A stretch of DNA of 64,000 nt, taken from Arthrobacter psychrochitiniphilus. GTDB taxonomy: Bacteria; Actinomycetota; Actinomycetes; Actinomycetales; Micrococcaceae. The DNA is taken from the NCBI RefSeq assembly GCF_003185915.1, contig NZ_QHLZ01000004.1, positions 1 through 64,000 on the forward strand, given 5' to 3'. The notes below the pieces were generated by a model that worked only from the letters and a program-made list of their open reading frames with translations, had not been told where the DNA came from and ran no database searches. The position numbers were made by a program, and so were the translations under genes. Positions within the stretch are counted from its first letter, which is position 1, and each line of letters begins with the position of its first letter. Shown one piece after another: positions 1-64,000 of this stretch.

Positions 1-60
1 TGGTATCAATAAAACTTGGCACACTATTGAGTTCTCAAACAACAACCACACCCAACCAAC
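1..60 (-). other. rRNA operon leader (16S gene lies left of the window)
   Basis: Read on the reverse strand this stretch ends with the conserved actinobacterial pre-16S leader: TTTGAGAACTCAATAGTGTG followed by CCAAGTTTTATTGATACC. This box A-like leader normally lies upstream of the 16S rRNA start and is part of the antitermination and RNase III processing region. The 16S gene itself is not inside the window, so the call rests on the leader motif. Transcription would run leftward out of the window. Confidence 0.75.
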
Positions 61-112
61 ACATCCGAACCATCAAACAATCCGTAACGATCAGCGCCGG
101 GGCAACTTTCCA

Positions 113-142
113 ATCCTAGACCAACCCGGGCCGCAATGCAAA
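113..142 (-). promoter_or_regulatory. candidate rrn promoter
   Basis: On the reverse strand a TTTGCA (-35, bases 137-142) is followed after 18 bases by TAGGAT (-10, bases 113-118). It reads toward the rRNA leader at 1-60, so it is well placed as an rrn promoter. The -35 match is imperfect, and other promoters in 143-330 are possible. Confidence 0.4.
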
Positions 143-332
143 TCCACTTTCCAGCGAACCACACCACACAACCCAAGAAAACAACCAAAACACAATCATT
201 TTCCCGCTAGTCACGCCGCCCTTCATCAGGACAACTCGATAAACAATACACACCAAACAACCAACACGCAAATCCACGCGGCCCCTCCTGCTCAGAGCCC
301 TAGATACCAGTACTGAGCATAAGAGGTTCTTG

Positions 333-790
333 CTATTTGGCGGTTTCCTTCAGAAAGTACTTAGGAACGAGTATCGCGCACAGAGCCGTGATCGCCCAGA
401 TAATTAGCGCTGCGAATATCCAAGTAAAGAAGCTGTGGCCCCGAATGCCACCCGCCAGCACTGCTGGCAATGCTGGCAATGATCAGCGCCAACCATGTAG
501 ACACTAAAGAAGCGATGCCAGCAAGCGCGGGCGTGAACTTGGCCGCCAATTTGGCGATGAGACCTTCAAATACGGATTGGGCAATCGTGAATACAACACG
601 TGCTGCGAGGAAGCCACCGAATCCTAAGTCGACCCTAGGGGGAGCAGCGCAGGTAGGATGACCGCAACTACTGAACTGCCGAGATGGAGGCGATGCCAAT
701 CATTAGCCTCTTCATGCCTTCAGCATAGGCAGCGCAGCCATTTGTGGCCGGGGTTGTAGAGCCGAGGTTGTAGATCCAGGTGAAGCCCAT
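333..790 (-). pseudogene. remnant of a multi-pass membrane transporter
   Basis: No single frame is open, but joining three reverse-strand frames gives one continuous hydrophobic protein end. It runs from a segment beginning MGFTWIYNLGS at 790, through GMKRLMIGIASISAV, then ARVVFTIAQSVFEGLIAKLA, and finishes FFTWIFAALIIWAITALCAI with a lysine-rich tail and a stop at 333-335. The alternation of helices and short loops is like the C-terminal half of a secondary transporter (perhaps MFS), but the family cannot be fixed. At least two frameshifts separate the pieces, so it is not functional. Confidence 0.5.
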
Positions 791-920
791 GGTTATCTGC
801 ACTCTTGCAACCACTTATTCATAGGTACAGCCACGTCAGAGTTGGAACAGTAGAAGCCCATGCTCAACGAAGGGAATCTGATAGTTTCATGCACCTTGGT
901 TAAGTCTTGCTGGGTCTCGA

Positions 921-958
921 TAGGTAGTAAACGGGTTAAATAGGTAGTAAAGGGTTAA
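921..958. repeat. short tandem repeat, two copies of about 19 bp
   Basis: Two near-identical units beginning TAGGTAGTAAA and ending GGGTTAA lie head to tail, and a third partial TAGGTA follows. The flanks (791-1140) carry no convincing gene on either strand and look like decayed DNA between the membrane-protein remnant and tRNA-Leu. Confidence 0.6.
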
Positions 959-1082
959 TAGGTATGGAACCAACTGTGGGACTTCTGCTCTCAAACTCAG
1001 ATGCTCGAGCCCGTTCCAACGCTGAATCTGATTCTCTCGTGGCTGCGGGTCTTGTCCCGCAACGGGGCCAGCGCCCCTAGGG

Positions 1083-1112
1083 CTATGCCCTGCCCTGCTA
1101 TGCCCTGCCCTG
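1083..1112. repeat. 15-bp tandem duplication
   Basis: The unit CTATGCCCTGCCCTG occurs twice in direct succession, followed by degenerate CCTGC-rich copies. It lies in the non-coding stretch downstream of tRNA-Leu. Confidence 0.6.
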
Positions 1113-1156
1113 ACCTGCACTGCACCATTGTGAGGAACACAAAGGTTCGGGCATAC

Positions 1157-1197
1157 AAAAAGACCCCGACGGAACCATAGGTTGCATCGGGGTCTTT
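1157..1197 (-). terminator. rho-independent terminator after tRNA-Leu
   Basis: AAAGACCCCGA and its complement TCGGGGTCTTT form an 11-bp stem about 10 bases downstream of the tRNA-Leu 3' end. On the reverse strand the stem is followed by a run of T, as in an intrinsic terminator. Confidence 0.8.
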
Positions 1198-1207
1198 CTC
1201 AAAAACG

Positions 1208-1290
1208 TGCGCGAGGGGGGATTTGAACCCCCACGCCCTTTCGGACACTGGCACCTGAAGCCAGCGCGTCTGCCGTTCCGCCACTCGCGC
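1208..1290 (-). tRNA. tRNA-Leu (anticodon CAG)
   Basis: The reverse strand folds into a class II tRNA. The acceptor stem is GCGCGAG paired with CTCGCGC, the D-arm starts TGGCGGAACGGCAGACGCG, and the anticodon stem CTGGC/GCCAG holds loop TTCAGGT with anticodon CAG. A variable arm (TGTCCGAAAGGGCG) precedes a standard T-arm (GGGGGTTCAAATCCCCC). The 83-base length fits leucine tRNAs. CCA is not encoded. Confidence 0.95.
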
Positions 1291-1674
1291 GTTTTTCGCC
1301 ATCCACCGGGTTTGTCTTTCGACTTTCAGTGGAACAGCGAGATCAAGCATATAGGAATATTGCCGATTCACCTAAACGAGACTCGGGTAGGCCCGTGAAG
1401 CAGCGGGAATGGGACACCTCCCGGATGTATAAACCTTGAATTTTCAAGGAAGTTGATGCCAGAAAGAAGGTTTTGACAACATCATGCTCCAGTAGGAAAT
1501 TTGCCACATCCGGGCCTACTAATAGGGATATTCCAAGACTCCGGCAGTAGTATCAACTTTGAACTAGGTTGTCCGCGGCGCGGATAACGCTCAAACTGCG
1601 CTATCCATGCGTAGCGGTTCCAAGACTTCCAGACATGGGCATCATCGCAACAACGCCGTAGGAGAGGAGAGCAT
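1291..1674. other. intergenic region before the fhaA operon
   Basis: This 384-base region separates the divergent tRNA-Leu and fhaA and must hold promoters for both. A TTGACA lies at 1473-1478 on the forward strand, but no -10 hexamer sits at normal spacing, so no promoter is called. A purine-rich ribosome site (GGAGAGGA) lies just before the fhaA start. No small gene is evident. Confidence 0.5.
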
Positions 1675-2505
1675 ATGGGATTGTTTGACAACGTTGAAAA
1701 AGGCATTGAAAAGGCAGTACGTGGCGCCTTCTCCCTGGGCTCCAAGTCATTGCAGCCTGTTGAGGTGGCTAGTGCCATTCGTCGGGAACTCGACGACAAA
1801 GCCATGACCTTGGATGCCGGGCGAACCTTGGCACCGAATGTTTTTAATATTGAGCTCGGCGATGCAGACTATGAACGGGCACGCTCATGGGGGGTAACTC
1901 TCGCTGAAGAGCTGTGTGATGTTGTGATCAACCACGCCCGCAGCCAAGGTTACGTACTCCAGGGCCCAGTAAGAGTGGCATTTAACCACCGCGAAGCCTT
2001 GCGCCCCGGTCAGTTTGACGTTGCGTCGTCAACGGAAAAGGAACGCGGCACCGCGGCCGAGGCATCTGCCGTTTTCGCCTCACAGAGTCCGGCACGCATG
2101 CCAGCACGGCCCAGCCAGCACCCCGCGGGACAGCCCGCCTCCGAAGGTCAGCCGGCCCCCGTGTACAAGCGTCAAGCCCCTCGAGAACAAGGTCAAACAC
2201 TGGGTCAACCAGTCTTGGACATTGACGGTCAGCGTTATGCGCTCAATGCAACCTCAATCATTCTGGGCCGCTCCTCCGAAGCTGACATCTTGATAGATGA
2301 CACAGGCGTTTCAAGAAAGCATTTGGAGATCCGTTGTGAAGACGGATCCAACACTGCAGTAGACCTTGGCTCCACAAACGGCAGTTTTGTTGATGGTCGC
2401 CGTGTACAAGGCAGCGCTGCCCTCCACGACGGAGCCCGCATCACCATGGGACGCACAGAGATAATTTTCCGTATTTTGCCTCGACGCGGCGGTGGTCAAC
2501 GATGA
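1675..2505 (+). CDS. fhaA: FhaA, DUF3662/FHA-domain protein
   Basis: The 276-residue protein has an N-terminal DUF3662 domain (about 1-120, starting MGLFDNVEKGIEKAV), a Pro/Gln-rich linker (about 125-180) and a C-terminal FHA domain (about 185-272). FHA landmarks are visible: GRSSEADI, SRKHLEI and LGSTNGSFVDG. FHA domains bind phosphothreonine. In mycobacteria FhaA binds the phosphorylated pseudokinase domain of the MurJ protein, so it links Ser/Thr kinases to peptidoglycan precursor export. It opens the seven-gene operon and overlaps fhaB by four bases. ATG is preceded by GGAGAGGA. FhaA in mycobacteria is much longer; the compact form is usual in other actinobacteria. Confidence 0.95.
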   Translation: MGLFDNVEKGIEKAVRGAFSLGSKSLQPVEVASAIRRELDDKAMTLDAGRTLAPNVFNIELGDADYERARSWGVTLAEELCDVVINHARSQGYVLQGPVRVAFNHREALRPGQFDVASSTEKERGTAAEASAVFASQSPARMPARPSQHPAGQPASEGQPAPVYKRQAPREQGQTLGQPVLDIDGQRYALNATSIILGRSSEADILIDDTGVSRKHLEIRCEDGSNTAVDLGSTNGSFVDGRRVQGSAALHDGARITMGRTEIIFRILPRRGGGQR

Positions 2506-2987
2506 ACGATCTCAGTCTTGTGGTCACAATTTTGCGCTTCGGATTCCTACTTTTGATGTGGGTCATGGTCTTCAGTGTTGTTGCGGCTATGCGCAGGGAC
2601 CTCGTGATTGGCCGCAAGGCTAAAGTCGGTGCCCCTACTGCCAGACAGGCTAGAAAACACCCTGAACTAGTTGAAGAGGCTCCACCAGCGAAAATTGCGG
2701 CACGTCAGCTTGTTGTCACTGAAGGGCCTCTGACGGGCACCACCCTAGAGCTGACCGGCGTCCCCATTCTGTTGGGTAGAGCGCAAGAAGCAACCTTGGT
2801 ACTTGAGGACGACTACGCTTCTGGCCGCCACGCGCGCCTCTTCCCGCAAGGCACCCGCTGGTTTATTGAAGACCTCGGTTCTACCAATGGAACATTCCTT
2901 GGTGGTACGGCATTGACGCGCGCCCTCCCCGTGGAACTCGGGGTTCCCGTGCGGATCGGCAAAACGGTCATCGAATTGAGGCCATAA
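2502..2987 (+). CDS. fhaB: FhaB, membrane-anchored FHA protein
   Basis: The 161-residue protein starts with one transmembrane helix (about 8-29, FGFLLLMWVMVFSVVAAM). A basic linker follows, then an FHA domain (about 78-158) with GRAQEATL, SGRHARL and LGSTNGTFLGG. The membrane anchor places the phosphothreonine reader next to PknA/PknB. In mycobacteria the homologue (FipA/FhaB) contacts FtsZ and FtsQ at the divisome. It overlaps fhaA by ATGA and sits one base before pstP, so translation is probably coupled. Confidence 0.93.
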   Translation: MNDLSLVVTILRFGFLLLMWVMVFSVVAAMRRDLVIGRKAKVGAPTARQARKHPELVEEAPPAKIAARQLVVTEGPLTGTTLELTGVPILLGRAQEATLVLEDDYASGRHARLFPQGTRWFIEDLGSTNGTFLGGTALTRALPVELGVPVRIGKTVIELRP

Positions 2988-2988
2988 C

Positions 2989-4671
2989 ATGGCCGAATAC
3001 CCGCTGATTCTTAGCTACGCGGCAAGATCCCATGTAGGTCTGGTGAGGGCAAAGAATGATGACTCTGCGTACGCCGGTGAACATCTGGCTGTTGTAGCTG
3101 ACGGCATGGGTGGTCACGCCGGTGGCGATGTTGCCAGCGCTTCCACCGTTCTTGATCTGGTCCATTTGGACCACAACCGCCACAACGACGACGCCGGCGC
3201 TCACCTTGCTGATGAGATTCAGACCGCTAATTCGCTGCTCTCCGAGCTGGTCCACGTCAACCCAAAACTGGCTGGCATGGGCACCACGGTGACCGCTCTG
3301 CTGCTTTCCGGGAAGCGTCTGGCCTACGCGCACATTGGTGATTCACGGGCATACCGCCTCAAAAATGGCGTCTTTGAGCAACTCAGCACAGACCACACCT
3401 TTGTCCAGCGCATGATCGACGAAGGCCGCATGACCGAGGCTGAAGCCGAGGTTCATCCCCATAAGAACGTCCTCATGCGTGTGCTCGGTGACGTGGATGC
3501 GTCTCCTGAGCTGGATCTGAAATATTTCGATGCGGAGCCGGGTGAGCGCTGGCTCCTGTGCTCCGACGGTCTGAACTTTGTCCGCCACCAGATGATTGAA
3601 GAGGTCATCCGCCATACCAAGTCATTGGCGACGGCCGCCGACACACTCATCGATCTAACATTGGCCGCCGGCTCGCCGGACAATGTCACTGTAGTTGTTT
3701 TTGACATTCTCGAGAGCAACCCGGATCAGACGCAAACCGCGGCGCTGGATGCCGTAGAGGTCCCCGCGCCGCACCCTCATGACGCTCCTCTGCCGCACCT
3801 CACAGCGGATCCCGAAAAGTACGACGACGAATCCAGCCTTCTAGAGGGCCCGGAAAGTTTCGCTGTGACTAGGCCGGGTGAGGAGTTAAGCCTCCCGGGG
3901 GATCTTGCGGAGGCGGACGAAGAGTACGCTCCTGAGGCCCTCGACTCCCATATCCGTGCTGCCGCAGTCCGTCGTGAACTGGCATCGCGCAAACATGAGC
4001 TAGTTGGGGCTGCCGTGACGGCCAACGCTGAGGGCCGGATACCGCTCCTGACCAGACCGCCTGCCAACCGCCGCGCAGCAACCGTCCTCACACACAAACC
4101 TGCTGAACAGCCCACCCTGGTAGAAGACACTGAGGTCTCCTTGCCCAGGATTCGTCAGCGCCCGCTGGTGTTGGCAATTGTTGGTTTCCTAGCGACTATG
4201 GCCATCGTGGCAGGTTCCTGGGCGGCCTACGCCTGGACCCAAACCCAATATTTTGTGGGGGTAAATAGCGGGAATGTGGCAATATTTCAGGGTGTCTCAC
4301 AATCACTCGGGCCCATTTCCCTCTCGCATTTGTACCGGGAAACAGAGGTGGAAGTATCCTCGCTTCCGGCCTACTCCCAGCAACTCGTGGCTGCAACCAT
4401 GCCGGCTTCAACACTGAGCAATGCCGAACAGATCATCAGTGACCTTCAATTGGGCACTGGAACTAGTTTGCCTCCCTGCGAGGTTCTGGAAACCGCCCCG
4501 GCGGCCACCCCAACAGCAACCCCCACACCAGGAAGCAACGCCTCGGCTAACTCAAAACCCACCCCCAGCCCCAGCACTTCGCCCAACGTCACTGGTACAG
4601 CTAGCACCTCAGCGTCTAGTGCCCCCGCAACTGCTGCACAGCCCACCTGTATTCCTGGAGGTGGAAAATGA
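2989..4671 (+). CDS. pstP: PP2C-type Ser/Thr protein phosphatase PstP
   Basis: The 560-residue protein has a cytoplasmic PP2C domain (about 8-242) with metal-binding motifs DDSAY, DGMGGHAGGD, HIGDSRAY, SDGLN and SPDNVTV. A long acidic linker, one transmembrane helix (about 392-415) and an extracellular tail rich in Ala, Thr, Pro and Ser follow. PstP reverses phosphorylation by PknA and PknB and acts on wall and division proteins. The usual SDGLT motif reads SDGLN here, a small deviation next to the metal site. It overlaps rodA by four bases in the operon. Confidence 0.95.
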   Translation: MAEYPLILSYAARSHVGLVRAKNDDSAYAGEHLAVVADGMGGHAGGDVASASTVLDLVHLDHNRHNDDAGAHLADEIQTANSLLSELVHVNPKLAGMGTTVTALLLSGKRLAYAHIGDSRAYRLKNGVFEQLSTDHTFVQRMIDEGRMTEAEAEVHPHKNVLMRVLGDVDASPELDLKYFDAEPGERWLLCSDGLNFVRHQMIEEVIRHTKSLATAADTLIDLTLAAGSPDNVTVVVFDILESNPDQTQTAALDAVEVPAPHPHDAPLPHLTADPEKYDDESSLLEGPESFAVTRPGEELSLPGDLAEADEEYAPEALDSHIRAAAVRRELASRKHELVGAAVTANAEGRIPLLTRPPANRRAATVLTHKPAEQPTLVEDTEVSLPRIRQRPLVLAIVGFLATMAIVAGSWAAYAWTQTQYFVGVNSGNVAIFQGVSQSLGPISLSHLYRETEVEVSSLPAYSQQLVAATMPASTLSNAEQIISDLQLGTGTSLPPCEVLETAPAATPTATPTPGSNASANSKPTPSPSTSPNVTGTASTSASSAPATAAQPTCIPGGGK

Positions 4672-6062
4672 GCCAGTTGCTGACCGTGGCCAAACCGCGC
4701 CGTAACACCGAGCTTCTGTTACTGATCCTTGCCCTGGGCGTGTCCGCTATGGCCAATGCCTTGGTGAACCTGAATCTGGGCCGCACTTTCGACAACGATT
4801 TCTTCACGCAAATAGCAATTCTTTCCGGACTCTCCCTAGCATTCCACGTGGTTTTACGTTTCAAGGCAAAATATGCCGATCCGGTAATACTGCCTGTTGT
4901 GGTGGCCCTCAATGGCATTGGCTTGGCCGTTATTCACCGCCTGGACATCACCTCTGGTGACACGGCAGCTACACGCCAATGGATGTGGACAAGCCTGGCG
5001 GTGGTAGCTGCCATTACGGTGATCTGGTTCCTACGAGATCACCGGATCCTGCGCCGCTACACATACATCTCCTTGCTGGTCTCAGTAGTTCTGCTAATCC
5101 TGCCCCTCGTGCCAGGCATCTCCGCGGGCAACGTCAATGGAGCCACCGTATGGATTTCCCTCGGGCCATTTACATTCCAGCCCGGAGAAATAGCAAAAAT
5201 AACCCTGGCCATATTCTTTGCCGGGTATCTATCATCCAACCGTGATCTAATTCTGCTAGCCGGTAAGAAGATCGGCCCTCTCCAGCTACCCCGAATGCGG
5301 GACATGGCCCCCATGATCGTGGCCTGGCTAGCAAGCGTTGGCGTCCTTGTGTTCCAACGGGACCTGGGCTCATCCATCTTGTTCTTTGGCTTGTTCATGG
5401 TCATGATCTATGTAGCCACCAGCCGCGTCAGCTGGATCTTCATTGGCTTGGCGCTCATCGCGGTCGGCGGTGTCGCCGCCTACCAGATATTCCCTCACGT
5501 TGCCCGCCGTATTGACGTTTGGGTCAATGCTTTTGACCCCGCCTATATAGGGGCAGACTATGGCAGTTTCCAGGTTGTCGAGGGCTTGTTTGGTCTAGCA
5601 AACGGCGGCCTTATGGGCACCGGTCTGGGACAAGGTTCACCCGACAAGCTGCCCGTAGCCAATAGCGACATGATCATCGCAGTGATTGGTGAAGAGCTTG
5701 GGTTGGTGGGGCTCTTCGCGATCCTCTGCCTTTACGCGCTGCTGATTGCGCGCGGCTTCCGAGCCGCATTGGGCACACGTGATGCTTTTGGCAAACTATT
5801 GGCCGTTGGGCTCTCCTTCGCGGTGGCTTTGCAGTGCTTCATCATCATTGGCGGCGTTACCCGGCTTATCCCGTTGACGGGCTTGACCACACCGTTCCTG
5901 TCTTCGGGAGGCTCCTCTCTTTTAGCCAACTGGATCATAGTGGCTTTGATCCTGAAGATTTCAGACGCCGCCCGGCGTCCCATTGACGTTTCAGCCAGTT
6001 CTTCGCCCATCGAACAGCTTTCCCCCATTGACGCGACACAAAAGGAGGTGCCTTCACCATGA
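4668..6062 (+). CDS. rodA: SEDS peptidoglycan polymerase RodA/FtsW family
   Basis: The 464-residue protein is almost wholly hydrophobic, with 10-12 predicted helices. SEDS landmarks include QPGEIAKI, the conserved QRDLGSSILFF around the catalytic Asp, and the C-terminal GVTRLIPLTGLTTPFLSSGG signature. SEDS proteins polymerise lipid II into glycan strands together with a class B PBP. Here the partner is the pbpA gene that overlaps it by four bases. The operon context with PknA/PknB matches RodA (Rv0017c) rather than divisome FtsW. Confidence 0.95.
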   Translation: MSQLLTVAKPRRNTELLLLILALGVSAMANALVNLNLGRTFDNDFFTQIAILSGLSLAFHVVLRFKAKYADPVILPVVVALNGIGLAVIHRLDITSGDTAATRQWMWTSLAVVAAITVIWFLRDHRILRRYTYISLLVSVVLLILPLVPGISAGNVNGATVWISLGPFTFQPGEIAKITLAIFFAGYLSSNRDLILLAGKKIGPLQLPRMRDMAPMIVAWLASVGVLVFQRDLGSSILFFGLFMVMIYVATSRVSWIFIGLALIAVGGVAAYQIFPHVARRIDVWVNAFDPAYIGADYGSFQVVEGLFGLANGGLMGTGLGQGSPDKLPVANSDMIIAVIGEELGLVGLFAILCLYALLIARGFRAALGTRDAFGKLLAVGLSFAVALQCFIIIGGVTRLIPLTGLTTPFLSSGGSSLLANWIIVALILKISDAARRPIDVSASSSPIEQLSPIDATQKEVPSP

Positions 6063-7513
6063 ATGCTGCCATTCGCAATTCCTGGATCGTGGCCATCGCC
6101 TTGTTTGCACTGCTTTTTGGATCCATCTCCTATGTGCAGTTCTTTGCGGTTGATTCCCTTAATGACAACCCCAGCAACCAGCGGCAACTAGTGAAGAATT
6201 TTTGCAGCTCACGCGGCCCTATCCTGGTTGACGGACAGGCTATTGCCGAGTCTGTTGCCACGAACACCGACTGCAAGTACCAGCGAAAGTACAATGACCC
6301 GCTGCTGTATGCAGGCCTGACGGGCTTCTTCAGCAAGTGGTCTGGTAAATATGGGCTCGAAGACGTAATGAGTCCCGAACTCACCGGAAACTCTAACGAT
6401 GCAATCCTGGAACGCATTGCACAGATCTTCACTGGGGAGCAACTCCAAGGCCGTTCCGTGGAGTTGACCATTGATTCAAAGATCCAGCAGATGGCGTTTG
6501 ACATGATCCCTGATGGGATTGGCGGGTCCATTGTGGTCAATAACCCAAAGACCGGCGCCATCATCGCCATGGCCTCCAAACCCAGCTACGACACCAACTT
6601 GATGGCCACACACAACAAGGCTGACTTTGATGCTTCAATGGCGGAATTGGTGAAAGTCCCCGGCATCAACTTGTTCGGCTCATCCGCCTACAGGAAGCTC
6701 TACTCACCCGGATCAGTTTTCAAGATCATTGACACGGCGGCAGCCTTGGAGTCCGGAAAATATAACAAGGACAGCATACTTCCCAATCCGGCCGAACTAA
6801 CGTTCCCCGGTATGGACTACGCTCTTCCGAACTATGCCTACGGCCAGTGCTATACGAAGGATAAGGCTTCCTTCGCGTTCGCATTAGAGAACTCCTGCAA
6901 TACACCCTTCGCCAGCATTGCCCTTGACCTTGGTCAGGATGCAATAACGGCCCAAGCTGAGAAGTTTGGCTTCAATGACAACTCCCTCGGCTTCCCATCT
7001 GCGGTAGAAGGCAGCCGCTTCCCGGGTAGCCAGGGAGTACTTGACGATGCGGCACTGGCCCAGAGTGCCATTGGCCAGCGTGATGTTCTCGCATCACCGC
7101 TGCAGATCGCCATGATGACCTCTGCCATCGCAAACGGGGGAACCCAAATGGCTCCCAATCTGGTCAAGACTGTACGGACCCCTGATCTCAAAACAGTTTC
7201 CAGCCTCAAACCAGAAGTTCTCCGTCAATCGACAACCCCGGAGATCGCCGCCCAAATCAGTGAATGGATGGTCAGCGTGGTCGATAACGGCATTGCTTCT
7301 GCAGCAGCTGTCCCTGGCGTCAAGGTTGCCGGAAAAACAGGAACAGCAGAACTCGGAGACGGATTGAACAACGCATGGTTTACCGGATTCGCACCGGCAG
7401 ATGACCCCCAAGTGGTGGTCACAATTATGATGCCACAGGTGGACGTTCCCACAGGCGCACAACTTACAAGTCCCAATGCAAGCAAACTCTTCAAGGCGGT
7501 GTTGAAAAAGTGA
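6059..7513 (+). CDS. pbpA: class B penicillin-binding protein PbpA
   Basis: The 484-residue transpeptidase has an N-terminal membrane helix (about 9-28) and a short dimerisation domain with SRGPILVDG. The penicillin-binding domain (about 155-480) carries catalytic motifs SVFK (inside SPGSVFKI), SCN and KTGTAE. It cross-links peptidoglycan made by the adjacent RodA. The start ATG overlaps the rodA stop and is preceded by AAAGGAGG, a strong ribosome site inside rodA. It ends in GTGA shared with pknA. Confidence 0.95.
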
Positions 7514-9312
7514 GGCCTATTTCTGGTATCACCTTAGGCGGCAGGTTCCAACTCACATCACGCATTGCCATCGGCGGCATGGGCGAGGTGTGGAAGGCAC
7601 AAGATCTGGTATTGGGCCGTATTGTTGCCATTAAAATCCTCAAGGATGAGTACACGGGAGATCCCGGTTTCCGCGCCCGCTTCAGGGCGGAGGCCAAGCA
7701 CACTGCCCTGCTCAACCATGAGGGCATCGCCAACGTTTTTGATTACGGTGAAGAAGACGGCTCCGCTTACTTGGTGATGGAACTAGTTCCCGGTGAGCCG
7801 CTGTCCAGCCTGATCGAACGCGAACGCGTGCTCTCGGCGGACTGGACGTTGTCCATGATCGCCCAGACCGCCCGTGCCCTTGCAGTGGCTCACGCCCAGG
7901 GTCTGGTCCATAGGGATGTAAAGCCGGGCAACTTGCTCATCACTCCCGAAGATAAGGTGAAGATCACCGACTTCGGCATCGCTCGTCTAGCTGACCAGGT
8001 CCCGCTAACCCAGACCGGTCAGGTCATGGGAACAGCGCAATATTTGGCTCCGGAACAGGCCACAGGGCAAATTGCCACGGGCTCCAGTGACATATATTCC
8101 CTTGGCATCATAGGTTATGAGTGCATCACCGGGCACCGTCCGTTCTCGGGCGAATCACAAATCGCCATTGCCTTGGCTCAGGTCAACGATGCTCCCCCGC
8201 CGCTGCCTGACACCCTTCCCACTCCTGTGCGCGCGCTCCTGATGTCCATGCTGGCCAAGGATCCTGTCAACCGCCCGGCCAATGCCTTGAAACTAGCTGA
8301 TGCAGCGGAGGCTATTCGTTCCGGCGACATCAAGGCAGCCCATGCCGCCGTTCCCGGGATGCTCCTGTTCGAATCCACCACGGGCCCCATTACGGCTCCT
8401 GTTGATATCAATGCAACAGCCGCAACCTCTGTGGTGAGCAGTGTTGCCGAGCCGAACACAACGGCGCTTCCCACCGTCTCCCATGAGATGACAGATGCAC
8501 CCACTACCCGTACCCGTTCGGAGATCCTTGGCGCCGAGCGTGCCTGGCAAGCCGAGAACGACGACGATGCCTTCCTAGTTGCCGAGGATGAGGAAGTTCC
8601 TCCCGAAGAACCAGCCAAAAAGGGACGGAGCCCCTGGACCTGGCCACTCGTGGGCCTGCTAGTGCTCTTGCTTTTTGCCGTGGGTGCCTTGCTCCTGCAG
8701 AACAGCAGCTTCTTTGGCGGCGAGCCCTCACCCTCCTCAAGCAGCACGGCTACCAAGTCTGCGCCGCCCAGCTCGGCTCCCGCTACCTCTGAGGCTCCCA
8801 CTCCCACGGAAGAGAGTCAGCCACCCACATCAGAAGCCCCGGCAGAGATCGTGGTCAATCCGACCGAGTTCCAAGGACTCACGTTTGATGAAGCCCGGGC
8901 CAAACTGATTGGAATGGGCTTGGTTGTCAATGCTCCGGTGGAGGTTGCCAGTGATCAGGCTAAAGGCACTGTTACGGATATTTCTCCGACCGGTCCGTTG
9001 GTTCGCGGTTCTGACGTCACTTTGACTGTTTCATCAGGGCCTGAAATGGGCACCGTGCCTTCATTTACAGGCCAAACAGGGGATGCCTTCAGCGCAGCCC
9101 TTGTGGCCGCTGGTTTCACGCCAAATGGAATTTCTCAGCCATCAGACCTGCCTGCTGGCCAGGTAATCGCGAGTGACCCCGGAGCAGGAGCAAAGGCGGC
9201 AAAGGGTTCACAGGTCACCTATTACGTTTCCACCGGGCCATCAGCTCCGGCTACCACTGAACCTCCGGCTGACAACCAGGGTAAGGGCGAAGGCCAAGGC
9301 CAGGGCCAGTAA
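7510..9312 (+). CDS. pknA: Ser/Thr protein kinase PknA with two PASTA domains
   Basis: The 600-residue kinase has an intracellular catalytic domain (about 10-265) with glycine loop [17 protein letters not shown] lysine, [11 protein letters not shown] and GTAQYLAPE. An Ala/Thr-rich juxtamembrane stretch and one helix (about 377-398) follow, then a Ser/Pro/Thr-rich spacer and two PASTA repeats (about 455-585). A Gly/Gln-rich tail ends the protein. PASTA domains bind muropeptides or lipid II. Mycobacterial PknA lacks PASTA repeats, so this version may sense the wall directly. GTG start overlaps the pbpA stop. The gap to pknB is about 60 bases. Confidence 0.94.
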
Positions 9313-9372
9313 TCAACATCAACCCGCAGTTCCCCGATCTGACACCCACCAAGAAAGGACAATCAGGTACCC

Positions 9373-11271
9373 ATGAGTATTCCGCGCGTCCTCAATGACA
9401 GGTATGAGATTGGGGAATTGCTGGGCCGTGGCGGCATGGCAGACGTCTATAAGGCTCAAGACACTCGTCTGGGCCGTACTGTTGCAATTAAATTGCTGCG
9501 TGCTGATGTGGCTCGCGATTCCCAACTGCAGGCCCGATTCCGGCGGGAGGCGCAGGCCGTTGCAGGGCTAAATTACCCTGCCATCGTTGCCGTTTATGAC
9601 ACCGGCGAACACATTTCTTCGGATCACCCCGGTGACGGTGCGCACGTGCCGTACATTGTCATGGAATACGTCCATGGAAAAACGCTGCGGGACCTGATAC
9701 GTGCCAAGGCCATCACCACAGAGCAGGCACTGAAGTACGGCATGGGCGTCTTGTCAGCCCTCGATTACAGCCACCGTGCCGGCATTGTTCACCGCGATAT
9801 CAAGCCTGCCAATGTCATGGTGACCGAAGACGAAAATGGCGTTTTGGGCGTAGTAAAGGTCATGGACTTTGGCATTGCCAGAACCATCTCCGATTCGGCA
9901 GCCACCATGACGCAGACACAAACGGTTATGGGAACGGCCCAGTACCTTTCTCCGGAGCAAGCACGCGGTGAAAGCGTCGATGCGCGAAGCGACCTCTATT
10001 CAGCAGCTTGCCTGCTCTATGAAATGCTCGCAGGCCGGCCTCCTTTCACGGGCGATTCACCTGTTTCAGTGGCGTACCAGCACGTCCGAGAACGCCCTCC
10101 CGTGCCCAGCACGTTCAACCCTGACCTGACCCCGGCGCTTGATGCACTGCTTATGCGTGCGCTGCAGAAGGATAGGCGCCAGCGTTTTCAGGATGCCACC
10201 TCGTTCCGCCGCGCTCTCAGGGCTGCCGTTGCCGGCGTGGCACCTCCGCCCGGCCAGAGAGAGTCTCATGTAGACGGCAATGAGACCACCGTGATCGCAG
10301 CTGTCTCCGAACCACAGAAACTCATGCCCGCGCCCGCTATTGACGCTGGTGGCCCCTCCACCCGCGCCATGGCAAAGGAGTTGGCCGGTGGAGCACTAAC
10401 AACCAACGGCGGTGTCCCCGAGGACACTGATAACCTTTACCCGTCCGTTAAACGCCGACGGCGGGCCTGGATGGTGACACTTTTTGTGGTCCTGGCATTG
10501 ATGCTCGGTGGAGGTGCCATGGTGGGTTACAACATGATCAATGCAGTTCCTGCCGCGGTGGCTAAAGAGTCAATCCCACCGCTTAGCGGGATGACGCTGG
10601 ACGAGGCTACAGTCAAGCTAGAGGCACTGGGGATGTCCCCGCACAGCGCAGAGGAATTTTCCTCGGTCACCAAGGGCGAGGTTATTCGCACGGACCCTCC
10701 ATCGGGGACTCTGGTGGAATTAAATACCACTGTGGAGATCTTCGTTTCTAAAGGTCCCTCAGAAGTGCAGATACCCAAAGATATTTCTGGTCTCACTGAG
10801 CCCCAAGTACGCCAGGAATTGTTGGATCTGGGCCTGCTTATCAGTTCTAGCGATTTAGTCAATGACGGATCCATCAACGCCAACCTTGTGGTCACAACTG
10901 ATCCAGCGCCGGGGCAGAGCGTTCCCGTAGGTACCAGAGTCGCATTGAAAATCTCCAACGGTCAGGTACTGATGCCCTCCCTCTTTGACTTGACGAAGGA
11001 TCCAAAAAAGGTCAAGCAAGCAGTAACTGAGGCGCTCAAAAAGGTTTCGGAATATTTGGAAGTGACTTTTGAGGAATCTGAAAACTCTGTAGTCACTCCT
11101 GGCATGGTCACGGGCCAGTCCATCCAGTCCGGTACCTCAGTAGCGCAGCGGACTTCGGTTGTGGTGACCTTGGCAAAGAAACCTACTCCCAAGGAACCTA
11201 ACGCCTCGCAAGAGCCATCTCCCGGGGAGCAACCCCCGGAAACAACAGCACCGCCTTCCCCGAAGCCCTAA
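9373..11271 (+). CDS. pknB: Ser/Thr protein kinase PknB with PASTA domains
   Basis: The 632-residue kinase has catalytic motifs LGRGGMADVYKA, VAIKLL, HRDIKPANVM, MDFGIART and GTAQYLSPEQ (domain about 10-275). A transmembrane helix (about 364-388) leads to about three extracellular PASTA repeats (about 398-605) and a Pro/Glu-rich tail. PknB is the main growth-regulating kinase of actinobacteria; known substrates include FhaA, the MurJ pseudokinase and CwlM. Last gene of the operon; ATG is preceded by AAAGGA. It converges with the trpG-type gene. Confidence 0.95.
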   Translation: MSIPRVLNDRYEIGELLGRGGMADVYKAQDTRLGRTVAIKLLRADVARDSQLQARFRREAQAVAGLNYPAIVAVYDTGEHISSDHPGDGAHVPYIVMEYVHGKTLRDLIRAKAITTEQALKYGMGVLSALDYSHRAGIVHRDIKPANVMVTEDENGVLGVVKVMDFGIARTISDSAATMTQTQTVMGTAQYLSPEQARGESVDARSDLYSAACLLYEMLAGRPPFTGDSPVSVAYQHVRERPPVPSTFNPDLTPALDALLMRALQKDRRQRFQDATSFRRALRAAVAGVAPPPGQRESHVDGNETTVIAAVSEPQKLMPAPAIDAGGPSTRAMAKELAGGALTTNGGVPEDTDNLYPSVKRRRRAWMVTLFVVLALMLGGGAMVGYNMINAVPAAVAKESIPPLSGMTLDEATVKLEALGMSPHSAEEFSSVTKGEVIRTDPPSGTLVELNTTVEIFVSKGPSEVQIPKDISGLTEPQVRQELLDLGLLISSSDLVNDGSINANLVVTTDPAPGQSVPVGTRVALKISNGQVLMPSLFDLTKDPKKVKQAVTEALKKVSEYLEVTFEESENSVVTPGMVTGQSIQSGTSVAQRTSVVVTLAKKPTPKEPNASQEPSPGEQPPETTAPPSPKP

Positions 11272-11322
11272 AAAGGCACCAACCCTATGGCGCACTCCGG
11301 CACAATGCCAAGGGGTATGCCT

Positions 11323-11961
11323 CTAGCTATTGATGAGCGGGCTCAGGGTAGATGCTGTTGCCACAGCGCCTACGAGTCCGAGGGATTCGAGCCAGTTCCC
11401 GAGCATGGTGTAGCCGCCCTCCGTGAGGACGGATTCAGGATGGAACTGCACCCCGCACAAAGGTGCGTTCTTGTGCGCCAAACCCATGATCACGCCGTCG
11501 GCCGTTTCAGCCGTCACCTCAAGCACGTCAGGGATACTGGCCGGAACGGCAGAAAGCGAGTGGTAGCGGGTGGCTGTAACCGGGCTCGGCAGTCCCGCAA
11601 AAACGCTCCTGCCGCGGTGATGAACCTCGCTGGTTTTTCCGTGCATGAGCTGCTCGGCATGAGTGACAACGCCCCCATAGGCTTCTGCCAGGGCCTGATG
11701 TCCCAGGCAGACGCCCAACATAGGCTTGTCATGGCTGCCACACCATTTGATCAGTTCAATGCACACCCCTGCCTCGGCGGGGGTACCGGGGCCGGGGGAG
11801 ACCAACACACCGTCGCGGGTGCTGGCAAGCTCCACGGCCTCAGCCAAGGTGAGATCGTCGTTGCGCACCACAGTTGTTTCAGCGCCCAGCTGCTGCAAGT
11901 AGCCAACCAGCGTGTAGACGAAGCTGTCGTAGTTATCTATCACCAGAATCCGCACTGCCAT
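11323..11961 (-). CDS. trpG: glutamine amidotransferase, TrpG/PabA type
   Basis: This is a class I glutamine amidotransferase of 213 residues. The catalytic triad is visible: Cys in GVCLGHQA and His/Glu in QFHPES; it begins MAVRILVIDNYDSFVY. The enzyme supplies ammonia from glutamine to anthranilate synthase (tryptophan) or aminodeoxychorismate synthase (folate); the two roles cannot be told apart from sequence. It lies beside pknB, as in mycobacteria (Rv0013). The start at 11961 was preferred over an upstream one because it follows the stop of the preceding small gene by one base, which suggests coupling. Confidence 0.88.
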   Translation of the reverse strand: MAVRILVIDNYDSFVYTLVGYLQQLGAETTVVRNDDLTLAEAVELASTRDGVLVSPGPGTPAEAGVCIELIKWCGSHDKPMLGVCLGHQALAEAYGGVVTHAEQLMHGKTSEVHHRGRSVFAGLPSPVTATRYHSLSAVPASIPDVLEVTAETADGVIMGLAHKNAPLCGVQFHPESVLTEGGYTMLGNWLESLGLVGAVATASTLSPLINS

Positions 11962-11962
11962 G

Positions 11963-12127
11963 TCAGACTCCACCGCCGATCGTTGAGTCATTCAAGGGAT
12001 TAAACTGGGAAAGCCAGGGGAACACAAACTGCATCAAGACCAGCACCGCAGCTGCCAAAAAGAAAACAGTGGTGATGATGCGGAACCAAAGCGGCCCCGG
12101 AAGGTTTCTAAAAATCCAGCCATACAT
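11963..12127 (-). CDS. 54-residue single-pass membrane protein
   Basis: The reverse strand encodes a short protein starting MYGWIFRNLPGPLWFRI with one strong helix (about residues 17-39) and a tail containing FPWLSQFNPL. It lies three bases downstream of the sortase gene and one base upstream of trpG, so the three form an operon. Small proteins starting MYGWIFR-LPGPLW are a recurring neighbour of sortase and pabA in actinobacteria, from memory; no function is known to me. The tight packing on both sides is the main support for it being real. Confidence 0.75.
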   Translation of the reverse strand: MYGWIFRNLPGPLWFRIITTVFFLAAAVLVLMQFVFPWLSQFNPLNDSTIGGGV

Positions 12128-12129
12128 GA

Positions 12130-12984
12130 TTAGCCTGCCTTCTTGTTCGCTGCGACTTGGGCGGCAATCTCTGCCGGAGGGCCAGCACTGGCCGGCTGCC
12201 AGGAATCCAACACCGAGTAACTGATAATCCGCTCCTCAGCACCAAAGCGGGGATTACAGCTGGTCATGGTCATGAAGCGTTCAGTGGCCTTGGCATCCAG
12301 TTGCGTGGGGACCGGGGCCAACACGTCGGCCCGGTTCGGCATGACGATCTGATTGTTCCGGAACACGTAGGTGTAGTAACCGTCGTTAGTCTGAACGTAA
12401 ATCTTGTCGCCGGGAACCAGTGTGTGCACAGCATCCAAAACGGCGCCGTGCGTTTGCCTGTGTCCTGCCACCGCAAAGTTGCCCACCGCTCCTGGCATGG
12501 AGGTACTGTCGTAGCGGCCAAGCCCAAGGGTATCTAGCTGAGCCGGTGCCGTGCCTTCTACTAGGGGCCGGCTATAGGTTTTCCCGAAGCGGGGAATATA
12601 GACAACACCAAATACTGTGCTTGCCTGGTCCGGCGCAGCCATCACCTTAGGGGGACCGAAGTCAACGGGGGGCGCATCCGCAGGAGGTGGAGTCACTGGT
12701 CCTTGAAATTCCTGGGCAAAGGCTGAGACGGCCTGTTGCTGGGCCGTGTTGGCTTCAATGTTTGTCCACCACAACTCCCACACCACAAACAGCAGCAATA
12801 TCACACCGCACGTAATAAGAAGTTCGCCTAACACCTGAATTAAGGTACGGAAAAAGCCCTGCTTGGGTCGCTCAGCGCGCTGCTTGCGAGCAGAACGCTT
12901 TTTCCCGCGGCGTATCCTTTCATTTCCGGTGATGAGTTCTTCAACACCCACAGCTGATTCGACATGGCTAGGCGATCGAACCAC
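12130..12984 (-). CDS. class E sortase
   Basis: The protein is about 284 residues: a basic N-terminus (KKRSARKQRAERP), one membrane helix, a Pro-rich linker and a sortase barrel. Catalytic residues are visible: His in AVAGHRQTHG, Cys in MTMTSCNP (the TLxTC-like motif) and Arg in AEERIISY. Class E sortases of high-GC Gram-positives attach LAxTG-type proteins to the wall or act as housekeeping enzymes. I chose GTG at 12984 because AGGAGA lies seven bases upstream; an open frame continues to a TTG at 13026 with no ribosome site. It is divergent from crgA. Confidence 0.9.
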   Translation of the reverse strand: MVRSPSHVESAVGVEELITGNERIRRGKKRSARKQRAERPKQGFFRTLIQVLGELLITCGVILLLFVVWELWWTNIEANTAQQQAVSAFAQEFQGPVTPPPADAPPVDFGPPKVMAAPDQASTVFGVVYIPRFGKTYSRPLVEGTAPAQLDTLGLGRYDSTSMPGAVGNFAVAGHRQTHGAVLDAVHTLVPGDKIYVQTNDGYYTYVFRNNQIVMPNRADVLAPVPTQLDAKATERFMTMTSCNPRFGAEERIISYSVLDSWQPASAGPPAEIAAQVAANKKAG

Positions 12985-13179
12985 GCGCGGGTCTCCTGAC
13001 TGAAGTTGAGCGGTAATGTCATGCAATCTGCAGCTGCGTTAAATGCAGCTAGAATTACGTCAACAATACCGGCAGTTCACGGCCTAGGAACAATTTACCC
13101 AGCAACATCACAGGCAATGGACAGTCCGCACACAACCGAAGTGGTCGATTCCCTTCGACCACAATGTCAAGGAGCTTCT

Positions 13180-13434
13180 GTGCCTGAGTCAAAATCGCGT
13201 CGCCGCCCCACTAAAGGACCGGCCCAAACGCCTTCCAGCAAAACACAGCAGCCCAATGCCGTTTGGTTCGTCCCCGTCATGGTGACCTTAATGGTCCTGG
13301 GTCTGGTTTGGATCATCACCTACTACATCTCTGATGGTCGCTTCCCCATCCCCAACATTCACAACTGGAATATTGGCATTGGTTTTGGCATTGCCTTGGC
13401 CGGTTTCATGATGACAACTCGCTGGCGCAGCTAG
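13180..13434 (+). CDS. crgA: cell division protein CrgA
   Basis: An 84-residue protein with a basic N-terminus (SKSRRRPTKG) and two transmembrane helices (about 29-50 and 64-82) joined by a short loop containing NWNIGIG. CrgA is a septal membrane protein of actinobacteria that recruits FtsI and coordinates septum wall synthesis. The forward frame is open further upstream, but GTG at 13180 is preceded by AAGGAG and gives the usual CrgA length. Its place next to the pknB/pbpA cluster is conserved in mycobacteria (Rv0011c). Confidence 0.92.
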   Translation: MPESKSRRRPTKGPAQTPSSKTQQPNAVWFVPVMVTLMVLGLVWIITYYISDGRFPIPNIHNWNIGIGFGIALAGFMMTTRWRS

Positions 13435-13437
13435 TTC

Positions 13438-13728
13438 TCAATCTTTTGTAGTTTTCCTTGGGTCACTTTCAACGTAGTGGCCCTTGGGGTCCCCTACGGC
13501 ACGGCCCGGTACATCTCCGGCCGTGCCGTAGTCAGCTTCAACGAATCTCCCACGCTCTGCCTCGTCCTCCGTGCCTTCCGAGCCGGCCTTTCCGTAGTCA
13601 CCTTCAACGTAACGGCCCTCGGCGTCATCTGCATGGTGACCCTCCTCGGAACCGGCCTTACCGTAAGCACCCTGGACGTAGCGTCCGTGGCTGCCCTCTT
13701 GTGCTGTGCTGTCCTCTTGTGCTGTCAT
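13438..13728 (-). CDS. repeat protein with GRYVEGDYGKAG motifs
   Basis: A 96-residue, very hydrophilic, acidic protein made largely of four degenerate repeats: GRYVQGAYGKAG, GRYVEGDYGKAG, GRFVEADYGTAG and a terminal GHYVESD. Spacers are rich in Glu, Asp and Gly. There is no signal peptide or membrane segment. The ATG at 13728 is chosen because purine-rich GGAAGGCAGGG lies upstream; the frame stays open to 13782. It converges on crgA with three bases between stops. I do not recognise a characterised family. The aromatic and glycine-rich repeats suggest a disordered protein with binding motifs. Confidence 0.65.
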   Translation of the reverse strand: MTAQEDSTAQEGSHGRYVQGAYGKAGSEEGHHADDAEGRYVEGDYGKAGSEGTEDEAERGRFVEADYGTAGDVPGRAVGDPKGHYVESDPRKTTKD

Positions 13729-13782
13729 TTTTGCTGCCCTGCCTTCCAAATCACTAACGCTTGCGCACCGAATGGCGTGCAT

Positions 13783-14151
13783 AGTTGCGCTCTTGCTTCC
13801 ACTCTAGTCCGAGCTAGATTTTCTGGACAGGCCGCACGCAACTGGAGAGCCCATGCACAAGCAGTTGTCTCCTTAGGACCGGACTGCAGATGTGAGATCG
13901 CCGGTAAAAACCCCTCATGCACGGGAATCTCCCGGGTCTTCAATGCCTTCACCAATTAGGCGGATTATTCGTGCGGACTGTAAAGATGGCACCTGTGCTC
14001 TCCTGTGACTTAGTTGTGCCCCTGCAGGGAAAGTCGGCGGCAACACTGCTGGCAGTCACACCATTTGAACAGACCCACTCTCACCGGAGACCCAACCGGT
14101 GCTATCTTGGCCACTGCACACTATTTTTCACAGTGGACGCAGGGCTGTGCA
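13783..14151. other. intergenic region, no gene recognised
   Basis: This stretch lies between the repeat protein and the broken regulator. Short frames exist on both strands, but none has a recognisable domain, ribosome site or coding bias. It must contain the promoter of the repeat-protein gene (reverse strand); I could not fix its hexamers. Confidence 0.4.
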
Positions 14152-15074
14152 CTATGAGTAGTACGAGTCAGTCTGAGATCCGGATTCTTCGCCGTTTATG
14201 AACAAGGCCAGTTGCTCCCTCGATTGAATGTCCAGCTTGATGAAAGTCCTGTAAACGTGGCCTTCAAGAGTGCGCCGTGAGACCTGAAGCCGGGTAGCGA
14301 TGGAGTTGTTTGACTCACCCTGTGCCACAAATAGCGCAATTTGATGTTCCCTACGGGTCATTTTAGGTTTTTCAATCGAAGTGAAAACCGTTGACACTAA
14401 CCCTGGCAGCTGTTCACGCATGGCCACTACCTTGTTGGCGGTTCTCATGCTTTTGTGTACTTTTCCACTGTCATGGAACCTATTCAGTGCATGGGTTGCC
14501 AGCTCGACGGCGGTCAGGTCAAAGCCATATTTCTTCGCCACGGAACTGGCATGTTCTAGATCGGTGGGATCTTGGGACACCATAGCCCCTGACCATTCCA
14601 TGAAGAATTCCCGGCTGCCTGATTCCACCCCGGAGGCAATTTCTGCCAGGGCGGGAATCGAGGCTATGTCCCCAAAACGCACCAGCAGGGACAGAACCGT
14701 CAGCCCAATGCCGGCATAGCCGCGGTTAAGGCACTCCCTTTGCAGGTGGCGCAATCTGGCCAATCCCAATTTGTTCTGGCCCGTGATGAACTGTGTCACT
14801 GCTGCATAGGCAGATGCTTCAAGCTCATGGAATTTTCCGCTGCGCCGGTTCAGCGAAGCCAACTGTGAGAGTTGGGCCTGTGCGCTCACTAAATCTCCGC
14901 GCATGGCAAGGGAATAGGCCAGCTGTGACAAAGTGTTGGCGAAACTGACCAAGGATCATAGTCAGCAAGTACTCCAGCCTCCGAACGCAGCGCTGGTATG
15001 GCTTCCTCAAAGTGTCCACGCCGGCAGGCCATATCCGTGCAGTTTTGCTGGCCACCAGCGGGCAGACGAAGTGG
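14152..15074 (-). pseudogene. LuxR-family transcriptional regulator, frameshifted and truncated
   Basis: The 14152-14952 frame encodes 266 residues. It has a helical repeat-like region with C-terminal LuxR-type helix-turn-helix (about 200-255: TRREHQIALFVAQGESNNSI and VSRRTLEGHVYRTFIKLD). The natural upstream sequence (MACRRGHFEEAIPALRSEAG ending ADYDPW) lies in another frame between about 14950 and 15050. It joins the open frame through a single frameshift near 14950 and is itself interrupted by a stop further upstream. The N-terminal part of the usual large regulator is missing. A shortened protein starting at TTG 14952 cannot be excluded. Confidence 0.7.
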
Positions 15075-15105
15075 CCACTGGTGGCCAGAAACTCATGGCC
15101 ATTGG

Positions 15106-15399
15106 CTACGAAGCGCAAACACCTGAGTTCTTATTTGTGGTACGGCTTAACCGAATTACCGCCTGATCAGCCAAAGTAGAGAGCAATTGGCCACATCCCA
15201 CAACAAGGAATGCTGCAAGGAGTCCACACATGAAGCCAAACGTGCCCGAATCACGAACTGATTCAATGCTCGATGAAGATATCTCCGTGGTGAATTGAGC
15301 CCACAGTGTCGACCAGATAATCCAGCCGATTCCCATGCCGAGGCAACCTGCAACAAGTCTGGAACTGGCCCTGATCACACTTCTGCTGACTCTAGGCAT
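15106..15399 (-). CDS. small membrane protein, unknown function
   Basis: A 97-residue protein with two hydrophobic segments: about 11-32 (SSRLVAGCLGMGIGWIIWST) and about 52-74 (GTFGFMCGLLAAFLVVGCGQ), and a basic C-terminus. ATG at 15399 is preceded by GGAGG at good spacing; the open frame begins upstream at 15465. No family recognised. It follows the 39-residue membrane protein by about 60 bases on the same strand, so they may be co-transcribed. Confidence 0.6.
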   Translation of the reverse strand: MPRVSRSVIRASSRLVAGCLGMGIGWIIWSTLWAQFTTEISSSSIESVRDSGTFGFMCGLLAAFLVVGCGQLLSTLADQAVIRLSRTTNKNSGVCAS

Positions 15400-15461
15400 G
15401 GTTCCTCCGTAACTGTTGATCCAACATACCCGGGATAAACCTAGACGTGTACCCCTGAGCC

Positions 15462-15581
15462 TCACTTGCTCGGAAGTCCGGTCTTGGACGGGCCTAGGCC
15501 GAGCACCAGACGGATGATGCCGACTCCCGCGACCATCAGCACAATGGCGATGAGTGCGATGCGCCCGGCGCCGCTGTTCAT
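15462..15581 (-). CDS. 39-residue single-helix membrane protein
   Basis: The reverse strand encodes a tiny protein beginning MNSGAGRIALIAIVLMVAGV and continuing GIIRLVLGLG to a SKTGLPSK end. The single helix covers about residues 8-29, and the basic tail suggests the C-terminus stays in the cytoplasm. No clear ribosome site is visible. Support is coding quality, clean hydrophobic pattern and same-strand neighbour at 15106-15399. Function unknown. Confidence 0.5.
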   Translation of the reverse strand: MNSGAGRIALIAIVLMVAGVGIIRLVLGLGPSKTGLPSK

Positions 15582-15845
15582 GTTAGCTGCATTAGCCCTT
15601 GACCACTTCGCGCTCATCGGAGACTGCCATCAGATCACGTCTGTAGTCAGGGCCCTGTGTGCATCAGGACGCTTCGCCCAGTGATTCTGCAAGGTTCCCC
15701 TTCCGGGACGCACAAACAGCCCGTAGCCAGGAGGCCCCTTTCTTGCTGCCAACCACCGAGCCAACGGCTGGTGATATGAAACAGGGACAAGTCAGAAATA
15801 GCTTGGGAACCTACACAAGTGTAGGAACCCGGCGCCTCTGCGACA

Positions 15846-16189
15846 TTATCCCCAGACTTCTCCACACTGTGGATAACTTTTTCCCACAACCCACATACTT
15901 ATCCACCGACGTGGAAAACATCTTCGAACTATCCACAAGCCATCTTCGAAAGTGAGGTTATACCTAGTTGTTCACAAAGTTATCCACAGAAGTGGATAAC
16001 TTTGCGGCGGATTCGAGCTGAGATCATTTTAACCGCGTCAGAAAAGTAATCCACAGCTGTGGAATTACATGTGTGTAACTTATACCCAGTGTGCATAAAC
16101 CTGGGGATAAGTGCATATTCGACGAAGATAAAACTACTAGAACTACAGCTCTGTAAGTTATGCCCACGTGTGGACATCTATGTGGATAA
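15846..16189. promoter_or_regulatory. dense DnaA-box cluster away from oriC
   Basis: Three perfect TTATCCACA boxes lie at 15868-15876 (reverse), 15980-15988 (forward) and 16181-16189 (reverse). One-mismatch boxes lie at 15846-15854, 15899-15907, 15929-15937, 15991-15999 (reverse), 16047-16055 and 16102-16110 (reverse). This matches or exceeds the density at the dnaA locus 15 kb away. The surrounding 15582-16216 contains no gene. The region lies directly upstream of the flavin reductase gene. It may titrate DnaA, reload DnaA nucleotide, form an extra origin element or regulate the reductase gene. Confidence 0.8.
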
Positions 16190-16216
16190 CGTTGTAAAAC
16201 GTGCAAGCATGAAGCT

Positions 16217-16768
16217 ATGGAACTACCTGATCCCCTCGACATCCACAGAGTTTTCCCACAGCAACTTACACAAGATGCCATCGATGAGTACCGACGGCTC
16301 AGCGCAGAACAGGCAGGATCTGTGGCCATCATCAGCACTCGACTGCGCAACCGCGATTATGCCGCCACAGTGACCGCCTATCTGTCAGTGTCCTATGAGC
16401 CTCCGACATTGCTGGTCAGCCTCTACGCTGACTCACGGATTGCGCAGGCAGTTGCAGATGCCGGATCGTGGGCTTTGTCCTTGCTCACAGCGGAGCAGAA
16501 ATCGCAGGCGAACTGGCTTGCCAGCCCGGGTACACCAATCGAGGGGCTGTTAAACCAGATCGATTTTAGGCGCAGCCAGGTCACTGAAAATGCGATCATC
16601 GCAGGGGCCCTTGCCTACTTTGAGGTGGAAACCACTGCCATCCACGAGGCTGCAACTCATCTGTTGGTGGTGGGAAATGTTCTTTCGATGGGTGAAGATG
16701 CTCCCTGGAACAAGGAGGTTTCGCCTCTGCTTCACTATGGCGGGGACTACCGCCGGCTCAAACCTTAA
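16217..16768 (+). CDS. flavin reductase-like FMN-binding protein
   Basis: The 183-residue protein matches the flavin reductase/FMN-binding split-barrel family. It contains GSVAIISTR, VTAYLSVSYEPPTLLVSLY, an SWALSLLTAEQ segment and FEVETTAIHEAATHLLVVGNV. Such enzymes reduce FMN with NAD(P)H, often for a partner monooxygenase, but no monooxygenase gene is nearby. The ATG at 16217 has only a weak ribosome site. Its upstream DNA is the DnaA-box cluster, so its expression may respond to DnaA or replication state. Confidence 0.85.
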   Translation: MELPDPLDIHRVFPQQLTQDAIDEYRRLSAEQAGSVAIISTRLRNRDYAATVTAYLSVSYEPPTLLVSLYADSRIAQAVADAGSWALSLLTAEQKSQANWLASPGTPIEGLLNQIDFRRSQVTENAIIAGALAYFEVETTAIHEAATHLLVVGNVLSMGEDAPWNKEVSPLLHYGGDYRRLKP

Positions 16769-16837
16769 AGGTGATAAGGGCTGCTCAACGCAAGCTCAGT
16801 CCCTAACCGAAAGGTAAGCGGGGCGTTGCTGCAAACT

Positions 16838-17698
16838 TTAGCTGATGACAAAGGCAGGGAAGGTGGAGACCTTGTAAAGTGTGAGGCCAACGAGGATCAA
16901 CACCACCGCGGCGATTCCGCCCCACTGGATGAGGTTGCGCTTCTTGGCAGGGGCATAGGCCACCGCAACGGTGCACAAGGCGCCGGCGATCAGCCCACCT
17001 AGGTGTGCCTGCCAAGCAATATTCGGGATGAAGAATCCAATGGCTGCGTTAATCGCCAACAGCACAACGATCTGACGAAGGTCGCCACCGCGCTTCTTCT
17101 GAACGACGAAGAGAGCTCCGAAAAGACCGAAGACTGCCCCTGAGGCACCTACAACCACGGTGTCGATGGGGGAGAGTAAGAGCACGCCAACAGATCCCGC
17201 AAATGCACTGACCAGGTAGATGGCAAGGAAGCGAACGCGGCCAAAGGCCGGCTCCAGGGCGTTACCTAGAATCCACAAGGCATACATGTTGAAGGCGATG
17301 TGCATGATGTTCGTTGAGTGCAAGAAGGCGGAGGTCACCATGCGCCACGGTTCAGATTCAGTCAGGAACGGGGCGTAGGCAAAATTCTGGAAGATGAAGT
17401 CTTTGGGGATGGCCCAGTCAAGGGCGAACATTGCCACGCAAAGGACCATCATCGTGATGGTTACAACGGGCCGCCCGGCTCGGGCGACGCCTCCGAACAT
17501 GGTTTTGCGGGAGGGAACCGCCTTCGTAGCAGCCCTCACACAATCCACACACTGAATCCCCACAGCAGCACTGCGTTGGCAGTCCGGGCACGCTGGCCGG
17601 CCACACCGCTGACAGCTCACATAGGAAACCCTGTCAGGGTGCCGTGGGCAGACGGGAGCGCCAGTGGCGGATTCCGGGACCGGATATGCAGAACTCAT
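16838..17698 (-). CDS. rhomboid-family intramembrane serine protease
   Basis: A 286-residue protein. The N-terminus carries a cysteine/histidine zinc-ribbon or B-box-like module (CPRHPDRVSYVSCQRCGRPA, then CPDC and CVDC). A six-helix rhomboid core follows, with HIAFNMYALWILG, the catalytic serine in GASGAVFG (about 185) and the catalytic histidine in AHLGGLIAG (about 232). Rhomboids cut transmembrane helices of substrate proteins. The zinc-ribbon form is widespread in actinobacteria. ATG at 17698 is preferred over 17767 because it starts right before the zinc module, although an AGGA site is distant. Confidence 0.92.
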   Translation of the reverse strand: MSSAYPVPESATGAPVCPRHPDRVSYVSCQRCGRPACPDCQRSAAVGIQCVDCVRAATKAVPSRKTMFGGVARAGRPVVTITMMVLCVAMFALDWAIPKDFIFQNFAYAPFLTESEPWRMVTSAFLHSTNIMHIAFNMYALWILGNALEPAFGRVRFLAIYLVSAFAGSVGVLLLSPIDTVVVGASGAVFGLFGALFVVQKKRGGDLRQIVVLLAINAAIGFFIPNIAWQAHLGGLIAGALCTVAVAYAPAKKRNLIQWGGIAAVVLILVGLTLYKVSTFPAFVIS

Positions 17699-17730
17699 GG
17701 GAGGGATCCTAATTGAGGGTATATAAGGAA

Positions 17731-17775
17731 GGCTTTGGTTGCCGAGAACCAGAAAGGTTCCCGGCAACCAAAGCC
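17731..17775. terminator. strong hairpin between cyclophilin and rhomboid genes
   Basis: GGCTTTGGTTGCCG with GAACC pairs with GGTTC and CGGCAACCAAAGCC across an AGAAA loop, about 20 bp of stem with one mismatch. It lies just downstream of the cyclophilin gene (reverse strand) and before the rhomboid start. There is no long T-run, but it is well placed as an intrinsic terminator. Confidence 0.7.
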
Positions 17776-17793
17776 AGAAGGGTCAAGCGCTGA

Positions 17794-18336
17794 TTAGAGC
17801 TGTTCGACGGTGACGGAGTTGATGACAACATCCTCGCGCGGCTTGTCGCCTGCGCCCGTGGCAACAGCTTCAATCGCGTCAACTACGGCGCGTGAGGCCT
17901 GGTCCGTGACGTCACCGAAGATGGTGTGTTTACCCTGCAGCCAGCTGGTGTTGACCGTGGTGATGAAGAACTGTGAACCGTTAGTGCCACGGCCACCCTG
18001 GGTGCCAGCATTCGCCATGGCGAACTTGTAGGGATCGTTGAAGTTCAGATCCGGGTTGATCTCGTCATCGAACTGGTAGCCGGGGCCACCAACGCCACGG
18101 CCCAAGGGATCCCCACCCTGGATCATGAAGTCCTTGATAATGCGGTGGAAGATTGTCCCGTTGTACAGGGGCGCGTTGGTCTTCTCGCCGCTGCCCGGGT
18201 GGGTCCATTCAATAGTCCCGGTGGCCAGGCCAACGAAGTTTGCCACTGTCTTAGGAGCATGGTTTCCAAAGAGGTTTACCTCAATGTCGCCAAGGCTAGT
18301 GCTGATAGTTGCTTTTGCGGTTGGGATAGCAGTCAT
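17794..18336 (-). CDS. ppiA: peptidyl-prolyl cis-trans isomerase, cyclophilin type
   Basis: A 180-residue cyclophilin with family motifs NLFGNHAPKTVANFVGLA, FHRIIKDFMIQGGD, GGRGTNGSQFFIT and LQGKHTIFGDV. It catalyses proline isomerisation in protein folding and is cytoplasmic (no signal peptide). The frame is open to 18462, but ATG 18336 gives the normal family N-terminus (MTAIPTAKATISTSLGDIEV). Its position next to rhomboid near pknB is also conserved in actinobacteria (Rv0009/Rv0110-like order). Confidence 0.95.
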   Translation of the reverse strand: MTAIPTAKATISTSLGDIEVNLFGNHAPKTVANFVGLATGTIEWTHPGSGEKTNAPLYNGTIFHRIIKDFMIQGGDPLGRGVGGPGYQFDDEINPDLNFNDPYKFAMANAGTQGGRGTNGSQFFITTVNTSWLQGKHTIFGDVTDQASRAVVDAIEAVATGAGDKPREDVVINSVTVEQL

Positions 18337-18473
18337 ATTCATATTCTGCCACGTGTCCATGAGAATCTTCTGAGAGGACCTCGCATTCCGCGCCCGGCGA
18401 ACTGGCAAATGATAGCAACAGGGCTCCACTAGACGTAGGCTAAAAGATGGAACTGCTGACATCTGGAGGAAAC

Positions 18474-19481
18474 GTGAAGAAGGTCGACCGCTTTACCCAA
18501 GGTTTGGAAGATTCATTGAATAGCAGTGTGGATAATGCCCGGGAATGGGTAGCACCCCACGTTGAGAATGCTAAGGACTGGACAACACCTCGTGTTGAGG
18601 CAGCTCTCAGTTGGGCTGTTCCCCGGATTGAAAAAGGCATTGAGCATGCCTCGCCGATTGTTCAGGACGGATTACGCAAAGCCGCGCAATACACTGCCGA
18701 CGGCGTTGCAGCTGTGACCCCCAAGATTCAGGACGGCATTGAAAAGCTGGCACCCCGTATTTCCGATGCCGTTGATGAAGCTACCCCGCGCATTCATGAA
18801 GCTTTGGAGAAGACGGCTCCGGCCATCACCAGTGTCAAAGACAAAGTTGTGGATGACTTCCTTCCCCTCCTCGCAGAAAAGCTGGGCGAAGCAGCTCACG
18901 CCGTTGAACTAGCCCTTGAGAGTTCGAAGGTGTCGCCCCAAGTGGAGCTCGTTGCAGCGAAACTGACAGGGAACAAGAAAGCCGTGGCTAAAGCCGAGAA
19001 GGCTGCCGCTGAGGCCGCCAAGAAATTTGCTGCGGAAATGACAAAGGCTTCGAAGAAGAAAAAGCGCAGCGGGAGAGCCTGGATTGTAGTTGGCGTGGTT
19101 GTCGCGGCTACCGCTGCAGGCGTTGCCGCATGGAAGGCATCCAAGCCTGTGGCCGATCCCTGGAAGACACCGGAACCTGTTGCGCCGGCGCCTGCTGCTA
19201 CTTTGCCAACACCTGCGCCTGCACCGGCAGTAGTTCCTTCTCCCGTTCCCGCGGACGACGGCGCTGACACCAAGGTTGCCGAGCCCGCTGACACTGTGGT
19301 GCAGAAGGCGAAGGATGCGGTTAAGTCCGGGGCCGAAGAAGTTGCCGAGGCTGGCGCTTCAGTAAAGGACGATGTGGTTGATGCCGCTTCCGATGCCAAG
19401 GATGCGGCCGCGAAGCTGCTGGATGCAGCTTCCAGCGCCGTGGAGGACGCTTCGCCGAAGCCGAAGGATCCCAAGAAGTAG
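18474..19481 (+). CDS. amphipathic-repeat membrane protein, unknown function
   Basis: A 335-residue protein. The N-terminal half (about 1-130) consists of repeated 11-13 residue amphipathic units with a Pro at each turn (VAPHVENAKDW, TTPRVEAALSW, AVPRIEKGIEH, VTPKIQDGIEKLAPRI). A Lys/Ala-rich coiled region, one helix (about 201-221) and an Ala/Pro linker follow. The C-terminus is again amphipathic (AKDAVKSGAEEV, DAASDAKDAA), like LEA or apolipoprotein sequences. GTG at 18474 has GGAGG nine bases upstream; an ATG at 18447 is less well placed. It may coat a membrane or interact with nucleoid or wall; this is inference. Confidence 0.75.
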   Translation: MKKVDRFTQGLEDSLNSSVDNAREWVAPHVENAKDWTTPRVEAALSWAVPRIEKGIEHASPIVQDGLRKAAQYTADGVAAVTPKIQDGIEKLAPRISDAVDEATPRIHEALEKTAPAITSVKDKVVDDFLPLLAEKLGEAAHAVELALESSKVSPQVELVAAKLTGNKKAVAKAEKAAAEAAKKFAAEMTKASKKKKRSGRAWIVVGVVVAATAAGVAAWKASKPVADPWKTPEPVAPAPAATLPTPAPAPAVVPSPVPADDGADTKVAEPADTVVQKAKDAVKSGAEEVAEAGASVKDDVVDAASDAKDAAAKLLDAASSAVEDASPKPKDPKK

Positions 19482-19503
19482 GTTTTATTGCAGTTTGTTT
19501 CAC

Positions 19504-19543
19504 GGAGAGGCTGGGAGTTTTACTCCCGGCCTCTCCTCTTTTT
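19504..19543 (+). terminator. rho-independent terminator
   Basis: GGAGAGGCTGGGAG and its complement CTCCCGGCCTCTCC form a stem with a TTTTA loop, followed by TCTTTTTT. It serves the amphipathic-repeat gene. It reaches the stop codon of the convergent DMT permease gene. Confidence 0.9.
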
Positions 19544-20418
19544 TAGGCCGTTGTTTTCTTTAGGCCGCTGCGGCCCTGCCGCAGAATCACCGCAGCCAGC
19601 CCTGCCAATATTAAGGCCAGGCCCGCATACGTTCCCGGTGGTAGCTGCTCGTCAAGGAAGAAACCGGCTAAAAGTGCCGCCCCTGGTATTTCTACGAGGA
19701 TCATCATGGAGACCACAAGGGGAGAAATGGTGGCCAGCAAATAGTTGAAGATGGTATGGCCAAATATCTGGGCTGCCACTGTGACGCCAATAATGCCCCA
19801 CCACGCCTCCGGCGGGATATTCAAAAGTGGTTGGCGAAACACCAGGCACAACGCCAGCAGGATGAGCGAACACAGGCCGTAGCAAAGGCTCGAGTAGGCC
19901 CCTGTGGAGAGGGTCTTGCGGGCCTTTGAACCGGCCAGGGTGTAGATGGCGGCAAGGATGCCTCCTGCCACCGCCAAGACGTCGCCTATGAGCGCCTGCG
20001 GCGAAACCCCTATGTCGAACCCTGTGATAACCGCTACGCCCAGCAGCGCAGTGCCCAGTCCCAGCAGTACCGGCTTCGGTGGCTTCATTCCGCGGATCCA
20101 TTGAAAGAGCGCAATCCACGCCGCCTGCAAGCAGACTAGGGCCGTTGCGCCCGCCACGCTTGTCAACTTCACTGCGGTGATAAAACAGGCAAAGTGGAAG
20201 GCTAGTGCTGTTGCCGCAATAACCGTGTATTTCAATTCCGCCCGGGTCAGGGATTTAAATAATCCCGGATTCTTGATCACTGTGGGCGTGCCCAATACCA
20301 GGGCGCCAAAAACATTGCGCCACAAGGCGATTGTCAGGGCGGGGGCCATAGTGGCGGCCATGATGGGTCCGGAGGCTGAAACGCCCAAAATGCCCACAAA
20401 GGCCAAAATAATTATCAC
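19543..20418 (-). CDS. DMT/EamA-family permease
   Basis: A 291-residue protein with about ten transmembrane helices in two halves, as in the EamA/RhaT drug and metabolite transporter family. Recognisable features are the ALWRNVFGALVLG loop early in the first half, GDVLAVAGGILAAIYTL in the middle, and AAQIFGHTIFNYLLATISP with SMMILVEIPGAALL in the second half. Substrate cannot be told from sequence. The GTG start at 20418 is the first possible, as an in-frame stop lies two codons upstream. Confidence 0.88.
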   Translation of the reverse strand: MIIILAFVGILGVSASGPIMAATMAPALTIALWRNVFGALVLGTPTVIKNPGLFKSLTRAELKYTVIAATALAFHFACFITAVKLTSVAGATALVCLQAAWIALFQWIRGMKPPKPVLLGLGTALLGVAVITGFDIGVSPQALIGDVLAVAGGILAAIYTLAGSKARKTLSTGAYSSLCYGLCSLILLALCLVFRQPLLNIPPEAWWGIIGVTVAAQIFGHTIFNYLLATISPLVVSMMILVEIPGAALLAGFFLDEQLPPGTYAGLALILAGLAAVILRQGRSGLKKTTA

Positions 20419-20460
20419 TGTTCAAGCCTAGGGCAAGGGGACAATGCCGTTGTGCTGATA

Positions 20461-20498
20461 AAAAAACAACCCCGGTCTGATGACCGGGGTTGTTTCTC
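20461..20498 (-). terminator. terminator after tRNA-Ala
   Basis: AACAACCCCGGTC and GACCGGGGTTGTT pair around a TGAT loop, with an A-run (T-run on the reverse strand) next to it. It lies immediately downstream of tRNA-Ala. Confidence 0.88.
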
Positions 20499-20499
20499 A

Positions 20500-20575
20500 T
20501 GGTGGAGGCACGGGGACTCGAACCCCGAACCCCCTGCTTGCAAAGCAGGTGCGCTACCAATTGCGCCATGCCCCC
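20500..20575 (-). tRNA. tRNA-Ala (anticodon TGC)
   Basis: Reverse-strand cloverleaf: acceptor GGGGGCA, D-arm GGCGCAATTGGTAGCGC, anticodon stem/loop CCTGC TTTGCAA GCAGG with TGC, T-arm GGGGTTCGAGTCCCC. CCA is encoded at the 3' end. Paired with tRNA-Ile about 200 bases upstream, the usual arrangement next to gyrA in actinobacteria. Confidence 0.96.
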
Positions 20576-20770
20576 ATGAGGATAATTCAGTATATCTGAA
20601 ACAGAACCAAAAGATTCACACTAACGAATCAGTTGCCTTGCTCCAGGTTGTCTTCACAACTTTGGATTCCCGCCACTTCCTGTTCAAAAATACTGCCGCA
20701 GTCAGAGCTGTGATCAAAATCAGCAACTTCTTCATAATGCACCATCCTTTACAAGAACCGTAGGGTTCCG

Positions 20771-20844
20771 TGGGCGTACCTGGACTTGAACCAGGGACCT
20801 CTTCGTTATCAGCGAAGCGCTCTAACCGCCTGAGCTATACGCCC
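20771..20844 (-). tRNA. tRNA-Ile (anticodon GAT)
   Basis: Reverse-strand cloverleaf: acceptor GGGCGTA, D-arm AGCTCAGGCGGTTAGAGCG, anticodon stem/loop TTCGC TGATAAC GAAGA with GAT, T-arm CCTGGTTCAAGTCCAGG. CCA is not encoded. Confidence 0.96.
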
Positions 20845-20899
20845 TACTTGACCCTCACCGGGCCGAGACAAAACTTTACCGCACACAATCCCAAATTCC

Positions 20900-20950
20900 A
20901 AAATCGGCGGTTCCTGCGGGTCTGCAGAACCCGCCGATTTTGATCTTTTA
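20900..20950 (-). terminator. hairpin after the DUF3566 gene
   Basis: AAAATCGGCGG and CCGCCGATTTT pair, with an inner TTC/GAA and CTGCGGG loop region. It lies between the gyrA-operon end and tRNA-Ile. The A/T flanks let it work on either strand. Confidence 0.8.
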
Positions 20951-20987
20951 ACGCCTTTTTTCGCGATAATCCGCGGTTTTTGACTGA

Positions 20988-21539
20988 TTAGTCATCAGTC
21001 AAGGTGACACCGATTCCGCCCACTAGAGTGGCCGAGATGTTGTACAAAACCGCAGAAAGTACGGAAAGTGTGGTCAAGAGCACAACGTTAACAACTGCAA
21101 CTATGGTTGAAAAGGATGCCACTTGCCCCAACGAGATGATTGACAGGAGATCGAACGGGACCCCGCCCTCCTTGCCCTGAATCTCATTGACGAAGTCGTT
21201 TACAGTGCCGAACAGGCCCATGGTGTCCAGCACTGACCAGAGCGCAATGGCTGCAACTACGGTCACAATACCGAGGGCAACAGAGAGCAGGAACGCCATC
21301 TTCAGGACGGACCAGGGATCAATTTTGCTGACCAGAAGACGGGCGCGGCGTGCTTTTGCCTTGGGTGCTGGCTTGACCAGCGACGGGGGTGACTTCGGCG
21401 CAGGCGTCTTGGTTACAGGCCGCTTCGCACCAACGGCTCCAGCAGTCGCTGGGGCGCTTGTGGGGCGCTGGGCGGGGCGGGCAGGTGCACCTACCCTTGG
21501 GGCGGACCCTGGCCGCGGAATCGGGTTATTGGTGCTCAA
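20988..21539 (-). CDS. DUF3566 membrane protein
   Basis: A 183-residue protein with a Pro/Ala/Lys-rich disordered N-terminus (about 1-65) and the DUF3566 domain. It has two helices (about 79-102 and 144-170) with an intervening NDFVNEIQG loop. A DUF3566 gene next to gyrA is conserved across actinobacteria (Rv0007). The mycobacterial relative has been linked to cell division/wall. It overlaps the gyrA stop by four bases and probably shares its transcript. Confidence 0.9.
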
Positions 21540-24190
21540 TCTGTGCCTCCAGTTGTTCCGTCATGACCCGTTAACGGTACTTCATCATTTTGTTGCTTTC
21601 CCTCTAAAGAGCCATTAATCGCGGTCTCAGGGGTTTCAGAGGCCTCAATTTCCGCGGCTTCTTCATCTTCTTCAAGGCCTCGTTCGCTGTTGCGAGCAAC
21701 CTCAATGATCTTGTCATTCTTATCCGGCTTGGCGAAGATGACACCCATGGTGTCGCGTCCCTTGGCGGGTACTTCCGAGACGTTGGAACGTACCACCTTG
21801 CCGCCGCCCATGACCACCAAAACCTCGTCATCTTCTTGAACAATCAGTGCTCCGACCAGGTCTCCGCGATCCTCCACCAGCTTGGCAACCTTAATGCCCA
21901 GACCGCCTCGTCCCTGCAGACGGTATTCCTCAACAGCTGTTCGCTTCGCATAGCCGCCTTCTGTGACGATAAACACAAAGGAATCATCAGTGACCACATT
22001 GGCGGCAAGAAGTTCATCAAAGTCACGGAACTTCATGCCCGTAACACCAGATGTTGCCCGGCCCATGGGCCGCAGCGCCTCATTTGTGGCAGTAAAGCGG
22101 ATGGATTGACCCTTGCGGGAGACCAACAGCAGATCGTCGGTGTCGGAGACCAGCTGCGCGGAGACAAGTTCGTCACCGTCACGCAGGTTGATGGCAATGA
22201 CACCGGCCGAACGGTTGGTGTCGTAATCCTCCAGTGAAGTCTTCTTGACCAGACCGTTCTTGGTTGCCAGAACCAGGTAGGGAGACTGCTGGTAGTCCTT
22301 GAGCTCCATGACTTGGGCGATCTTCTCATCGGGCTGGAAAGCCATCAAGTTGGCTACATGCTGTCCCTTGGCATCACGTCCCGCCTCGGCCAGCTCATAA
22401 GCCTTTGCACGGTAGACGCGGCCCAGGTTGGTGAAAAACAGCAGCCAATGGTGGGTGGTTGTCACAAAGAAATGCTCCACGACGTCATCCCCGCGCAGCT
22501 GCGCGCCCTTGACGCCCTTGCCGCCACGGTGCTGTGTGCGGTAGTTGTCGCTACGGGTGCGCTTGACGTAACCGCCACGGGTAATGGTGACCACCATTTC
22601 CTCTTCAGGAATGAGATCTTCCATGCTCATGTTGGGGTCGTAACCCATCATGATTTCTGTGCGGCGGTCATCCCCAAAGCGAGCGGTGATCTCCGCCAGC
22701 TCTTCGCTGACAATGCCGCGCTGAACCTCGGGCGAGGCCAGAATACGGTTATATTCGGTGATCTGTTGGGTCAAGACATTGCTGCGATCTTGAATCTTCT
22801 GATGTTCCAAGGCAGCCAGACGCCTTAGCTGCATGTCAAGGATGGCCTTGGACTGGATTTCATCGATGTCCAGCAGGGCCATCAGGCCGTCGCGGGCTTC
22901 CTCAGTAGTTGATGATGCTCTGATCAAGGCAATGACGGCGTCGAGGGCGTCCAGCGCCTTCAGCAAGCCTCGCTGGATGTGTTGCTCCGCTTCATCTTTA
23001 CGGAGTCGGAACATGGTACGGCGGACAATGACATCCATCTGGTGGGTAACCCAGTGACGGATGAAGGCGTCCAACGGCAGGGTACGGGGCACGCCGTCAA
23101 CAATGGCCAACATGTTGGCACTGAAGTTTTCCTGCAGCTGTGTGTGCTTGTACAGGTTGTTCAGGACTACCTTGGCCACGGCATCACGCTTGAGGACAAC
23201 AACCAGGCGCTGACCTGTACGGCCAGATGTCTCATCACGGAGATCGGCGATCCCGGAGATCTTGCCGTCCTTGACAAGATCGGCAATCTTGATTGCTAGG
23301 TTGTCAGGGTTAGCTTGGTAAGGCAGCTCGGTGACCACCAGGCAGGTGCGGCCTTGGATTTCCTCAACGTTGACCACGGCACGCATTGTGATGGAGCCAC
23401 GGCCTGTACGGTAGGCATCTTCAATACCCTTGCGGCCCAAAATTTGTGCACCGGTGGGGAAATCGGGTCCCTTAATGCGCTGAATTAGAGCTTCGAGGAG
23501 TTCTTCTCGTCCCACTGTCGGGTTGGCCAGGTACCACTGGACACCCTCGGCAACTTCACGCAGGTTGTGTGGGGGAATGTTGGTGGCCATACCGACGGCG
23601 ATACCTGAGGATCCGTTGACCAGGAGGTTGGGGAAACGTGCCGGCAGGATGGTTGGTTCCTGATTCTTGCCGTCGTAGTTGTCCTGGAAATCGACAGTTT
23701 CCTCATCGATATCGCGGACCATTTCCATGGCCAGCGGGGCCATTTTAGTCTCCGTGTAACGAGGTGCGGCAGCACCATCGTTTCCAGGGGAACCAAAGTT
23801 ACCCTGGCCCAGAGCCAACGGGTAACGCATGGTCCAGTCCTGGATCAGGCGAACCAGAGCATCATAAATGGCTGAGTCACCGTGGGGGTGGTACTGGCCC
23901 ATCACTTCGCCAACCACGCGGGCGCACTTGTTGAAAGAGCGCTCGGGGCGGTATCCGCCGTCGAACATGGCGTAGAGGACACGGCGGTGAACAGGCTTGA
24001 GCCCGTCCCTGACATCGGGGAGAGCACGGCCCACAATGACGGCCATGGCATAGTCCAGGTAAGAACGCTTCATCTCCTCTTGGAGATCAATTCGTTCTAC
24101 TTTGTCATGCATCAAGCTTCCCTCGATGACCTCAGTAGTGCTGTCATCTACTGCGGGTTCTTGAGGATTCTGGGGTGTTTCTTCACTCAT
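21536..24190 (-). CDS. gyrA: DNA gyrase subunit A
   Basis: An 884-residue protein. It contains the breakage-reunion domain with catalytic tyrosine in AAPRYTETK, the quinolone-interacting region [14 protein letters not shown] (a serine at the resistance position), and the C-terminal beta-pinwheel with repeats such as [21 protein letters not shown], the gyrase box. An acidic tail ends it. With GyrB it introduces negative supercoils. ATG 24190 follows 69 bases after gyrB. Confidence 0.98.
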
Positions 24191-24259
24191 AATTTTTATA
24201 TTCCATTCCCAATATATGTCTGGTTCGAACTATTTCTAGAGGGCCATGCTCGGGCTGTT

Positions 24260-26467
<2,208 letters not shown>

Positions 26468-26679
26468 TCAACGAATGCTAAAAGCTACCACAGCGCCGCG
26501 GAGAGACGGTTGTAGTCTAATTCTACCTTGCACCACGGCTATATAACGCCTCAACGTGCCCTAAAACGCGAGAAAAGCGCCTTAGGACGCAATTGTTGAG
26601 CCTTCTTTAAGGAGATGTACGGCTAATGGGGTTTCAATCGCCCTACAGCGCCTTGCACGCTCCCGCCAAGAAAGCAACA

Positions 26680-27270
26680 TTATCCGTAAGTGTCCCTGGG
26701 TCCACGGCCCTTCACGGTGCGGTAACCCTTTCGCCAACTCGGGGCAGTCGGGCCCAGAACCATAATCTTTGTCACCACGCCGTGTCCCAACTCGGCATCA
26801 AACTTTGCCAACAGGGATAGGGAGAGAAGCCGTAGCTGGGTTGCCCAACTGGTGGAATCACATCTGACATGCAAGGTGGTGGCTTCAAAGCTCTCCGGAC
26901 GGCAATGAGCGGCAATTTCCGGACCAACAAGATCATCCCACTGAGCCATGACGGAGCCAACGGCTAAAGGAGAGCTCCACCCTCTGTCAGAAACCAGCCT
27001 GCTAACAACATTTCCAAGCCCCTGGGGATCCCTTCCGCCACCATACTTTGCATCGAGAAACGGTTTCCTTTTACTTCTGGGGGTTGTTTTTTCACCAAGA
27101 CGCCCTCGCGAAATTCGCAGTTCACCGCGGCTTTTTGCGATGGCACGCATCCGGTTCAGGGCTGCCTGGGCCGCATCCACTTCGGTGTCATGATCAGATT
27201 TAGCCGCTGCCATACTACTTATTTTGCCTGTGAGGTCCCTACCCGAATCTGCCACAGACTCCTCAGTCAT
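26680..27270 (-). CDS. dciA: DciA (DUF721), helicase-loading factor
   Basis: A 196-residue protein. The N-terminus is basic and unordered, with RSKRKPFLDAKYGGGRDPQGLG; the DUF721/DciA domain follows (about 85-175), with WDDLVGPEIAAHCRPESF and LHVRCDSTSWATQLRLLS. DciA loads the replicative helicase in bacteria lacking DnaC/DnaI. It overlaps recF by eight bases. Conserved gene order recF-dciA-gyrB supports the call. Confidence 0.92.
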   Translation of the reverse strand: MTEESVADSGRDLTGKISSMAAAKSDHDTEVDAAQAALNRMRAIAKSRGELRISRGRLGEKTTPRSKRKPFLDAKYGGGRDPQGLGNVVSRLVSDRGWSSPLAVGSVMAQWDDLVGPEIAAHCRPESFEATTLHVRCDSTSWATQLRLLSLSLLAKFDAELGHGVVTKIMVLGPTAPSWRKGYRTVKGRGPRDTYG

Positions 27271-28525
27271 GGTTCATCACGCCGCCGGGAATCACCTGGA
27301 TGGTTGATCCTGACAATTCCTCGGGAATATCCGCTCCCACCGCGGCCGTGACCAGAACTTGTTCGGCTGCCCCTACCATCGAGGCAAGCTTGCGCCGTCG
27401 TTGTGCATCCAGTTCAGCGAAAACATCGTCAAGAATCAGGATTGGCTGATTCCCCGCCACATGTTTGTCCTCATCCAACACGTGAAAAGAGGCGAGCCGC
27501 AGAGCCAAGGCAATGGACCACGATTCTCCATGGGAGGCATAGCTGCGGGCCGGTGCATTACCCAAAAGAAGATCCAACTCATCACGATGGGGCCCCACAA
27601 GGGACATTCCACGTTCAAGTTCGCGGGTCCTCGATGCCGTCAATACGGTTCTGTAGCGTTGCGCCAATTCCTCCACAGGGCATAGGGATAAGTCTTCGCC
27701 GTCAAGAACCTCTGGCAGCACACCTCCGGTTGGTTCCCCGAATGCACTGTAGGTGGCGTCGTCGTGCTCTTCTTGCGGGGGCGATTCCGGCGGCCCGGAT
27801 ATGGTGATCTGGTCAAGACTGCTGCGGTAAAGTGCCCGCAAAATTTTGGAACCGTCAGTCAATTCTGCGTAAGCCTGTGCCAGGTGGGGGCGCAAACGGT
27901 TGAGCAGATCGAGCCGGGCAAGGAGCAATCCCGCAGCGGCCATAGCCATGTGCTCGTCCCACACATCCAGCGTTGCAAGATGAGACTCGGAAACTCCGGA
28001 ACGAGAAAAATGTTGAGAACGCGCTGATTTTAACAACGCGTTGCGCTGCTTGAGGACCCTGTCATAATCGCTGCGGGTACCTGCATGTTTTGGTAACAGA
28101 ACTACTAAAAGATCGTCAAGAAACCGGCGCCGGTTACCAGGATCACCCTTGACCAGGGCCAGATCCTCCGGTGCAAAAAGCACTGTGCGGCAAATACCAA
28201 GAATATCCCGGGCCCGCACCGGATTGGCCCGATTGATCCGGGCACGGTTGGCTCGCGTCGCGTTGATTTCAACTTCAACCATGACTTTTTGTTCGGCCCG
28301 CACCAACTGGGCCCGGATGAGCGCCCGGTCAGTACCAAAGCGTAAAAGGGGCGCATCCTGGCTAACGCGGTGGGATGAGAGCGTGGCCAAATATCCGATC
28401 GATTCCACCAGATTGGTTTTACCCAATCCGTTGGAACCTACAAGGACAGTGACTCCGGGTGTCAACGCCAGATCCACCTGTGCGTAACTGCGGAAATCCG
28501 TCAGGGAAAGATGCTCAAGGTACAT
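27263..28525 (-). CDS. recF: DNA replication and repair protein RecF
   Basis: A 420-residue SMC-like ATPase: Walker A GSNGLGKTNLVES, signature region LVGPHRDELDL, Walker B PILILDDVFAELD. RecF binds gapped DNA and helps RecO/RecR load RecA. A YLEHLSLTDFRSY N-terminus is typical. It is part of the dnaN-gnd-recF-dciA-gyrB run on the reverse strand. Confidence 0.97.
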   Translation of the reverse strand: MYLEHLSLTDFRSYAQVDLALTPGVTVLVGSNGLGKTNLVESIGYLATLSSHRVSQDAPLLRFGTDRALIRAQLVRAEQKVMVEVEINATRANRARINRANPVRARDILGICRTVLFAPEDLALVKGDPGNRRRFLDDLLVVLLPKHAGTRSDYDRVLKQRNALLKSARSQHFSRSGVSESHLATLDVWDEHMAMAAAGLLLARLDLLNRLRPHLAQAYAELTDGSKILRALYRSSLDQITISGPPESPPQEEHDDATYSAFGEPTGGVLPEVLDGEDLSLCPVEELAQRYRTVLTASRTRELERGMSLVGPHRDELDLLLGNAPARSYASHGESWSIALALRLASFHVLDEDKHVAGNQPILILDDVFAELDAQRRRKLASMVGAAEQVLVTAAVGADIPEELSGSTIQVIPGGVMNHD

Positions 28526-28536
28526 AGAAAGTAGTT

Positions 28537-29433
28537 TTATTCACTGCTGGGACTGGCTGGTTTTGTCGCATGCCCACCAAATTGGTGACGCAGAGCAGAA
28601 ACCATTTTCATGGCTGGAGAATTATCCTCGCGAGAGGAGAACCTGGCGAAGAGAGCTGCCGTGATGGCGGGAGCTGGTACGGCGTTGGCAATGGCTTCCT
28701 CTACGGTCCACCGGCCTTCGCCAGAATCTTCTACATAATCATCAATGGACTCCAGCCCCGGATCCTCATCCAGCGCTTTGACCATCAAATCCAGCAGCCA
28801 GGAACGTACTACGGTGCCTTTTTGCCAAGCCCGGAATGTTCCTGGCAGGTCCTGAATAATATCCTTCTTAGCGAGGAGCTCGTAACCCTCAGCGTAGGAC
28901 TGCATCAGTCCGTATTCGATGCCGTTGTGGACCATTTTTGCGTAATGGCCGGCTCCAATGCCACCAACGTGGACAAAACTGTCGGCCCTTTCCCCCTCAG
29001 GACGGAGTGCGTCAAACACGGGTAGGGCTCGGCTTACATCTTCCGACGCGCCGCCAGCCATCAGCCCATAACCATTGCTCAGACCCCAAACTCCTCCGGA
29101 AACACCAACATCGATGAAGGAAATATCCTTGCCGCGCAACAATTCACCGTGTTTTTGATCTTCCGTGAATCGTGAGTTCCCGCCGTCAACCACAAGGTCT
29201 CCTGGTTCGAGAAGTCCTGAAAGATCTGTGATCACTGATTCTGTAACGGCACCGGAAGGAACCATGACCCAAATCAGGCGAGGAGCCGGAACTGCTGCCA
29301 CGAGTTCAGTCAAAGTAGTGACATCACTGACCTCGGGGTTTTGGTCAAATCCGGTGACTTCGATCTGCGCTGCACGCAAACGGGCCCGCATGTTGAAGCC
29401 CATTTTTCCAAGTCCAACAAGTCCAATATGCAT
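28537..29433 (-). CDS. gnd: 6-phosphogluconate dehydrogenase, decarboxylating (short type)
   Basis: A 298-residue protein of the GndA/YqeC-type short family. It has a Rossmann fold GLVGLGKMGFNM, the DGGNSRF motif, GVSGGVWGLSNGYGLMAGG and the KMVHNGIEYGLMQSYAEG active-site helix. It oxidises 6-phosphogluconate to ribulose 5-phosphate in the pentose phosphate pathway. A gnd gene between dnaN and recF is a hallmark of actinobacterial origins. Confidence 0.95.
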   Translation of the reverse strand: MHIGLVGLGKMGFNMRARLRAAQIEVTGFDQNPEVSDVTTLTELVAAVPAPRLIWVMVPSGAVTESVITDLSGLLEPGDLVVDGGNSRFTEDQKHGELLRGKDISFIDVGVSGGVWGLSNGYGLMAGGASEDVSRALPVFDALRPEGERADSFVHVGGIGAGHYAKMVHNGIEYGLMQSYAEGYELLAKKDIIQDLPGTFRAWQKGTVVRSWLLDLMVKALDEDPGLESIDDYVEDSGEGRWTVEEAIANAVPAPAITAALFARFSSREDNSPAMKMVSALRHQFGGHATKPASPSSE

Positions 29434-29484
29434 GATATTTACTCTCTTCCGTGGGAATGGGCTAGAACGGCGGCAAAATCGAAA

Positions 29485-30609
29485 TTACGAGGAAGGCAAC
29501 CTCACTGGCATTACCAGGTAGCGGTACTCATCCCGGCGGTCACCGTCAAGATCATCTTGGGCATTGATCATGGCTGGTTTTGGTGCCGAGGTGAAGGAGA
29601 ACCGAACGTACTTGCTGTCGAAGGCATTCAGACCCTCACTGAGGTAGTGCGGGTTGAATGCAACAGTAATTTCATCGCCCACAAGTGCTGCTTCCAGGTT
29701 CTCCGACGCCTGTGCATCCTCGCCAGTGCCCGCATCGAGGGTGAGCTGACCATCAGTGAAAATCAACCGTACTGGCGTGTTTCTTTCAGCAACCAGGGAA
29801 ACTCGACGAACAGCTTCGGCCAAGGCATGGGTTTCTACTGTTGCATAAATGGGAGTGGTGTCCGGGAATAGTGACCGAATCTTGGGATATTCTCCATCAA
29901 CCAACAGGGAGGTGGTGCGGCGTCCGCCACTTTCGAAGCCGATGAGTTCGCTGTTGGATGACAAGGCAATGTTGATGTTTCCAGCATTGCCAAGAGTTTT
30001 GGCCACTTCGCTGAGAGTTTTTGCCTTGATCAAAGCGGCGGCAGAAATATTGGGCGTTGAAGGGTTCCAACGCACTTCCCGCAGTGCCAACCTGTACCTG
30101 TCAGTGGCCAAGAGAGTGATCAGATCACCCTCAATTTCCATCTTGACGCCGGTCAGAACGGGAAGGGTGTCATCCTTGCTCGAGGCAATAATGACCTGGG
30201 AAACAGCCTGCGCAAAAGCCTCGCCGTCCACCGTTCCACTAATTTCTGGAAGAGCAGGAAGTTCCGGGTAGTCGTTGACAGGCATGGTGGCCAAATGAAA
30301 GCGGCTGCTACGGCAAGTCAAAGTCACCTTGTTGCCGTCGGTCTCTACATCAACGGGAGCGGCCGGAAGGCTTCGGCAGATGTCCGCCAAAAGACGCCCG
30401 GAAACAAGGATGGTCCCTTCTTCGGAGATATCTGCTGGTATCTGCAACCGTGCCGAGATCTCGTAGTCAAAGCTGGACAGGCTCAAGGTACCGGCTTCGG
30501 CCTTTAGCAACAGGCCTGAGAGGACCGGGACAGGAGGCCGGGGAGACAAGGAACGTGCGGCCCAGCTGACTGCTTCGGTCAGAACATCCCGTTCGACTCG
30601 GAACTTCAC
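29485..30609 (-). CDS. dnaN: DNA polymerase III beta sliding clamp
   Basis: A 374-residue protein with the three-domain clamp fold. Landmarks are MKFRVERDVLTEAVSWAARS, SSFDYEISA, LLATDRYRLALREV and the C-terminal YLVMPVRL. GTG start with AAAGGCGG upstream. It encircles DNA and tethers polymerases; it lies next to oriC. Confidence 0.98.
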   Translation of the reverse strand: MKFRVERDVLTEAVSWAARSLSPRPPVPVLSGLLLKAEAGTLSLSSFDYEISARLQIPADISEEGTILVSGRLLADICRSLPAAPVDVETDGNKVTLTCRSSRFHLATMPVNDYPELPALPEISGTVDGEAFAQAVSQVIIASSKDDTLPVLTGVKMEIEGDLITLLATDRYRLALREVRWNPSTPNISAAALIKAKTLSEVAKTLGNAGNINIALSSNSELIGFESGGRRTTSLLVDGEYPKIRSLFPDTTPIYATVETHALAEAVRRVSLVAERNTPVRLIFTDGQLTLDAGTGEDAQASENLEAALVGDEITVAFNPHYLSEGLNAFDSKYVRFSFTSAPKPAMINAQDDLDGDRRDEYRYLVMPVRLPSS

Positions 30610-30832
30610 GGAAGGGTGCCGCCTTTCAAGGTACGAAAAAAATTTAAGGGTTCCCAGTGGACCTGTCCGAAGGGGTCAGACACCAAGGTTGAAATTACAT
30701 CCTTGGAGACAGCTTAGCGCCTTGGGAAGTTCATTTGGACATTGGTCTTTGCCCTGGCCAGGGCCGGATGGGATAAAAGGTAAATGTTGTTTGAAACGAA
30801 AGATTCTTGTAGTTCGTAGTGTTAATAAGTCC

Positions 30833-31029
30833 TGTGGATACTGTGGATAAGTGCCTTTGAGCACGTGATTTCGCAGAAGTTGCCTGTGCACAGGTTGTGA
30901 GGCTGTCCCGTTTTGGGGTGTGGGGAACGGTGGAGAACTTTTTGAGTGCTTTTAATGATCCACAGGCAACCCGGTAGTTATCCGCAGGTTGGGGAGGTTG
31001 TGCCTGAGTAATCCACAGGCTTATCCACA
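30833..31029. promoter_or_regulatory. oriC: oriC region: dnaA-dnaN intergenic DnaA boxes
   Basis: Perfect TTATCCACA boxes occur at 30842-30850 (reverse) and 31021-31029. One-mismatch boxes are at 30833-30841 (reverse), 30956-30964, 30978-30986 and 31009-31017. The whole intergenic stretch 30610-31066 holds no gene and also carries A/T-rich patches (AATTTCTCAGAATTTTT). In actinobacteria the origin lies between dnaA and dnaN, so this is the best oriC candidate. It also includes the dnaN promoter region. Confidence 0.85.
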
Positions 31030-31066
31030 CCTGTTAATTTCTCAGAATTTTTCCCCGCTCCGCGGG

Positions 31067-32503
31067 TTACCCTTCGCGCTGCTGCTGTTTAATCTTGTTG
31101 GTGAGCTCAGTTACCTGGTTGTAGATGGCGCGTCTCTCAGCCATCAATTCCCGGATCTTCCGGTCTGCATGGATCACCGTGGTGTGGTCCCGCCCGCCAA
31201 ACTCCTGACCAATCTTGGGAAGAGACATGTCAGTCAGCTCACGGCACAAGTACATGGCAATTTGCCGGGCTGTAACCAGGGTGCGGGTCCGCGACTTGCT
31301 GCACAGCTCTTCTAGAGAAATGTTGAAGTAGGCAGCCGTCTGACCAAGGATTGCAGTGGACGTGATTTCCTGGGCCCCATCGTCAGTAATCAGGTCCTTC
31401 AACACCAGCTCTGCAAGCCCAACATCTACTGGTTGCCGGTTCAAGCTCGCGAACGCTGTTACACGAATCAGTGCGCCTTCAAGTTCCCGAATGTTTGTGG
31501 AGATCTTCGATGCGATGTATTCCAAGGCGTCATCCGGTGCAGAAAGCCCTTCTCCAATAGCCTTTTTCCTCAAAATCGCGATCCGAGTCTCGAGTTCAGG
31601 GGGCTGAACGTCTGTCAGCAAGCCCCACTCAAAACGTGAACGCATGCGCTCCTCGAAACCCTGGAGACGCTTGGGCGGCAAATCCGAGGTGATAACTACC
31701 TGCTTGTTGTGGTTATGAAGCGCATTGAAGGTATGGAAGAACTCTTCTTGTGTAGCGTCCTTATTGGCCAAAAACTGAATGTCATCAATCAGAAGGATGT
31801 CCACATTGCGGTACAGCTGCTTGAAGCTGGCGCCTTCATCGTCCCGGATGGAGTTGATGAAGTCATTAGTGAACTCCTCAGAATTCACATACCGAACCCG
31901 GATGCCTGTGTAGAGGCGGCGCGCATAATGACCAATGGCATGCAAGAGGTGAGTCTTTCCCAGACCGGAATCGCCGTAAATGAACAGCGGGTTATAGGCC
32001 TTGGCCGGTGCCTCAGCCACGGCAACTGCCGCTGCATGGGCAAATCTGTTGGAAGCACCAATCACAAAAGAGTCAAAAACATATTTCGGATTGAGCCGGC
32101 CAAATTCTTGTGACGTGCTCGGCAACATGGGAGAAGGCTTAGAGATGTGCTCCACGGGTTCATGGTGGGCCGGGCTATCAGCACGAACCTGAACCTGCGC
32201 GGGAACAGTTTCTTCTTCCTTAGCAGGAGGTACCAGGTCAGCGTTGACACTGAAGGCGCAACTGATTTCCTCGGAAAAGACTTGGGCCAAAGCATCGCTC
32301 AACGCTGTATGAAGCTGGTTTTGCAGCACTTCACGAGTGAGTTCATTGGGGACCGCCACCAACAAGGTGTTTCCGATCAGGCCCTGCGGCTGTGTCAGAA
32401 CTACGAATCCGCGTTGCCGCGGAGAAACACGTTCGTCCTGCTCAAGAATGCGAATGACTCGTCGCCAGGAGCTGCCAACGTCATTGATGTCCTCAGTGCT
32501 CAT
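31067..32503 (-). CDS. dnaA: chromosomal replication initiator DnaA
   Basis: A 478-residue AAA+ protein: N-terminal domain I, an acidic linker, Walker A GDSGLGKTHLL, Walker B LLIDDIQF, a sensor region and the DNA-binding domain IV with GGRDHTTVIHA. DnaA-ATP binds TTATCCACA boxes and opens oriC. Start ATG 32503 is preferred to ATG 32515: the upstream GGATGGA is seven bases from 32503 but almost touches 32515. Confidence 0.98.
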   Translation of the reverse strand: MSTEDINDVGSSWRRVIRILEQDERVSPRQRGFVVLTQPQGLIGNTLLVAVPNELTREVLQNQLHTALSDALAQVFSEEISCAFSVNADLVPPAKEEETVPAQVQVRADSPAHHEPVEHISKPSPMLPSTSQEFGRLNPKYVFDSFVIGASNRFAHAAAVAVAEAPAKAYNPLFIYGDSGLGKTHLLHAIGHYARRLYTGIRVRYVNSEEFTNDFINSIRDDEGASFKQLYRNVDILLIDDIQFLANKDATQEEFFHTFNALHNHNKQVVITSDLPPKRLQGFEERMRSRFEWGLLTDVQPPELETRIAILRKKAIGEGLSAPDDALEYIASKISTNIRELEGALIRVTAFASLNRQPVDVGLAELVLKDLITDDGAQEITSTAILGQTAAYFNISLEELCSKSRTRTLVTARQIAMYLCRELTDMSLPKIGQEFGGRDHTTVIHADRKIRELMAERRAIYNQVTELTNKIKQQQREG

Positions 32504-32630
32504 TGACCGTTCCATCCTTACTGCCGACTCAAGAGCCGAAAATTTCGCAATTTACACACACCGTGTACGTGACTTCAGTTACACACATAAAACCAAATTT
32601 TTTTATGAGCGCAGACCCACTCAAACTGAG

Positions 32631-32802
32631 TAATCCACAGAGTTATACACATCGGTGGATAACTTGCCACTGGCCTAGCCTAGAGGATGGATGAGCCAGA
32701 AGATAGCGAGAGAAAGTGCTTGTGGATAAATGTCACAGCAGCGCCCTCCTGCGCACCTCATCCACAGAAGTTGTCCACTTAGTTATGCACAGCTGTGGAT
32801 GA
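32631..32802. promoter_or_regulatory. DnaA-box cluster upstream of dnaA
   Basis: One perfect box lies at 32721-32729 (reverse). One-mismatch boxes lie at 32631-32639, 32643-32651, 32654-32662 (reverse), 32758-32766, 32783-32791 and 32794-32802 (reverse). The cluster lies between dnaA and rpmH and probably mediates dnaA autoregulation and part of origin function. An A/T-rich tract (32595-32606) lies between it and dnaA. The stretch 32516-33070 holds no gene. Confidence 0.8.
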
Positions 32803-32887
32803 AGCGTTTATAAGCTGTTTTTCAGGATTCCGAGGACCCAAACAGGGACAATTCGCCTCCGTGGCGCTGAAGTCTTCATACTCCGGT

Positions 32888-32917
32888 TTGACTGACAGGT
32901 GTTGCGTGACCTAACGT
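32888..32917 (+). promoter_or_regulatory. candidate rpmH promoter
   Basis: TTGACT at 32888-32893 and TAACGT at 32912-32917 are separated by 18 bases on the forward strand. They lie about 150 bases before rpmH, giving a long leader. Confidence 0.4.
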
Positions 32918-33070
32918 TGTGAAGTCCCATGTGTCTGTTTTGCGCCCCGGCGTGCACTCCCCATAAATGAGGAGTGGAAAGGAACAGGCATCCATATACT
33001 TAGCGTCGACCCCTTTCTTACCTGTTAGTTACGGGCAAGGCGCATCTTTGATTGTCTTGGAGTAACTACC

Positions 33071-33208
33071 GTGAGCAAGCGGACTTTTCAGCCGAACAAC
33101 CGCCGTCGTGCCAAGAAGCACGGCTTCCGCCTACGCATGCGCACCCGCGCCGGCCGCGCCATTTTGGCAGCACGCCGCACCAAGGGTCGCGTAGAGCTGT
33201 CGGCCTAA
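33071..33208 (+). CDS. rpmH: 50S ribosomal protein L34
   Basis: A 45-residue basic protein starting [20 protein letters not shown] and containing [15 protein letters not shown], the complete L34 signature. GTG start. It belongs to the large subunit and opens the rpmH-rnpA-yidD-yidC-jag-rsmG run. Confidence 0.98.
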
Positions 33209-33263
33209 ACAATAGCTGCTTGACGATTCGTCGAGCCTTATAGAAGTAGCGGTTGATCGCAAG

Positions 33264-33689
33264 GTGCTAGCCACCAAGAATAGAATGCGGACTTCCGCCA
33301 ACTTCTCACATACTGTACGTTCCGGCGTCCGAAATGGACGCCGGAACTTAGTGTTATATATGGTGTCCACTTCTCCGGATGCACCCAGCCAAGTTGGGTT
33401 CATTGTGGCGAAGACTGTTGGGAACGCTGTGACCCGTAACCTCGTTAAGAGGAGACTGAGGGAAATTGTTGTTGAGACAATTAAGCAGCATCCTTACGGG
33501 GTCAATGTAGTTGTGCGCGCTTTGCCCGTTTCAGCGCAGGCTTCCTTCAACGACCTTGTCATGGACTATCGAAAGGCCTTCTTTGCTGCATCGACCCGTT
33601 TACGGGACAGCGCAGCAGGCTCTTCGCCATTAATTTCAACACCATCAGTTGACAAGGCACATGAGTCAAAAGGAGAAGATGTTTTGTGA
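33264..33689 (+). CDS. rnpA: ribonuclease P protein component
   Basis: A 141-residue protein with FSHTVRSGVRNGRRNLVLYM, GFIVAKTVGNAVTRN and the family motif KRRLRE. It binds RNase P RNA for tRNA 5' maturation. GTG 33264 (VLATKNRMR) is the normal N-terminus. The stop overlaps the yidD start in GTGA. The C-terminal tail beyond about 115 is low-complexity. Confidence 0.96.
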   Translation: MLATKNRMRTSANFSHTVRSGVRNGRRNLVLYMVSTSPDAPSQVGFIVAKTVGNAVTRNLVKRRLREIVVETIKQHPYGVNVVVRALPVSAQASFNDLVMDYRKAFFAASTRLRDSAAGSSPLISTPSVDKAHESKGEDVL

Positions 33690-34081
33690 GCAGCTCACAA
33701 ACTCAAGGGCGTGCGCCCAGCCTACTCGGCGCCGTCGCACGTTTCTTGTGGCATGTTCCCCGCAACATTCTCATTATCGTTTTGAAATTATACCGGCGCG
33801 TCGTCTCACCCATTTATGGGCAGGTGTGCCGGTTTTTTCCGTCATGTTCAGCCTACGCACTGGAGGCTGTGACTGTTCACGGCGCAGTCAAGGGCACATG
33901 GTTTTCCATGCGGCGGGTTATCCGCTGCCATCCTTGGAGCGCCGGTGGCCTGGATCCGGTTCCGTCACCGGCAGTTGTGGATTGGGATGACCCTTCCACG
34001 GTGCCACTCATTGTCCAACTGAACCACCCGGTTGTATTTCTGGCCAAGCAACAGGAAACGCAAAGTCGCAAAGCGGCTTGA
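33686..34081 (+). CDS. yidD: membrane protein insertion efficiency factor YidD
   Basis: A 131-residue protein with family motifs: RVVSPIYGQVCRFFPSCSAYALEAVTVHGA and RRVIRCHPWSAGGLDPVP. The usual YidD is about 70-110 residues; the extra C-terminal tail (LNHPVVFLAKQQETQSRKAA) is common in Micrococcaceae. GTG start, RBS AAAGGAG. Sits between rnpA and yidC, as in most bacteria. Confidence 0.95.
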   Translation: MSSSQTQGRAPSLLGAVARFLWHVPRNILIIVLKLYRRVVSPIYGQVCRFFPSCSAYALEAVTVHGAVKGTWFSMRRVIRCHPWSAGGLDPVPSPAVVDWDDPSTVPLIVQLNHPVVFLAKQQETQSRKAA

Positions 34082-34099
34082 GGAGATAGATAAAGAAAT

Positions 34100-35065
34100 A
34101 TGGGCTTCTTCAATACAATTCTGTTCCCCTTCAAGTGGATCGTCTCGTGGATCATGGTTGCCTTCCATGATGTTCTGACAACCTTGGGGATGGATGCTGC
34201 CTCGGGCATCACCTGGACCTTGTCAATCATTGGTTTGGTGTTGGTGATTCGTGCCGCATTGATTCCGGTTTTCGTCAAGCAGATCAAGGCACAGCGCGGC
34301 ATGCAAGCGCTGCAGCCGGATATGAAGAAGCTGCAGGCCAAGTACAAGGGTAAGACCGATCAGCTCTCACGCCAGGCCATGGGCCAGGAACAGATGGCGC
34401 TGTACAAGGAGCACGGAACCAACCCGTTCTCTGCTTGTTTGCCCATGTTGATCCAGATGCCGTTTTTCTTCTCCCTCTTCCAAGTGCTTTCGGGCGTGGC
34501 CAAGGCCAACTCTGAGAACATCGGTATTGGTGCGATGACTCATGCGCAGGTTGTGCAATTTGACGAAGCCACCATCTTCGGTGCCCGCCTTTCCGATGCC
34601 CTGCTTCCCTCGTTTCAGGGCGGCAACCTGACGGTCACCATTGCCGTGCTGTCAATCGTGATGATTCTGGCAATGATTGCCTCACAGTTCATCACGCAGA
34701 AGCAGATCATGTCGAAGAACATGTCTGAAGAAGCCATGCAGGGCCCTTTCATGAAGCAGCAAAAGATGATGCTTTATGTACTGCCGTTGGTCTTCGGTAT
34801 TGGTGGTATCAACTTCCCTATCGGTGTTTTGATCTACTGGACCACTACCAACCTGTGGACCATGGGTCAGCAGTTCTTCGTTATCCGCCGCATGCCTACT
34901 CCCGGCTCACCGGCGTACAAGGAATACCAGAAGCGCCGCGAGGCCAAGGGCCTGCCGCTGCTGGGTGCATCCAAGAAGACGGTCGAGGCAGAAGTTATTG
35001 CGGAGAGCCCTGATCTGAAGGGGCAGCGGAACCAGCCACAACGCAAGAACAGGAAGAAGAAATAA
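34100..35065 (+). CDS. yidC: membrane protein insertase YidC/OxaA
   Basis: A 321-residue protein with about five helices. The YidC hydrophilic groove is in helices VIRAALIPVFVKQIKAQRGM, PFSACLPMLIQMPFFFSLFQ and the C-terminal FPIGVLIYWTTTNLWTMGQQ. A basic tail (KNRKKK) may bind ribosomes. It inserts proteins into the membrane with or without Sec. The stop overlaps the jag start (TAATG). Confidence 0.96.
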   Translation: MGFFNTILFPFKWIVSWIMVAFHDVLTTLGMDAASGITWTLSIIGLVLVIRAALIPVFVKQIKAQRGMQALQPDMKKLQAKYKGKTDQLSRQAMGQEQMALYKEHGTNPFSACLPMLIQMPFFFSLFQVLSGVAKANSENIGIGAMTHAQVVQFDEATIFGARLSDALLPSFQGGNLTVTIAVLSIVMILAMIASQFITQKQIMSKNMSEEAMQGPFMKQQKMMLYVLPLVFGIGGINFPIGVLIYWTTTNLWTMGQQFFVIRRMPTPGSPAYKEYQKRREAKGLPLLGASKKTVEAEVIAESPDLKGQRNQPQRKNRKKK

Positions 35066-35592
35066 TGCCTGAAGAAACGCAGCTTGTCCCTGAGGAAGTA
35101 TCCGCCCCGGTAGAACCCGGTGTTAGCCGCTTGGAAGAAGAAGGCGACATTGCCGCCGACTACCTTGAAGAGCTTCTCGACATTGCCGATATCGATGGCG
35201 ATATCGACATTGAAGTTCGTAATGGCCGGACCTACATCTCCATTGTTGCTGATGAGGAGTCTGATTCGTTGCAGAGCCTGGTAGGGCAGGACGGCGAAGT
35301 CCTTGACGCCTTGCAGGAACTGACCCGTTTGAGTGTTCTCTCGGCAACGGAAAGCCGGTCCCGTCTTGTTCTGGACATTTCTGGCTACCGTGGCCGCCGG
35401 AACGAAGAGCTTGCCAAGATTGCCCAGGATGCGGCAGATCTGGTCAGCGGTGGCCAAGAATCAGTGGCGTTGGATCCCATGGGAGCCTATGAGCGCAAGA
35501 TTGTGCACGACGCCATTGCTGAACTGGGTTTGGAATCCGAATCTGAAGGTGAAGGCACACGCCGTCACATTGTGGTGAGCGCAGCTCATTAG
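35065..35592 (+). CDS. jag: KhpB/Jag-type RNA-binding protein (KH and R3H)
   Basis: A 175-residue protein with an acidic N-terminus, a KH-like domain (DIDIEVRNGRTYISI, GQDGEVLDALQELT) and an R3H domain (DPMGAYERKIVHDAIAEL, ending GEGTRRHIVVS). Co-transcribed with yidC. Relatives bind RNA and affect cell division and elongation. Confidence 0.94.
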   Translation: MPEETQLVPEEVSAPVEPGVSRLEEEGDIAADYLEELLDIADIDGDIDIEVRNGRTYISIVADEESDSLQSLVGQDGEVLDALQELTRLSVLSATESRSRLVLDISGYRGRRNEELAKIAQDAADLVSGGQESVALDPMGAYERKIVHDAIAELGLESESEGEGTRRHIVVSAAH

Positions 35593-35620
35593 GCCGCAGT
35601 TTTCAAATAGCTACCAAACG

Positions 35621-35662
35621 GTCCCGGCCGCTGCCTCAGGGAGCGGCCGGGACCTAAATTTT
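35621..35662 (+). terminator. rho-independent terminator after jag
   Basis: GTCCCGGCCGCT and AGCGGCCGGGAC pair perfectly with a nine-base loop, followed by CTAAATTTT. It separates the yidC-jag transcript from rsmG, though read-through is possible as rsmG begins 15 bases later. Confidence 0.85.
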
Positions 35663-35676
35663 AGAGGACACATATC

Positions 35677-36315
35677 GTGGTGGAACTTACTGCACAAGAG
35701 GCTCTTGCGGCCGAACAAATTTTTGGCGAACGCCTTGATCTCGCCAAACGATATGTTGAACATTTGGCAACGTCAGGCATTGAACGTGGGCTGATTGGTC
35801 CAAGAGAAGTACCTCGTTTGTGGAGTCGGCACGTTTTGAACTGCGCGGTGGTGGCAGAACTGATTGCCGACGGCGCTAAAGTTGCCGATGTGGGCAGTGG
35901 CGCCGGCTTGCCAGGGCTCTGTTTGGCTATTGCCCGACCTGATCTGTACCTGACACTCATTGAGCCACTTGAACGGCGGGTCACCTGGCTCGAAGAAGTC
36001 GTCATGGATCTGGGACTCAACAATGTGGAAATCATTCGCTCCAGGGCAGAAGCCGCCATTGGCAAGGTTGAATGCTCAGTTGTTACCGCTCGAGCAGTAT
36101 CTGCTTTGAAGACTTTAGCTCCACTGACTATTCCGCTCTTGGGTGGCGAGGGGGAACTCTTGGCGATCAAGGGCCGGAGTGCTGAAGACGAGATTGCTAC
36201 CGCTGGCAAGACACTTAGAAACCTCGGTGGGTATGAGACATCGATCGTTATTGCAGGGCAAGATGTTCTGGACGAGCCCACAACAGTGGTTCGTGTCAAG
36301 GTGAAGCGGCGCTGA
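35677..36315 (+). CDS. rsmG: 16S rRNA (guanine527-N7)-methyltransferase RsmG
   Basis: A 212-residue SAM-dependent methyltransferase with LIGPREVPRLWSRHVLNC, VADVGSGAGLPGL and SRAEAAIG motifs. It modifies G527 of 16S rRNA, and loss gives low-level streptomycin resistance. GTG start after GAGGACA. A hairpin (ATTCCCAC TGCT GTGGGAAT, 36315-36334) overlaps its stop. Confidence 0.95.
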   Translation: MVELTAQEALAAEQIFGERLDLAKRYVEHLATSGIERGLIGPREVPRLWSRHVLNCAVVAELIADGAKVADVGSGAGLPGLCLAIARPDLYLTLIEPLERRVTWLEEVVMDLGLNNVEIIRSRAEAAIGKVECSVVTARAVSALKTLAPLTIPLLGGEGELLAIKGRSAEDEIATAGKTLRNLGGYETSIVIAGQDVLDEPTTVVRVKVKRR

Positions 36316-36389
36316 TTCCCACTGCTGTGGGAATGAACCGATAAGCTAGAGGTTGGCAACCATCGCCACAAGAAAGTGAGAGTGCAAGC

Positions 36390-37445
36390 GTGACCAGTAG
36401 CGAAGCAGCTTCGCAACGGATCCCTCCGTTCATGACATTGGGGTCGGCACGTTCTAACGCCTCAAATCAACCTAATTCAATTGATTTACGCCAACGAAGT
36501 TCTAATGCTGGTGTTTCACGTGAAACAAGTGCGGATGCTTTGAGTTCACTCAATGATGAGCTCGATGACAGTAGCCCCATTGCTAGCCAGCTCGTCAGTG
36601 AGACTAAGCGTCGCGAACGGTTGCTGGGGCGCAAGCTTCCCCGGCCGTCACATACGCGCATTCTGACGGTGGCTAATCAGAAAGGTGGGGTCGGAAAAAC
36701 GACCACCACAGTGAATGTTGCAGCTGCACTTGCTTCTGCAGGATTGCATGTCCTGGTGATTGATATTGACCCTCAGGGAAATGCATCCACAGCACTCGGC
36801 ATACCTCACCATGCGGAAATCGATAGTATTTATGATGTTTTGATCAATGATGTGGCCATGGCCGAAGTAGTTGCCCAGTGCCCCGACATTGCGAATTTGT
36901 ACTGTGCCCCCGCAACCATCCATCTCGCGGGTGCTGAAATTGAGCTTGTATCCCTCGTCGCGAGGGAGCAGCGACTTCGCCGGGCCATAGATGAGTATGT
37001 TAAGTTCCGGGCAAAGAGCGGTGAAGCGCGGCTAGATTTCATCTTCATCGACTGCCCGCCCAGCCTTGGGCTCCTGACGGTCAATGCGTTTTGTGCGGCG
37101 AACGAGGTTATGATTCCCATTCAGTGTGAGTACTACGCACTGGAAGGACTGAGTCAGCTTTTGAAGAATATCGAAATGATCCAAAAGCACCTGAATTCAG
37201 ATCTGATTGTCTCCACTATTTTGCTGACCATGTACGATGGGCGGACAAACTTGGCTGCTCATGTGGCAGCTGATGTGCGCGAGCACTTCCCACAGCAGGT
37301 ATTGAGGGCCATGATTCCACGGTCCGTCCGTATTTCTGAGGCTCCCAGCTATCAGCAGACGGTGATGACTTACGATCCTTCGTCAACTGGAGCACTGTCA
37401 TATCTTGAGGCTGCGGCTGAACTGGCTGAGCGCTCCACGGTTTAA
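36390..37445 (+). CDS. parA: chromosome partitioning ATPase ParA
   Basis: A 351-residue protein with an N-terminal extension (about 1-85) and the ParA/Soj ATPase domain: deviant Walker A NQKGGVGKTTTTVN, DIDPQGNAST, and Walker B-like DFIFIDCPPSLG. ATP-dependent ParA patterns move ParB-parS toward the poles. The extension contains a perfect parS site within the coding region (36512-36527), encoded by CFTxN-like codons. GTG start; about 90 bases precede parB. Confidence 0.96.
   Translation: MTSSEAASQRIPPFMTLGSARSNASNQPNSIDLRQRSSNAGVSRETSADALSSLNDELDDSSPIASQLVSETKRRERLLGRKLPRPSHTRILTVANQKGGVGKTTTTVNVAAALASAGLHVLVIDIDPQGNASTALGIPHHAEIDSIYDVLINDVAMAEVVAQCPDIANLYCAPATIHLAGAEIELVSLVAREQRLRRAIDEYVKFRAKSGEARLDFIFIDCPPSLGLLTVNAFCAANEVMIPIQCEYYALEGLSQLLKNIEMIQKHLNSDLIVSTILLTMYDGRTNLAAHVAADVREHFPQQVLRAMIPRSVRISEAPSYQQTVMTYDPSSTGALSYLEAAAELAERSTV
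36512..36527. promoter_or_regulatory. parS: parS site 1 (perfect)
   Basis: TGTTTCACGTGAAACA matches the consensus ParB-binding site exactly. It lies inside the parA N-terminal coding region. Confidence 0.96.
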
Positions 37446-37534
37446 TGCGATTAGTCGCATAGAATCGTTCCAATTCACTTTAAAGTTCATCAGAGCCCAC
37501 ATGGCGTGGGTTTCATTCAATGGAGGATGTCTCA

Positions 37535-38548
37535 ATGACTGACAAGCGCAGGGGTCTCGGTCGTGGGTTGGGTGCATTGATCCCGAACTCATCTGGTGAT
37601 GAGAGTGGATCCTCTCAGCCAACACGTCCTGTCGACTTGTTCTTTCCGGAGCCCAAATCCCGTAAACCAGCGGTAGCTCCCACTAATACCGTAAAAAAGC
37701 CTGTAGAAGCCAAGAATGTTGAACTTGTAGAAGTTCCAGGTGCCACTTTCATGGAACTTCCTGTTGGCGAAATCCATCCGAACCGTAAACAGCCACGTAC
37801 TCTCTTTGATGAGGACGATATGGCGGAACTGGTTCACTCAGTCCGTGAAATCGGAATCCTACAACCAATTGTTGTCCGCAAGTCCACTGAAAAGGGCGAT
37901 CAGCCCTACGAATTGGTAATGGGTGAACGCCGCTGGCGTGCGAGTCAGGCCGCAGGCTTGGAAACTATTCCCGTTATTGTCAGGGAAACTACTGATGACA
38001 ACTTGCTACGTGATGCTCTTTTAGAGAACCTGCACCGAAGCCAGCTGAATCCACTGGAAGAGGCCGCCGCCTACCAGCAACTTTTGGAAGATTTTGGCAC
38101 TACGCATGAGCAGCTTGCCGATAAGATCGGCCGCTCACGTCCACAGGTATCCAACACGTTACGACTGCTGAAGCTTCCTCCGTTGGTTCAGCGCAGGGTG
38201 GCCTCCGGTGTGTTGTCTGCTGGTCATGCTCGGGCGCTCCTGGCTCTTCCGGATGCGGTGGCCATGGAAAACTTGGCTCAGAAGATTATTGCCGAGGGGA
38301 TGTCGGTTCGCTCGACCGAAGAGGCAGTCCAGCTCTATCAGGCACCGTTGGATGGAAAGAAGCCGGCAACTAAGACTTCTAGCCCACGTCACGAACGACT
38401 TGATTTCTTGGCAAGTTCGCTGGCAGATCGACTGGACACGAACGTGAAGATTTCCCTCGGTGCCCGTAAGGGTAAGGTCAGTATTGAGTTTGCGTCAGTC
38501 GAGGATCTTAACCGGATCATGGATGTCTTGAGTCCCGACGCGAATTAG
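37535..38548 (+). CDS. parB: chromosome partitioning protein ParB
   Basis: A 337-residue protein: CTPase/ParB N-domain (IHPNRKQPRTLFDEDDMAEL, IVVRKST, GERRWRASQAAG, ENLHRSQLNPLEEAAAY), helix-turn-helix (EQLADKIGRSRPQVSNTLRL) and a C-terminal dimerisation domain. It binds parS and slides as a CTP clamp. ATG 37535 is chosen over ATG 37520, because GGAGG lies about eight bases before it. Confidence 0.97.
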   Translation: MTDKRRGLGRGLGALIPNSSGDESGSSQPTRPVDLFFPEPKSRKPAVAPTNTVKKPVEAKNVELVEVPGATFMELPVGEIHPNRKQPRTLFDEDDMAELVHSVREIGILQPIVVRKSTEKGDQPYELVMGERRWRASQAAGLETIPVIVRETTDDNLLRDALLENLHRSQLNPLEEAAAYQQLLEDFGTTHEQLADKIGRSRPQVSNTLRLLKLPPLVQRRVASGVLSAGHARALLALPDAVAMENLAQKIIAEGMSVRSTEEAVQLYQAPLDGKKPATKTSSPRHERLDFLASSLADRLDTNVKISLGARKGKVSIEFASVEDLNRIMDVLSPDAN

Positions 38549-38558
38549 TGAGTGTTAG

Positions 38559-38600
38559 CGAGAGTGGCGGTGTTTCACGTGAAACACCGCCACTCTCGTC
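38559..38600. terminator. perfect 40-bp palindrome with parS at its centre
   Basis: Bases 38559-38598 are a perfect 40-bp palindrome: CGAGAGTGGCGG, the 16-bp parS (38571-38586) and the complement CCGCCACTCTCG. TCTTTAA follows. It lies 11 bases after the parB stop, so the RNA hairpin could end parAB transcription while the DNA is a ParB site. Confidence 0.85.
38571..38586. promoter_or_regulatory. parS: parS site 2 (perfect)
   Basis: TGTTTCACGTGAAACA, an exact consensus site, at the centre of the palindrome after parB. Confidence 0.96.
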
Positions 38601-38712
38601 TTTAAAATATGTTCGCCAGGATTGATCCTAAGCGTAAAAATCGCGACCTTGACTGACACTCAGCGCTTCCAGATTCGGTCAATTTAGGAAAGCTGATGCA
38701 ACTTGGATGCAA

Positions 38713-38728
38713 CGTTCCACGTGAAACA
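38713..38728. promoter_or_regulatory. parS-like site (two mismatches)
   Basis: CGTTCCACGTGAAACA differs from consensus at two positions in the left arm, while the core CACGTG is intact. About 130 bases from the perfect site. Confidence 0.6.
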
Positions 38729-41709
38729 TCTTTTGAAAACTAATGAAGTTTAGTTTCGTGCGCCGGATCGGATGGTGTAAAAGTATGGGCGCTTAGACTG
38801 GGCTGTTTACTGAATGGTAAGGGCCGCCATCGCAGCTGAATGGACAACGAGGTTTTTATGCTGCGGCGTGGAGTGTCCGGTTTGGGAGATGGGGTCGGGG
38901 AGTAGGGCTTGTTCTTCATGTTCAATCGCGATTGTCCGCTCGGGCCGGTGCTTGCTGCGGAGGTGAACATCTAGTGCAGTATTGCCGGTGGGCCCCTCGT
39001 AAAGGAAGGGTGATGGCAAGTGTGCTCCTGGCCCATAGCTTTAGCTGGCACCTGTGTGCGTGCTCCTTGGAAATCACATAGTCTCATTGCCGGGCAAGAC
39101 GAACATTTTGGGAATGGTATTTTCGAAAACAAGCGTCTCTGGCAAGACCCCTTATGAGCAGCTAGTCCGCCTTTCGGCAATCTTAAGCGGCGAGGTTGTT
39201 CGGGTGTTTGACGAGGGACAGGTGCCAAGCGTCCAGAGCGGTGATTCTGAGGATCGCTAAACACGAAGTCCAATTCCGCAAAGAGGCGACCATTCAAATT
39301 TGCGGCTATCTACCCGTCTCATACACAGCTACTGCAACTCTCATCTAGGTTGGAGGGAGCCCACTAGGATGCGAGGCCTAGATTAAGGCGGCTGTGCGTC
39401 CTCCTAAGGGCCTGGGAGGTGTTCCGGCACAACAAGGCCTGCTGGGGTAAGCCGGAAGGGCGCACGTGGGATCTGAGCCTCTAGATTGACCTCTGCTAGT
39501 CCCGCTGCGCATGAGGTATGTGACTAAAGGTGCTTAGAGGGTGATTGGTGCCTAGGCTGACTCCATGAACCCGTGCAGGACAGCCACCAGTTGTGCAGTA
39601 GATGGGTGACTGCAAAGAGGGTCTCCCGCCACTTAGCTGTTGTTTGATCTGCTGGAATAGGAAGTGCCAGTACCACCCCGGCCCATGGCCAGAACCTACC
39701 CAATGACTTGGTGGAGTAGTTGTCTGCCCGGTTCTTTTGTGCGACTCCGGCGTTGGCCGGCATTGGCTCCTGTATCCCCAGCAGGACCGTGTGCCCATCG
39801 GCTTTCAGCCAGGGCAAGGTGAAAAGCACAGGGTTCAGAAAGAGCGACACTAGTAGGTGTAGATCGATGCACCAGCATGTATATCAGACGCAGTACCTGC
39901 TTCTAATTAAACCGGCCAGCTCTAAGCGGCGTGACGTCCCGATGGTGCGCCCGCATTCATCCGGAATGGAATCGGTGATACACATACCGCCTAACCACAA
40001 GACAACCTCCCGCTTCAGGAGCGCGATGGGGGCGCGAGTGCTTACCGTATTTATAGTCAGGTCTATTGTGCATGGGCCCTGTTGTACCGGGCTGCGTTGT
40101 TACCCAGTACCTCAGCCAAATACGGGAGCTCTGCAATTCAGTGCATGTGTATGGATCTATCAGCACTGTTCATAGGTGCGACCGAGTAGGGCCGCCATCT
40201 CTGCAATAGCGACCCGTGCGGGGTGGTGATGTGTGGTTGCGAAACGATCGCCGGATACCTGGGTGCGAGTGTCGTATCGGCCGTCATAAATGGGTAAGTT
40301 GTGCCGGTATATCCCGACTGACCTTTCACCCGTTGGAATCGAACAGCCAGAAAGCTTCACAGTCTACCGCCACATTCCTTACCCTGCCCGCCGGAGCGAA
40401 CTGATAGCCTGCAAACGATTCCGCGCCTTACGCCTTGTGCGAGTCCACAAATACGCCGTATCCGCTGTGGTGGGATGGGATCGCAGCTTTTCCATGAAGA
40501 GGGGAACACCCGTAAGAGCCATGTGGTGCTGGGATTATCCATGATTCTCTCTGATGGTGCGGCGTCGGTCCTTGTCACTTCATTGGTACCAGGGTGGCCT
40601 TCTGCTGACTTAGTTGTGGGCAGGTTGGTGGTACCGGCCAATTGCGGAGAAGGTGAACAACAACGGCCCTCTCAAAGCCGCTACTGACGTTGCGTTCTAA
40701 CAGAATTGATAGTGAAGCCGTTCACGAGGAACATGTCAACGGTGCTTATCCAGGGCTGTACGGGTACTGAATCATTGAACTCGGAGAACTTCCAAACTCG
40801 CAGTAACAGGGTATATTTTCGCTTACAGGGTCCGCTTGTCCCGTCCGGGTCATGCTTCATCCACGGCACTGAGACCGTACTGGTGAACTGAGCCAATGAG
40901 CCGGTACCAGGCGCGCAGTCTTTATCTTGGGGAATTCGTCATGGATGCTTCATTCGCCGTAGCTGCCGATGCTCTGCCATGTATAGACGAGGCTTTCAAT
41001 ACTTCGTAGACAGCTGCCGGCTCGGTTGCACAGGCAGCTGTGCCGGTGGTTAACGAGTGGACATCACATCAGGTAGTTCTTCTTGGTGTTTGGCACATTG
41101 GTCCTCGTAGTGTTCTCGTTTGAGATTCCATTGTTTTGCTGAGCACGACGCACCGCAGCGGTCGGCTTAGGGCGTGGGCAAGGAGACTGGCATCCTTGGT
41201 AATAGGCCTGCCGGTTCGCGAGGGTGATCTGTACGACTGACTGGTCTGCGGGACTATCCTGGGTTTTTTCTAGCGGCCAGGATTTCCCCGGTCTTGGAGA
41301 TTGTCAGTACTGCCGGATCAAGGTCTCCCTGAGGCCGTGTACGGACTTGCATGTAGTACAAGGCTTTGGCTTCCAGGGTCGGTTAGGGAATCGGCTGTGT
41401 TGCCAGCGTATGTGTGTTACGCGTCGCGTTGTTTGGGGCGCATTGGTCATTGTGGGTGACGATGTAGCTGCTGTGGTTTGTGCTTAGTTGGCAGCGTCAA
41501 CCCGACGACCAGATCCGCCATTCCCGCCGGGGCCCGAAATCTCTGAGCAACCAAAGTGGCAGCATGATTTTGCTCGGGCCGCCCGTGGTGGAGTGATTCC
41601 TTCGTTCCCTTGTTTCGCTGTTCTCCACGAAGTGGCCCCTTCCTAGCCGGGGCGTGGTAGGCAAGAGTCATTGACATGATCTTTTGGTATAGGAAGAGGA
41701 GCGGGCGCG
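38729..41709. other. gene desert, part 1
   Basis: About 3 kb without a convincing gene. All open frames are short, overlap on both strands and lack ribosome sites or domains. No repeats, CRISPR array or RNA gene are seen. It is probably decayed or relocated DNA; a diverged regulatory role cannot be excluded. The frames at 40681-40896 and 40706-40891 read well on both strands but resemble nothing known. Confidence 0.5.
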
Positions 41710-42189
41710 ATGATGGTCGTGGGTAGCCCCGATCAGGCCGGGACGGCCTTGCTGGCGGGCGAAATACCCTGTCCTCATTGCTCGACGCCGCTGCGCCCCC
41801 ACGGGCACTCCCGTCACCGCACCGTGCGTGGCCTGGGCCAGGAGCGGCTGACCGTACAGCGGCGGCGAGCCCGCTGTGCCGACTGCGGACATACCCAGTT
41901 CCTTTTGCCAGCCGCGTTGGCCCTACGCAGGGTGCGGCGCTGGCTCCGCCGGGTCCCGGACACACACGTTCACTGGCTGAAGCAACAGGCAGTGAAGCAC
42001 GCGTTCCGTCTCAACCCCGACAAGCTGGTCCGCCCCAAGCAGTGGCTGAGCCTGCTCGGCTGGCACCTGAATATCTTTGCCGGCGCCGCATTGGCTTTCA
42101 ACCATCGGGCAAGTGTCGAGCTGCCGCCTTGGACCGTGATCGGGCACTTCACACGAGATAACATACTCAGCCCACCCCTGCACACCTAA
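41710..42189 (+). pseudogene. DUF6431-type zinc-ribbon protein, internally deleted
   Basis: The 160-residue frame starts with a zinc ribbon (CPHC at 21-24, then CADCGH about 56-61) and LTVQRRRARC. A winged or HTH-like stretch (VRRWLRRVPDTHVHWL) and a conserved region (LNPDKLVRPKQWLSLLGWHL, then VELPPWTVIGHFTR) follow. From memory this is the DUF6431 family, often beside DDE transposases in Micrococcaceae. Where family members have about 30 residues of helix-turn-helix, this one passes directly from FLLPAALALRR to VRRW, which suggests an internal in-frame deletion. The neighbouring transposase remnant supports a mobile origin. Confidence 0.6.
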
Positions 42190-42296
42190 AAAGAGACGAG
42201 ACCGTGCTTTGCCATGCCCTGAAACACCACGTCACCATGACGAGCGGTCCATCGATCCCATCGTCATTTAAGGCGACGACGTCATCGTCAAATAGC

Positions 42297-43017
42297 GCAC
42301 TCGGTAACAGTATGTTGAAGTAAATCCCAGGCTGTACGCGGTGTGGAATGGTCCAGGGATTGGCGCGGCCGGCGGTTGTTGTAGTGATCTCAAAACCGGT
42401 GAATCCTGCCCTGAAGGTGCTCGAACATGGCGGGCTGCTGCACGTCGAGGAACCGCAGCAGGGTTTGCTGAGAGAGCTCGTTCTTGCTTTGCGTGGTGGG
42501 TTTGCCGGGCAGTCCGCTGATCGGCATGGTCCTTTTGGAGGCGAGGAAGATTTCACCGGAACCGATCCTGCCGGCCCGCAGCTGATTGAACGCCAATGAG
42601 TTCTCCGACAGCACATCTTTGGTCGGGCTGTAAACGGTGATGGCTCGTTCGAGGACGTCCTTGGCATCGGTACTGTTCTCGGCAAGTGAGTACGCTGCTG
42701 TGCCCACATCGAAGCGCGAAGAGTCATCGAGGAGCTGGTACACGGTGATAACTTATTCGCCAGCGAAACGGTACTCGAAAGCATCCAGTTGCCACAATGA
42801 CATCACGGTGGAGCGTACGAACGGGATGTACGGGGACTTGGGTCGTTCCCTGGGGGCTGCGTCGACGTGGCAGACACTGGAGCGCAGGCGGGTTATCCCT
42901 CGCGACCGAGGAAACCTTCCCACCCGGGAACCTCCCTTGCTGGCTGGCTTCGTTATAGATCGAACGTGGACCATAGCACCAGCCATCGGCTTTGAGTTGC
43001 TTCCGGATCTTCACCAC
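42297..43017 (-). pseudogene. IS481-type transposase, multiply frameshifted
   Basis: Pieces of one integrase-core transposase appear in order but in different reverse-strand frames. They are IRKQLKADGWCYGPRSIYNE (near 43000), RPKSPYIPFVRSTVMSLWQL with DAFEYRF, LLDDSSRFDVGTAAYSLAEN with LAFNQLRAGRIGSGEIFLAS, and FEHLQGRIHRF. The C-terminal DHYNNRRPRQSLDHSTPRT follows after an in-frame stop (about 42390). The DDE core and RRPHQSL-like end identify the IS481/IS3-type transposase. No intact terminal inverted repeats were located. Confidence 0.8.
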
Positions 43018-45169
43018 TTTGTGAATCAGCCGGGGCCATATTTACGGGCCGGAGTCTTCGGTGCACGGGAACGCGGGTGAAAGAGAGTTCGCCATTCAAT
43101 GACTATCGCTGCCAACCCGTCGGTAAAAGTGTCTCCGACGTGGGGAGAGAGTGTCGTCTCCGAAGTGACGAGATCCGATGTATACGAAGTGGCGAGATTA
43201 CACACCAGATCGACACAGGCCCGCTACCGAAAGCCTCGACTAAATATGCCATATCCGGCCGCTGGCTCTTGAACATTTGTCCGTGCTCGACCCTAGTATT
43301 CCCAAGGAGGGGACATCCGCCAAGACGTCACCCAAGTCAACATGATCCACCCCGGATAAGAAGAATCACCCTAGAATAGTGCATATCAGCTCCACACGGA
43401 TTGACCAGGTTCACTGCCGTGCCACTGGCTGCCAAATAGCCGGAGTCAAGGAGCGGAACACGGCACCGAAGAACGCCCAGACCAGCTGACACCCGGCAAC
43501 ACTGCAGCGAGCAACGGGGAGGTATGCTGGCCAAAAGAATAAGTGACGCGAACACAGACAGCGATGATTAACGGGTACAGCTCCCTAGCTACCTCGTTTC
43601 GGGTCCGCGTCCTTGTAGTCGATCGGGAGCGCCACCCTCACCGTGGCGGTGGCGTCATGCTCCGGCCCGCTTGCCCACAGTGCGCATCTACAAACCGACA
43701 AGCAACGCCCTAAGTGCCTCCAGATTCCGACCAGCTGTTAGTGCTTGCGCTGTTGTTAGATGCCGGCGTCGTTTTCAGCGACGAGGTGATTGTTGGGTCT
43801 GATTGTCATCGTGATGTGCGGGCTCGTCAGGATGCTCGGCTGAGTCCGCGCGGCTAGATCTTGGGGTATCCCAGGATGTCTAGATTGAGGTTGCCTAAGG
43901 TACTGCAATATATCCTCGTGCAGCCACTCGGTATGCGATGAGGACACCCTGGCCCAGCAGGCTGGACGCCATGTGGTCTGGCAGCGTCGCTGTGGAGTCC
44001 AGCGAAGGATAGTACCCAGACGGCAATGCTGCCGCAGACTACCTCGTGGTGCTCATTATCATCATCGTCTCTGTTCCTTTTCGTTATCTCAACGCACCGG
44101 GATGGGATGCTTGCCCATCATTTCCGTTGCTGGGAAGGGGTGCGCTTTGGGTAGTTTGGCACTGCCTCGGAACAGATGAGTCACTCCACCATTGATTGGT
44201 GGAGAAGACCACTGTGCCAATCAGGCGGCACAAGATACTGGGTGCAGAATAGACAGCTGAATTGGTCTTCACGCTGACGCGGTGGTCAAACAAGGAGACG
44301 ATTGATTCCTCGGCCTAACACGCGTGAGGGTTCTAGGACGGGTCAAAGAGGAGCCAATAGTACTGACATGTAAACGGATGCAGGGGTGCCAACCTTTTGG
44401 CAGACGAGTGCGTCAACGCCATGCAATATTTCGCTGGATAGACTCGTTCGCGATCTACGATCCGCATGACGGTCGTAGAACTCATGGCCAGGAAGGGAAT
44501 GGGGGGACCAACCGGGAAGCAACGTGGCTCTACCCGGAGGGCGTGGGGGACCGAAACGGTACCAGTCGCAGACCGTGGTTTGGGCTGCCAGCGCATTTGC
44601 AAGAGTGCTGGGTACTGAACTCAAGCTGGCACTACGGGATTCTGGATCCAATATCAGGTGAACGCATGATGGGGCTTTCCCGCTGTGGAAATATCTCAAT
44701 GTGATCGGAATTGGCCACATGACTTCAATGGCTAATTCCTCACTCTCATCTTGAGTCCTACCAGCCCTGCCGTTCGAAAGGTATACAGCGCAAAATGGTG
44801 GGTCATGCACAACTAGGAGCTGGGGACAAAGACTCGAGTATTAGGAGGCAATGTTGCGTGTACCAAAGGTTTGGCTGCGGTGACAGCTCATCTTTCTTAT
44901 GTGCCGGGCACCAGTCTCTCTTCGATGCCACGCGCACGTTCTTATGGCTCACTTCATCCAGCTACTAACGTACCTCGCTGATCCTCACTGCCAACAGTAT
45001 GGTGGCGTAAGGTGGAATCCCTACTGCGAGTAGCCTGACCATGGAAACCATCCAGGACCACTTGGTATGTGGTCAGTCGTTTTGAGTGGATCGATTGGGT
45101 CTCCGCAGCTGATCAGAGCTTAGGTGTTTGATCTGAATGAGGCTCTCGGTATCGCAAGAGAACAAGTAG
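43018..45169. other. gene desert, part 2
   Basis: About 2.1 kb with only short unconvincing frames on both strands (for example 44324-44704 forward and 44343-44810 reverse). No recognisable domain or ribosome site was found. It continues the decayed region next to the transposase remnant. Confidence 0.5.
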
Positions 45170-45185
45170 TGTTCCACGTGAAACA
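45170..45185. promoter_or_regulatory. parS-like site (one mismatch)
   Basis: TGTTCCACGTGAAACA differs from the consensus by one base. It lies in the non-coding DNA just downstream of the DUF222/HNH gene. Confidence 0.75.
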
Positions 45186-45249
45186 TGAACGTCAGGTAAG
45201 TGAGTTGATACAGAGGGTCGGTTAGAAGATCCGGGGGAGGCCTACCGGA

Positions 45250-47379
45250 TTATTCCTCCGTGTCTGCCAGGGGTTCATTTGCGAGGAATGCCTTGATGGC
45301 CATCTCGGTGAGGATCTCTTCATCTTCGTCGCTGGGGATGAGCTCCTCGGTTGGTTCGGCCGTGGTGAATTGATCGCAGTAGCCATCTTGGTCCGAGAGG
45401 AAAATGCCCATTTCATCCTCGAATCCCTTGGAGTCAATCTCGTGTTGGTCCTGCGTAGAGATTTTGAGCTCTACAATTTTCCGCAGCCATTTAGGGTAGG
45501 TGGGGGGCTGGCTATCGCTGTCCTTGGGCGGATGATAGCGCCCTGAGGGTGACGTCCATGCGATTCCCCTGTCCGTCATTGCCGGTGTCCAGCCCCGCAT
45601 TTTCACTTCACGACGTTCGGGAGTCTGGTCTGTGCGGTAGTGGCCCTGATGGGTTCTGTTGTCCTTGAAGTGCTTTAGCGCGTGATGCCGCCGGCACAGC
45701 ACCTCCAGGTTCATGAAGGTCGTGGAGCCGCCGTTCTCGTACTTCCTAATGTGGTCTATCTCAGAAGTATGGGCCTTGGCGTTGCAGCCCGGGAATTGAC
45801 AGTACTCATCCCTGATCCGCAACATGGTTCGCATTGCCTTTGTAGTTCTATAGTGTTCAGGGGCGGAATCCACTGTCTGGTTCGAGATGGGATCCACCAG
45901 AATGCGGTAGAAACTTGAAGACTGCGCCACCAGATGTCTGGCCACTTCCATGCTGATTGGACCAGCACCTTCCATCCACGCAGGCTCGTTGGTGGCGCCT
46001 AGCAACGAGAGTATCGGTACCATCAAGACAGGGGTGACCTGGGGCATTGGCGGCCACACAGGGTCTGTCTTGTCTCTTGTGGTTGTGCCGGCACTGATCT
46101 TTGGTGAGGGGATGAGATCGGGAGGGGACCAAGCAGGGATCCAATCCGCCCAGTCATCAATGTCTGGGGCTCTGAACGCAACGTCTCCATAGTTTGGATC
46201 ATCATAGACAGGGACCTGGCAATCATCGAGGTGGTAGTCACCCCGGTCAAGATCAGGTGTCAAGGATTCTCCAGAGGGTTCCTTTTCATTGCCCAGAGAC
46301 TCGAGGCCCTTAGACGATTTGACCACACTGGTTGTGGTGAATGTACTGTGAATAAACTCTTGAGCTGTTCCCGTTCCAGCCTCTGCGTCAGGGGTTGGTG
46401 AATAGACACTGTTCTCCTCCATGGACTGGTTTAGCAGCAGTGCCGCCGCAACATCAGCCCGGAGCTGAGTTAGTGTCCGGTCCTCATGCGGCCCCTGTGC
46501 AGCTTGAGCAGTGCGGGTGCACAGGTTCCAGACACCTTCCAACGTGGGCGCCGGAGCGTAAAGGCTCAACCAGGACATGCCGTCTTGGCCGTGACTGATG
46601 CGCAAGTAGCGGCTGGAGTATGCGCGGCGGGTCCGGGCAGGGATGGTTTCAGGATACTGGCGTTCACGGAGTCGACGTGCCTTTTCACGGAAGCTTGGCA
46701 GAGTTGACGCTGCGGCCTTCTCGAGCAGGGCTTGCTCGAATGCGTGGATTGTGACTGGCGGCAAACCTGCTGCGCGCAGTAAGTCCGTCTCCTCGGCGAT
46801 GACGACGGCGTGTTCCCACCCCAGCCCACCATCAACCAGCGTTGCCAAAGTTGTTGGCAATTGCTGGACTAGGGTGGATGCGTGATCCAGAAGCCTCTCG
46901 GACATGTTTTCAGGGATGGATAGTATGCTCGCGGTTTCGGCTCGGATGCTGTTCATGCACTGTTGGTGTCGCCATGGATCCGCGTTTAGGACAGTGGCTT
47001 CCAATAGCGCTGTGGCCTGTAACCGCTCGATGAGCACGGCGGCCAGTGCGGCACATTGGTTTTGATGCTTCTTCAGCGCGACTAGTGCATCTGTGCATTC
47101 ATCCATGAGAAGTCTGGCTGATTCCAGCTGCGATTGGGGGCCTTGATGCGAAGAATTTTCTGCAGACGACTGGAGGTTGTCTGGAATTCTGTCTCCAGAC
47201 CGTGGGACGGCAGGGTCAGCTGAATGAGGTACAGGATACTTCGGGAAGGATGACATGGCAGAAATGTCAGTGTCCAGCGGTTCAATAAGAGGCAGGGTCA
47301 GTCCAGCAATCAGGTCCGCCACATGTCCTGTGGTGGATGAAGCATCCCAGCCAGCCGGGATATTCATTGAATCGCCCAT
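45250..47379 (-). CDS. DUF222/HNH endonuclease domain protein
   Basis: A 709-residue protein. It has a DUF222 domain (roughly 60-350; AVVIAEETDLLRAAGLPPV, TIPARTRRAYSSRYLRI), a Pro/Ser-rich middle and a C-terminal HNH nuclease motif (about 530-580: DEYCQFPGCNAKAHTSEIDH, EVLCRRHHALKHF). An acidic tail ends it. Such genes occur in many copies in actinobacteria and are thought to belong to mobile or selfish DNA, although the targets are not known. ATG 47379 is taken; no other start fits better. It is the only intact gene between 38.5 and 48.4 kb. Confidence 0.9.
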   Translation of the reverse strand: MGDSMNIPAGWDASSTTGHVADLIAGLTLPLIEPLDTDISAMSSFPKYPVPHSADPAVPRSGDRIPDNLQSSAENSSHQGPQSQLESARLLMDECTDALVALKKHQNQCAALAAVLIERLQATALLEATVLNADPWRHQQCMNSIRAETASILSIPENMSERLLDHASTLVQQLPTTLATLVDGGLGWEHAVVIAEETDLLRAAGLPPVTIHAFEQALLEKAAASTLPSFREKARRLRERQYPETIPARTRRAYSSRYLRISHGQDGMSWLSLYAPAPTLEGVWNLCTRTAQAAQGPHEDRTLTQLRADVAAALLLNQSMEENSVYSPTPDAEAGTGTAQEFIHSTFTTTSVVKSSKGLESLGNEKEPSGESLTPDLDRGDYHLDDCQVPVYDDPNYGDVAFRAPDIDDWADWIPAWSPPDLIPSPKISAGTTTRDKTDPVWPPMPQVTPVLMVPILSLLGATNEPAWMEGAGPISMEVARHLVAQSSSFYRILVDPISNQTVDSAPEHYRTTKAMRTMLRIRDEYCQFPGCNAKAHTSEIDHIRKYENGGSTTFMNLEVLCRRHHALKHFKDNRTHQGHYRTDQTPERREVKMRGWTPAMTDRGIAWTSPSGRYHPPKDSDSQPPTYPKWLRKIVELKISTQDQHEIDSKGFEDEMGIFLSDQDGYCDQFTTAEPTEELIPSDEDEEILTEMAIKAFLANEPLADTEE

Positions 47380-48410
47380 ATCTCTATTTTAGAGTATATA
47401 CACTAGTAGAACAAGGATTATTATGAGGCATCGTTTATAGGTTCTAAGTCGTATGTTGAGCGCCAAGTACGGCCTGGTGTGCTCCTTCAAGTCCATACAG
47501 CTCTTGCGACTGTTCCTGCATGAGCGGTGGCAAGGCACTTGCGAATCTATTGGCGGCAACCTCTGGCTCGAAGAGCCCGGATACTTCCGGGCGATGTGGA
47601 GCCCACACCGGTTCACTCCGGTTCACACCGATTTCCCCCGATCCGTTCCTGACCGGTCTGCCCCTAGTCAATCCGCCCCGATCAGTTCGAATTCAATCCG
47701 TTCCGCGATTCTCGTTCACCACCTCCATGCGTGTACTGACGGCCTCCATGGGGCCCAAAGATCAGCATTGGAGGCGTGAGAGGGGTGCTGACAGTCGCCG
47801 GTTGGAGGACCAAAACACGGTGGCTGGAAATTTGTGTGTCGGTTGTAGACGCTGTCTGGACAGTTGATGAAGGTCCTCTTCTGGCTGCTTCGATCTTCAG
47901 CTTGCTTGCCGAGTGCTAGAAGAGATCATGGCTGGCAACTCATGGGGATCGAAGTGAATGATAGCTTTGCCTCGCGAGCGAAGATGGAGGCCCTACTGGA
48001 GGCACTACTGCGCGGCTGTCCAGGGCTGTTCTACTGCGTTGCTGGTCTTCGCTAATTGTCTTCGATACTCGGCTGCGTCACACGACTCTGCGTTGAGTTT
48101 GGCGCCAATAGCCCATTCAGGTTCAGTCGGGAAGCCGAGTATCCTATTGTCCCGCCCAGACAACGGCCGAACCCATACCATTCAGTTTTAGGATGCGTGG
48201 TTTCTGGAGTCACATTCAGGAGGCCACGTTTCACGTGAAACAGAAGAGGTAGAGGTAGGAGCGGCCTGAGAAGCAGCCGGCATGAAGCGGATTTTCTAGG
48301 GGACCCACAAATAATAGTATTGCGCGGGTGAGAAAAAGGGAATTTCCGCGCGGAAGCTATGAGCGATTTGAAGCTTAGGATCAGTCTGAGAGAAACGCTG
48401 GAGTGGTTTA
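47380..48410. other. non-coding stretch with a parS-like site
   Basis: About 1 kb without a convincing gene. Forward frames around 47453-47867 contain short CCGGTTCAC repeats and no domain. The only clear signal is the parS-like site at 48227-48242. Confidence 0.5.
48227..48242. promoter_or_regulatory. parS-like site (one mismatch)
   Basis: CGTTTCACGTGAAACA differs from consensus at the first base only. About 10 kb from the perfect sites, downstream of trxA. Confidence 0.8.
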
Positions 48411-48449
48411 AATGACTGTGGACCGGGAGCACCCCGGTCCACAGTCATT
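48411..48449 (-). terminator. hairpin downstream of trxA
   Basis: AATGACTGTGGACCGGG pairs with CCCGGTCCACAGTCATT around a short loop, about 17 bp of stem. It lies after the trxA stop on the reverse strand. A T-tract is only short, so efficiency is uncertain. Confidence 0.75.
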
Positions 48450-48465
48450 AATACCATTCGCCTCT

Positions 48466-48792
48466 TTACTTCAGGACGTCTGCGAATTCCTTCTCAAAGT
48501 ACTGCTTGGGGCGGGCACCAATAACAGTGCTCTGCACTTCTCCGCCGTTGAAGAGGTAAACGGCAGGAATGGAGGTGATTCCATACTTGGCGGAAATGGC
48601 GGGATTTGCATCAACATCCACCTTCACCACCTCTACCTTGTCCGAGTACTCCACAGAAATTTCATCCAGGATGGGGCCCAGCTTGCGGCAGGGACCGCAC
48701 CACTCTGCCCAGAAATCCACAATGACGGGCTTTTCTGACTTCAGGACAACGTCTGCAAATGTTGCATCCGTGGCGCTCTTTGCGTTGCTCAT
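48466..48792 (-). CDS. trxA: thioredoxin
   Basis: A 108-residue protein with the active-site motif FWAEWCGPCRKLGP and typical C-terminal VYLFNGGEV. It reduces protein disulfides with electrons from TrxB, which ends 16 bases upstream. The open frame reaches 48843, but ATG 48792 gives the normal length. Confidence 0.96.
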   Translation of the reverse strand: MSNAKSATDATFADVVLKSEKPVIVDFWAEWCGPCRKLGPILDEISVEYSDKVEVVKVDVDANPAISAKYGITSIPAVYLFNGGEVQSTVIGARPKQYFEKEFADVLK

Positions 48793-48808
48793 GGGAATCT
48801 GCTTTCTC

Positions 48809-49765
48809 TTAGGAGTCTTGCTCGGCGAGGTAATGCTCAACATCTAGTGCTGCAACACAGCCTGAACCAGCGGCCGTGATGGCTTGGCGGTACGTGGGGT
48901 CCACTACGTCGCCAGCAGCGAAGACACCCTTGATGCTCGTCTTGGAGGAGCGACTCTCTACGGCAATGGTTCCTGCCTCTGTTAGCTCCAGGACACCCTT
49001 GACGAGATCAACACGAGGATCGTTGCCTATAGCAACGAATAGTCCCGTCACGGCCAAGTCACTTTGTTCCCCTGTGACAAGGTTGTTTAACCGTGCACCG
49101 GTTACCTTGGCTTCACCTTCGACGCTGACAACCTCGGAGTTCCAGATGAACTTGATCTTCGGATGCTTCAGCGCGCGTTCGGCCATGATCTTGGATGCGC
49201 GTAGGCTGTCACGGCGGTGAACAACCGTCACTGTTGCCGCAAACTTGGTTAGGAAGATGGCTTCCTCCATGGCGGAATCGCCACCACCAATAACGGCAAT
49301 GTCCTGGCCCTTGAAGAAGAAACCGTCGCAGGTGGCACAGGAGCTGACGCCATGGCCCACCAGGCGCTTCTCACCATCAACCCCAAGTTCCCGGTAAGCC
49401 GAACCCGTGGAAATAATTACGGTGCGTGCCTTGAATTCCTGGCCATCGGCAAGGGTTACAGTCTTGATGGCACCCTCGAGCTCTACTGATGTGACGTCGT
49501 CGTACATCACCTCGGTGCCAAACTTCTCAGCCTGCTGGCCAAGGTTTTCCATCAGATCCGGGCCCATGATGCCATCGGGGAAACCGGGGAAATTCTCCAC
49601 GTCAGTGGTGTTCATCAGTTCGCCACCAGCCGTGACTGAACCGGCAATCATGAGCGGTTTGAGGTCGGCGCGGGCAGTGTAGATCGCGGCCGTGTAACCT
49701 GCGGGGCCGGAGCCAACAATAATGACGTCGCGGACTTCGCTGGCGGGGGTAACTTCAGTGCTCAC
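48809..49765 (-). CDS. trxB: thioredoxin reductase
   Basis: A 318-residue flavoprotein with FAD motif VIIVGSGPAGYTAA, redox-active CATCDG and NADPH motif AVIGGGDSAMEEA. It ends GVFAAGDVVDPTYRQAITAA. The frame is open to 49837. GTG 49765 follows AAGGAAC by about nine bases and starts STEVTPASEVRDV; ATG 49789 is an alternative start. Confidence 0.95.
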   Translation of the reverse strand: MSTEVTPASEVRDVIIVGSGPAGYTAAIYTARADLKPLMIAGSVTAGGELMNTTDVENFPGFPDGIMGPDLMENLGQQAEKFGTEVMYDDVTSVELEGAIKTVTLADGQEFKARTVIISTGSAYRELGVDGEKRLVGHGVSSCATCDGFFFKGQDIAVIGGGDSAMEEAIFLTKFAATVTVVHRRDSLRASKIMAERALKHPKIKFIWNSEVVSVEGEAKVTGARLNNLVTGEQSDLAVTGLFVAIGNDPRVDLVKGVLELTEAGTIAVESRSSKTSIKGVFAAGDVVDPTYRQAITAAGSGCVAALDVEHYLAEQDS

Positions 49766-49890
49766 GGGTGAGTGTTCCTTTTCCTTCATAGACGGAACCG
49801 CGCTACGGCGGCCCAATAGCTCCTTCGCTAAACACAACCGGTACAGAGAGACACTTATTCCGAATAGGTTGTGGGCGGCGTAGGGGATGG

Positions 49891-51294
49891 TTACTTGATG
49901 CTGATTTCAGTGATCTTTAATCCGAAGGGATAGGTGACATACGGCTGCAACCGGGGCAGGTCCGTGAAGTTGATAATCACGTATTTGGCGGTAACCCCAG
50001 GAGCTGCCGTCAACGTGAAGTCCGGTGAGCTGAATGAGCCGCTACCGATCTTCGTGGCATCCTGCAGAACAGGCTTACTGTTAGTTAGGATGTTGAACTG
50101 GCCACCGAATCCGGCGAGCTGGTTAATGGTGACTGAACTGATGGTTGACTCAGCCTGTAGTTCCACCACCAGGTTGATGCTGTCTGTCTGGTCGGCGAAC
50201 GCGGCGTTTGAGAACTCTACGGTAGGCCAGTAAGTGGCTTTGTTTCCGTCGATGGCGTCCTTGAGCCGGGGGTAAAACGCCTCACTGTAGTTCGGTGCGC
50301 CCGGATTGTAGACGGTGATATCCGTTAGCCCCTTGATAACAGGTGCCACGACCGCGGGCGCTGGGGGTGCCGCGGGGCTCTGCGCTTCTGTGGGCGCAGT
50401 AGCCGTGGTGGTGGTGGTAGGGCCAGCTTGAACTTCCGGGCCGGGGAACAAGTTGGTGATGTGCGATACCGCAAAGATGAGAGCGCCAATGAGCAGGACA
50501 CCGAAAATGGCGCCCGTCAGCCAACGGCCGGTGGCACGAGGAGCATTTCCGTCATCCTCGTCGTCGAGATAGTCCTCGGACTCCGTGTAGTCGTCATGGG
50601 CGTCCAGGAGTTCCGCCGGGAATCTTCCGGGCCGCCTGGTCTCGTCCAGGTTCTCCTGATGGTCCTCGTTGATGAATCCATAGTCATCCTCATCCCAGAG
50701 CGTCACCTTTGAAACAGGGGGTGGTGCTACTGCGGGGGAAGGAACTGCGGCGGCACTTGCACCGGCGATTCCGCTCACCGCTGCGGTGGGCGGCGGGGTG
50801 GGAACATCCGCGTGTGTTGGTGGCGGGGTGGTAATGCCGGGGATGGGGTGGGCCGGCGTCAGCGGGGAGTTGTCCTCGTAGACGTAGGCATCCTTTATAG
50901 GAGCTGCGTCCCGGGCCTTGCCGAAAATTTCCGTGCCAAGAGTATCAGTGAAGAACGGCTCCTGGTAGACCTCTTCCAAGGGTTCCGTGGGAACCACCAA
51001 GTCAAGCAGGTCAGCAGGGGAATTCCTGGCGGCGATGAGGTAGGTGGCGTTTCCTTCCACACCCAGATCCAAGATGGAAACACTGGAAACCCTTGCACCC
51101 GTGGCCACTTCCCTGGCGCTCTGCGTCAGGTTGGGTGAGTTCTCAACAGCTGCCACCAAGATACTCACGGGGCGGTTGAGGACCTGATCCAGGCCGTCGA
51201 GGATAATATCGTTCTCGGCAGAGGCCAAGATGCGGCCGGTCACTTTGTAGCGGCCGCCAAGGATAGAGCCCACATCAATGGGTTGTGGCACCAA
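49891..51294 (-). CDS. MurJ-associated pseudokinase with extracellular sugar-binding-like domain
   Basis: The 467-residue protein begins like a Ser/Thr kinase fold (about 10-105; DVGSILGGRYKVTGRILA) but lacks a visible catalytic HRD, DFG or ATP lysine. A Pro-rich cytoplasmic linker (about 130-250), one helix (about 257-278), a Thr/Ala/Pro stretch and a C-terminal discoidin-like beta domain (about 330-465; SEAFYPRLKDAIDGNKATYW) follow. In mycobacteria this unit is fused to MurJ (MviN) and its phosphorylation by PknB recruits FhaA. Here it is a separate gene directly after murJ. Acidic stretch DEDDYGFINEDHQEN precedes the helix. Confidence 0.85.
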   Translation of the reverse strand: MVPQPIDVGSILGGRYKVTGRILASAENDIILDGLDQVLNRPVSILVAAVENSPNLTQSAREVATGARVSSVSILDLGVEGNATYLIAARNSPADLLDLVVPTEPLEEVYQEPFFTDTLGTEIFGKARDAAPIKDAYVYEDNSPLTPAHPIPGITTPPPTHADVPTPPPTAAVSGIAGASAAAVPSPAVAPPPVSKVTLWDEDDYGFINEDHQENLDETRRPGRFPAELLDAHDDYTESEDYLDDEDDGNAPRATGRWLTGAIFGVLLIGALIFAVSHITNLFPGPEVQAGPTTTTTATAPTEAQSPAAPPAPAVVAPVIKGLTDITVYNPGAPNYSEAFYPRLKDAIDGNKATYWPTVEFSNAAFADQTDSINLVVELQAESTISSVTINQLAGFGGQFNILTNSKPVLQDATKIGSGSFSSPDFTLTAAPGVTAKYVIINFTDLPRLQPYVTYPFGLKITEISIK

Positions 51295-51423
51295 ATCCTC
51301 CTTTTACAAACACGGTGGCCGGTGTCAATGAAGATCACAAGCCATATTTTGACTGATTCTATAGGAAAACACTGTAAGGGCCGTGGTTGGGGCGTATCAC
51401 GGAACGGCGTTGGTCCAATATCT

Positions 51424-53190
51424 TTATTTTCCGGGTATCCGATTGCGTACTTTGTTGATCAGCGGATTCAAAAGGGCATCAATTTCATCCACACGCAGCT
51501 GCTTCAAAACCAGAACATAGACCACCGCCATGGCAGATCCCACAACAGCCAAGGTCACCACTGACGCTTGAATAGATGTCCACATAAAGCCTCCGGTTGC
51601 GGAGCTTCCAAAAAGCCTCAACAAAAGCTCCCCAACAATGCCGCTAACGAGGGCCGCAGCGAGAAAACGCATATGTGCGCGCAGAATAAGGCCGCCACCG
51701 TAGTCGCCCAGTTGGGCCTTCAGTAATCGGTGGCTGATCATGGGCCCTACGAAGTTGCTGATGGTGTAGCTCAGTGCAATGCCGTAAATGATCCATTCCG
51801 GGGGCAGTTGACCGGCTATCAATACACAGCTTAGAAGCACAGCCACTGCGATGCATTGCAGAATGAATGGGGTCTTGGCATTCTCCTGAGAATAGAAAAC
51901 TCTGTTGAGAATGAAATTGATACTGAAGAACGGAGCCCCGACGGCCAAAATAGCCAGCGTGATGGCCACCTGACGGCCCACCAGCTCCTGATTTCCGCTA
52001 AAGAGCATCCCGAGGGGACCGGACAGCACCAGCAAAGCCATAGCGGCAAAGACCGTAGCCATCCCCGTGGTCCGCAACGCACTGGAGACGGAGGATCGCA
52101 ACGCCGGAAGGTTCTTGCTTGCTGCGGCGTGTGCCATGGCCGTAAACATCACCGTGGCAATGGACAACGCAATGGTTGAATGCGGCATGATGTACATCTC
52201 GGTTGCACGGCTCAATACCAGAGCGCCAGGATACACAGACCCACCAGCGTTGCTGTCTGCGCCGCTCGGGATGGTGGCGATGCGCAGGATGAGGATAAAG
52301 CTCAAGTTGCCAATAATCATGGTTCCCATGGTCCATGTGGCGATCTTGGCAGTGACTCCTAGCCCTGCGCCCTTCAAAGAGAACTTGGGGCGCAGGTTCA
52401 AACCCAGACGGTGAACAGGTATAAGCAACACCACGGACTGGGCGATGATGCCGAGAGTGGCGGTACCGGCCAGGATCCACGATTGTCCGGTGGTCCAGTT
52501 ACCGACCGTGTGCGGGTTAGTCGCGGAGCTGCCAGCAACAAAAATGAACACGAGCAATCCGGTAATGGCCACCACATTGTTCACCACAGGGGCCCAAGCG
52601 TAAGCCTTGAAGGAGTTATGCGCATTGAGGACTTGCCCCAGCAGCGAGAACAACCCGTAAAAGAAGATCTGTGGCAACAAGAACAAACCAAAGGTAATGG
52701 CGAGTTCTAGTTGCTTACCTGTGAACGAAGTTGACAGGCTCATGATGGGTACCACAAGGAGCATGACGACGGCGGTCAGCGTCAGCAGACCCAGAAGTCC
52801 TAGGGTCAGCAGCCGAGAAATGAAATCACGGCCGCCATCAGGATGCTTGCTGGCCTTGGCAATCTGCGGGATCAACACGGCATTGAAGACACCTCCTGCC
52901 AGCATGAGGAAGATCAAGTTGGGCAGGTAGTTGGCGCCTTCAAAAATGTCACCGATGACCGTGCCGGCCACGGCGATGCTCAAGATAATTCCCTTAATCA
53001 ACCCCAAAATACGGGACACCAGGGTGCCAACTGCCATGTTGGCGCTGGAACGCGCAGCAGAAGGGCTCATGCGTCCCTTGCTCGCGGTATGAGCTAGGGG
53101 CGGAGCGGGGACAAGAGCAGGGTTCCGGGGAGGCACACGCGGTGCGGCTACGGGTTTAGGCGGGATGTTAACCCGTTCAACATTAGACAT
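51424..53190 (-). CDS. murJ: lipid II flippase MurJ
   Basis: A 588-residue protein with a Pro-rich cytoplasmic N-terminus, about 60 residues long, then the MurJ/MviN core with about 14 helices. Landmarks are MAVGTLVSRILGLIKGIIL, PNLIFLMLAGGVFNAVLIPQ and INFILNRVFYSQENAKTPFI. It flips lipid II across the membrane. ATG 53190 (MSNVERVNIP) is preferred over the upstream 53238, because GGTGG lies just before it. Confidence 0.95.
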   Translation of the reverse strand: MSNVERVNIPPKPVAAPRVPPRNPALVPAPPLAHTASKGRMSPSAARSSANMAVGTLVSRILGLIKGIILSIAVAGTVIGDIFEGANYLPNLIFLMLAGGVFNAVLIPQIAKASKHPDGGRDFISRLLTLGLLGLLTLTAVVMLLVVPIMSLSTSFTGKQLELAITFGLFLLPQIFFYGLFSLLGQVLNAHNSFKAYAWAPVVNNVVAITGLLVFIFVAGSSATNPHTVGNWTTGQSWILAGTATLGIIAQSVVLLIPVHRLGLNLRPKFSLKGAGLGVTAKIATWTMGTMIIGNLSFILILRIATIPSGADSNAGGSVYPGALVLSRATEMYIMPHSTIALSIATVMFTAMAHAAASKNLPALRSSVSSALRTTGMATVFAAMALLVLSGPLGMLFSGNQELVGRQVAITLAILAVGAPFFSINFILNRVFYSQENAKTPFILQCIAVAVLLSCVLIAGQLPPEWIIYGIALSYTISNFVGPMISHRLLKAQLGDYGGGLILRAHMRFLAAALVSGIVGELLLRLFGSSATGGFMWTSIQASVVTLAVVGSAMAVVYVLVLKQLRVDEIDALLNPLINKVRNRIPGK

Positions 53191-53242
53191 CACCACCATC
53201 ATCTCATTGCAGCCTTGAGACGCGCTGACAATGGACACGCAC

Positions 53243-53272
53243 TGAGCGTGGACTCAAGGGAGTGCACGCTCA
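53243..53272 (-). terminator. small hairpin between NUDIX and murJ genes
   Basis: TGAGCGTG and CACGCTCA pair around a 14-base loop. It sits between the two genes; no T-run follows, so it may be a weak attenuator. Confidence 0.35.
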
Positions 53273-53296
53273 CTCTCCTGAGCGGCGGCTACTGGA

Positions 53297-53836
53297 CTAA
53301 AAATATTCCGGTAATAATTCCCGCGCCAAATCGGTGATGCGCCGCTCATTGGGGAAGGAGAGCTTTCTTGCCAGCTCATTGAGCGGCACCCAAGCGACAT
53401 CTACTGCTTCATGGTCCGGATCGTTCTCAATGGTTAAGAACCCGCCGGTGGCACGCAACAAGAAGTGATGGACCGTTTTGTGCACTCGGTGGCCGCTAAC
53501 GGTAAACCAGTAGTCAATGCTGCCCAGGGGAGCCAGAATCTCCCCGGCTATGCCGGTTTCTTCCTCAATCTCCCGGACAGCAGCCTCTGCATGAGTTTCC
53601 ACACCTTCGGGATGCCCCTTCGGCAGGCACCACTCAAGCCGGCCGCCACGGTTGATGCGGGCAATGATGGCAACATGGGGAACACCTTGGTGCATTTCCA
53701 CCACCACACCACCTGCCGAGACTTCCTCAATAGTGGGTAACTGGCTCGGTGCTGCGGGCGCTCCGAGTGCTCCCATTGCCGGTGGCAACGGGTTCCTCTT
53801 GGGCGCGCGCGGCACGGGGTGGACCATGCAGTCCAC
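53297..53836 (-). CDS. NUDIX hydrolase
   Basis: A 179-residue protein with a complete NUDIX box GHPEGVETHAEAAVREIEEETGI (G-x5-E-x7-REIEEETG), preceded by a Pro/Ala-rich N-terminus (about 1-45). It likely cleaves a nucleoside diphosphate derivative; the substrate is not evident. Equivalent to mutT4 between pcnA and the murJ gene in mycobacteria. GTG 53836 or ATG 53827 could be the start. Confidence 0.92.
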   Translation of the reverse strand: MDCMVHPVPRAPKRNPLPPAMGALGAPAAPSQLPTIEEVSAGGVVVEMHQGVPHVAIIARINRGGRLEWCLPKGHPEGVETHAEAAVREIEEETGIAGEILAPLGSIDYWFTVSGHRVHKTVHHFLLRATGGFLTIENDPDHEAVDVAWVPLNELARKLSFPNERRITDLARELLPEYF

Positions 53837-53966
53837 TCTAGCTATCTTTGGCGTTGGATGATGACAGGCCCAGCGGTGCAGTTTTGCGGTGCCTTATGAG
53901 TAGCGAGGCGGGATTGGTGTCCTAGACAAACCCGGGAGGGTAAAAGTCTGGCATTCTTAAGGGACC

Positions 53967-55436
53967 ATGGATTTAGTGCCTGATACCTCAAAATTTGACC
54001 CGGTTGTTCTTGAACTGGGGATGCTCTTTGCAAATGCTGGCTTTGAGCTTTCCCTCGTTGGCGGACCGGTCCGCGACTTGTTTCTGGGCCGGGTTTCTCC
54101 CGACCTAGATTTCACCACGAATGCCACCCCGGATGAGATTCTCGCCGTGGCAAAAAAATGGGCGGATTCACACTGGGAGATGGGCCGCGACTTTGGCACT
54201 ATTGGCTTTCGCAAACGCAACTCTGCGAAAGAGATGCTGCTCATTGAGGTCACCACTTACCGAGCAGAAGCTTACGATCCGGACTCCCGCAAACCCGTAG
54301 TGGCTTTTGGCACCTCCCTTGTGGATGACCTGCAGAGGCGTGACTTCAGCGTCAACGCAATGGCGTTGCGGCTGCCCGCCATGGAACTTGTGGACCCGTT
54401 CGGCGGTGCCAAAGACCTGGCCGCCGGGCTGTTGCGCACGCCGGGAACTGCTGAAAATTCCTTTTCTGATGATCCCCTGCGCATGATGCGCGCCGCACGC
54501 TTTGCCTCGCAACTTGGCTTCACATTGCATCCGGACGTGCTTGCTGCCATGAAGGACATGGCCGGGCGTATCAGCATCATCTCGGCCGAGCGGGTTCGCG
54601 AGGAGCTGGTCAAGCTCATTTGCGGTGCCCATCCGCGGGCCGGGATCGATATTTTGGTGGAAACGGGCTTGGCCGAACTGGTGCTGCCAGAGATTCCAGC
54701 GCTTAAGTTGGAAACCGATGAGCACCACAGGCACAAGGACGTTTACCAGCACTCACTGCAGGTTCTGGAGCAGGCTGCCACCTTGGAGACAGGGCCGGAG
54801 GGGCCTGTTCCCGGGCCAAACTTTGTTTTGCGTTTTGCTGCGTTGATGCACGACGTCGGCAAGCCCAAGACCCGCCGTTTTGAACCGGGAGGTGCGGTCA
54901 GCTTCCGCCACCACGATCTGGCCGGGGCGAAACTCACTGCCAAGCGGATGAAGGCGCTGCGTTTTGACAACGATTCCATCAAGGCCGTTTCCCGGCTTGT
55001 GGAGCTGCATATGCGCTTTTACGGGTATGGGGAATCGGGCTGGAGCGACTCCGCCGTTCGCCGTTATGTGACGGATGCGGGCCCGCTGTTGGAGCACCTG
55101 CACCGGCTAACCCGTTCCGATGTGACCACAAGAAACCAGCGCAAGGCGGATAGGCTCTCCTTTGCCTATGATGATCTGGAACAGCGCATTGCTGTTCTGG
55201 CGCAGCAGGAAGAGCTGGATGCTATCCGTCCTGACCTTGACGGGGCTGCCATCATGGCCCTGCTCGGCATCAAGCCTGGGCGTGTGGTGGGCCGCGCCTA
55301 CAACTTCCTCATGGAGCAGCGGATGGAACACGGTCCACTGGGGCCGGATAGGGCGCAGGACGTCCTCCGCGACTGGTGGACGGAGCAGCCCGAGTCGCAG
55401 CCTGAGGCGCCCCAAGCGCCACAAGCCACAGCTTGA
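53967..55436 (+). CDS. pcnA: CCA tRNA nucleotidyltransferase (PcnA family)
   Basis: A 489-residue protein. The nucleotidyltransferase head has SLVGGPVRDLFLG and DLDFTTNATP. RNA-binding segments and an HD domain (HHRHKDVYQHSLQVLE, ALMHDVGKPKTRRF) follow. Members add CCA to tRNA 3' ends, or poly(A) in some bacteria; the CCA role fits because the Leu and Ile tRNAs here do not encode CCA. ATG start. It is divergent from the NUDIX gene. Confidence 0.94.
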   Translation: MDLVPDTSKFDPVVLELGMLFANAGFELSLVGGPVRDLFLGRVSPDLDFTTNATPDEILAVAKKWADSHWEMGRDFGTIGFRKRNSAKEMLLIEVTTYRAEAYDPDSRKPVVAFGTSLVDDLQRRDFSVNAMALRLPAMELVDPFGGAKDLAAGLLRTPGTAENSFSDDPLRMMRAARFASQLGFTLHPDVLAAMKDMAGRISIISAERVREELVKLICGAHPRAGIDILVETGLAELVLPEIPALKLETDEHHRHKDVYQHSLQVLEQAATLETGPEGPVPGPNFVLRFAALMHDVGKPKTRRFEPGGAVSFRHHDLAGAKLTAKRMKALRFDNDSIKAVSRLVELHMRFYGYGESGWSDSAVRRYVTDAGPLLEHLHRLTRSDVTTRNQRKADRLSFAYDDLEQRIAVLAQQEELDAIRPDLDGAAIMALLGIKPGRVVGRAYNFLMEQRMEHGPLGPDRAQDVLRDWWTEQPESQPEAPQAPQATA

Positions 55437-55516
55437 AGGCGCAGCTAAGACCGCGGGTACTGCAGAAGACGGACGAGTAAAACCCATACTAATATTCTCT
55501 GATTGGAATATACGCA

Positions 55517-56146
55517 ATGAGCAATATATCAAAGGGAAGCACTCCGGCCAGTGCAACAGCGGCTCTGGGTGGGCCAAAACTCTGGCTATTGCGCCATGGC
55601 GAGACCGAGTGGTCCCGCAGCGGCCAGTACACGGGCTTGACGGACTTGCCGTTGACACAGGTGGGAGAGGACCAGGCACGCTCCGCGCAGGCTGCATTGG
55701 CCGGCGTCGACTTTGACCTTGTTCTTACATCCCCACTGCAGCGGGCACACCGTACGGCGATTCTTGCCGGCTTCCCTGAGGCAATTGTGGAACCCAACGC
55801 GGTGGAATGGGACTATGGAGATTACGAAGGCGTTGACAGCGCTGTGGTGCGCGCGGAGAACCCCGGGTACTTGATTTGGGACAACGGAGTTCCCAACGGG
55901 GAAACTCTGGAGCAGGTGGGTGAGCGTGCGGATCGGATTGTGAGCCGGGCATTGGCCATCACCCGGGAGGACGGCAACCCTGCCAACGTTCTGTTGGTGG
56001 CCCACGGACATTTCCTGCGCATCATGGCCGCCCGCTGGCTGCGCTTGCCGGCCGGTTCCGGCAGGCATTTTGTGTTGGGCACAGCCAAAGTTTGCACGCT
56101 CGGATGGGATAAGAAAACCCCTGCGATCGAACAGTGGGGACTGTAG
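55517..56146 (+). CDS. histidine phosphatase family protein
   Basis: A 209-residue protein with the RHG motif LWLLRHGETEWSRSGQYTGL, a second active-site histidine in LVAHGHFLRI and the acidic motif EWDYGDYEG. Members include phosphoglycerate mutases and broad-range phosphatases; the extended motif and length suggest a phosphatase, substrate unknown. Starts ATG (MSNISKGSTP). Likely part of a run with the next gene. Confidence 0.92.
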   Translation: MSNISKGSTPASATAALGGPKLWLLRHGETEWSRSGQYTGLTDLPLTQVGEDQARSAQAALAGVDFDLVLTSPLQRAHRTAILAGFPEAIVEPNAVEWDYGDYEGVDSAVVRAENPGYLIWDNGVPNGETLEQVGERADRIVSRALAITREDGNPANVLLVAHGHFLRIMAARWLRLPAGSGRHFVLGTAKVCTLGWDKKTPAIEQWGL

Positions 56147-56214
56147 CACCGGCGTCGAGGTAATGCGCACGCACCAAGCGGGCCATGAGGGGTTGAACAG
56201 GTAGGCTCGTAGCC

Positions 56215-57726
56215 ATGCATCACTCACAGGCTTCGGGGACTCAAACCCGGCATCCCATTGTTGTGCCATCACGCAGCGACAACATGCTGCGCACGTGGAC
56301 CGAGGCTGTGGGCGGACCTCTGGGTACGCGCACCTCGCCGGGGCAGACCAACCCGGGTTTCTTCACTGTGGAGCGCGTTCTTGTCCTGATGGCAGCCGTT
56401 TCGGCGCTGATTGCAGTCATGACCAAGTCCCACTGCCGCACGGCCGGCTGGACAACTCCCGACCAGTACTCCACAGTGTGCTTTTCGGTTTTCCCCAACG
56501 CTTTTGTTGATGACTCGGTGGGGACCTTGCTCCCCTTTTTCTCCCAGGGTTCCCCCTTTGAGCAACCGGTTCTGGCTGGCTGGATTGCCACAATCACTGC
56601 ATGGCTGACGGGCAGTGCCGGGACAGGGGCCTTGCGCCAACTGGCTTTTTTTGACGTCAATGCGGCACTCATTGTGGCGGCTTGGATTACCGCCGTGGTA
56701 CTAGTTGCCCGGACATCCGGGCGCAGGGTGTGGGACGCCGCCATGGTGGCAGCCAGCCCGGTGCTGATCTTGATGGCCTATGTGAGCTGGGACTTCTGGG
56801 CTGCGGCACTGGTCAGCGCCGGGATTTACCTCTTCGCTCGTAAGAAGACACTCTCGGCAGGAGTCTTCTTTGGCGTGGCCGCACTGGCCGCACCATACCC
56901 CATCTTCATCCTCATGACGCTGGTGTTCCTAGGTATCCGAACCGGCCACGTAGCCAAGATGCTCGAGCTGATTGCCGCAGCGGCCATCGCCTGGCTACTG
57001 GGTTTGGCCCCGATCATGGCCATCAACCCGCCAGCCTTCCCGGATTACCTCAAAAACCTGATTTCCGCTGACGCCACGGAGTCCTCTCTATATGGGGGAA
57101 TTAACTTGATTGCGGCCCGCATGGGCTGGCCGACTCTTGAGATTGGTGCCATAAATGCCATGTCAGGCATGCTCTTGATCTTGTTGGTAGCCGGGCTGTT
57201 GGGTTTGGCGATCTATACGCCCAGAACACCCAGGGTGGCACAGCTGGTGTTTATTGCGGCAGCAGGATTCATGGTCTTGAACAAGGGCACCGAACCGTGG
57301 CATGCGGTGTGGTTGGTGCCGCTGATTGCATTGGCCATGCCACGGTGGCGCCCGGTGCTTGTATGGCAGGCCGCGATCGTGACGCACTTTATTGCCCTGA
57401 TGCTTTTCCGCAGCAAGAGCCTCGGTAACATCAGTAACCAGCACGCCATAGACACACCCTTTTTCCTCATGGCAGCCGTCATAGGCACAGTGGCAACCTG
57501 CATCATGGTGGGCTTGGTGATCCGTGACATGTTTGTGCCTGCCTATGATGTGGTGCGCCGTGCAGGAGTGGCCGATCCCCAGGGTGGGGTACTGCTGGAA
57601 CCGAGGGCGGAATCCCTGATGGAGAAGGACTCCGGGGAAGGACTGCCTGGGAAAGAACTGCCTAGGAAAGAACTGCCTAGGAAAGAACTGCCAGGACAAG
57701 CGCCAAAGATTGCGGAAGTGCGCTGA
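56215..57726 (+). CDS. multi-pass membrane protein, GT-C-like
   Basis: A 503-residue protein with about ten hydrophobic helices. It has a periplasmic loop (CRTAGWTTPDQYSTVCFSVF) between helices 1 and 2, repeated TM pairs and a charged C-terminal tail (from about 440). The layout, with an acidic segment after TM1 and helix pattern, resembles DUF2029/GT-C glycosyltransferases that use polyprenyl sugars, but no clear DxD motif is sure. The tail carries tandem KELPR repeats. It starts near ATG 56215; ATG 56284 is an alternative. The next gene begins two bases after its stop. Confidence 0.6.
   Translation: MHHSQASGTQTRHPIVVPSRSDNMLRTWTEAVGGPLGTRTSPGQTNPGFFTVERVLVLMAAVSALIAVMTKSHCRTAGWTTPDQYSTVCFSVFPNAFVDDSVGTLLPFFSQGSPFEQPVLAGWIATITAWLTGSAGTGALRQLAFFDVNAALIVAAWITAVVLVARTSGRRVWDAAMVAASPVLILMAYVSWDFWAAALVSAGIYLFARKKTLSAGVFFGVAALAAPYPIFILMTLVFLGIRTGHVAKMLELIAAAAIAWLLGLAPIMAINPPAFPDYLKNLISADATESSLYGGINLIAARMGWPTLEIGAINAMSGMLLILLVAGLLGLAIYTPRTPRVAQLVFIAAAGFMVLNKGTEPWHAVWLVPLIALAMPRWRPVLVWQAAIVTHFIALMLFRSKSLGNISNQHAIDTPFFLMAAVIGTVATCIMVGLVIRDMFVPAYDVVRRAGVADPQGGVLLEPRAESLMEKDSGEGLPGKELPRKELPRKELPGQAPKIAEVR
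57637..57696 (+). repeat. 15-bp tandem coding repeats (KELPR)
   Basis: Four in-frame 15-bp units encode EGLPG, KELPR, KELPR and KELPG near the C-terminus of the membrane protein. The two middle units are identical in DNA, so unit number may vary between strains by slippage. Confidence 0.85.
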
Positions 57727-57728
57727 TC

Positions 57729-59183
57729 ATGGTGGATGTTGCTGTTGTGGGTTCTGGCCCCAATGGCCTAGCCGCCGCTGTGACCATGGCACGCGCGGGG
57801 CTGTCGGTGCAGGTTTTTGAAGATGCCGATTCGATTGGCGGAGGGACGCGTACTGCAGAAAGTACCTTGCCGGGTTTTCTTCACGATGTGTGCTCTGCCG
57901 TCCACCCCATGGCCTTGGCCTCGCCCTTCTTCCGAGCCTTCGAGCTGGAACGCCGGATAGAGCTGCTGGTACCCGAGGTCTCCTACGGGCACCCGCTGGA
58001 CGGTGGCCGGGCCGGAATTGCCTACCGCAGCCTAGACCGAACTGTTGAGGCACTGGGCGCGGACGGGCCGGTTTGGCGCGCCCTGATGGAACCCCTCCTG
58101 CGCCGGCTGGAGGGGGTTGTTGATTTCACGCAGGGACCGCTGCTGCGACTGCCCAGGGATCCGTTGGCGGTGCTGAAATTTGGGGCCAGGGCCCTGCTGC
58201 AAGGAACGCCGGCATGGAACCTTGGCTTTGCGTTAGACGTGGCACCGGCCATGCTGACAGGAGTGTCCGCACATGCCATTGGCCGCCTACCGTCACCGTC
58301 CGCTGCGGGGGCGGGACTGCTGTTGGGAGTCTTGGCGCATGCCGGGGGCTGGCCGGTTCCCAAGGGCGGCTCACACGCTATTTCCCAGGCGTTGGCCGAT
58401 GATCTGTTAGCCCACGGAGGCCGGATTGAGATGGGAGTACGCATTGACAGCGTGGCCGAATTACGGGCTGCAACGGGCGCCACTGCCATCATCGCCAGCA
58501 CTACGCCGCGTGCCCTGGTTGGGATGGCGGGTGCCGAGCTGCCATCTTCTTATGCGCGGAAGTTGGAATCCTTTAGCTATGGGGCAGGTGTGTGCAAAGT
58601 AGATTTTGCCCTTTCCGGACCTGTCCCGTGGACCGCGACCGATCTGCGGGCTGCACCGACCTTGCACTTGGGCGGATCGCGGGAACAAATAGCGTTTGCC
58701 GAGAGTGAAGTGCTGGCAGGACGCCACCCAAAGAACCCTTATGTGCTCGCGGTGCAGGCAGGAGTTATTGATCAGACTCGGGCGCCGGCAGGACAACACA
58801 CTTTGTGGGCCTACACGCACGTTCCGGCAGGATCCTCACGTGACTGCACAGCAGAGATCATTGATGCCGTAGAGAAGCACGCCCCAGGTTTCAGAGACTT
58901 GATCCTGGCAAGTTCAGTACAGAGCGCTCATGATGTGGGCGCCTACAACCTCAATTATATTGGCGGCGACATTGGCTCTGGAGCGGTCACCATGAGGCAG
59001 CTTTTACAACGCCCCGTGGTATCGACGGAGCCGTGGCGAACGCCCGTGCAAGGGCTCTACCTGGGATCAGCTTCCACCCCTCCCGGGCCTGCCGTGCATG
59101 GGATGGGCGGCTGGTTTGCAGCAAAATCTGCGTTGAAGCACACCTTTGGGCTGCCAATGCCAGCCTTGGGGGTGGATGTTTAA
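57729..59183 (+). CDS. CrtI-like NAD(P)/FAD-dependent oxidoreductase
   Basis: A 484-residue protein with N-terminal dinucleotide fold VVGSGPNGLAAAVTMARAG, an IGGGTRTAE motif and a C-terminal GLYLGSASTPPGPAVHGMGG. The family covers phytoene desaturases, ketocarotenoid enzymes and PYROXD2-like oxidases. No carotenoid genes are adjacent, so the substrate is open. ATG 57729 begins two bases after the membrane-protein stop, which suggests co-transcription. Its stop lies inside a long inverted repeat. Confidence 0.9.
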   Translation: MVDVAVVGSGPNGLAAAVTMARAGLSVQVFEDADSIGGGTRTAESTLPGFLHDVCSAVHPMALASPFFRAFELERRIELLVPEVSYGHPLDGGRAGIAYRSLDRTVEALGADGPVWRALMEPLLRRLEGVVDFTQGPLLRLPRDPLAVLKFGARALLQGTPAWNLGFALDVAPAMLTGVSAHAIGRLPSPSAAGAGLLLGVLAHAGGWPVPKGGSHAISQALADDLLAHGGRIEMGVRIDSVAELRAATGATAIIASTTPRALVGMAGAELPSSYARKLESFSYGAGVCKVDFALSGPVPWTATDLRAAPTLHLGGSREQIAFAESEVLAGRHPKNPYVLAVQAGVIDQTRAPAGQHTLWAYTHVPAGSSRDCTAEIIDAVEKHAPGFRDLILASSVQSAHDVGAYNLNYIGGDIGSGAVTMRQLLQRPVVSTEPWRTPVQGLYLGSASTPPGPAVHGMGGWFAAKSALKHTFGLPMPALGVDV

Positions 59184-59233
59184 ACGTGTGGCCCTCAGCT
59201 AACGCTGCGGGCCACACGTTTAAACATCCACCC
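59170..59233 (+). terminator. perfect 25-bp inverted repeat over the stop codon
   Basis: The arms 59170-59194 and 59209-59233 are exact complements of 25 bp. The 14-base loop holds a further CAGC TAAC GCTG hairpin. The left arm encodes the last four residues and stop (59181-59183) of the oxidoreductase. A short T run is absent, but the stem would be very stable. Confidence 0.85.
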
Positions 59234-59268
59234 GATGCTTAGGGTGGAGGATCAGGCTACTCTCAGAA

Positions 59269-59658
59269 TTAGTTTCGGCGATCCAGAGTACCGATGGGGA
59301 GTCCCGCTGCATCCTTAATGCTCAAAACATCACCATTGATGACACCGCCAGCGGCCTTGGTTAGCCACTGGTCTACGCCTTCGCAAGCCATTTGAGTGCC
59401 GCTGAGCTGTGAAAAGGAGAGCTTGCCCTCAACCAAGAACCACTGGCCGGTAATCCGGTTGCAACCATCGCTGCCGCTGATGAAACCTGCTTGTTCGAAA
59501 TCTGGGCTTTTATCGGCTCCCAAGGAGAGCTCCAAATAGGGTTGCTTGTCGGTGTTGTAACCATTGCCCCATGTGCCAACGGGGCCTGTTGCGGCACCGC
59601 AGGAAGAGATGGTCAAAGCAAGGAGTAAGCTGCCGCCAAGGGCTGCAATGCGTTTCAT
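59269..59658 (-). CDS. META-domain lipoprotein
   Basis: A 129-residue protein with a lipoprotein signal (MKRIAALGGSLLLALTISSCG, lipobox Cys at about 20). A META/HslJ-like domain follows, containing GTWG, SGSDGCNRITGQWFL and SFSQLSGTQMACEG. Such small beta proteins sit outside the membrane; no catalytic role is known. It stands alone between the oxidoreductase and the ABC genes. Confidence 0.85.
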   Translation of the reverse strand: MKRIAALGGSLLLALTISSCGAATGPVGTWGNGYNTDKQPYLELSLGADKSPDFEQAGFISGSDGCNRITGQWFLVEGKLSFSQLSGTQMACEGVDQWLTKAAGGVINGDVLSIKDAAGLPIGTLDRRN

Positions 59659-59767
59659 GATGAGGGGGGCTCCGATCGCGCTGGTCTATACATGCGTTTC
59701 CCTTATGTTATTGCATGGCCGCACAATCACGGCTTTTGCCTCAGGCGGGACGCTCGGATAACTGGGT

Positions 59768-60466
59768 CTAGAAGCTGCCAGCCAGTGCGGGCACCGGGGC
59801 GGTCAGGACGCCGTCGCGCATGGTGGCAACCAAGTCGGTGAGTGGGACAAACTCGGTGTCGTGCGTGACCATGATGGTGGCCACATTGAACTCGTCGCTG
59901 ACCTTACGCAGCAACCGTACGATCGAATCGCTGCGAGCGTGGTCAAGGGCGGCTGTAGGTTCATCAACCAACAAGAGTTTGGGGTCGGCCATTAGAGCAC
60001 GGGCTATATTCACGCGCTGACGCTGACCACCGGAGAGCTGGTGGGGACGTTTGCCAGCGCAATCGGCCAGCCCCACGAGGTCCAACAGTTCGGCGGCACG
60101 CACTGCAGCAGCCTTCAAGGACTTGCCGCGAAGGTGGTCAGTGATGATCAGCTGCTCCGAGGCAGTGAGCGAGGCCAACAGGTTGGGCTGTTGGAAGATG
60201 ATCCCTACCTTGTCACGGCGCAGGGATGCCAGCTCTTTCTCGGAGAGTGCCGTGGCGTCCACGCCGTCGATCATGACAAGGCCCGAGGTGGGCTTGACCA
60301 AGGTTGCGGCAACCGCCAGCAGGCTCGACTTTCCGGAGCCGGACGGGCCCACTAGGGAGACAAACTGGCCGGGGTGAACTGTGAGGTTCACGGCGTCCAA
60401 GGCCGTCATTACCCCATCCCCATCGGGGTATTGCAGTGTCACATTGATCAGGTTCAAAGCAGTCAT
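59768..60466 (-). CDS. ABC transporter ATP-binding protein, MacB/LolD type
   Basis: A 232-residue ATPase with Walker A GPSGSGKSSLLA, signature LSGGQRQRVNIARA, Walker B LLLVDEPTAALD and H-loop MVTHDTE. It energises the permease encoded upstream on the same strand (91-base gap). ATG 60466 follows AAGGAAA; the frame extends to 60484. The set resembles exporters of antimicrobial peptides or lipoprotein-like substrates. Confidence 0.94.
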   Translation of the reverse strand: MTALNLINVTLQYPDGDGVMTALDAVNLTVHPGQFVSLVGPSGSGKSSLLAVAATLVKPTSGLVMIDGVDATALSEKELASLRRDKVGIIFQQPNLLASLTASEQLIITDHLRGKSLKAAAVRAAELLDLVGLADCAGKRPHQLSGGQRQRVNIARALMADPKLLLVDEPTAALDHARSDSIVRLLRKVSDEFNVATIMVTHDTEFVPLTDLVATMRDGVLTAPVPALAGSF

Positions 60467-60575
60467 TTGGAGTTTCCTTAACAAATGGAAGGGGAAAGCT
60501 GTGTGTCTGGCGTGGTTGGGCCCACGCGTCCGAGGGTCCCGCTGCGAGCTTGCGAGTAGTGGGAGGGCGTGGGGA

Positions 60576-61685
60576 CTAGTTGCCGCCGAGGGCGATCATG
60601 GCGTCGACCCGGGTGACCTTGCGGACAGCCAAGGCTGAACCGGCCAGGCCCAGGAGCACAATGCCGATTACCGGGAGCAAGGTGGTGGCCGGTGTGAGCA
60701 GAAACGGTGCACCCATTGCGGCGAAGAAACCGCCAACAATTCCCACGAGCCCACCAAGCCCGGCGCCTGCCACCAACACGATCGCCGCCTGCGTCAACGC
60801 GTCCCTCAACAAGTACGGACCGGATGCGCCCATGGCCTTCAGTACCGCAATGTCACGGGTGCGCTGGACGGTCCACACGGTCAGGAACGCCACGATCACC
60901 AAGGCTGAGATGCCATACAGGAACGCCTGCATCATCATGAGTGAGCCGTTCTCGCTCTTGTAGCCGCCCAGTCCTGCAAAGGCGCCGGTCCGCGTGGTGC
61001 TTACTGTGCCAGCGGCAGAGTTGGCGGCTGCGGTATCAACTGTTGCGCCGCTGCTGTACGTCACGGCCAAGGCAGTGGCGAGCTGGTTCGCGTCGCTCAC
61101 ATGCGCAATCTTGGTCCAGGCCGGCAATGACGTCCACACCACGGAGGAGTGTGAATACCATTGCTGGGGCACAATGGCGCTGACCCTCAGGTCCACACCG
61201 CCGAGGGTGACCATGTCGCCGGTGTCCAACGCCAAATCCTTGGCCACGTCCGTGCCAATGACCACCGTCTCATCGGTGACGGCCGACGGCGCGATCCCGC
61301 CACCTGTGCCATCCCCGCCGACACCAAAGACAGCCACGTTCGTGGTGCCCTGGCTAGCTCCCTTGGCCTGGAAACGGGTCTGGTTGATACCCAGCGGCAC
61401 CACCGAGGCAACGCCGGGGGTCTTGGCCCATGAGTGCGCCTGTTCCTGGCTCACTTCACTTTCAGTGAAGGAAACCTTGGCCTCATTCTTGCCGGGGGCA
61501 CCAAACACCACCTGGTTGACGGCGGTGCTGCCGCCGAGTTTTTCCAGTGCCGAGGTGTTTTGATTGCCCAGCCCTGCCGTCAGGCCGGACAACATCACCA
61601 ACAGGAGGCTGATGAGTGCAACCACGGAGCCCATAAGGGCGAACCGTCCCTTGGCAAAGCGGATGTCTCGGATTGCGAGGAACAT
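60576..61685 (-). CDS. ABC transporter permease, FtsX/MacB type
   Basis: A 369-residue permease with one N-terminal helix (RFALMGSVVALISLLLVMLS), a large extracellular MacB-like domain (about 45-255) and three C-terminal helices containing KAMGASGPYLLRDALTQAAI. This is the typical type VII ABC mechanotransmission architecture. It precedes its ATPase and is divergent from the two-component genes, which probably control it. Confidence 0.92.
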   Translation of the reverse strand: MFLAIRDIRFAKGRFALMGSVVALISLLLVMLSGLTAGLGNQNTSALEKLGGSTAVNQVVFGAPGKNEAKVSFTESEVSQEQAHSWAKTPGVASVVPLGINQTRFQAKGASQGTTNVAVFGVGGDGTGGGIAPSAVTDETVVIGTDVAKDLALDTGDMVTLGGVDLRVSAIVPQQWYSHSSVVWTSLPAWTKIAHVSDANQLATALAVTYSSGATVDTAAANSAAGTVSTTRTGAFAGLGGYKSENGSLMMMQAFLYGISALVIVAFLTVWTVQRTRDIAVLKAMGASGPYLLRDALTQAAIVLVAGAGLGGLVGIVGGFFAAMGAPFLLTPATTLLPVIGIVLLGLAGSALAVRKVTRVDAMIALGGN

Positions 61686-61786
61686 AGAAGGCCTCTTTCA
61701 GATGCTGGAAGAACTAGTGTTTTTCCATGTGGATCAGTCATTACTTCAACTCTCCTGCGAAAACACTTCGCCTCCATCGCGGGGTT

Positions 61787-61839
61787 GGTTGATAGCGCGG
61801 AAGCGAAAGGTTGATAAGCCAATCAACCAATTGGTTGAT
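61787..61839. promoter_or_regulatory. operator-like palindrome and repeats
   Basis: The 18-bp palindrome ATCAACCAATTGGTTGAT is at 61822-61839. GGTTGAT half-sites recur at 61787-61793 and 61809-61815, and the latter also pairs with the palindrome's left arm. They lie between the divergent permease and kinase genes, so a response regulator or another dimeric repressor may bind here. Confidence 0.65.
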
Positions 61840-61850
61840 GCGCAGAGGGG

Positions 61851-61874
61851 GCCACCAGCACTTATGCTGGTGGC
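61851..61874 (+). promoter_or_regulatory. hairpin abutting the kinase start codon
   Basis: GCCACCAGCA, loop CTTA and TGCTGGTGGC form a perfect 10-bp stem. It ends at the base before ATG 61875. No separate Shine-Dalgarno is visible; the only purine-rich bases (GGTGG) are in the stem, so translation may be gated. Confidence 0.65.
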
Positions 61875-63251
61875 ATGTCTGCCGTGGATGCCCCGCCCGT
61901 CACGAATGCCCCGCCCATCACAAGTACTTCACCCGTCACGAGTACTGCGATTCTGCGATTCCTTCGCGTTACCTTGCATGTTGGCTTCGCAGTATTGCTG
62001 GCGGTAGGGGTTAGCCGCCTGCTCCTAGAAGCCGGTGAGCGCCCCAGCAGGTATGTCTACTTCGGGCTCAGCGTTGCGCTGGCACTGGTCTACCTCGTGG
62101 GGACGGTGGCTGAAAAGCGGTTCTCGGCCGGCAGGCTTCAAAAGAATCCACGCCGTTGGGCTGTGCTGTGGCTGGGCCTGATCACGGTGATGTGGGCAGT
62201 GTTGATGTTTGGATCAGTGGAATTTTCCTGGCTGGTCTTTCCGCTATTTTTCCTTCATCTGCATCTCCTGCCGCGGTGGGCGGGTATCGGCATGGTTTCG
62301 GTGATGACAGCGGGGGTGATACTTGCCCAGTGGGCCTCCTCCGGGGCTGATTTCCCCCCTCTGCCTGTGGTGCTGGGACCGGTTTTTGGCATGGCATTTT
62401 CGATCGCCACTGCCAAGGCGTACAAGCTGCTGTATCAAGAAGGCGAGGCCCAGCGCCACGCTGCTGAGGAGCTGCGGCGCACCCGGGCCGAACTTGCCTC
62501 TACCCAGCACGAAGCAGGTGTTTTAGCTGAACGTGCACGGCTGGCCCGAGAAATCCATGACACCCTGGCCCAAGGATTTTCCTCCATCATTTTGGTCTCC
62601 CGGGCGGCCCGGCGCAGCTTGGATTCAGGGGATCTGGAATCCGCCGGTGAATCTTTGACGATGGTGGAGGCAACGGCAGCCGAGAATCTGGCCGAGGCAC
62701 GAAATTTTGTCCGCGGGCTCTCTTCGCCGGCATTGGCTCAAACATCTCTCGTGGAGGCCCTGTCCAGGCTCTGTTCCAAGACGGAGCGTGAGGCGGCTGC
62801 CCGCGGCGGCCAGCTAGCGTGCAGTTTCCGGCTGGACGGGGAGCCTGTGGAGATCCCGCAGCCATACAAGGTCACCTTGTTCCGTGCCGCAACCACGAGT
62901 CTGGCCAATGTCTGGCTGCACGCCCACGCCACGTCCGCCGTCGTGAGTTTGGCGTTTTTGGGAAGTGAAGTAACTCTTGACGTGTACGACGACGGACGTG
63001 GCTTTGATCCGGATATCCTCCCCGGCGCGGTGGCTGGGCGGGCTGATGGAAGTGGCTTTGGGCTGCGCTCCCTCCGGGAGAGGGTGGTTGTCCAAGGCGG
63101 TACTCTGGCCCTGGAAACAGCCCCCGGTGAAGGAACAGTGGTAGCCATCCGGTTACCGCTAGGGGCGGGGGTTGATACTGGGTTTAATGCGGGGTTGGGT
63201 ACTGAATTGGGTATTGGTTTGAGTTCGAGACAAGGGGATAGTAATGGGTGA
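61875..63251 (+). CDS. sensor histidine kinase, NarX/HisKA_3 family
   Basis: A 458-residue kinase. The N-terminal Pro/Thr-rich segment of three near-repeats (TNAPPITSTSPVTST) leads to a cluster of helices (about 35-175). Then come a coiled linker, HisKA_3 dimerisation helix with the phospho-His in LAREIHDTLAQGFSSII, and the HATPase domain (YDDGRGFDP, GFGLRSLRERV). It likely responds to an envelope signal and passes phosphate to the overlapping response regulator. Confidence 0.93.
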   Translation: MSAVDAPPVTNAPPITSTSPVTSTAILRFLRVTLHVGFAVLLAVGVSRLLLEAGERPSRYVYFGLSVALALVYLVGTVAEKRFSAGRLQKNPRRWAVLWLGLITVMWAVLMFGSVEFSWLVFPLFFLHLHLLPRWAGIGMVSVMTAGVILAQWASSGADFPPLPVVLGPVFGMAFSIATAKAYKLLYQEGEAQRHAAEELRRTRAELASTQHEAGVLAERARLAREIHDTLAQGFSSIILVSRAARRSLDSGDLESAGESLTMVEATAAENLAEARNFVRGLSSPALAQTSLVEALSRLCSKTEREAAARGGQLACSFRLDGEPVEIPQPYKVTLFRAATTSLANVWLHAHATSAVVSLAFLGSEVTLDVYDDGRGFDPDILPGAVAGRADGSGFGLRSLRERVVVQGGTLALETAPGEGTVVAIRLPLGAGVDTGFNAGLGTELGIGLSSRQGDSNG

Positions 63252-63894
63252 AATTCGGATTTTGCTGGTGGATGACCATCCGGTAGTGCGTGCGGGATTG
63301 CGAGCCATGCTCACCGAGTTTGAGGGGTTCACCGTGGTGGCCGAGGCGCCCGAGGGTGGTGCCGCCATCAAGGAAGTCCAGCGGCTCGCGATGCTTGGTG
63401 AACCTGTGGACGTGGTGTTGATGGATCTGCAAATGGGTGCCGGCATGGACGGTGTCAGCGCCACCAAGGCCATCAAGGAATTGACCGGGGCACCGCCAGT
63501 GCTGATTCTGACCACCTATGACACCGATGCGGACATTTTGGCGGCGGTAGAGGCCGGGGCCAGCGGGTACATGCTCAAGGATGCGCCGCCAGAGCAGATC
63601 CGCAGTGCTGTGCAATCGGCCGCGGCGGGACAGACGGCACTGGCACCAGAGGTTGCTGCGCGGCTCATGGGCCGGATCCGCAACCCTGCCCCCGCACTGT
63701 CCGGGCGCGAGGTGGAATTGGTGGAGTTGCTCGCCACGGGAATGGGCAACAAAGCAATCGCAAAACAGTTGTTCATCTCTGAAGCAACTGTCAAAACACA
63801 CCTTGTACACATTTACGACAAGCTGGGCGTGGACAACCGGACAGCCGCCATCTCCGTTGCCGTCTCACGCAGGATTATTCGCAGTGCTGGCTGA
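63244..63894 (+). CDS. NarL-type response regulator
   Basis: A 216-residue protein: receiver domain with acidic pocket DDHPVVRAG, phospho-Asp in VVLMDLQMG, and lysine in MLKDAPPEQI. A LuxR-type helix-turn-helix follows (LSGREVELVELLATGMGNKA, then ATVKTHLVHIYDKLGVDNRT). It overlaps the kinase gene by eight bases, so translation is coupled. Likely targets are the adjacent ABC genes through the palindromes at 61787-61839. Confidence 0.95.
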   Translation: MGEIRILLVDDHPVVRAGLRAMLTEFEGFTVVAEAPEGGAAIKEVQRLAMLGEPVDVVLMDLQMGAGMDGVSATKAIKELTGAPPVLILTTYDTDADILAAVEAGASGYMLKDAPPEQIRSAVQSAAAGQTALAPEVAARLMGRIRNPAPALSGREVELVELLATGMGNKAIAKQLFISEATVKTHLVHIYDKLGVDNRTAAISVAVSRRIIRSAG

Positions 63895-64000
63895 AACCGT
63901 GCACGCCCGTACGAGGAAGATTTATAAGTGGCCCGAGCCATTTCGGGCAGTAAGAATTATGTGTAATGTGAGCTAGAACACGGGGTGGTACGTGGGCAAT
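63895..64000. other. window end, no gene seen
   Basis: These last 106 bases contain no coding sequence on either strand and no clear terminator. A gene may begin beyond the window. Confidence 0.4.

What the first reader, a model, noticed from the sequence alone, without database searches (positions are those of the whole stretch)
15846..16189. A second dense DnaA-box cluster 15 kb from dnaA
Three perfect TTATCCACA boxes and about six one-mismatch boxes lie in 344 bases, with A/T-rich spacers and no gene. The density equals or exceeds that at the dnaA locus. It lies directly upstream of a flavin reductase gene, which has no obvious link to replication. It could be a DnaA titration site (like datA), a DnaA-reactivation site (like DARS), a relocated origin part, or a DnaA-controlled promoter tying redox metabolism to initiation. 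I know no description of such a site next to this reductase.
Basis: partly seen in the sequence, partly recalled or inferred. Interest (0 to 1): 0.78.

Follow-up and report, generated by a model that had tools for sequence, protein, structure and literature searches.

The report
Conserved DnaA-binding site beside crgA
A dense cluster of recognition sites for the replication starter DnaA, about 15 kb from the origin, turns out to be an old actinobacterial element whose mycobacterial counterpart is already known to bind DnaA, and it is joined to a second DNA motif that also sits in front of a cell-division regulator gene, so it probably tunes when replication starts rather than controlling the reductase gene next to it.

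Summary
The flavin reductase is incidental: across the family the cluster sits near the rhomboid 3' end, on the side where crgA usually lies (at least 4 boxes in 90 of 110 loci, and in 80 of 100 loci without the reductase). crgA and rhomboid converge on it in 104 of 111 loci, so a promoter role is unlikely in most lineages. A GC-rich version lies 3' of crgA in other orders. The mycobacterial counterpart (Rv0010c-Rv0011c) is bound by DnaA in vitro and, in M. smegmatis, in vivo (PMC7738170); its authors saw no correspondence in other species. New here: wide conservation, expansion to an oriC-like cluster, and a partner dyad (AATNACANNNNTGTNA) beside the boxes that also precedes whiB in 30 of 30 loci, mostly without DnaA boxes. 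Best reading: a DnaA reservoir or control site modulated by a second, unidentified regulator. DnaA binding in this organism, reservoir versus reactivation, and the dyad's protein are unproven; a Streptomyces paper of 2006 that may cover part of this is not held.

The parts
15846..16189 (.). DnaA-box cluster: 11 boxes within one mismatch, 3 exact; several inverted pairs with starts 10-11 bp apart
   Evidence: box columns 78 of 99 invariant in six genomes of the genus
15980..15999 (.). strongest inverted pair, TTATCCACA-2 bp-AGTGGATAA
   Evidence: nearly unchanged in the 10 aligned sequences
16063..16080 (.). dyad P, AATTACATGTGTGTAACT, form AATNACANNNNTGTNA
   Evidence: 17 of 18 columns invariant in six genomes of the genus; core enriched in these intervals
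16063..16098 (.). composite module: dyad followed by boxes TTATACCCA and (inverted) TTATGCACA
   Evidence: same layout in named actinobacteria
16141..16177 (.). second, degenerate copy of the module
   Evidence: sequence; conserved in the 10-sequence alignment
16217..16768 (+). flavin reductase gene, an incidental neighbour
   Evidence: PF01613; beside the cluster in 10 of 110 family loci
16838..17767 (-). rhomboid gene, the positional anchor in the family
   Evidence: PF01694; found in 120 of 120 family genomes
13114..13434 (+). crgA, the positional anchor across the class; here 2.4 kb from the cluster with other ORFs between
   Evidence: PF06781; found in 75 of 79 class genomes; distance
30833..31029 (.). 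dnaA-dnaN intergenic boxes (oriC part), for comparison
   Evidence: genes
32631..32802 (.). boxes between dnaA and the rpmH-like ORF (oriC part), including two inverted pairs of the same type
   Evidence: rpmH-like ORF 33071-33208

Best explanation
The cluster is the member, in this Arthrobacter-like genome, of an old actinobacterial DnaA-binding control site that lies on the 3' side of crgA, 13-16 kb from dnaA in the 11 family genomes measured. DnaA loads onto the boxes and the site acts on the pool or activity of DnaA, most likely as an origin-linked reservoir that restrains initiation once the region has been duplicated, rather than as a promoter switch. A second, unidentified protein binds the adjacent dyad, which also lies in front of whiB, and so lets the septation programme modulate DnaA here. 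Shown here: boxes, conservation, location, convergent setting, the dyad, and the dyad at whiB. Shown by others in mycobacteria: DnaA binding at the orthologous place, and a cell-length effect of variants there. Inferred: DnaA binding in this organism, reservoir rather than reactivation, and everything about the dyad-binding protein.
For: Enrichment far beyond chance. Family-wide position: at least 3 boxes in 97 and at least 4 in 90 of 110 loci near the rhomboid 3' end; in 73 of 80 loci of 8 kb or more the densest stretch is there, 12.6% expected. Boxes conserved against spacers: 78 of 99 columns versus 94 of 238. Class level: 54 box-like sites in 19.9 kb 3' of crgA versus 11 in 50.0 kb on the other side, 30 loci. 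Convergent neighbours in 104 of 111 loci. Dyad core 138 hits in 142.6 kb of these intervals versus 6 in 1242 kb outside; dyad upstream of whiB in 30 of 30. DnaA binds the mycobacterial counterpart in vitro and in M. smegmatis in vivo; expression of neither flanking gene changes in dnaA mutants; site variants lengthen cells as dnaA variants do (PMC7738170).
Against: No DnaA-binding data for this organism. 13 of 110 family loci fail the test: some have 1-2 boxes, in six the densest stretch lies elsewhere. 11 of 30 class loci have fewer than two box-like sites within 700 bp of crgA, this genome among them because other ORFs lie between. crgA and rhomboid are more than 1.6 kb apart in 33 of the 104 convergent loci, so promoters of other genes are possible there; here the reductase start adjoins the cluster, and in mycobacteria the site is upstream of Rv0010c. 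Titration against reactivation is not resolved by any result. Related genomes are not independent.
Confidence: 0.6

Rival explanations
1. DnaA-reactivating site (DARS-like): the ordered box pairs promote nucleotide exchange on DnaA and so stimulate initiation, with the dyad protein timing it.
For: Ordered inverted pairs and a second protein's site beside the boxes; the authors of PMC7738170 name reactivation as one possibility (passage).
Against: No test here separates it from titration. The box number varies widely between loci, which suits a reservoir better than a fixed machine (inference).
Confidence: 0.2
2. The dyad is the working part: a transcription regulator's site, with the DnaA boxes secondary or serving a local promoter (the reductase here, Rv0010c in mycobacteria).
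For: The dyad is the most conserved part (17 of 18 columns). In M. tuberculosis recurrent variants concentrate in a palindrome that I identify with the dyad, and HigA2 binds there in vitro and Rv0010c rises in a higA2 mutant (PMC11205783 passages).
Against: DnaA binds the site in vitro and in vivo in mycobacteria and neither flanking gene changes in dnaA mutants. Box columns are conserved too. The interval is convergent in 104 of 111 loci.
Confidence: 0.12
3. A second part of the origin, or a second origin.
For: Box number and inverted pairs like those at dnaA; 42% G+C; overall GC skew of the + strand is negative left of the cluster and positive right of it in 10 of 11 genomes.
Against: Skew at four-fold sites follows the strand of the genes, so the raw switch is not evidence for an origin. 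It lies 14.9 kb from the 3' end of dnaA. oriC and Rv0010c-Rv0011c are separate DnaA regions in mycobacteria. A DNA-unwinding element was not tested.
Confidence: 0.05
4. DnaA-controlled promoter of the flavin reductase.
For: The last box is 27 bp from the start codon.
Against: The reductase is there in 10 of 110 family loci; 80 of the 100 others keep at least 4 boxes.
Confidence: 0.03

Closest known systems
DnaA interaction site Rv0010c-Rv0011c of Mycobacterium tuberculosis and its M. smegmatis homolog (Hicks et al. 2020, PMC7738170; abstract, passages, sections 9 and 10 seen)
   Same: Same side of crgA (Rv0011c = crgA is recalled); DnaA-box-like sites; a palindrome that by its 65 bp distance to the next start (L198) is the dyad described here.
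   Different: Mycobacteria have few boxes (2-4 within one mismatch near the module in the Mycobacterium-labelled loci); here there are 11. The mycobacterial site lies before Rv0010c, the family site usually between converging genes. The paper reads the palindrome as two DnaA-like sequences; I read it as another protein's site.
Streptomyces DnaA-box clusters H69, H24 and D78 (Smulczyk-Krawczyszyn et al. 2006; recalled, not held; reference line seen)
   Same: Non-oriC clusters near the origin that restrain initiation (recalled). H69 may be the crgA locus (recalled cosmid names only).
   Different: Identity with this locus is unverified. The dyad is not part of what I recall of that work.
datA and DARS of Escherichia coli (abstracts in search listings; otherwise recalled)
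   Same: Non-origin box clusters that pair DnaA sites with another protein's site.
   Different: No sequence or positional homology shown; the second motif is not known to be IHF or Fis; no activity measured.

Membership tests
crgA-linked DnaA site (type: Rv0010c-Rv0011c) | Lies on the 3' side of crgA | tested here: met
   In the window 2.4 kb away with ORFs between; same side in family, order and class loci
crgA-linked DnaA site (type: Rv0010c-Rv0011c) | DnaA-box-like sites | tested here: met
crgA-linked DnaA site (type: Rv0010c-Rv0011c) | Palindrome abutting the boxes | tested here: met
   identity with the paper's palindrome inferred from the 65 bp distance in L198 and the HigA2 motif
crgA-linked DnaA site (type: Rv0010c-Rv0011c) | Bound by DnaA | not testable with these tools
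   shown for mycobacteria only
datA / DARS | IHF or Fis sites and effect on the DnaA nucleotide state | not tested
   no scan for IHF or Fis sites was made; activity needs the bench
Streptomyces D78-type titration cluster | High-affinity DnaA binding and effect of copy number on initiation | not testable with these tools
   recalled; paper not held
oriC | Adjacent to dnaA | tested here: not met
   14.9 kb from the dnaA 3' end
oriC | Replication-strand skew switch | tested here: inconclusive
DnaA-controlled reductase promoter | Cluster and reductase occur together | tested here: not met
MtrA site (for the dyad) | Direct repeat of GTnAC | tested here: not met
   the dyad is an inverted repeat; motif from passages
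BldM group I site (for the dyad) | 16 bp palindrome TCACcCgnncGgGTGA | tested here: not met
   half-site spacing differs by one base each side
WhiA site (for the dyad) | Asymmetric GACAC, bound by a monomer | tested here: inconclusive
   GACAC halves in some families and nrdR a shared target, but TTACAC dominates in this family and the site is symmetric

The most novel reading that the evidence does not exclude
The element is a class-wide junction between replication initiation and septation: the regulator that binds in front of whiB also binds the dyad beside crgA and, by cooperating or competing with DnaA on the abutting boxes, sets how much DnaA is free for oriC. The recurrent clinical variants reported in mycobacteria would then act mainly through this second protein's site rather than through the DnaA boxes.
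Probability: 0.3. Interest if true: 0.9.

Novelty: new variant of a known kind. Interest (0 to 1): 0.72.

Why it matters
How actinobacteria keep initiation to once per cycle is, as far as I recall, largely open: I know of no established counterpart of Hda or of IHF-datA control there. A DnaA site beside crgA, found in mycobacteria as an unexplained binding place, gains weight from its presence in other orders, and gains safe models (Arthrobacter, Streptomyces) in which to test it. The dyad shared with whiB points to cell division and gives a route to the missing regulator.

Tried and rejected
Redox promoter: rejected by gene-content comparison. Origin relocation: skew test inconclusive because codon usage follows gene strand. 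Known RNA element: Rfam at gathering thresholds found only tRNAs in the window. MtrA and BldM as dyad proteins: motif geometry differs. WhiA: undecided. HigA2: binds the M. tuberculosis site in vitro; I did not test whether it occurs in the families that carry the dyad.

Dyad sites elsewhere: 20 neighbouring proteins were run against Pfam and two more WhiB ones. Found: WhiB (own genome and four genomes of family f6), NrdR (own genome, G009, G039), CofD and F420 ligase, LysM/SLT and Rpf-like transglycosylases, LytR_C, UDG, LuxS, 5-FTHF ligase, weak AMP-binding and kinase hits; four had no match. Only whiB was tested further, so I claim no wider regulon. The pattern misses the window's own dyad by one base; the window's site is covered.

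dnaB cluster survey: at least 2 boxes in 10 of 30 loci, including all 9 in which dnaB was in reach; in the other 21 dnaB lay outside the fetched DNA, so this is no survey of the family. Pfam found nothing for the ORF after the module in L295, so I did not confirm it as Rv0010c. In nine mycobacterial-type loci the distance from dyad to the next start varies, and start codons are uncertain.

Of the 110 family loci 30 are 2.5-3.9 kb long, so the densest-stretch test uses only the 80 of 8 kb or more. Left out: L149, L150, L213; some genomes still appear twice there (G135, G120, G009). The ten-sequence alignment covers two genera only; elsewhere the comparison rests on boxes and dyad.

Full report
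What is there. The interval 15846-16189 holds three exact TTATCCACA boxes and eight with one mismatch. In 1000 first-order Markov sequences made from the window, no 344 bp stretch held more than 4 such boxes or more than 1 exact box; the observed numbers are 11 and 3. Several boxes form inverted pairs whose starts are 10-11 bp apart (15858/15868, 15899/15910, 15980/15991, 16080/16090, 16158/16169, some members with two mismatches). The same arrangement occurs upstream of dnaA (32643/32654, 32783/32794). Genome-wide there are 43 exact boxes in 4.05 Mb, and 687 within one mismatch against 362 for the reversed pattern.

Where it lies. dnaA is at 31067-32515 (for its domains) and the cluster ends 14.9 kb from the dnaA 3' end. 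Neighbours are a flavin reductase, a rhomboid gene, a cyclophilin, and crgA 2.4 kb to the left with other ORFs between. In six genomes of the genus aligned at the cluster, 78 of 99 box columns and 17 of 18 dyad columns are invariant, against 94 of 238 other columns (58 of 185 once two-mismatch boxes are also set aside).

The reductase is incidental. I anchored on the rhomboid gene, found in 120 of 120 family genomes, and examined 110 loci. 97 of 110 have at least 3 boxes, and 90 at least 4, in their densest 400 bp stretch and within 1.3 kb of the rhomboid 3' end. In the 80 loci of at least 8 kb the densest stretch falls in that target in 73, where 12.6% of positions would be expected. Only 10 of 110 have the reductase between rhomboid and cluster; of the 100 without it, 80 have at least 4 boxes. 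Thirteen loci fail: L050, L051, L060, L073, L084, L118 and L135 have only 1-2 boxes in their densest stretch, and in L071, L078, L081, L085, L087 and L089 it lies 1.3-4.5 kb from rhomboid on the same side. In some of these the element may have been separated from rhomboid by inserted genes, as in the named record L334, where the module lies 4.4 kb from rhomboid.

Beyond the family. In several other families of the order the crgA-rhomboid interval carries GC-rich spellings of the box (sequences printed). At class level, in 30 loci, 54 box-like sites (TNNTSCACA) lie in 19.9 kb on the 3' side of crgA, counted to 700 bp, and 11 in the 50.0 kb of crgA and its other side (counts summed by me from the rows). 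19 of 30 loci have two or more on the 3' side. Eleven have fewer, among them this genome and G009, where other ORFs push the cluster beyond 700 bp. Four of the 30 loci are from the same order. crgA and rhomboid converge on the element in 104 of 111 loci that have both; in 71 of these the genes lie within 1.6 kb of each other, in 33 further apart. So in many lineages neither anchor gene has its promoter there. 75 of the 80 are labelled actinobacterial, from Arthrobacter, Glutamicibacter, Kocuria and Nesterenkonia to Mycobacterium, Gordonia, Tomitella and Amycolatopsis. 73 of 80 have a crgA, rhomboid or ppiA match in the fetched DNA. Of the five others by label, four (two archaea, a Shewanella, a Bacteroidales) have none of these genes and 0-1 boxes, as expected by chance, and one, labelled Sporosarcina, carries Arthrobacter-like genes.

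A second motif. Next to the boxes is a dyad, AATNACANNNNTGTNA. Its core (T.ACA....TGT.A) occurs 138 times in 142.6 kb of these intervals and 6 times in 1242 kb outside, in 117 of 185 loci (related genomes and a few duplicates included). In this genome the composite module matches in full only at 16063-16093; the next best place has three mismatches. The dyad pattern occurs in 34 of 69 genomes of the order, with one hit in all for the reversed control. Of 34 such sites whose surroundings I read, 26 have no DnaA box within 200 bp; at least some of the other 8 are the crgA element itself. Testing the most recurrent neighbour, whiB, gave the dyad within 350 bp upstream in 30 of 30 fetched family loci (41 genomes searched), no reversed-control hit, and a DnaA box within one mismatch in 3 of the 30 upstream regions. 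The dyad therefore looks like the operator of a conserved regulator and not like a DnaA box as such. MtrA (direct repeats) and BldM group I (other spacing) do not fit their published motifs; WhiA fits in part (passages of PMC6265350, PMC5650626, PMC13189361, PMC4125116 and PMC3781837).

What is known. Hicks et al. 2020 (PMC7738170; abstract, passages, sections 9 and 10 read; [quoted passage not shown] smegmatis. That Rv0011c is crgA is recalled; it agrees with the Mycobacterium loci, where the module lies on the 3' side of a crgA match where one is found. The paper says that the site has no obvious correspondence in other species, that recurrent clinical variants fall, with one exception, in a palindrome 65 bp upstream of the Rv0010c start, that reconstructed variants lengthen cells and lower isoniazid susceptibility, that neither flanking gene changes in dnaA mutants, and that titration or reactivation are possible. 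The HigA2 paper (PMC11205783, passages) reports binding to an ATCAC(N)4-7GTGAT site at Rv0010c and calls it the same as the DnaA site. I infer that their palindrome is this dyad; the M. tuberculosis letters were not examined. The present genome also has box clusters at dnaA-dnaN, between dnaA and an rpmH-like ORF, and between rplI and dnaB, so four of the five mycobacterial sites have a counterpart here. None of my ten literature searches listed a paper whose title or abstract start describes the element outside mycobacteria. The library lacks most subscription papers, and the Streptomyces cluster paper of 2006, which may include it, is not held.

How it probably works. The setting between converging genes, the large and variable number of boxes, and the steady distance to dnaA (13.2-15.6 kb in 11 genomes) fit a site that acts on DnaA itself: duplicated soon after initiation, it would bind DnaA and lower what is free for oriC. 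Reactivation of DnaA is the main rival. The dyad implies a second protein, and its presence at whiB suggests a link to septation (the role of whiB in septation is recalled). These functional steps are inference. An origin role is not excluded: overall skew is negative left of the cluster and positive between it and dnaA in 10 of 11 genomes (G053 is the reverse), but four-fold-site skew follows gene strand in both places.

Noticed in passing
L260:2001-2234 (own genome C22, about 479501-479734): Five DnaA boxes within one mismatch (two exact) lie between rplI and dnaB; all 9 family loci with dnaB in reach have at least 2 boxes there. DnaA also binds upstream of dnaB in mycobacteria.
   Followed up: partly
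L257:2617-2634 (own genome C11:469616) and L427-L456: The dyad lies upstream of whiB in 30 of 30 family loci, an apparent operator of an unidentified conserved regulator.
   Followed up: partly
L258:2458-2475 (own genome C34:111957): A dyad lies just upstream of nrdR; nrdR is a footprinted WhiA target in Streptomyces venezuelae.
   Followed up: no
L275: A record labelled Sporosarcina encodes a flavin reductase (81%), rhomboid (77%) and cyclophilin (87%) like those of the window, with the cluster: probably contamination or mislabelling.
   Followed up: no
window 14001-30000: Cumulative GC skew is a flat minimum between the cluster and dnaA rather than a sharp turn at dnaA; strand-dependent codon usage explains at least part.
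   Followed up: partly
window 13438-13782: An ORF next to crgA encodes imperfect repeats of a GRYVEGDYGKAGSE-like unit and has no Pfam match.
   Followed up: no
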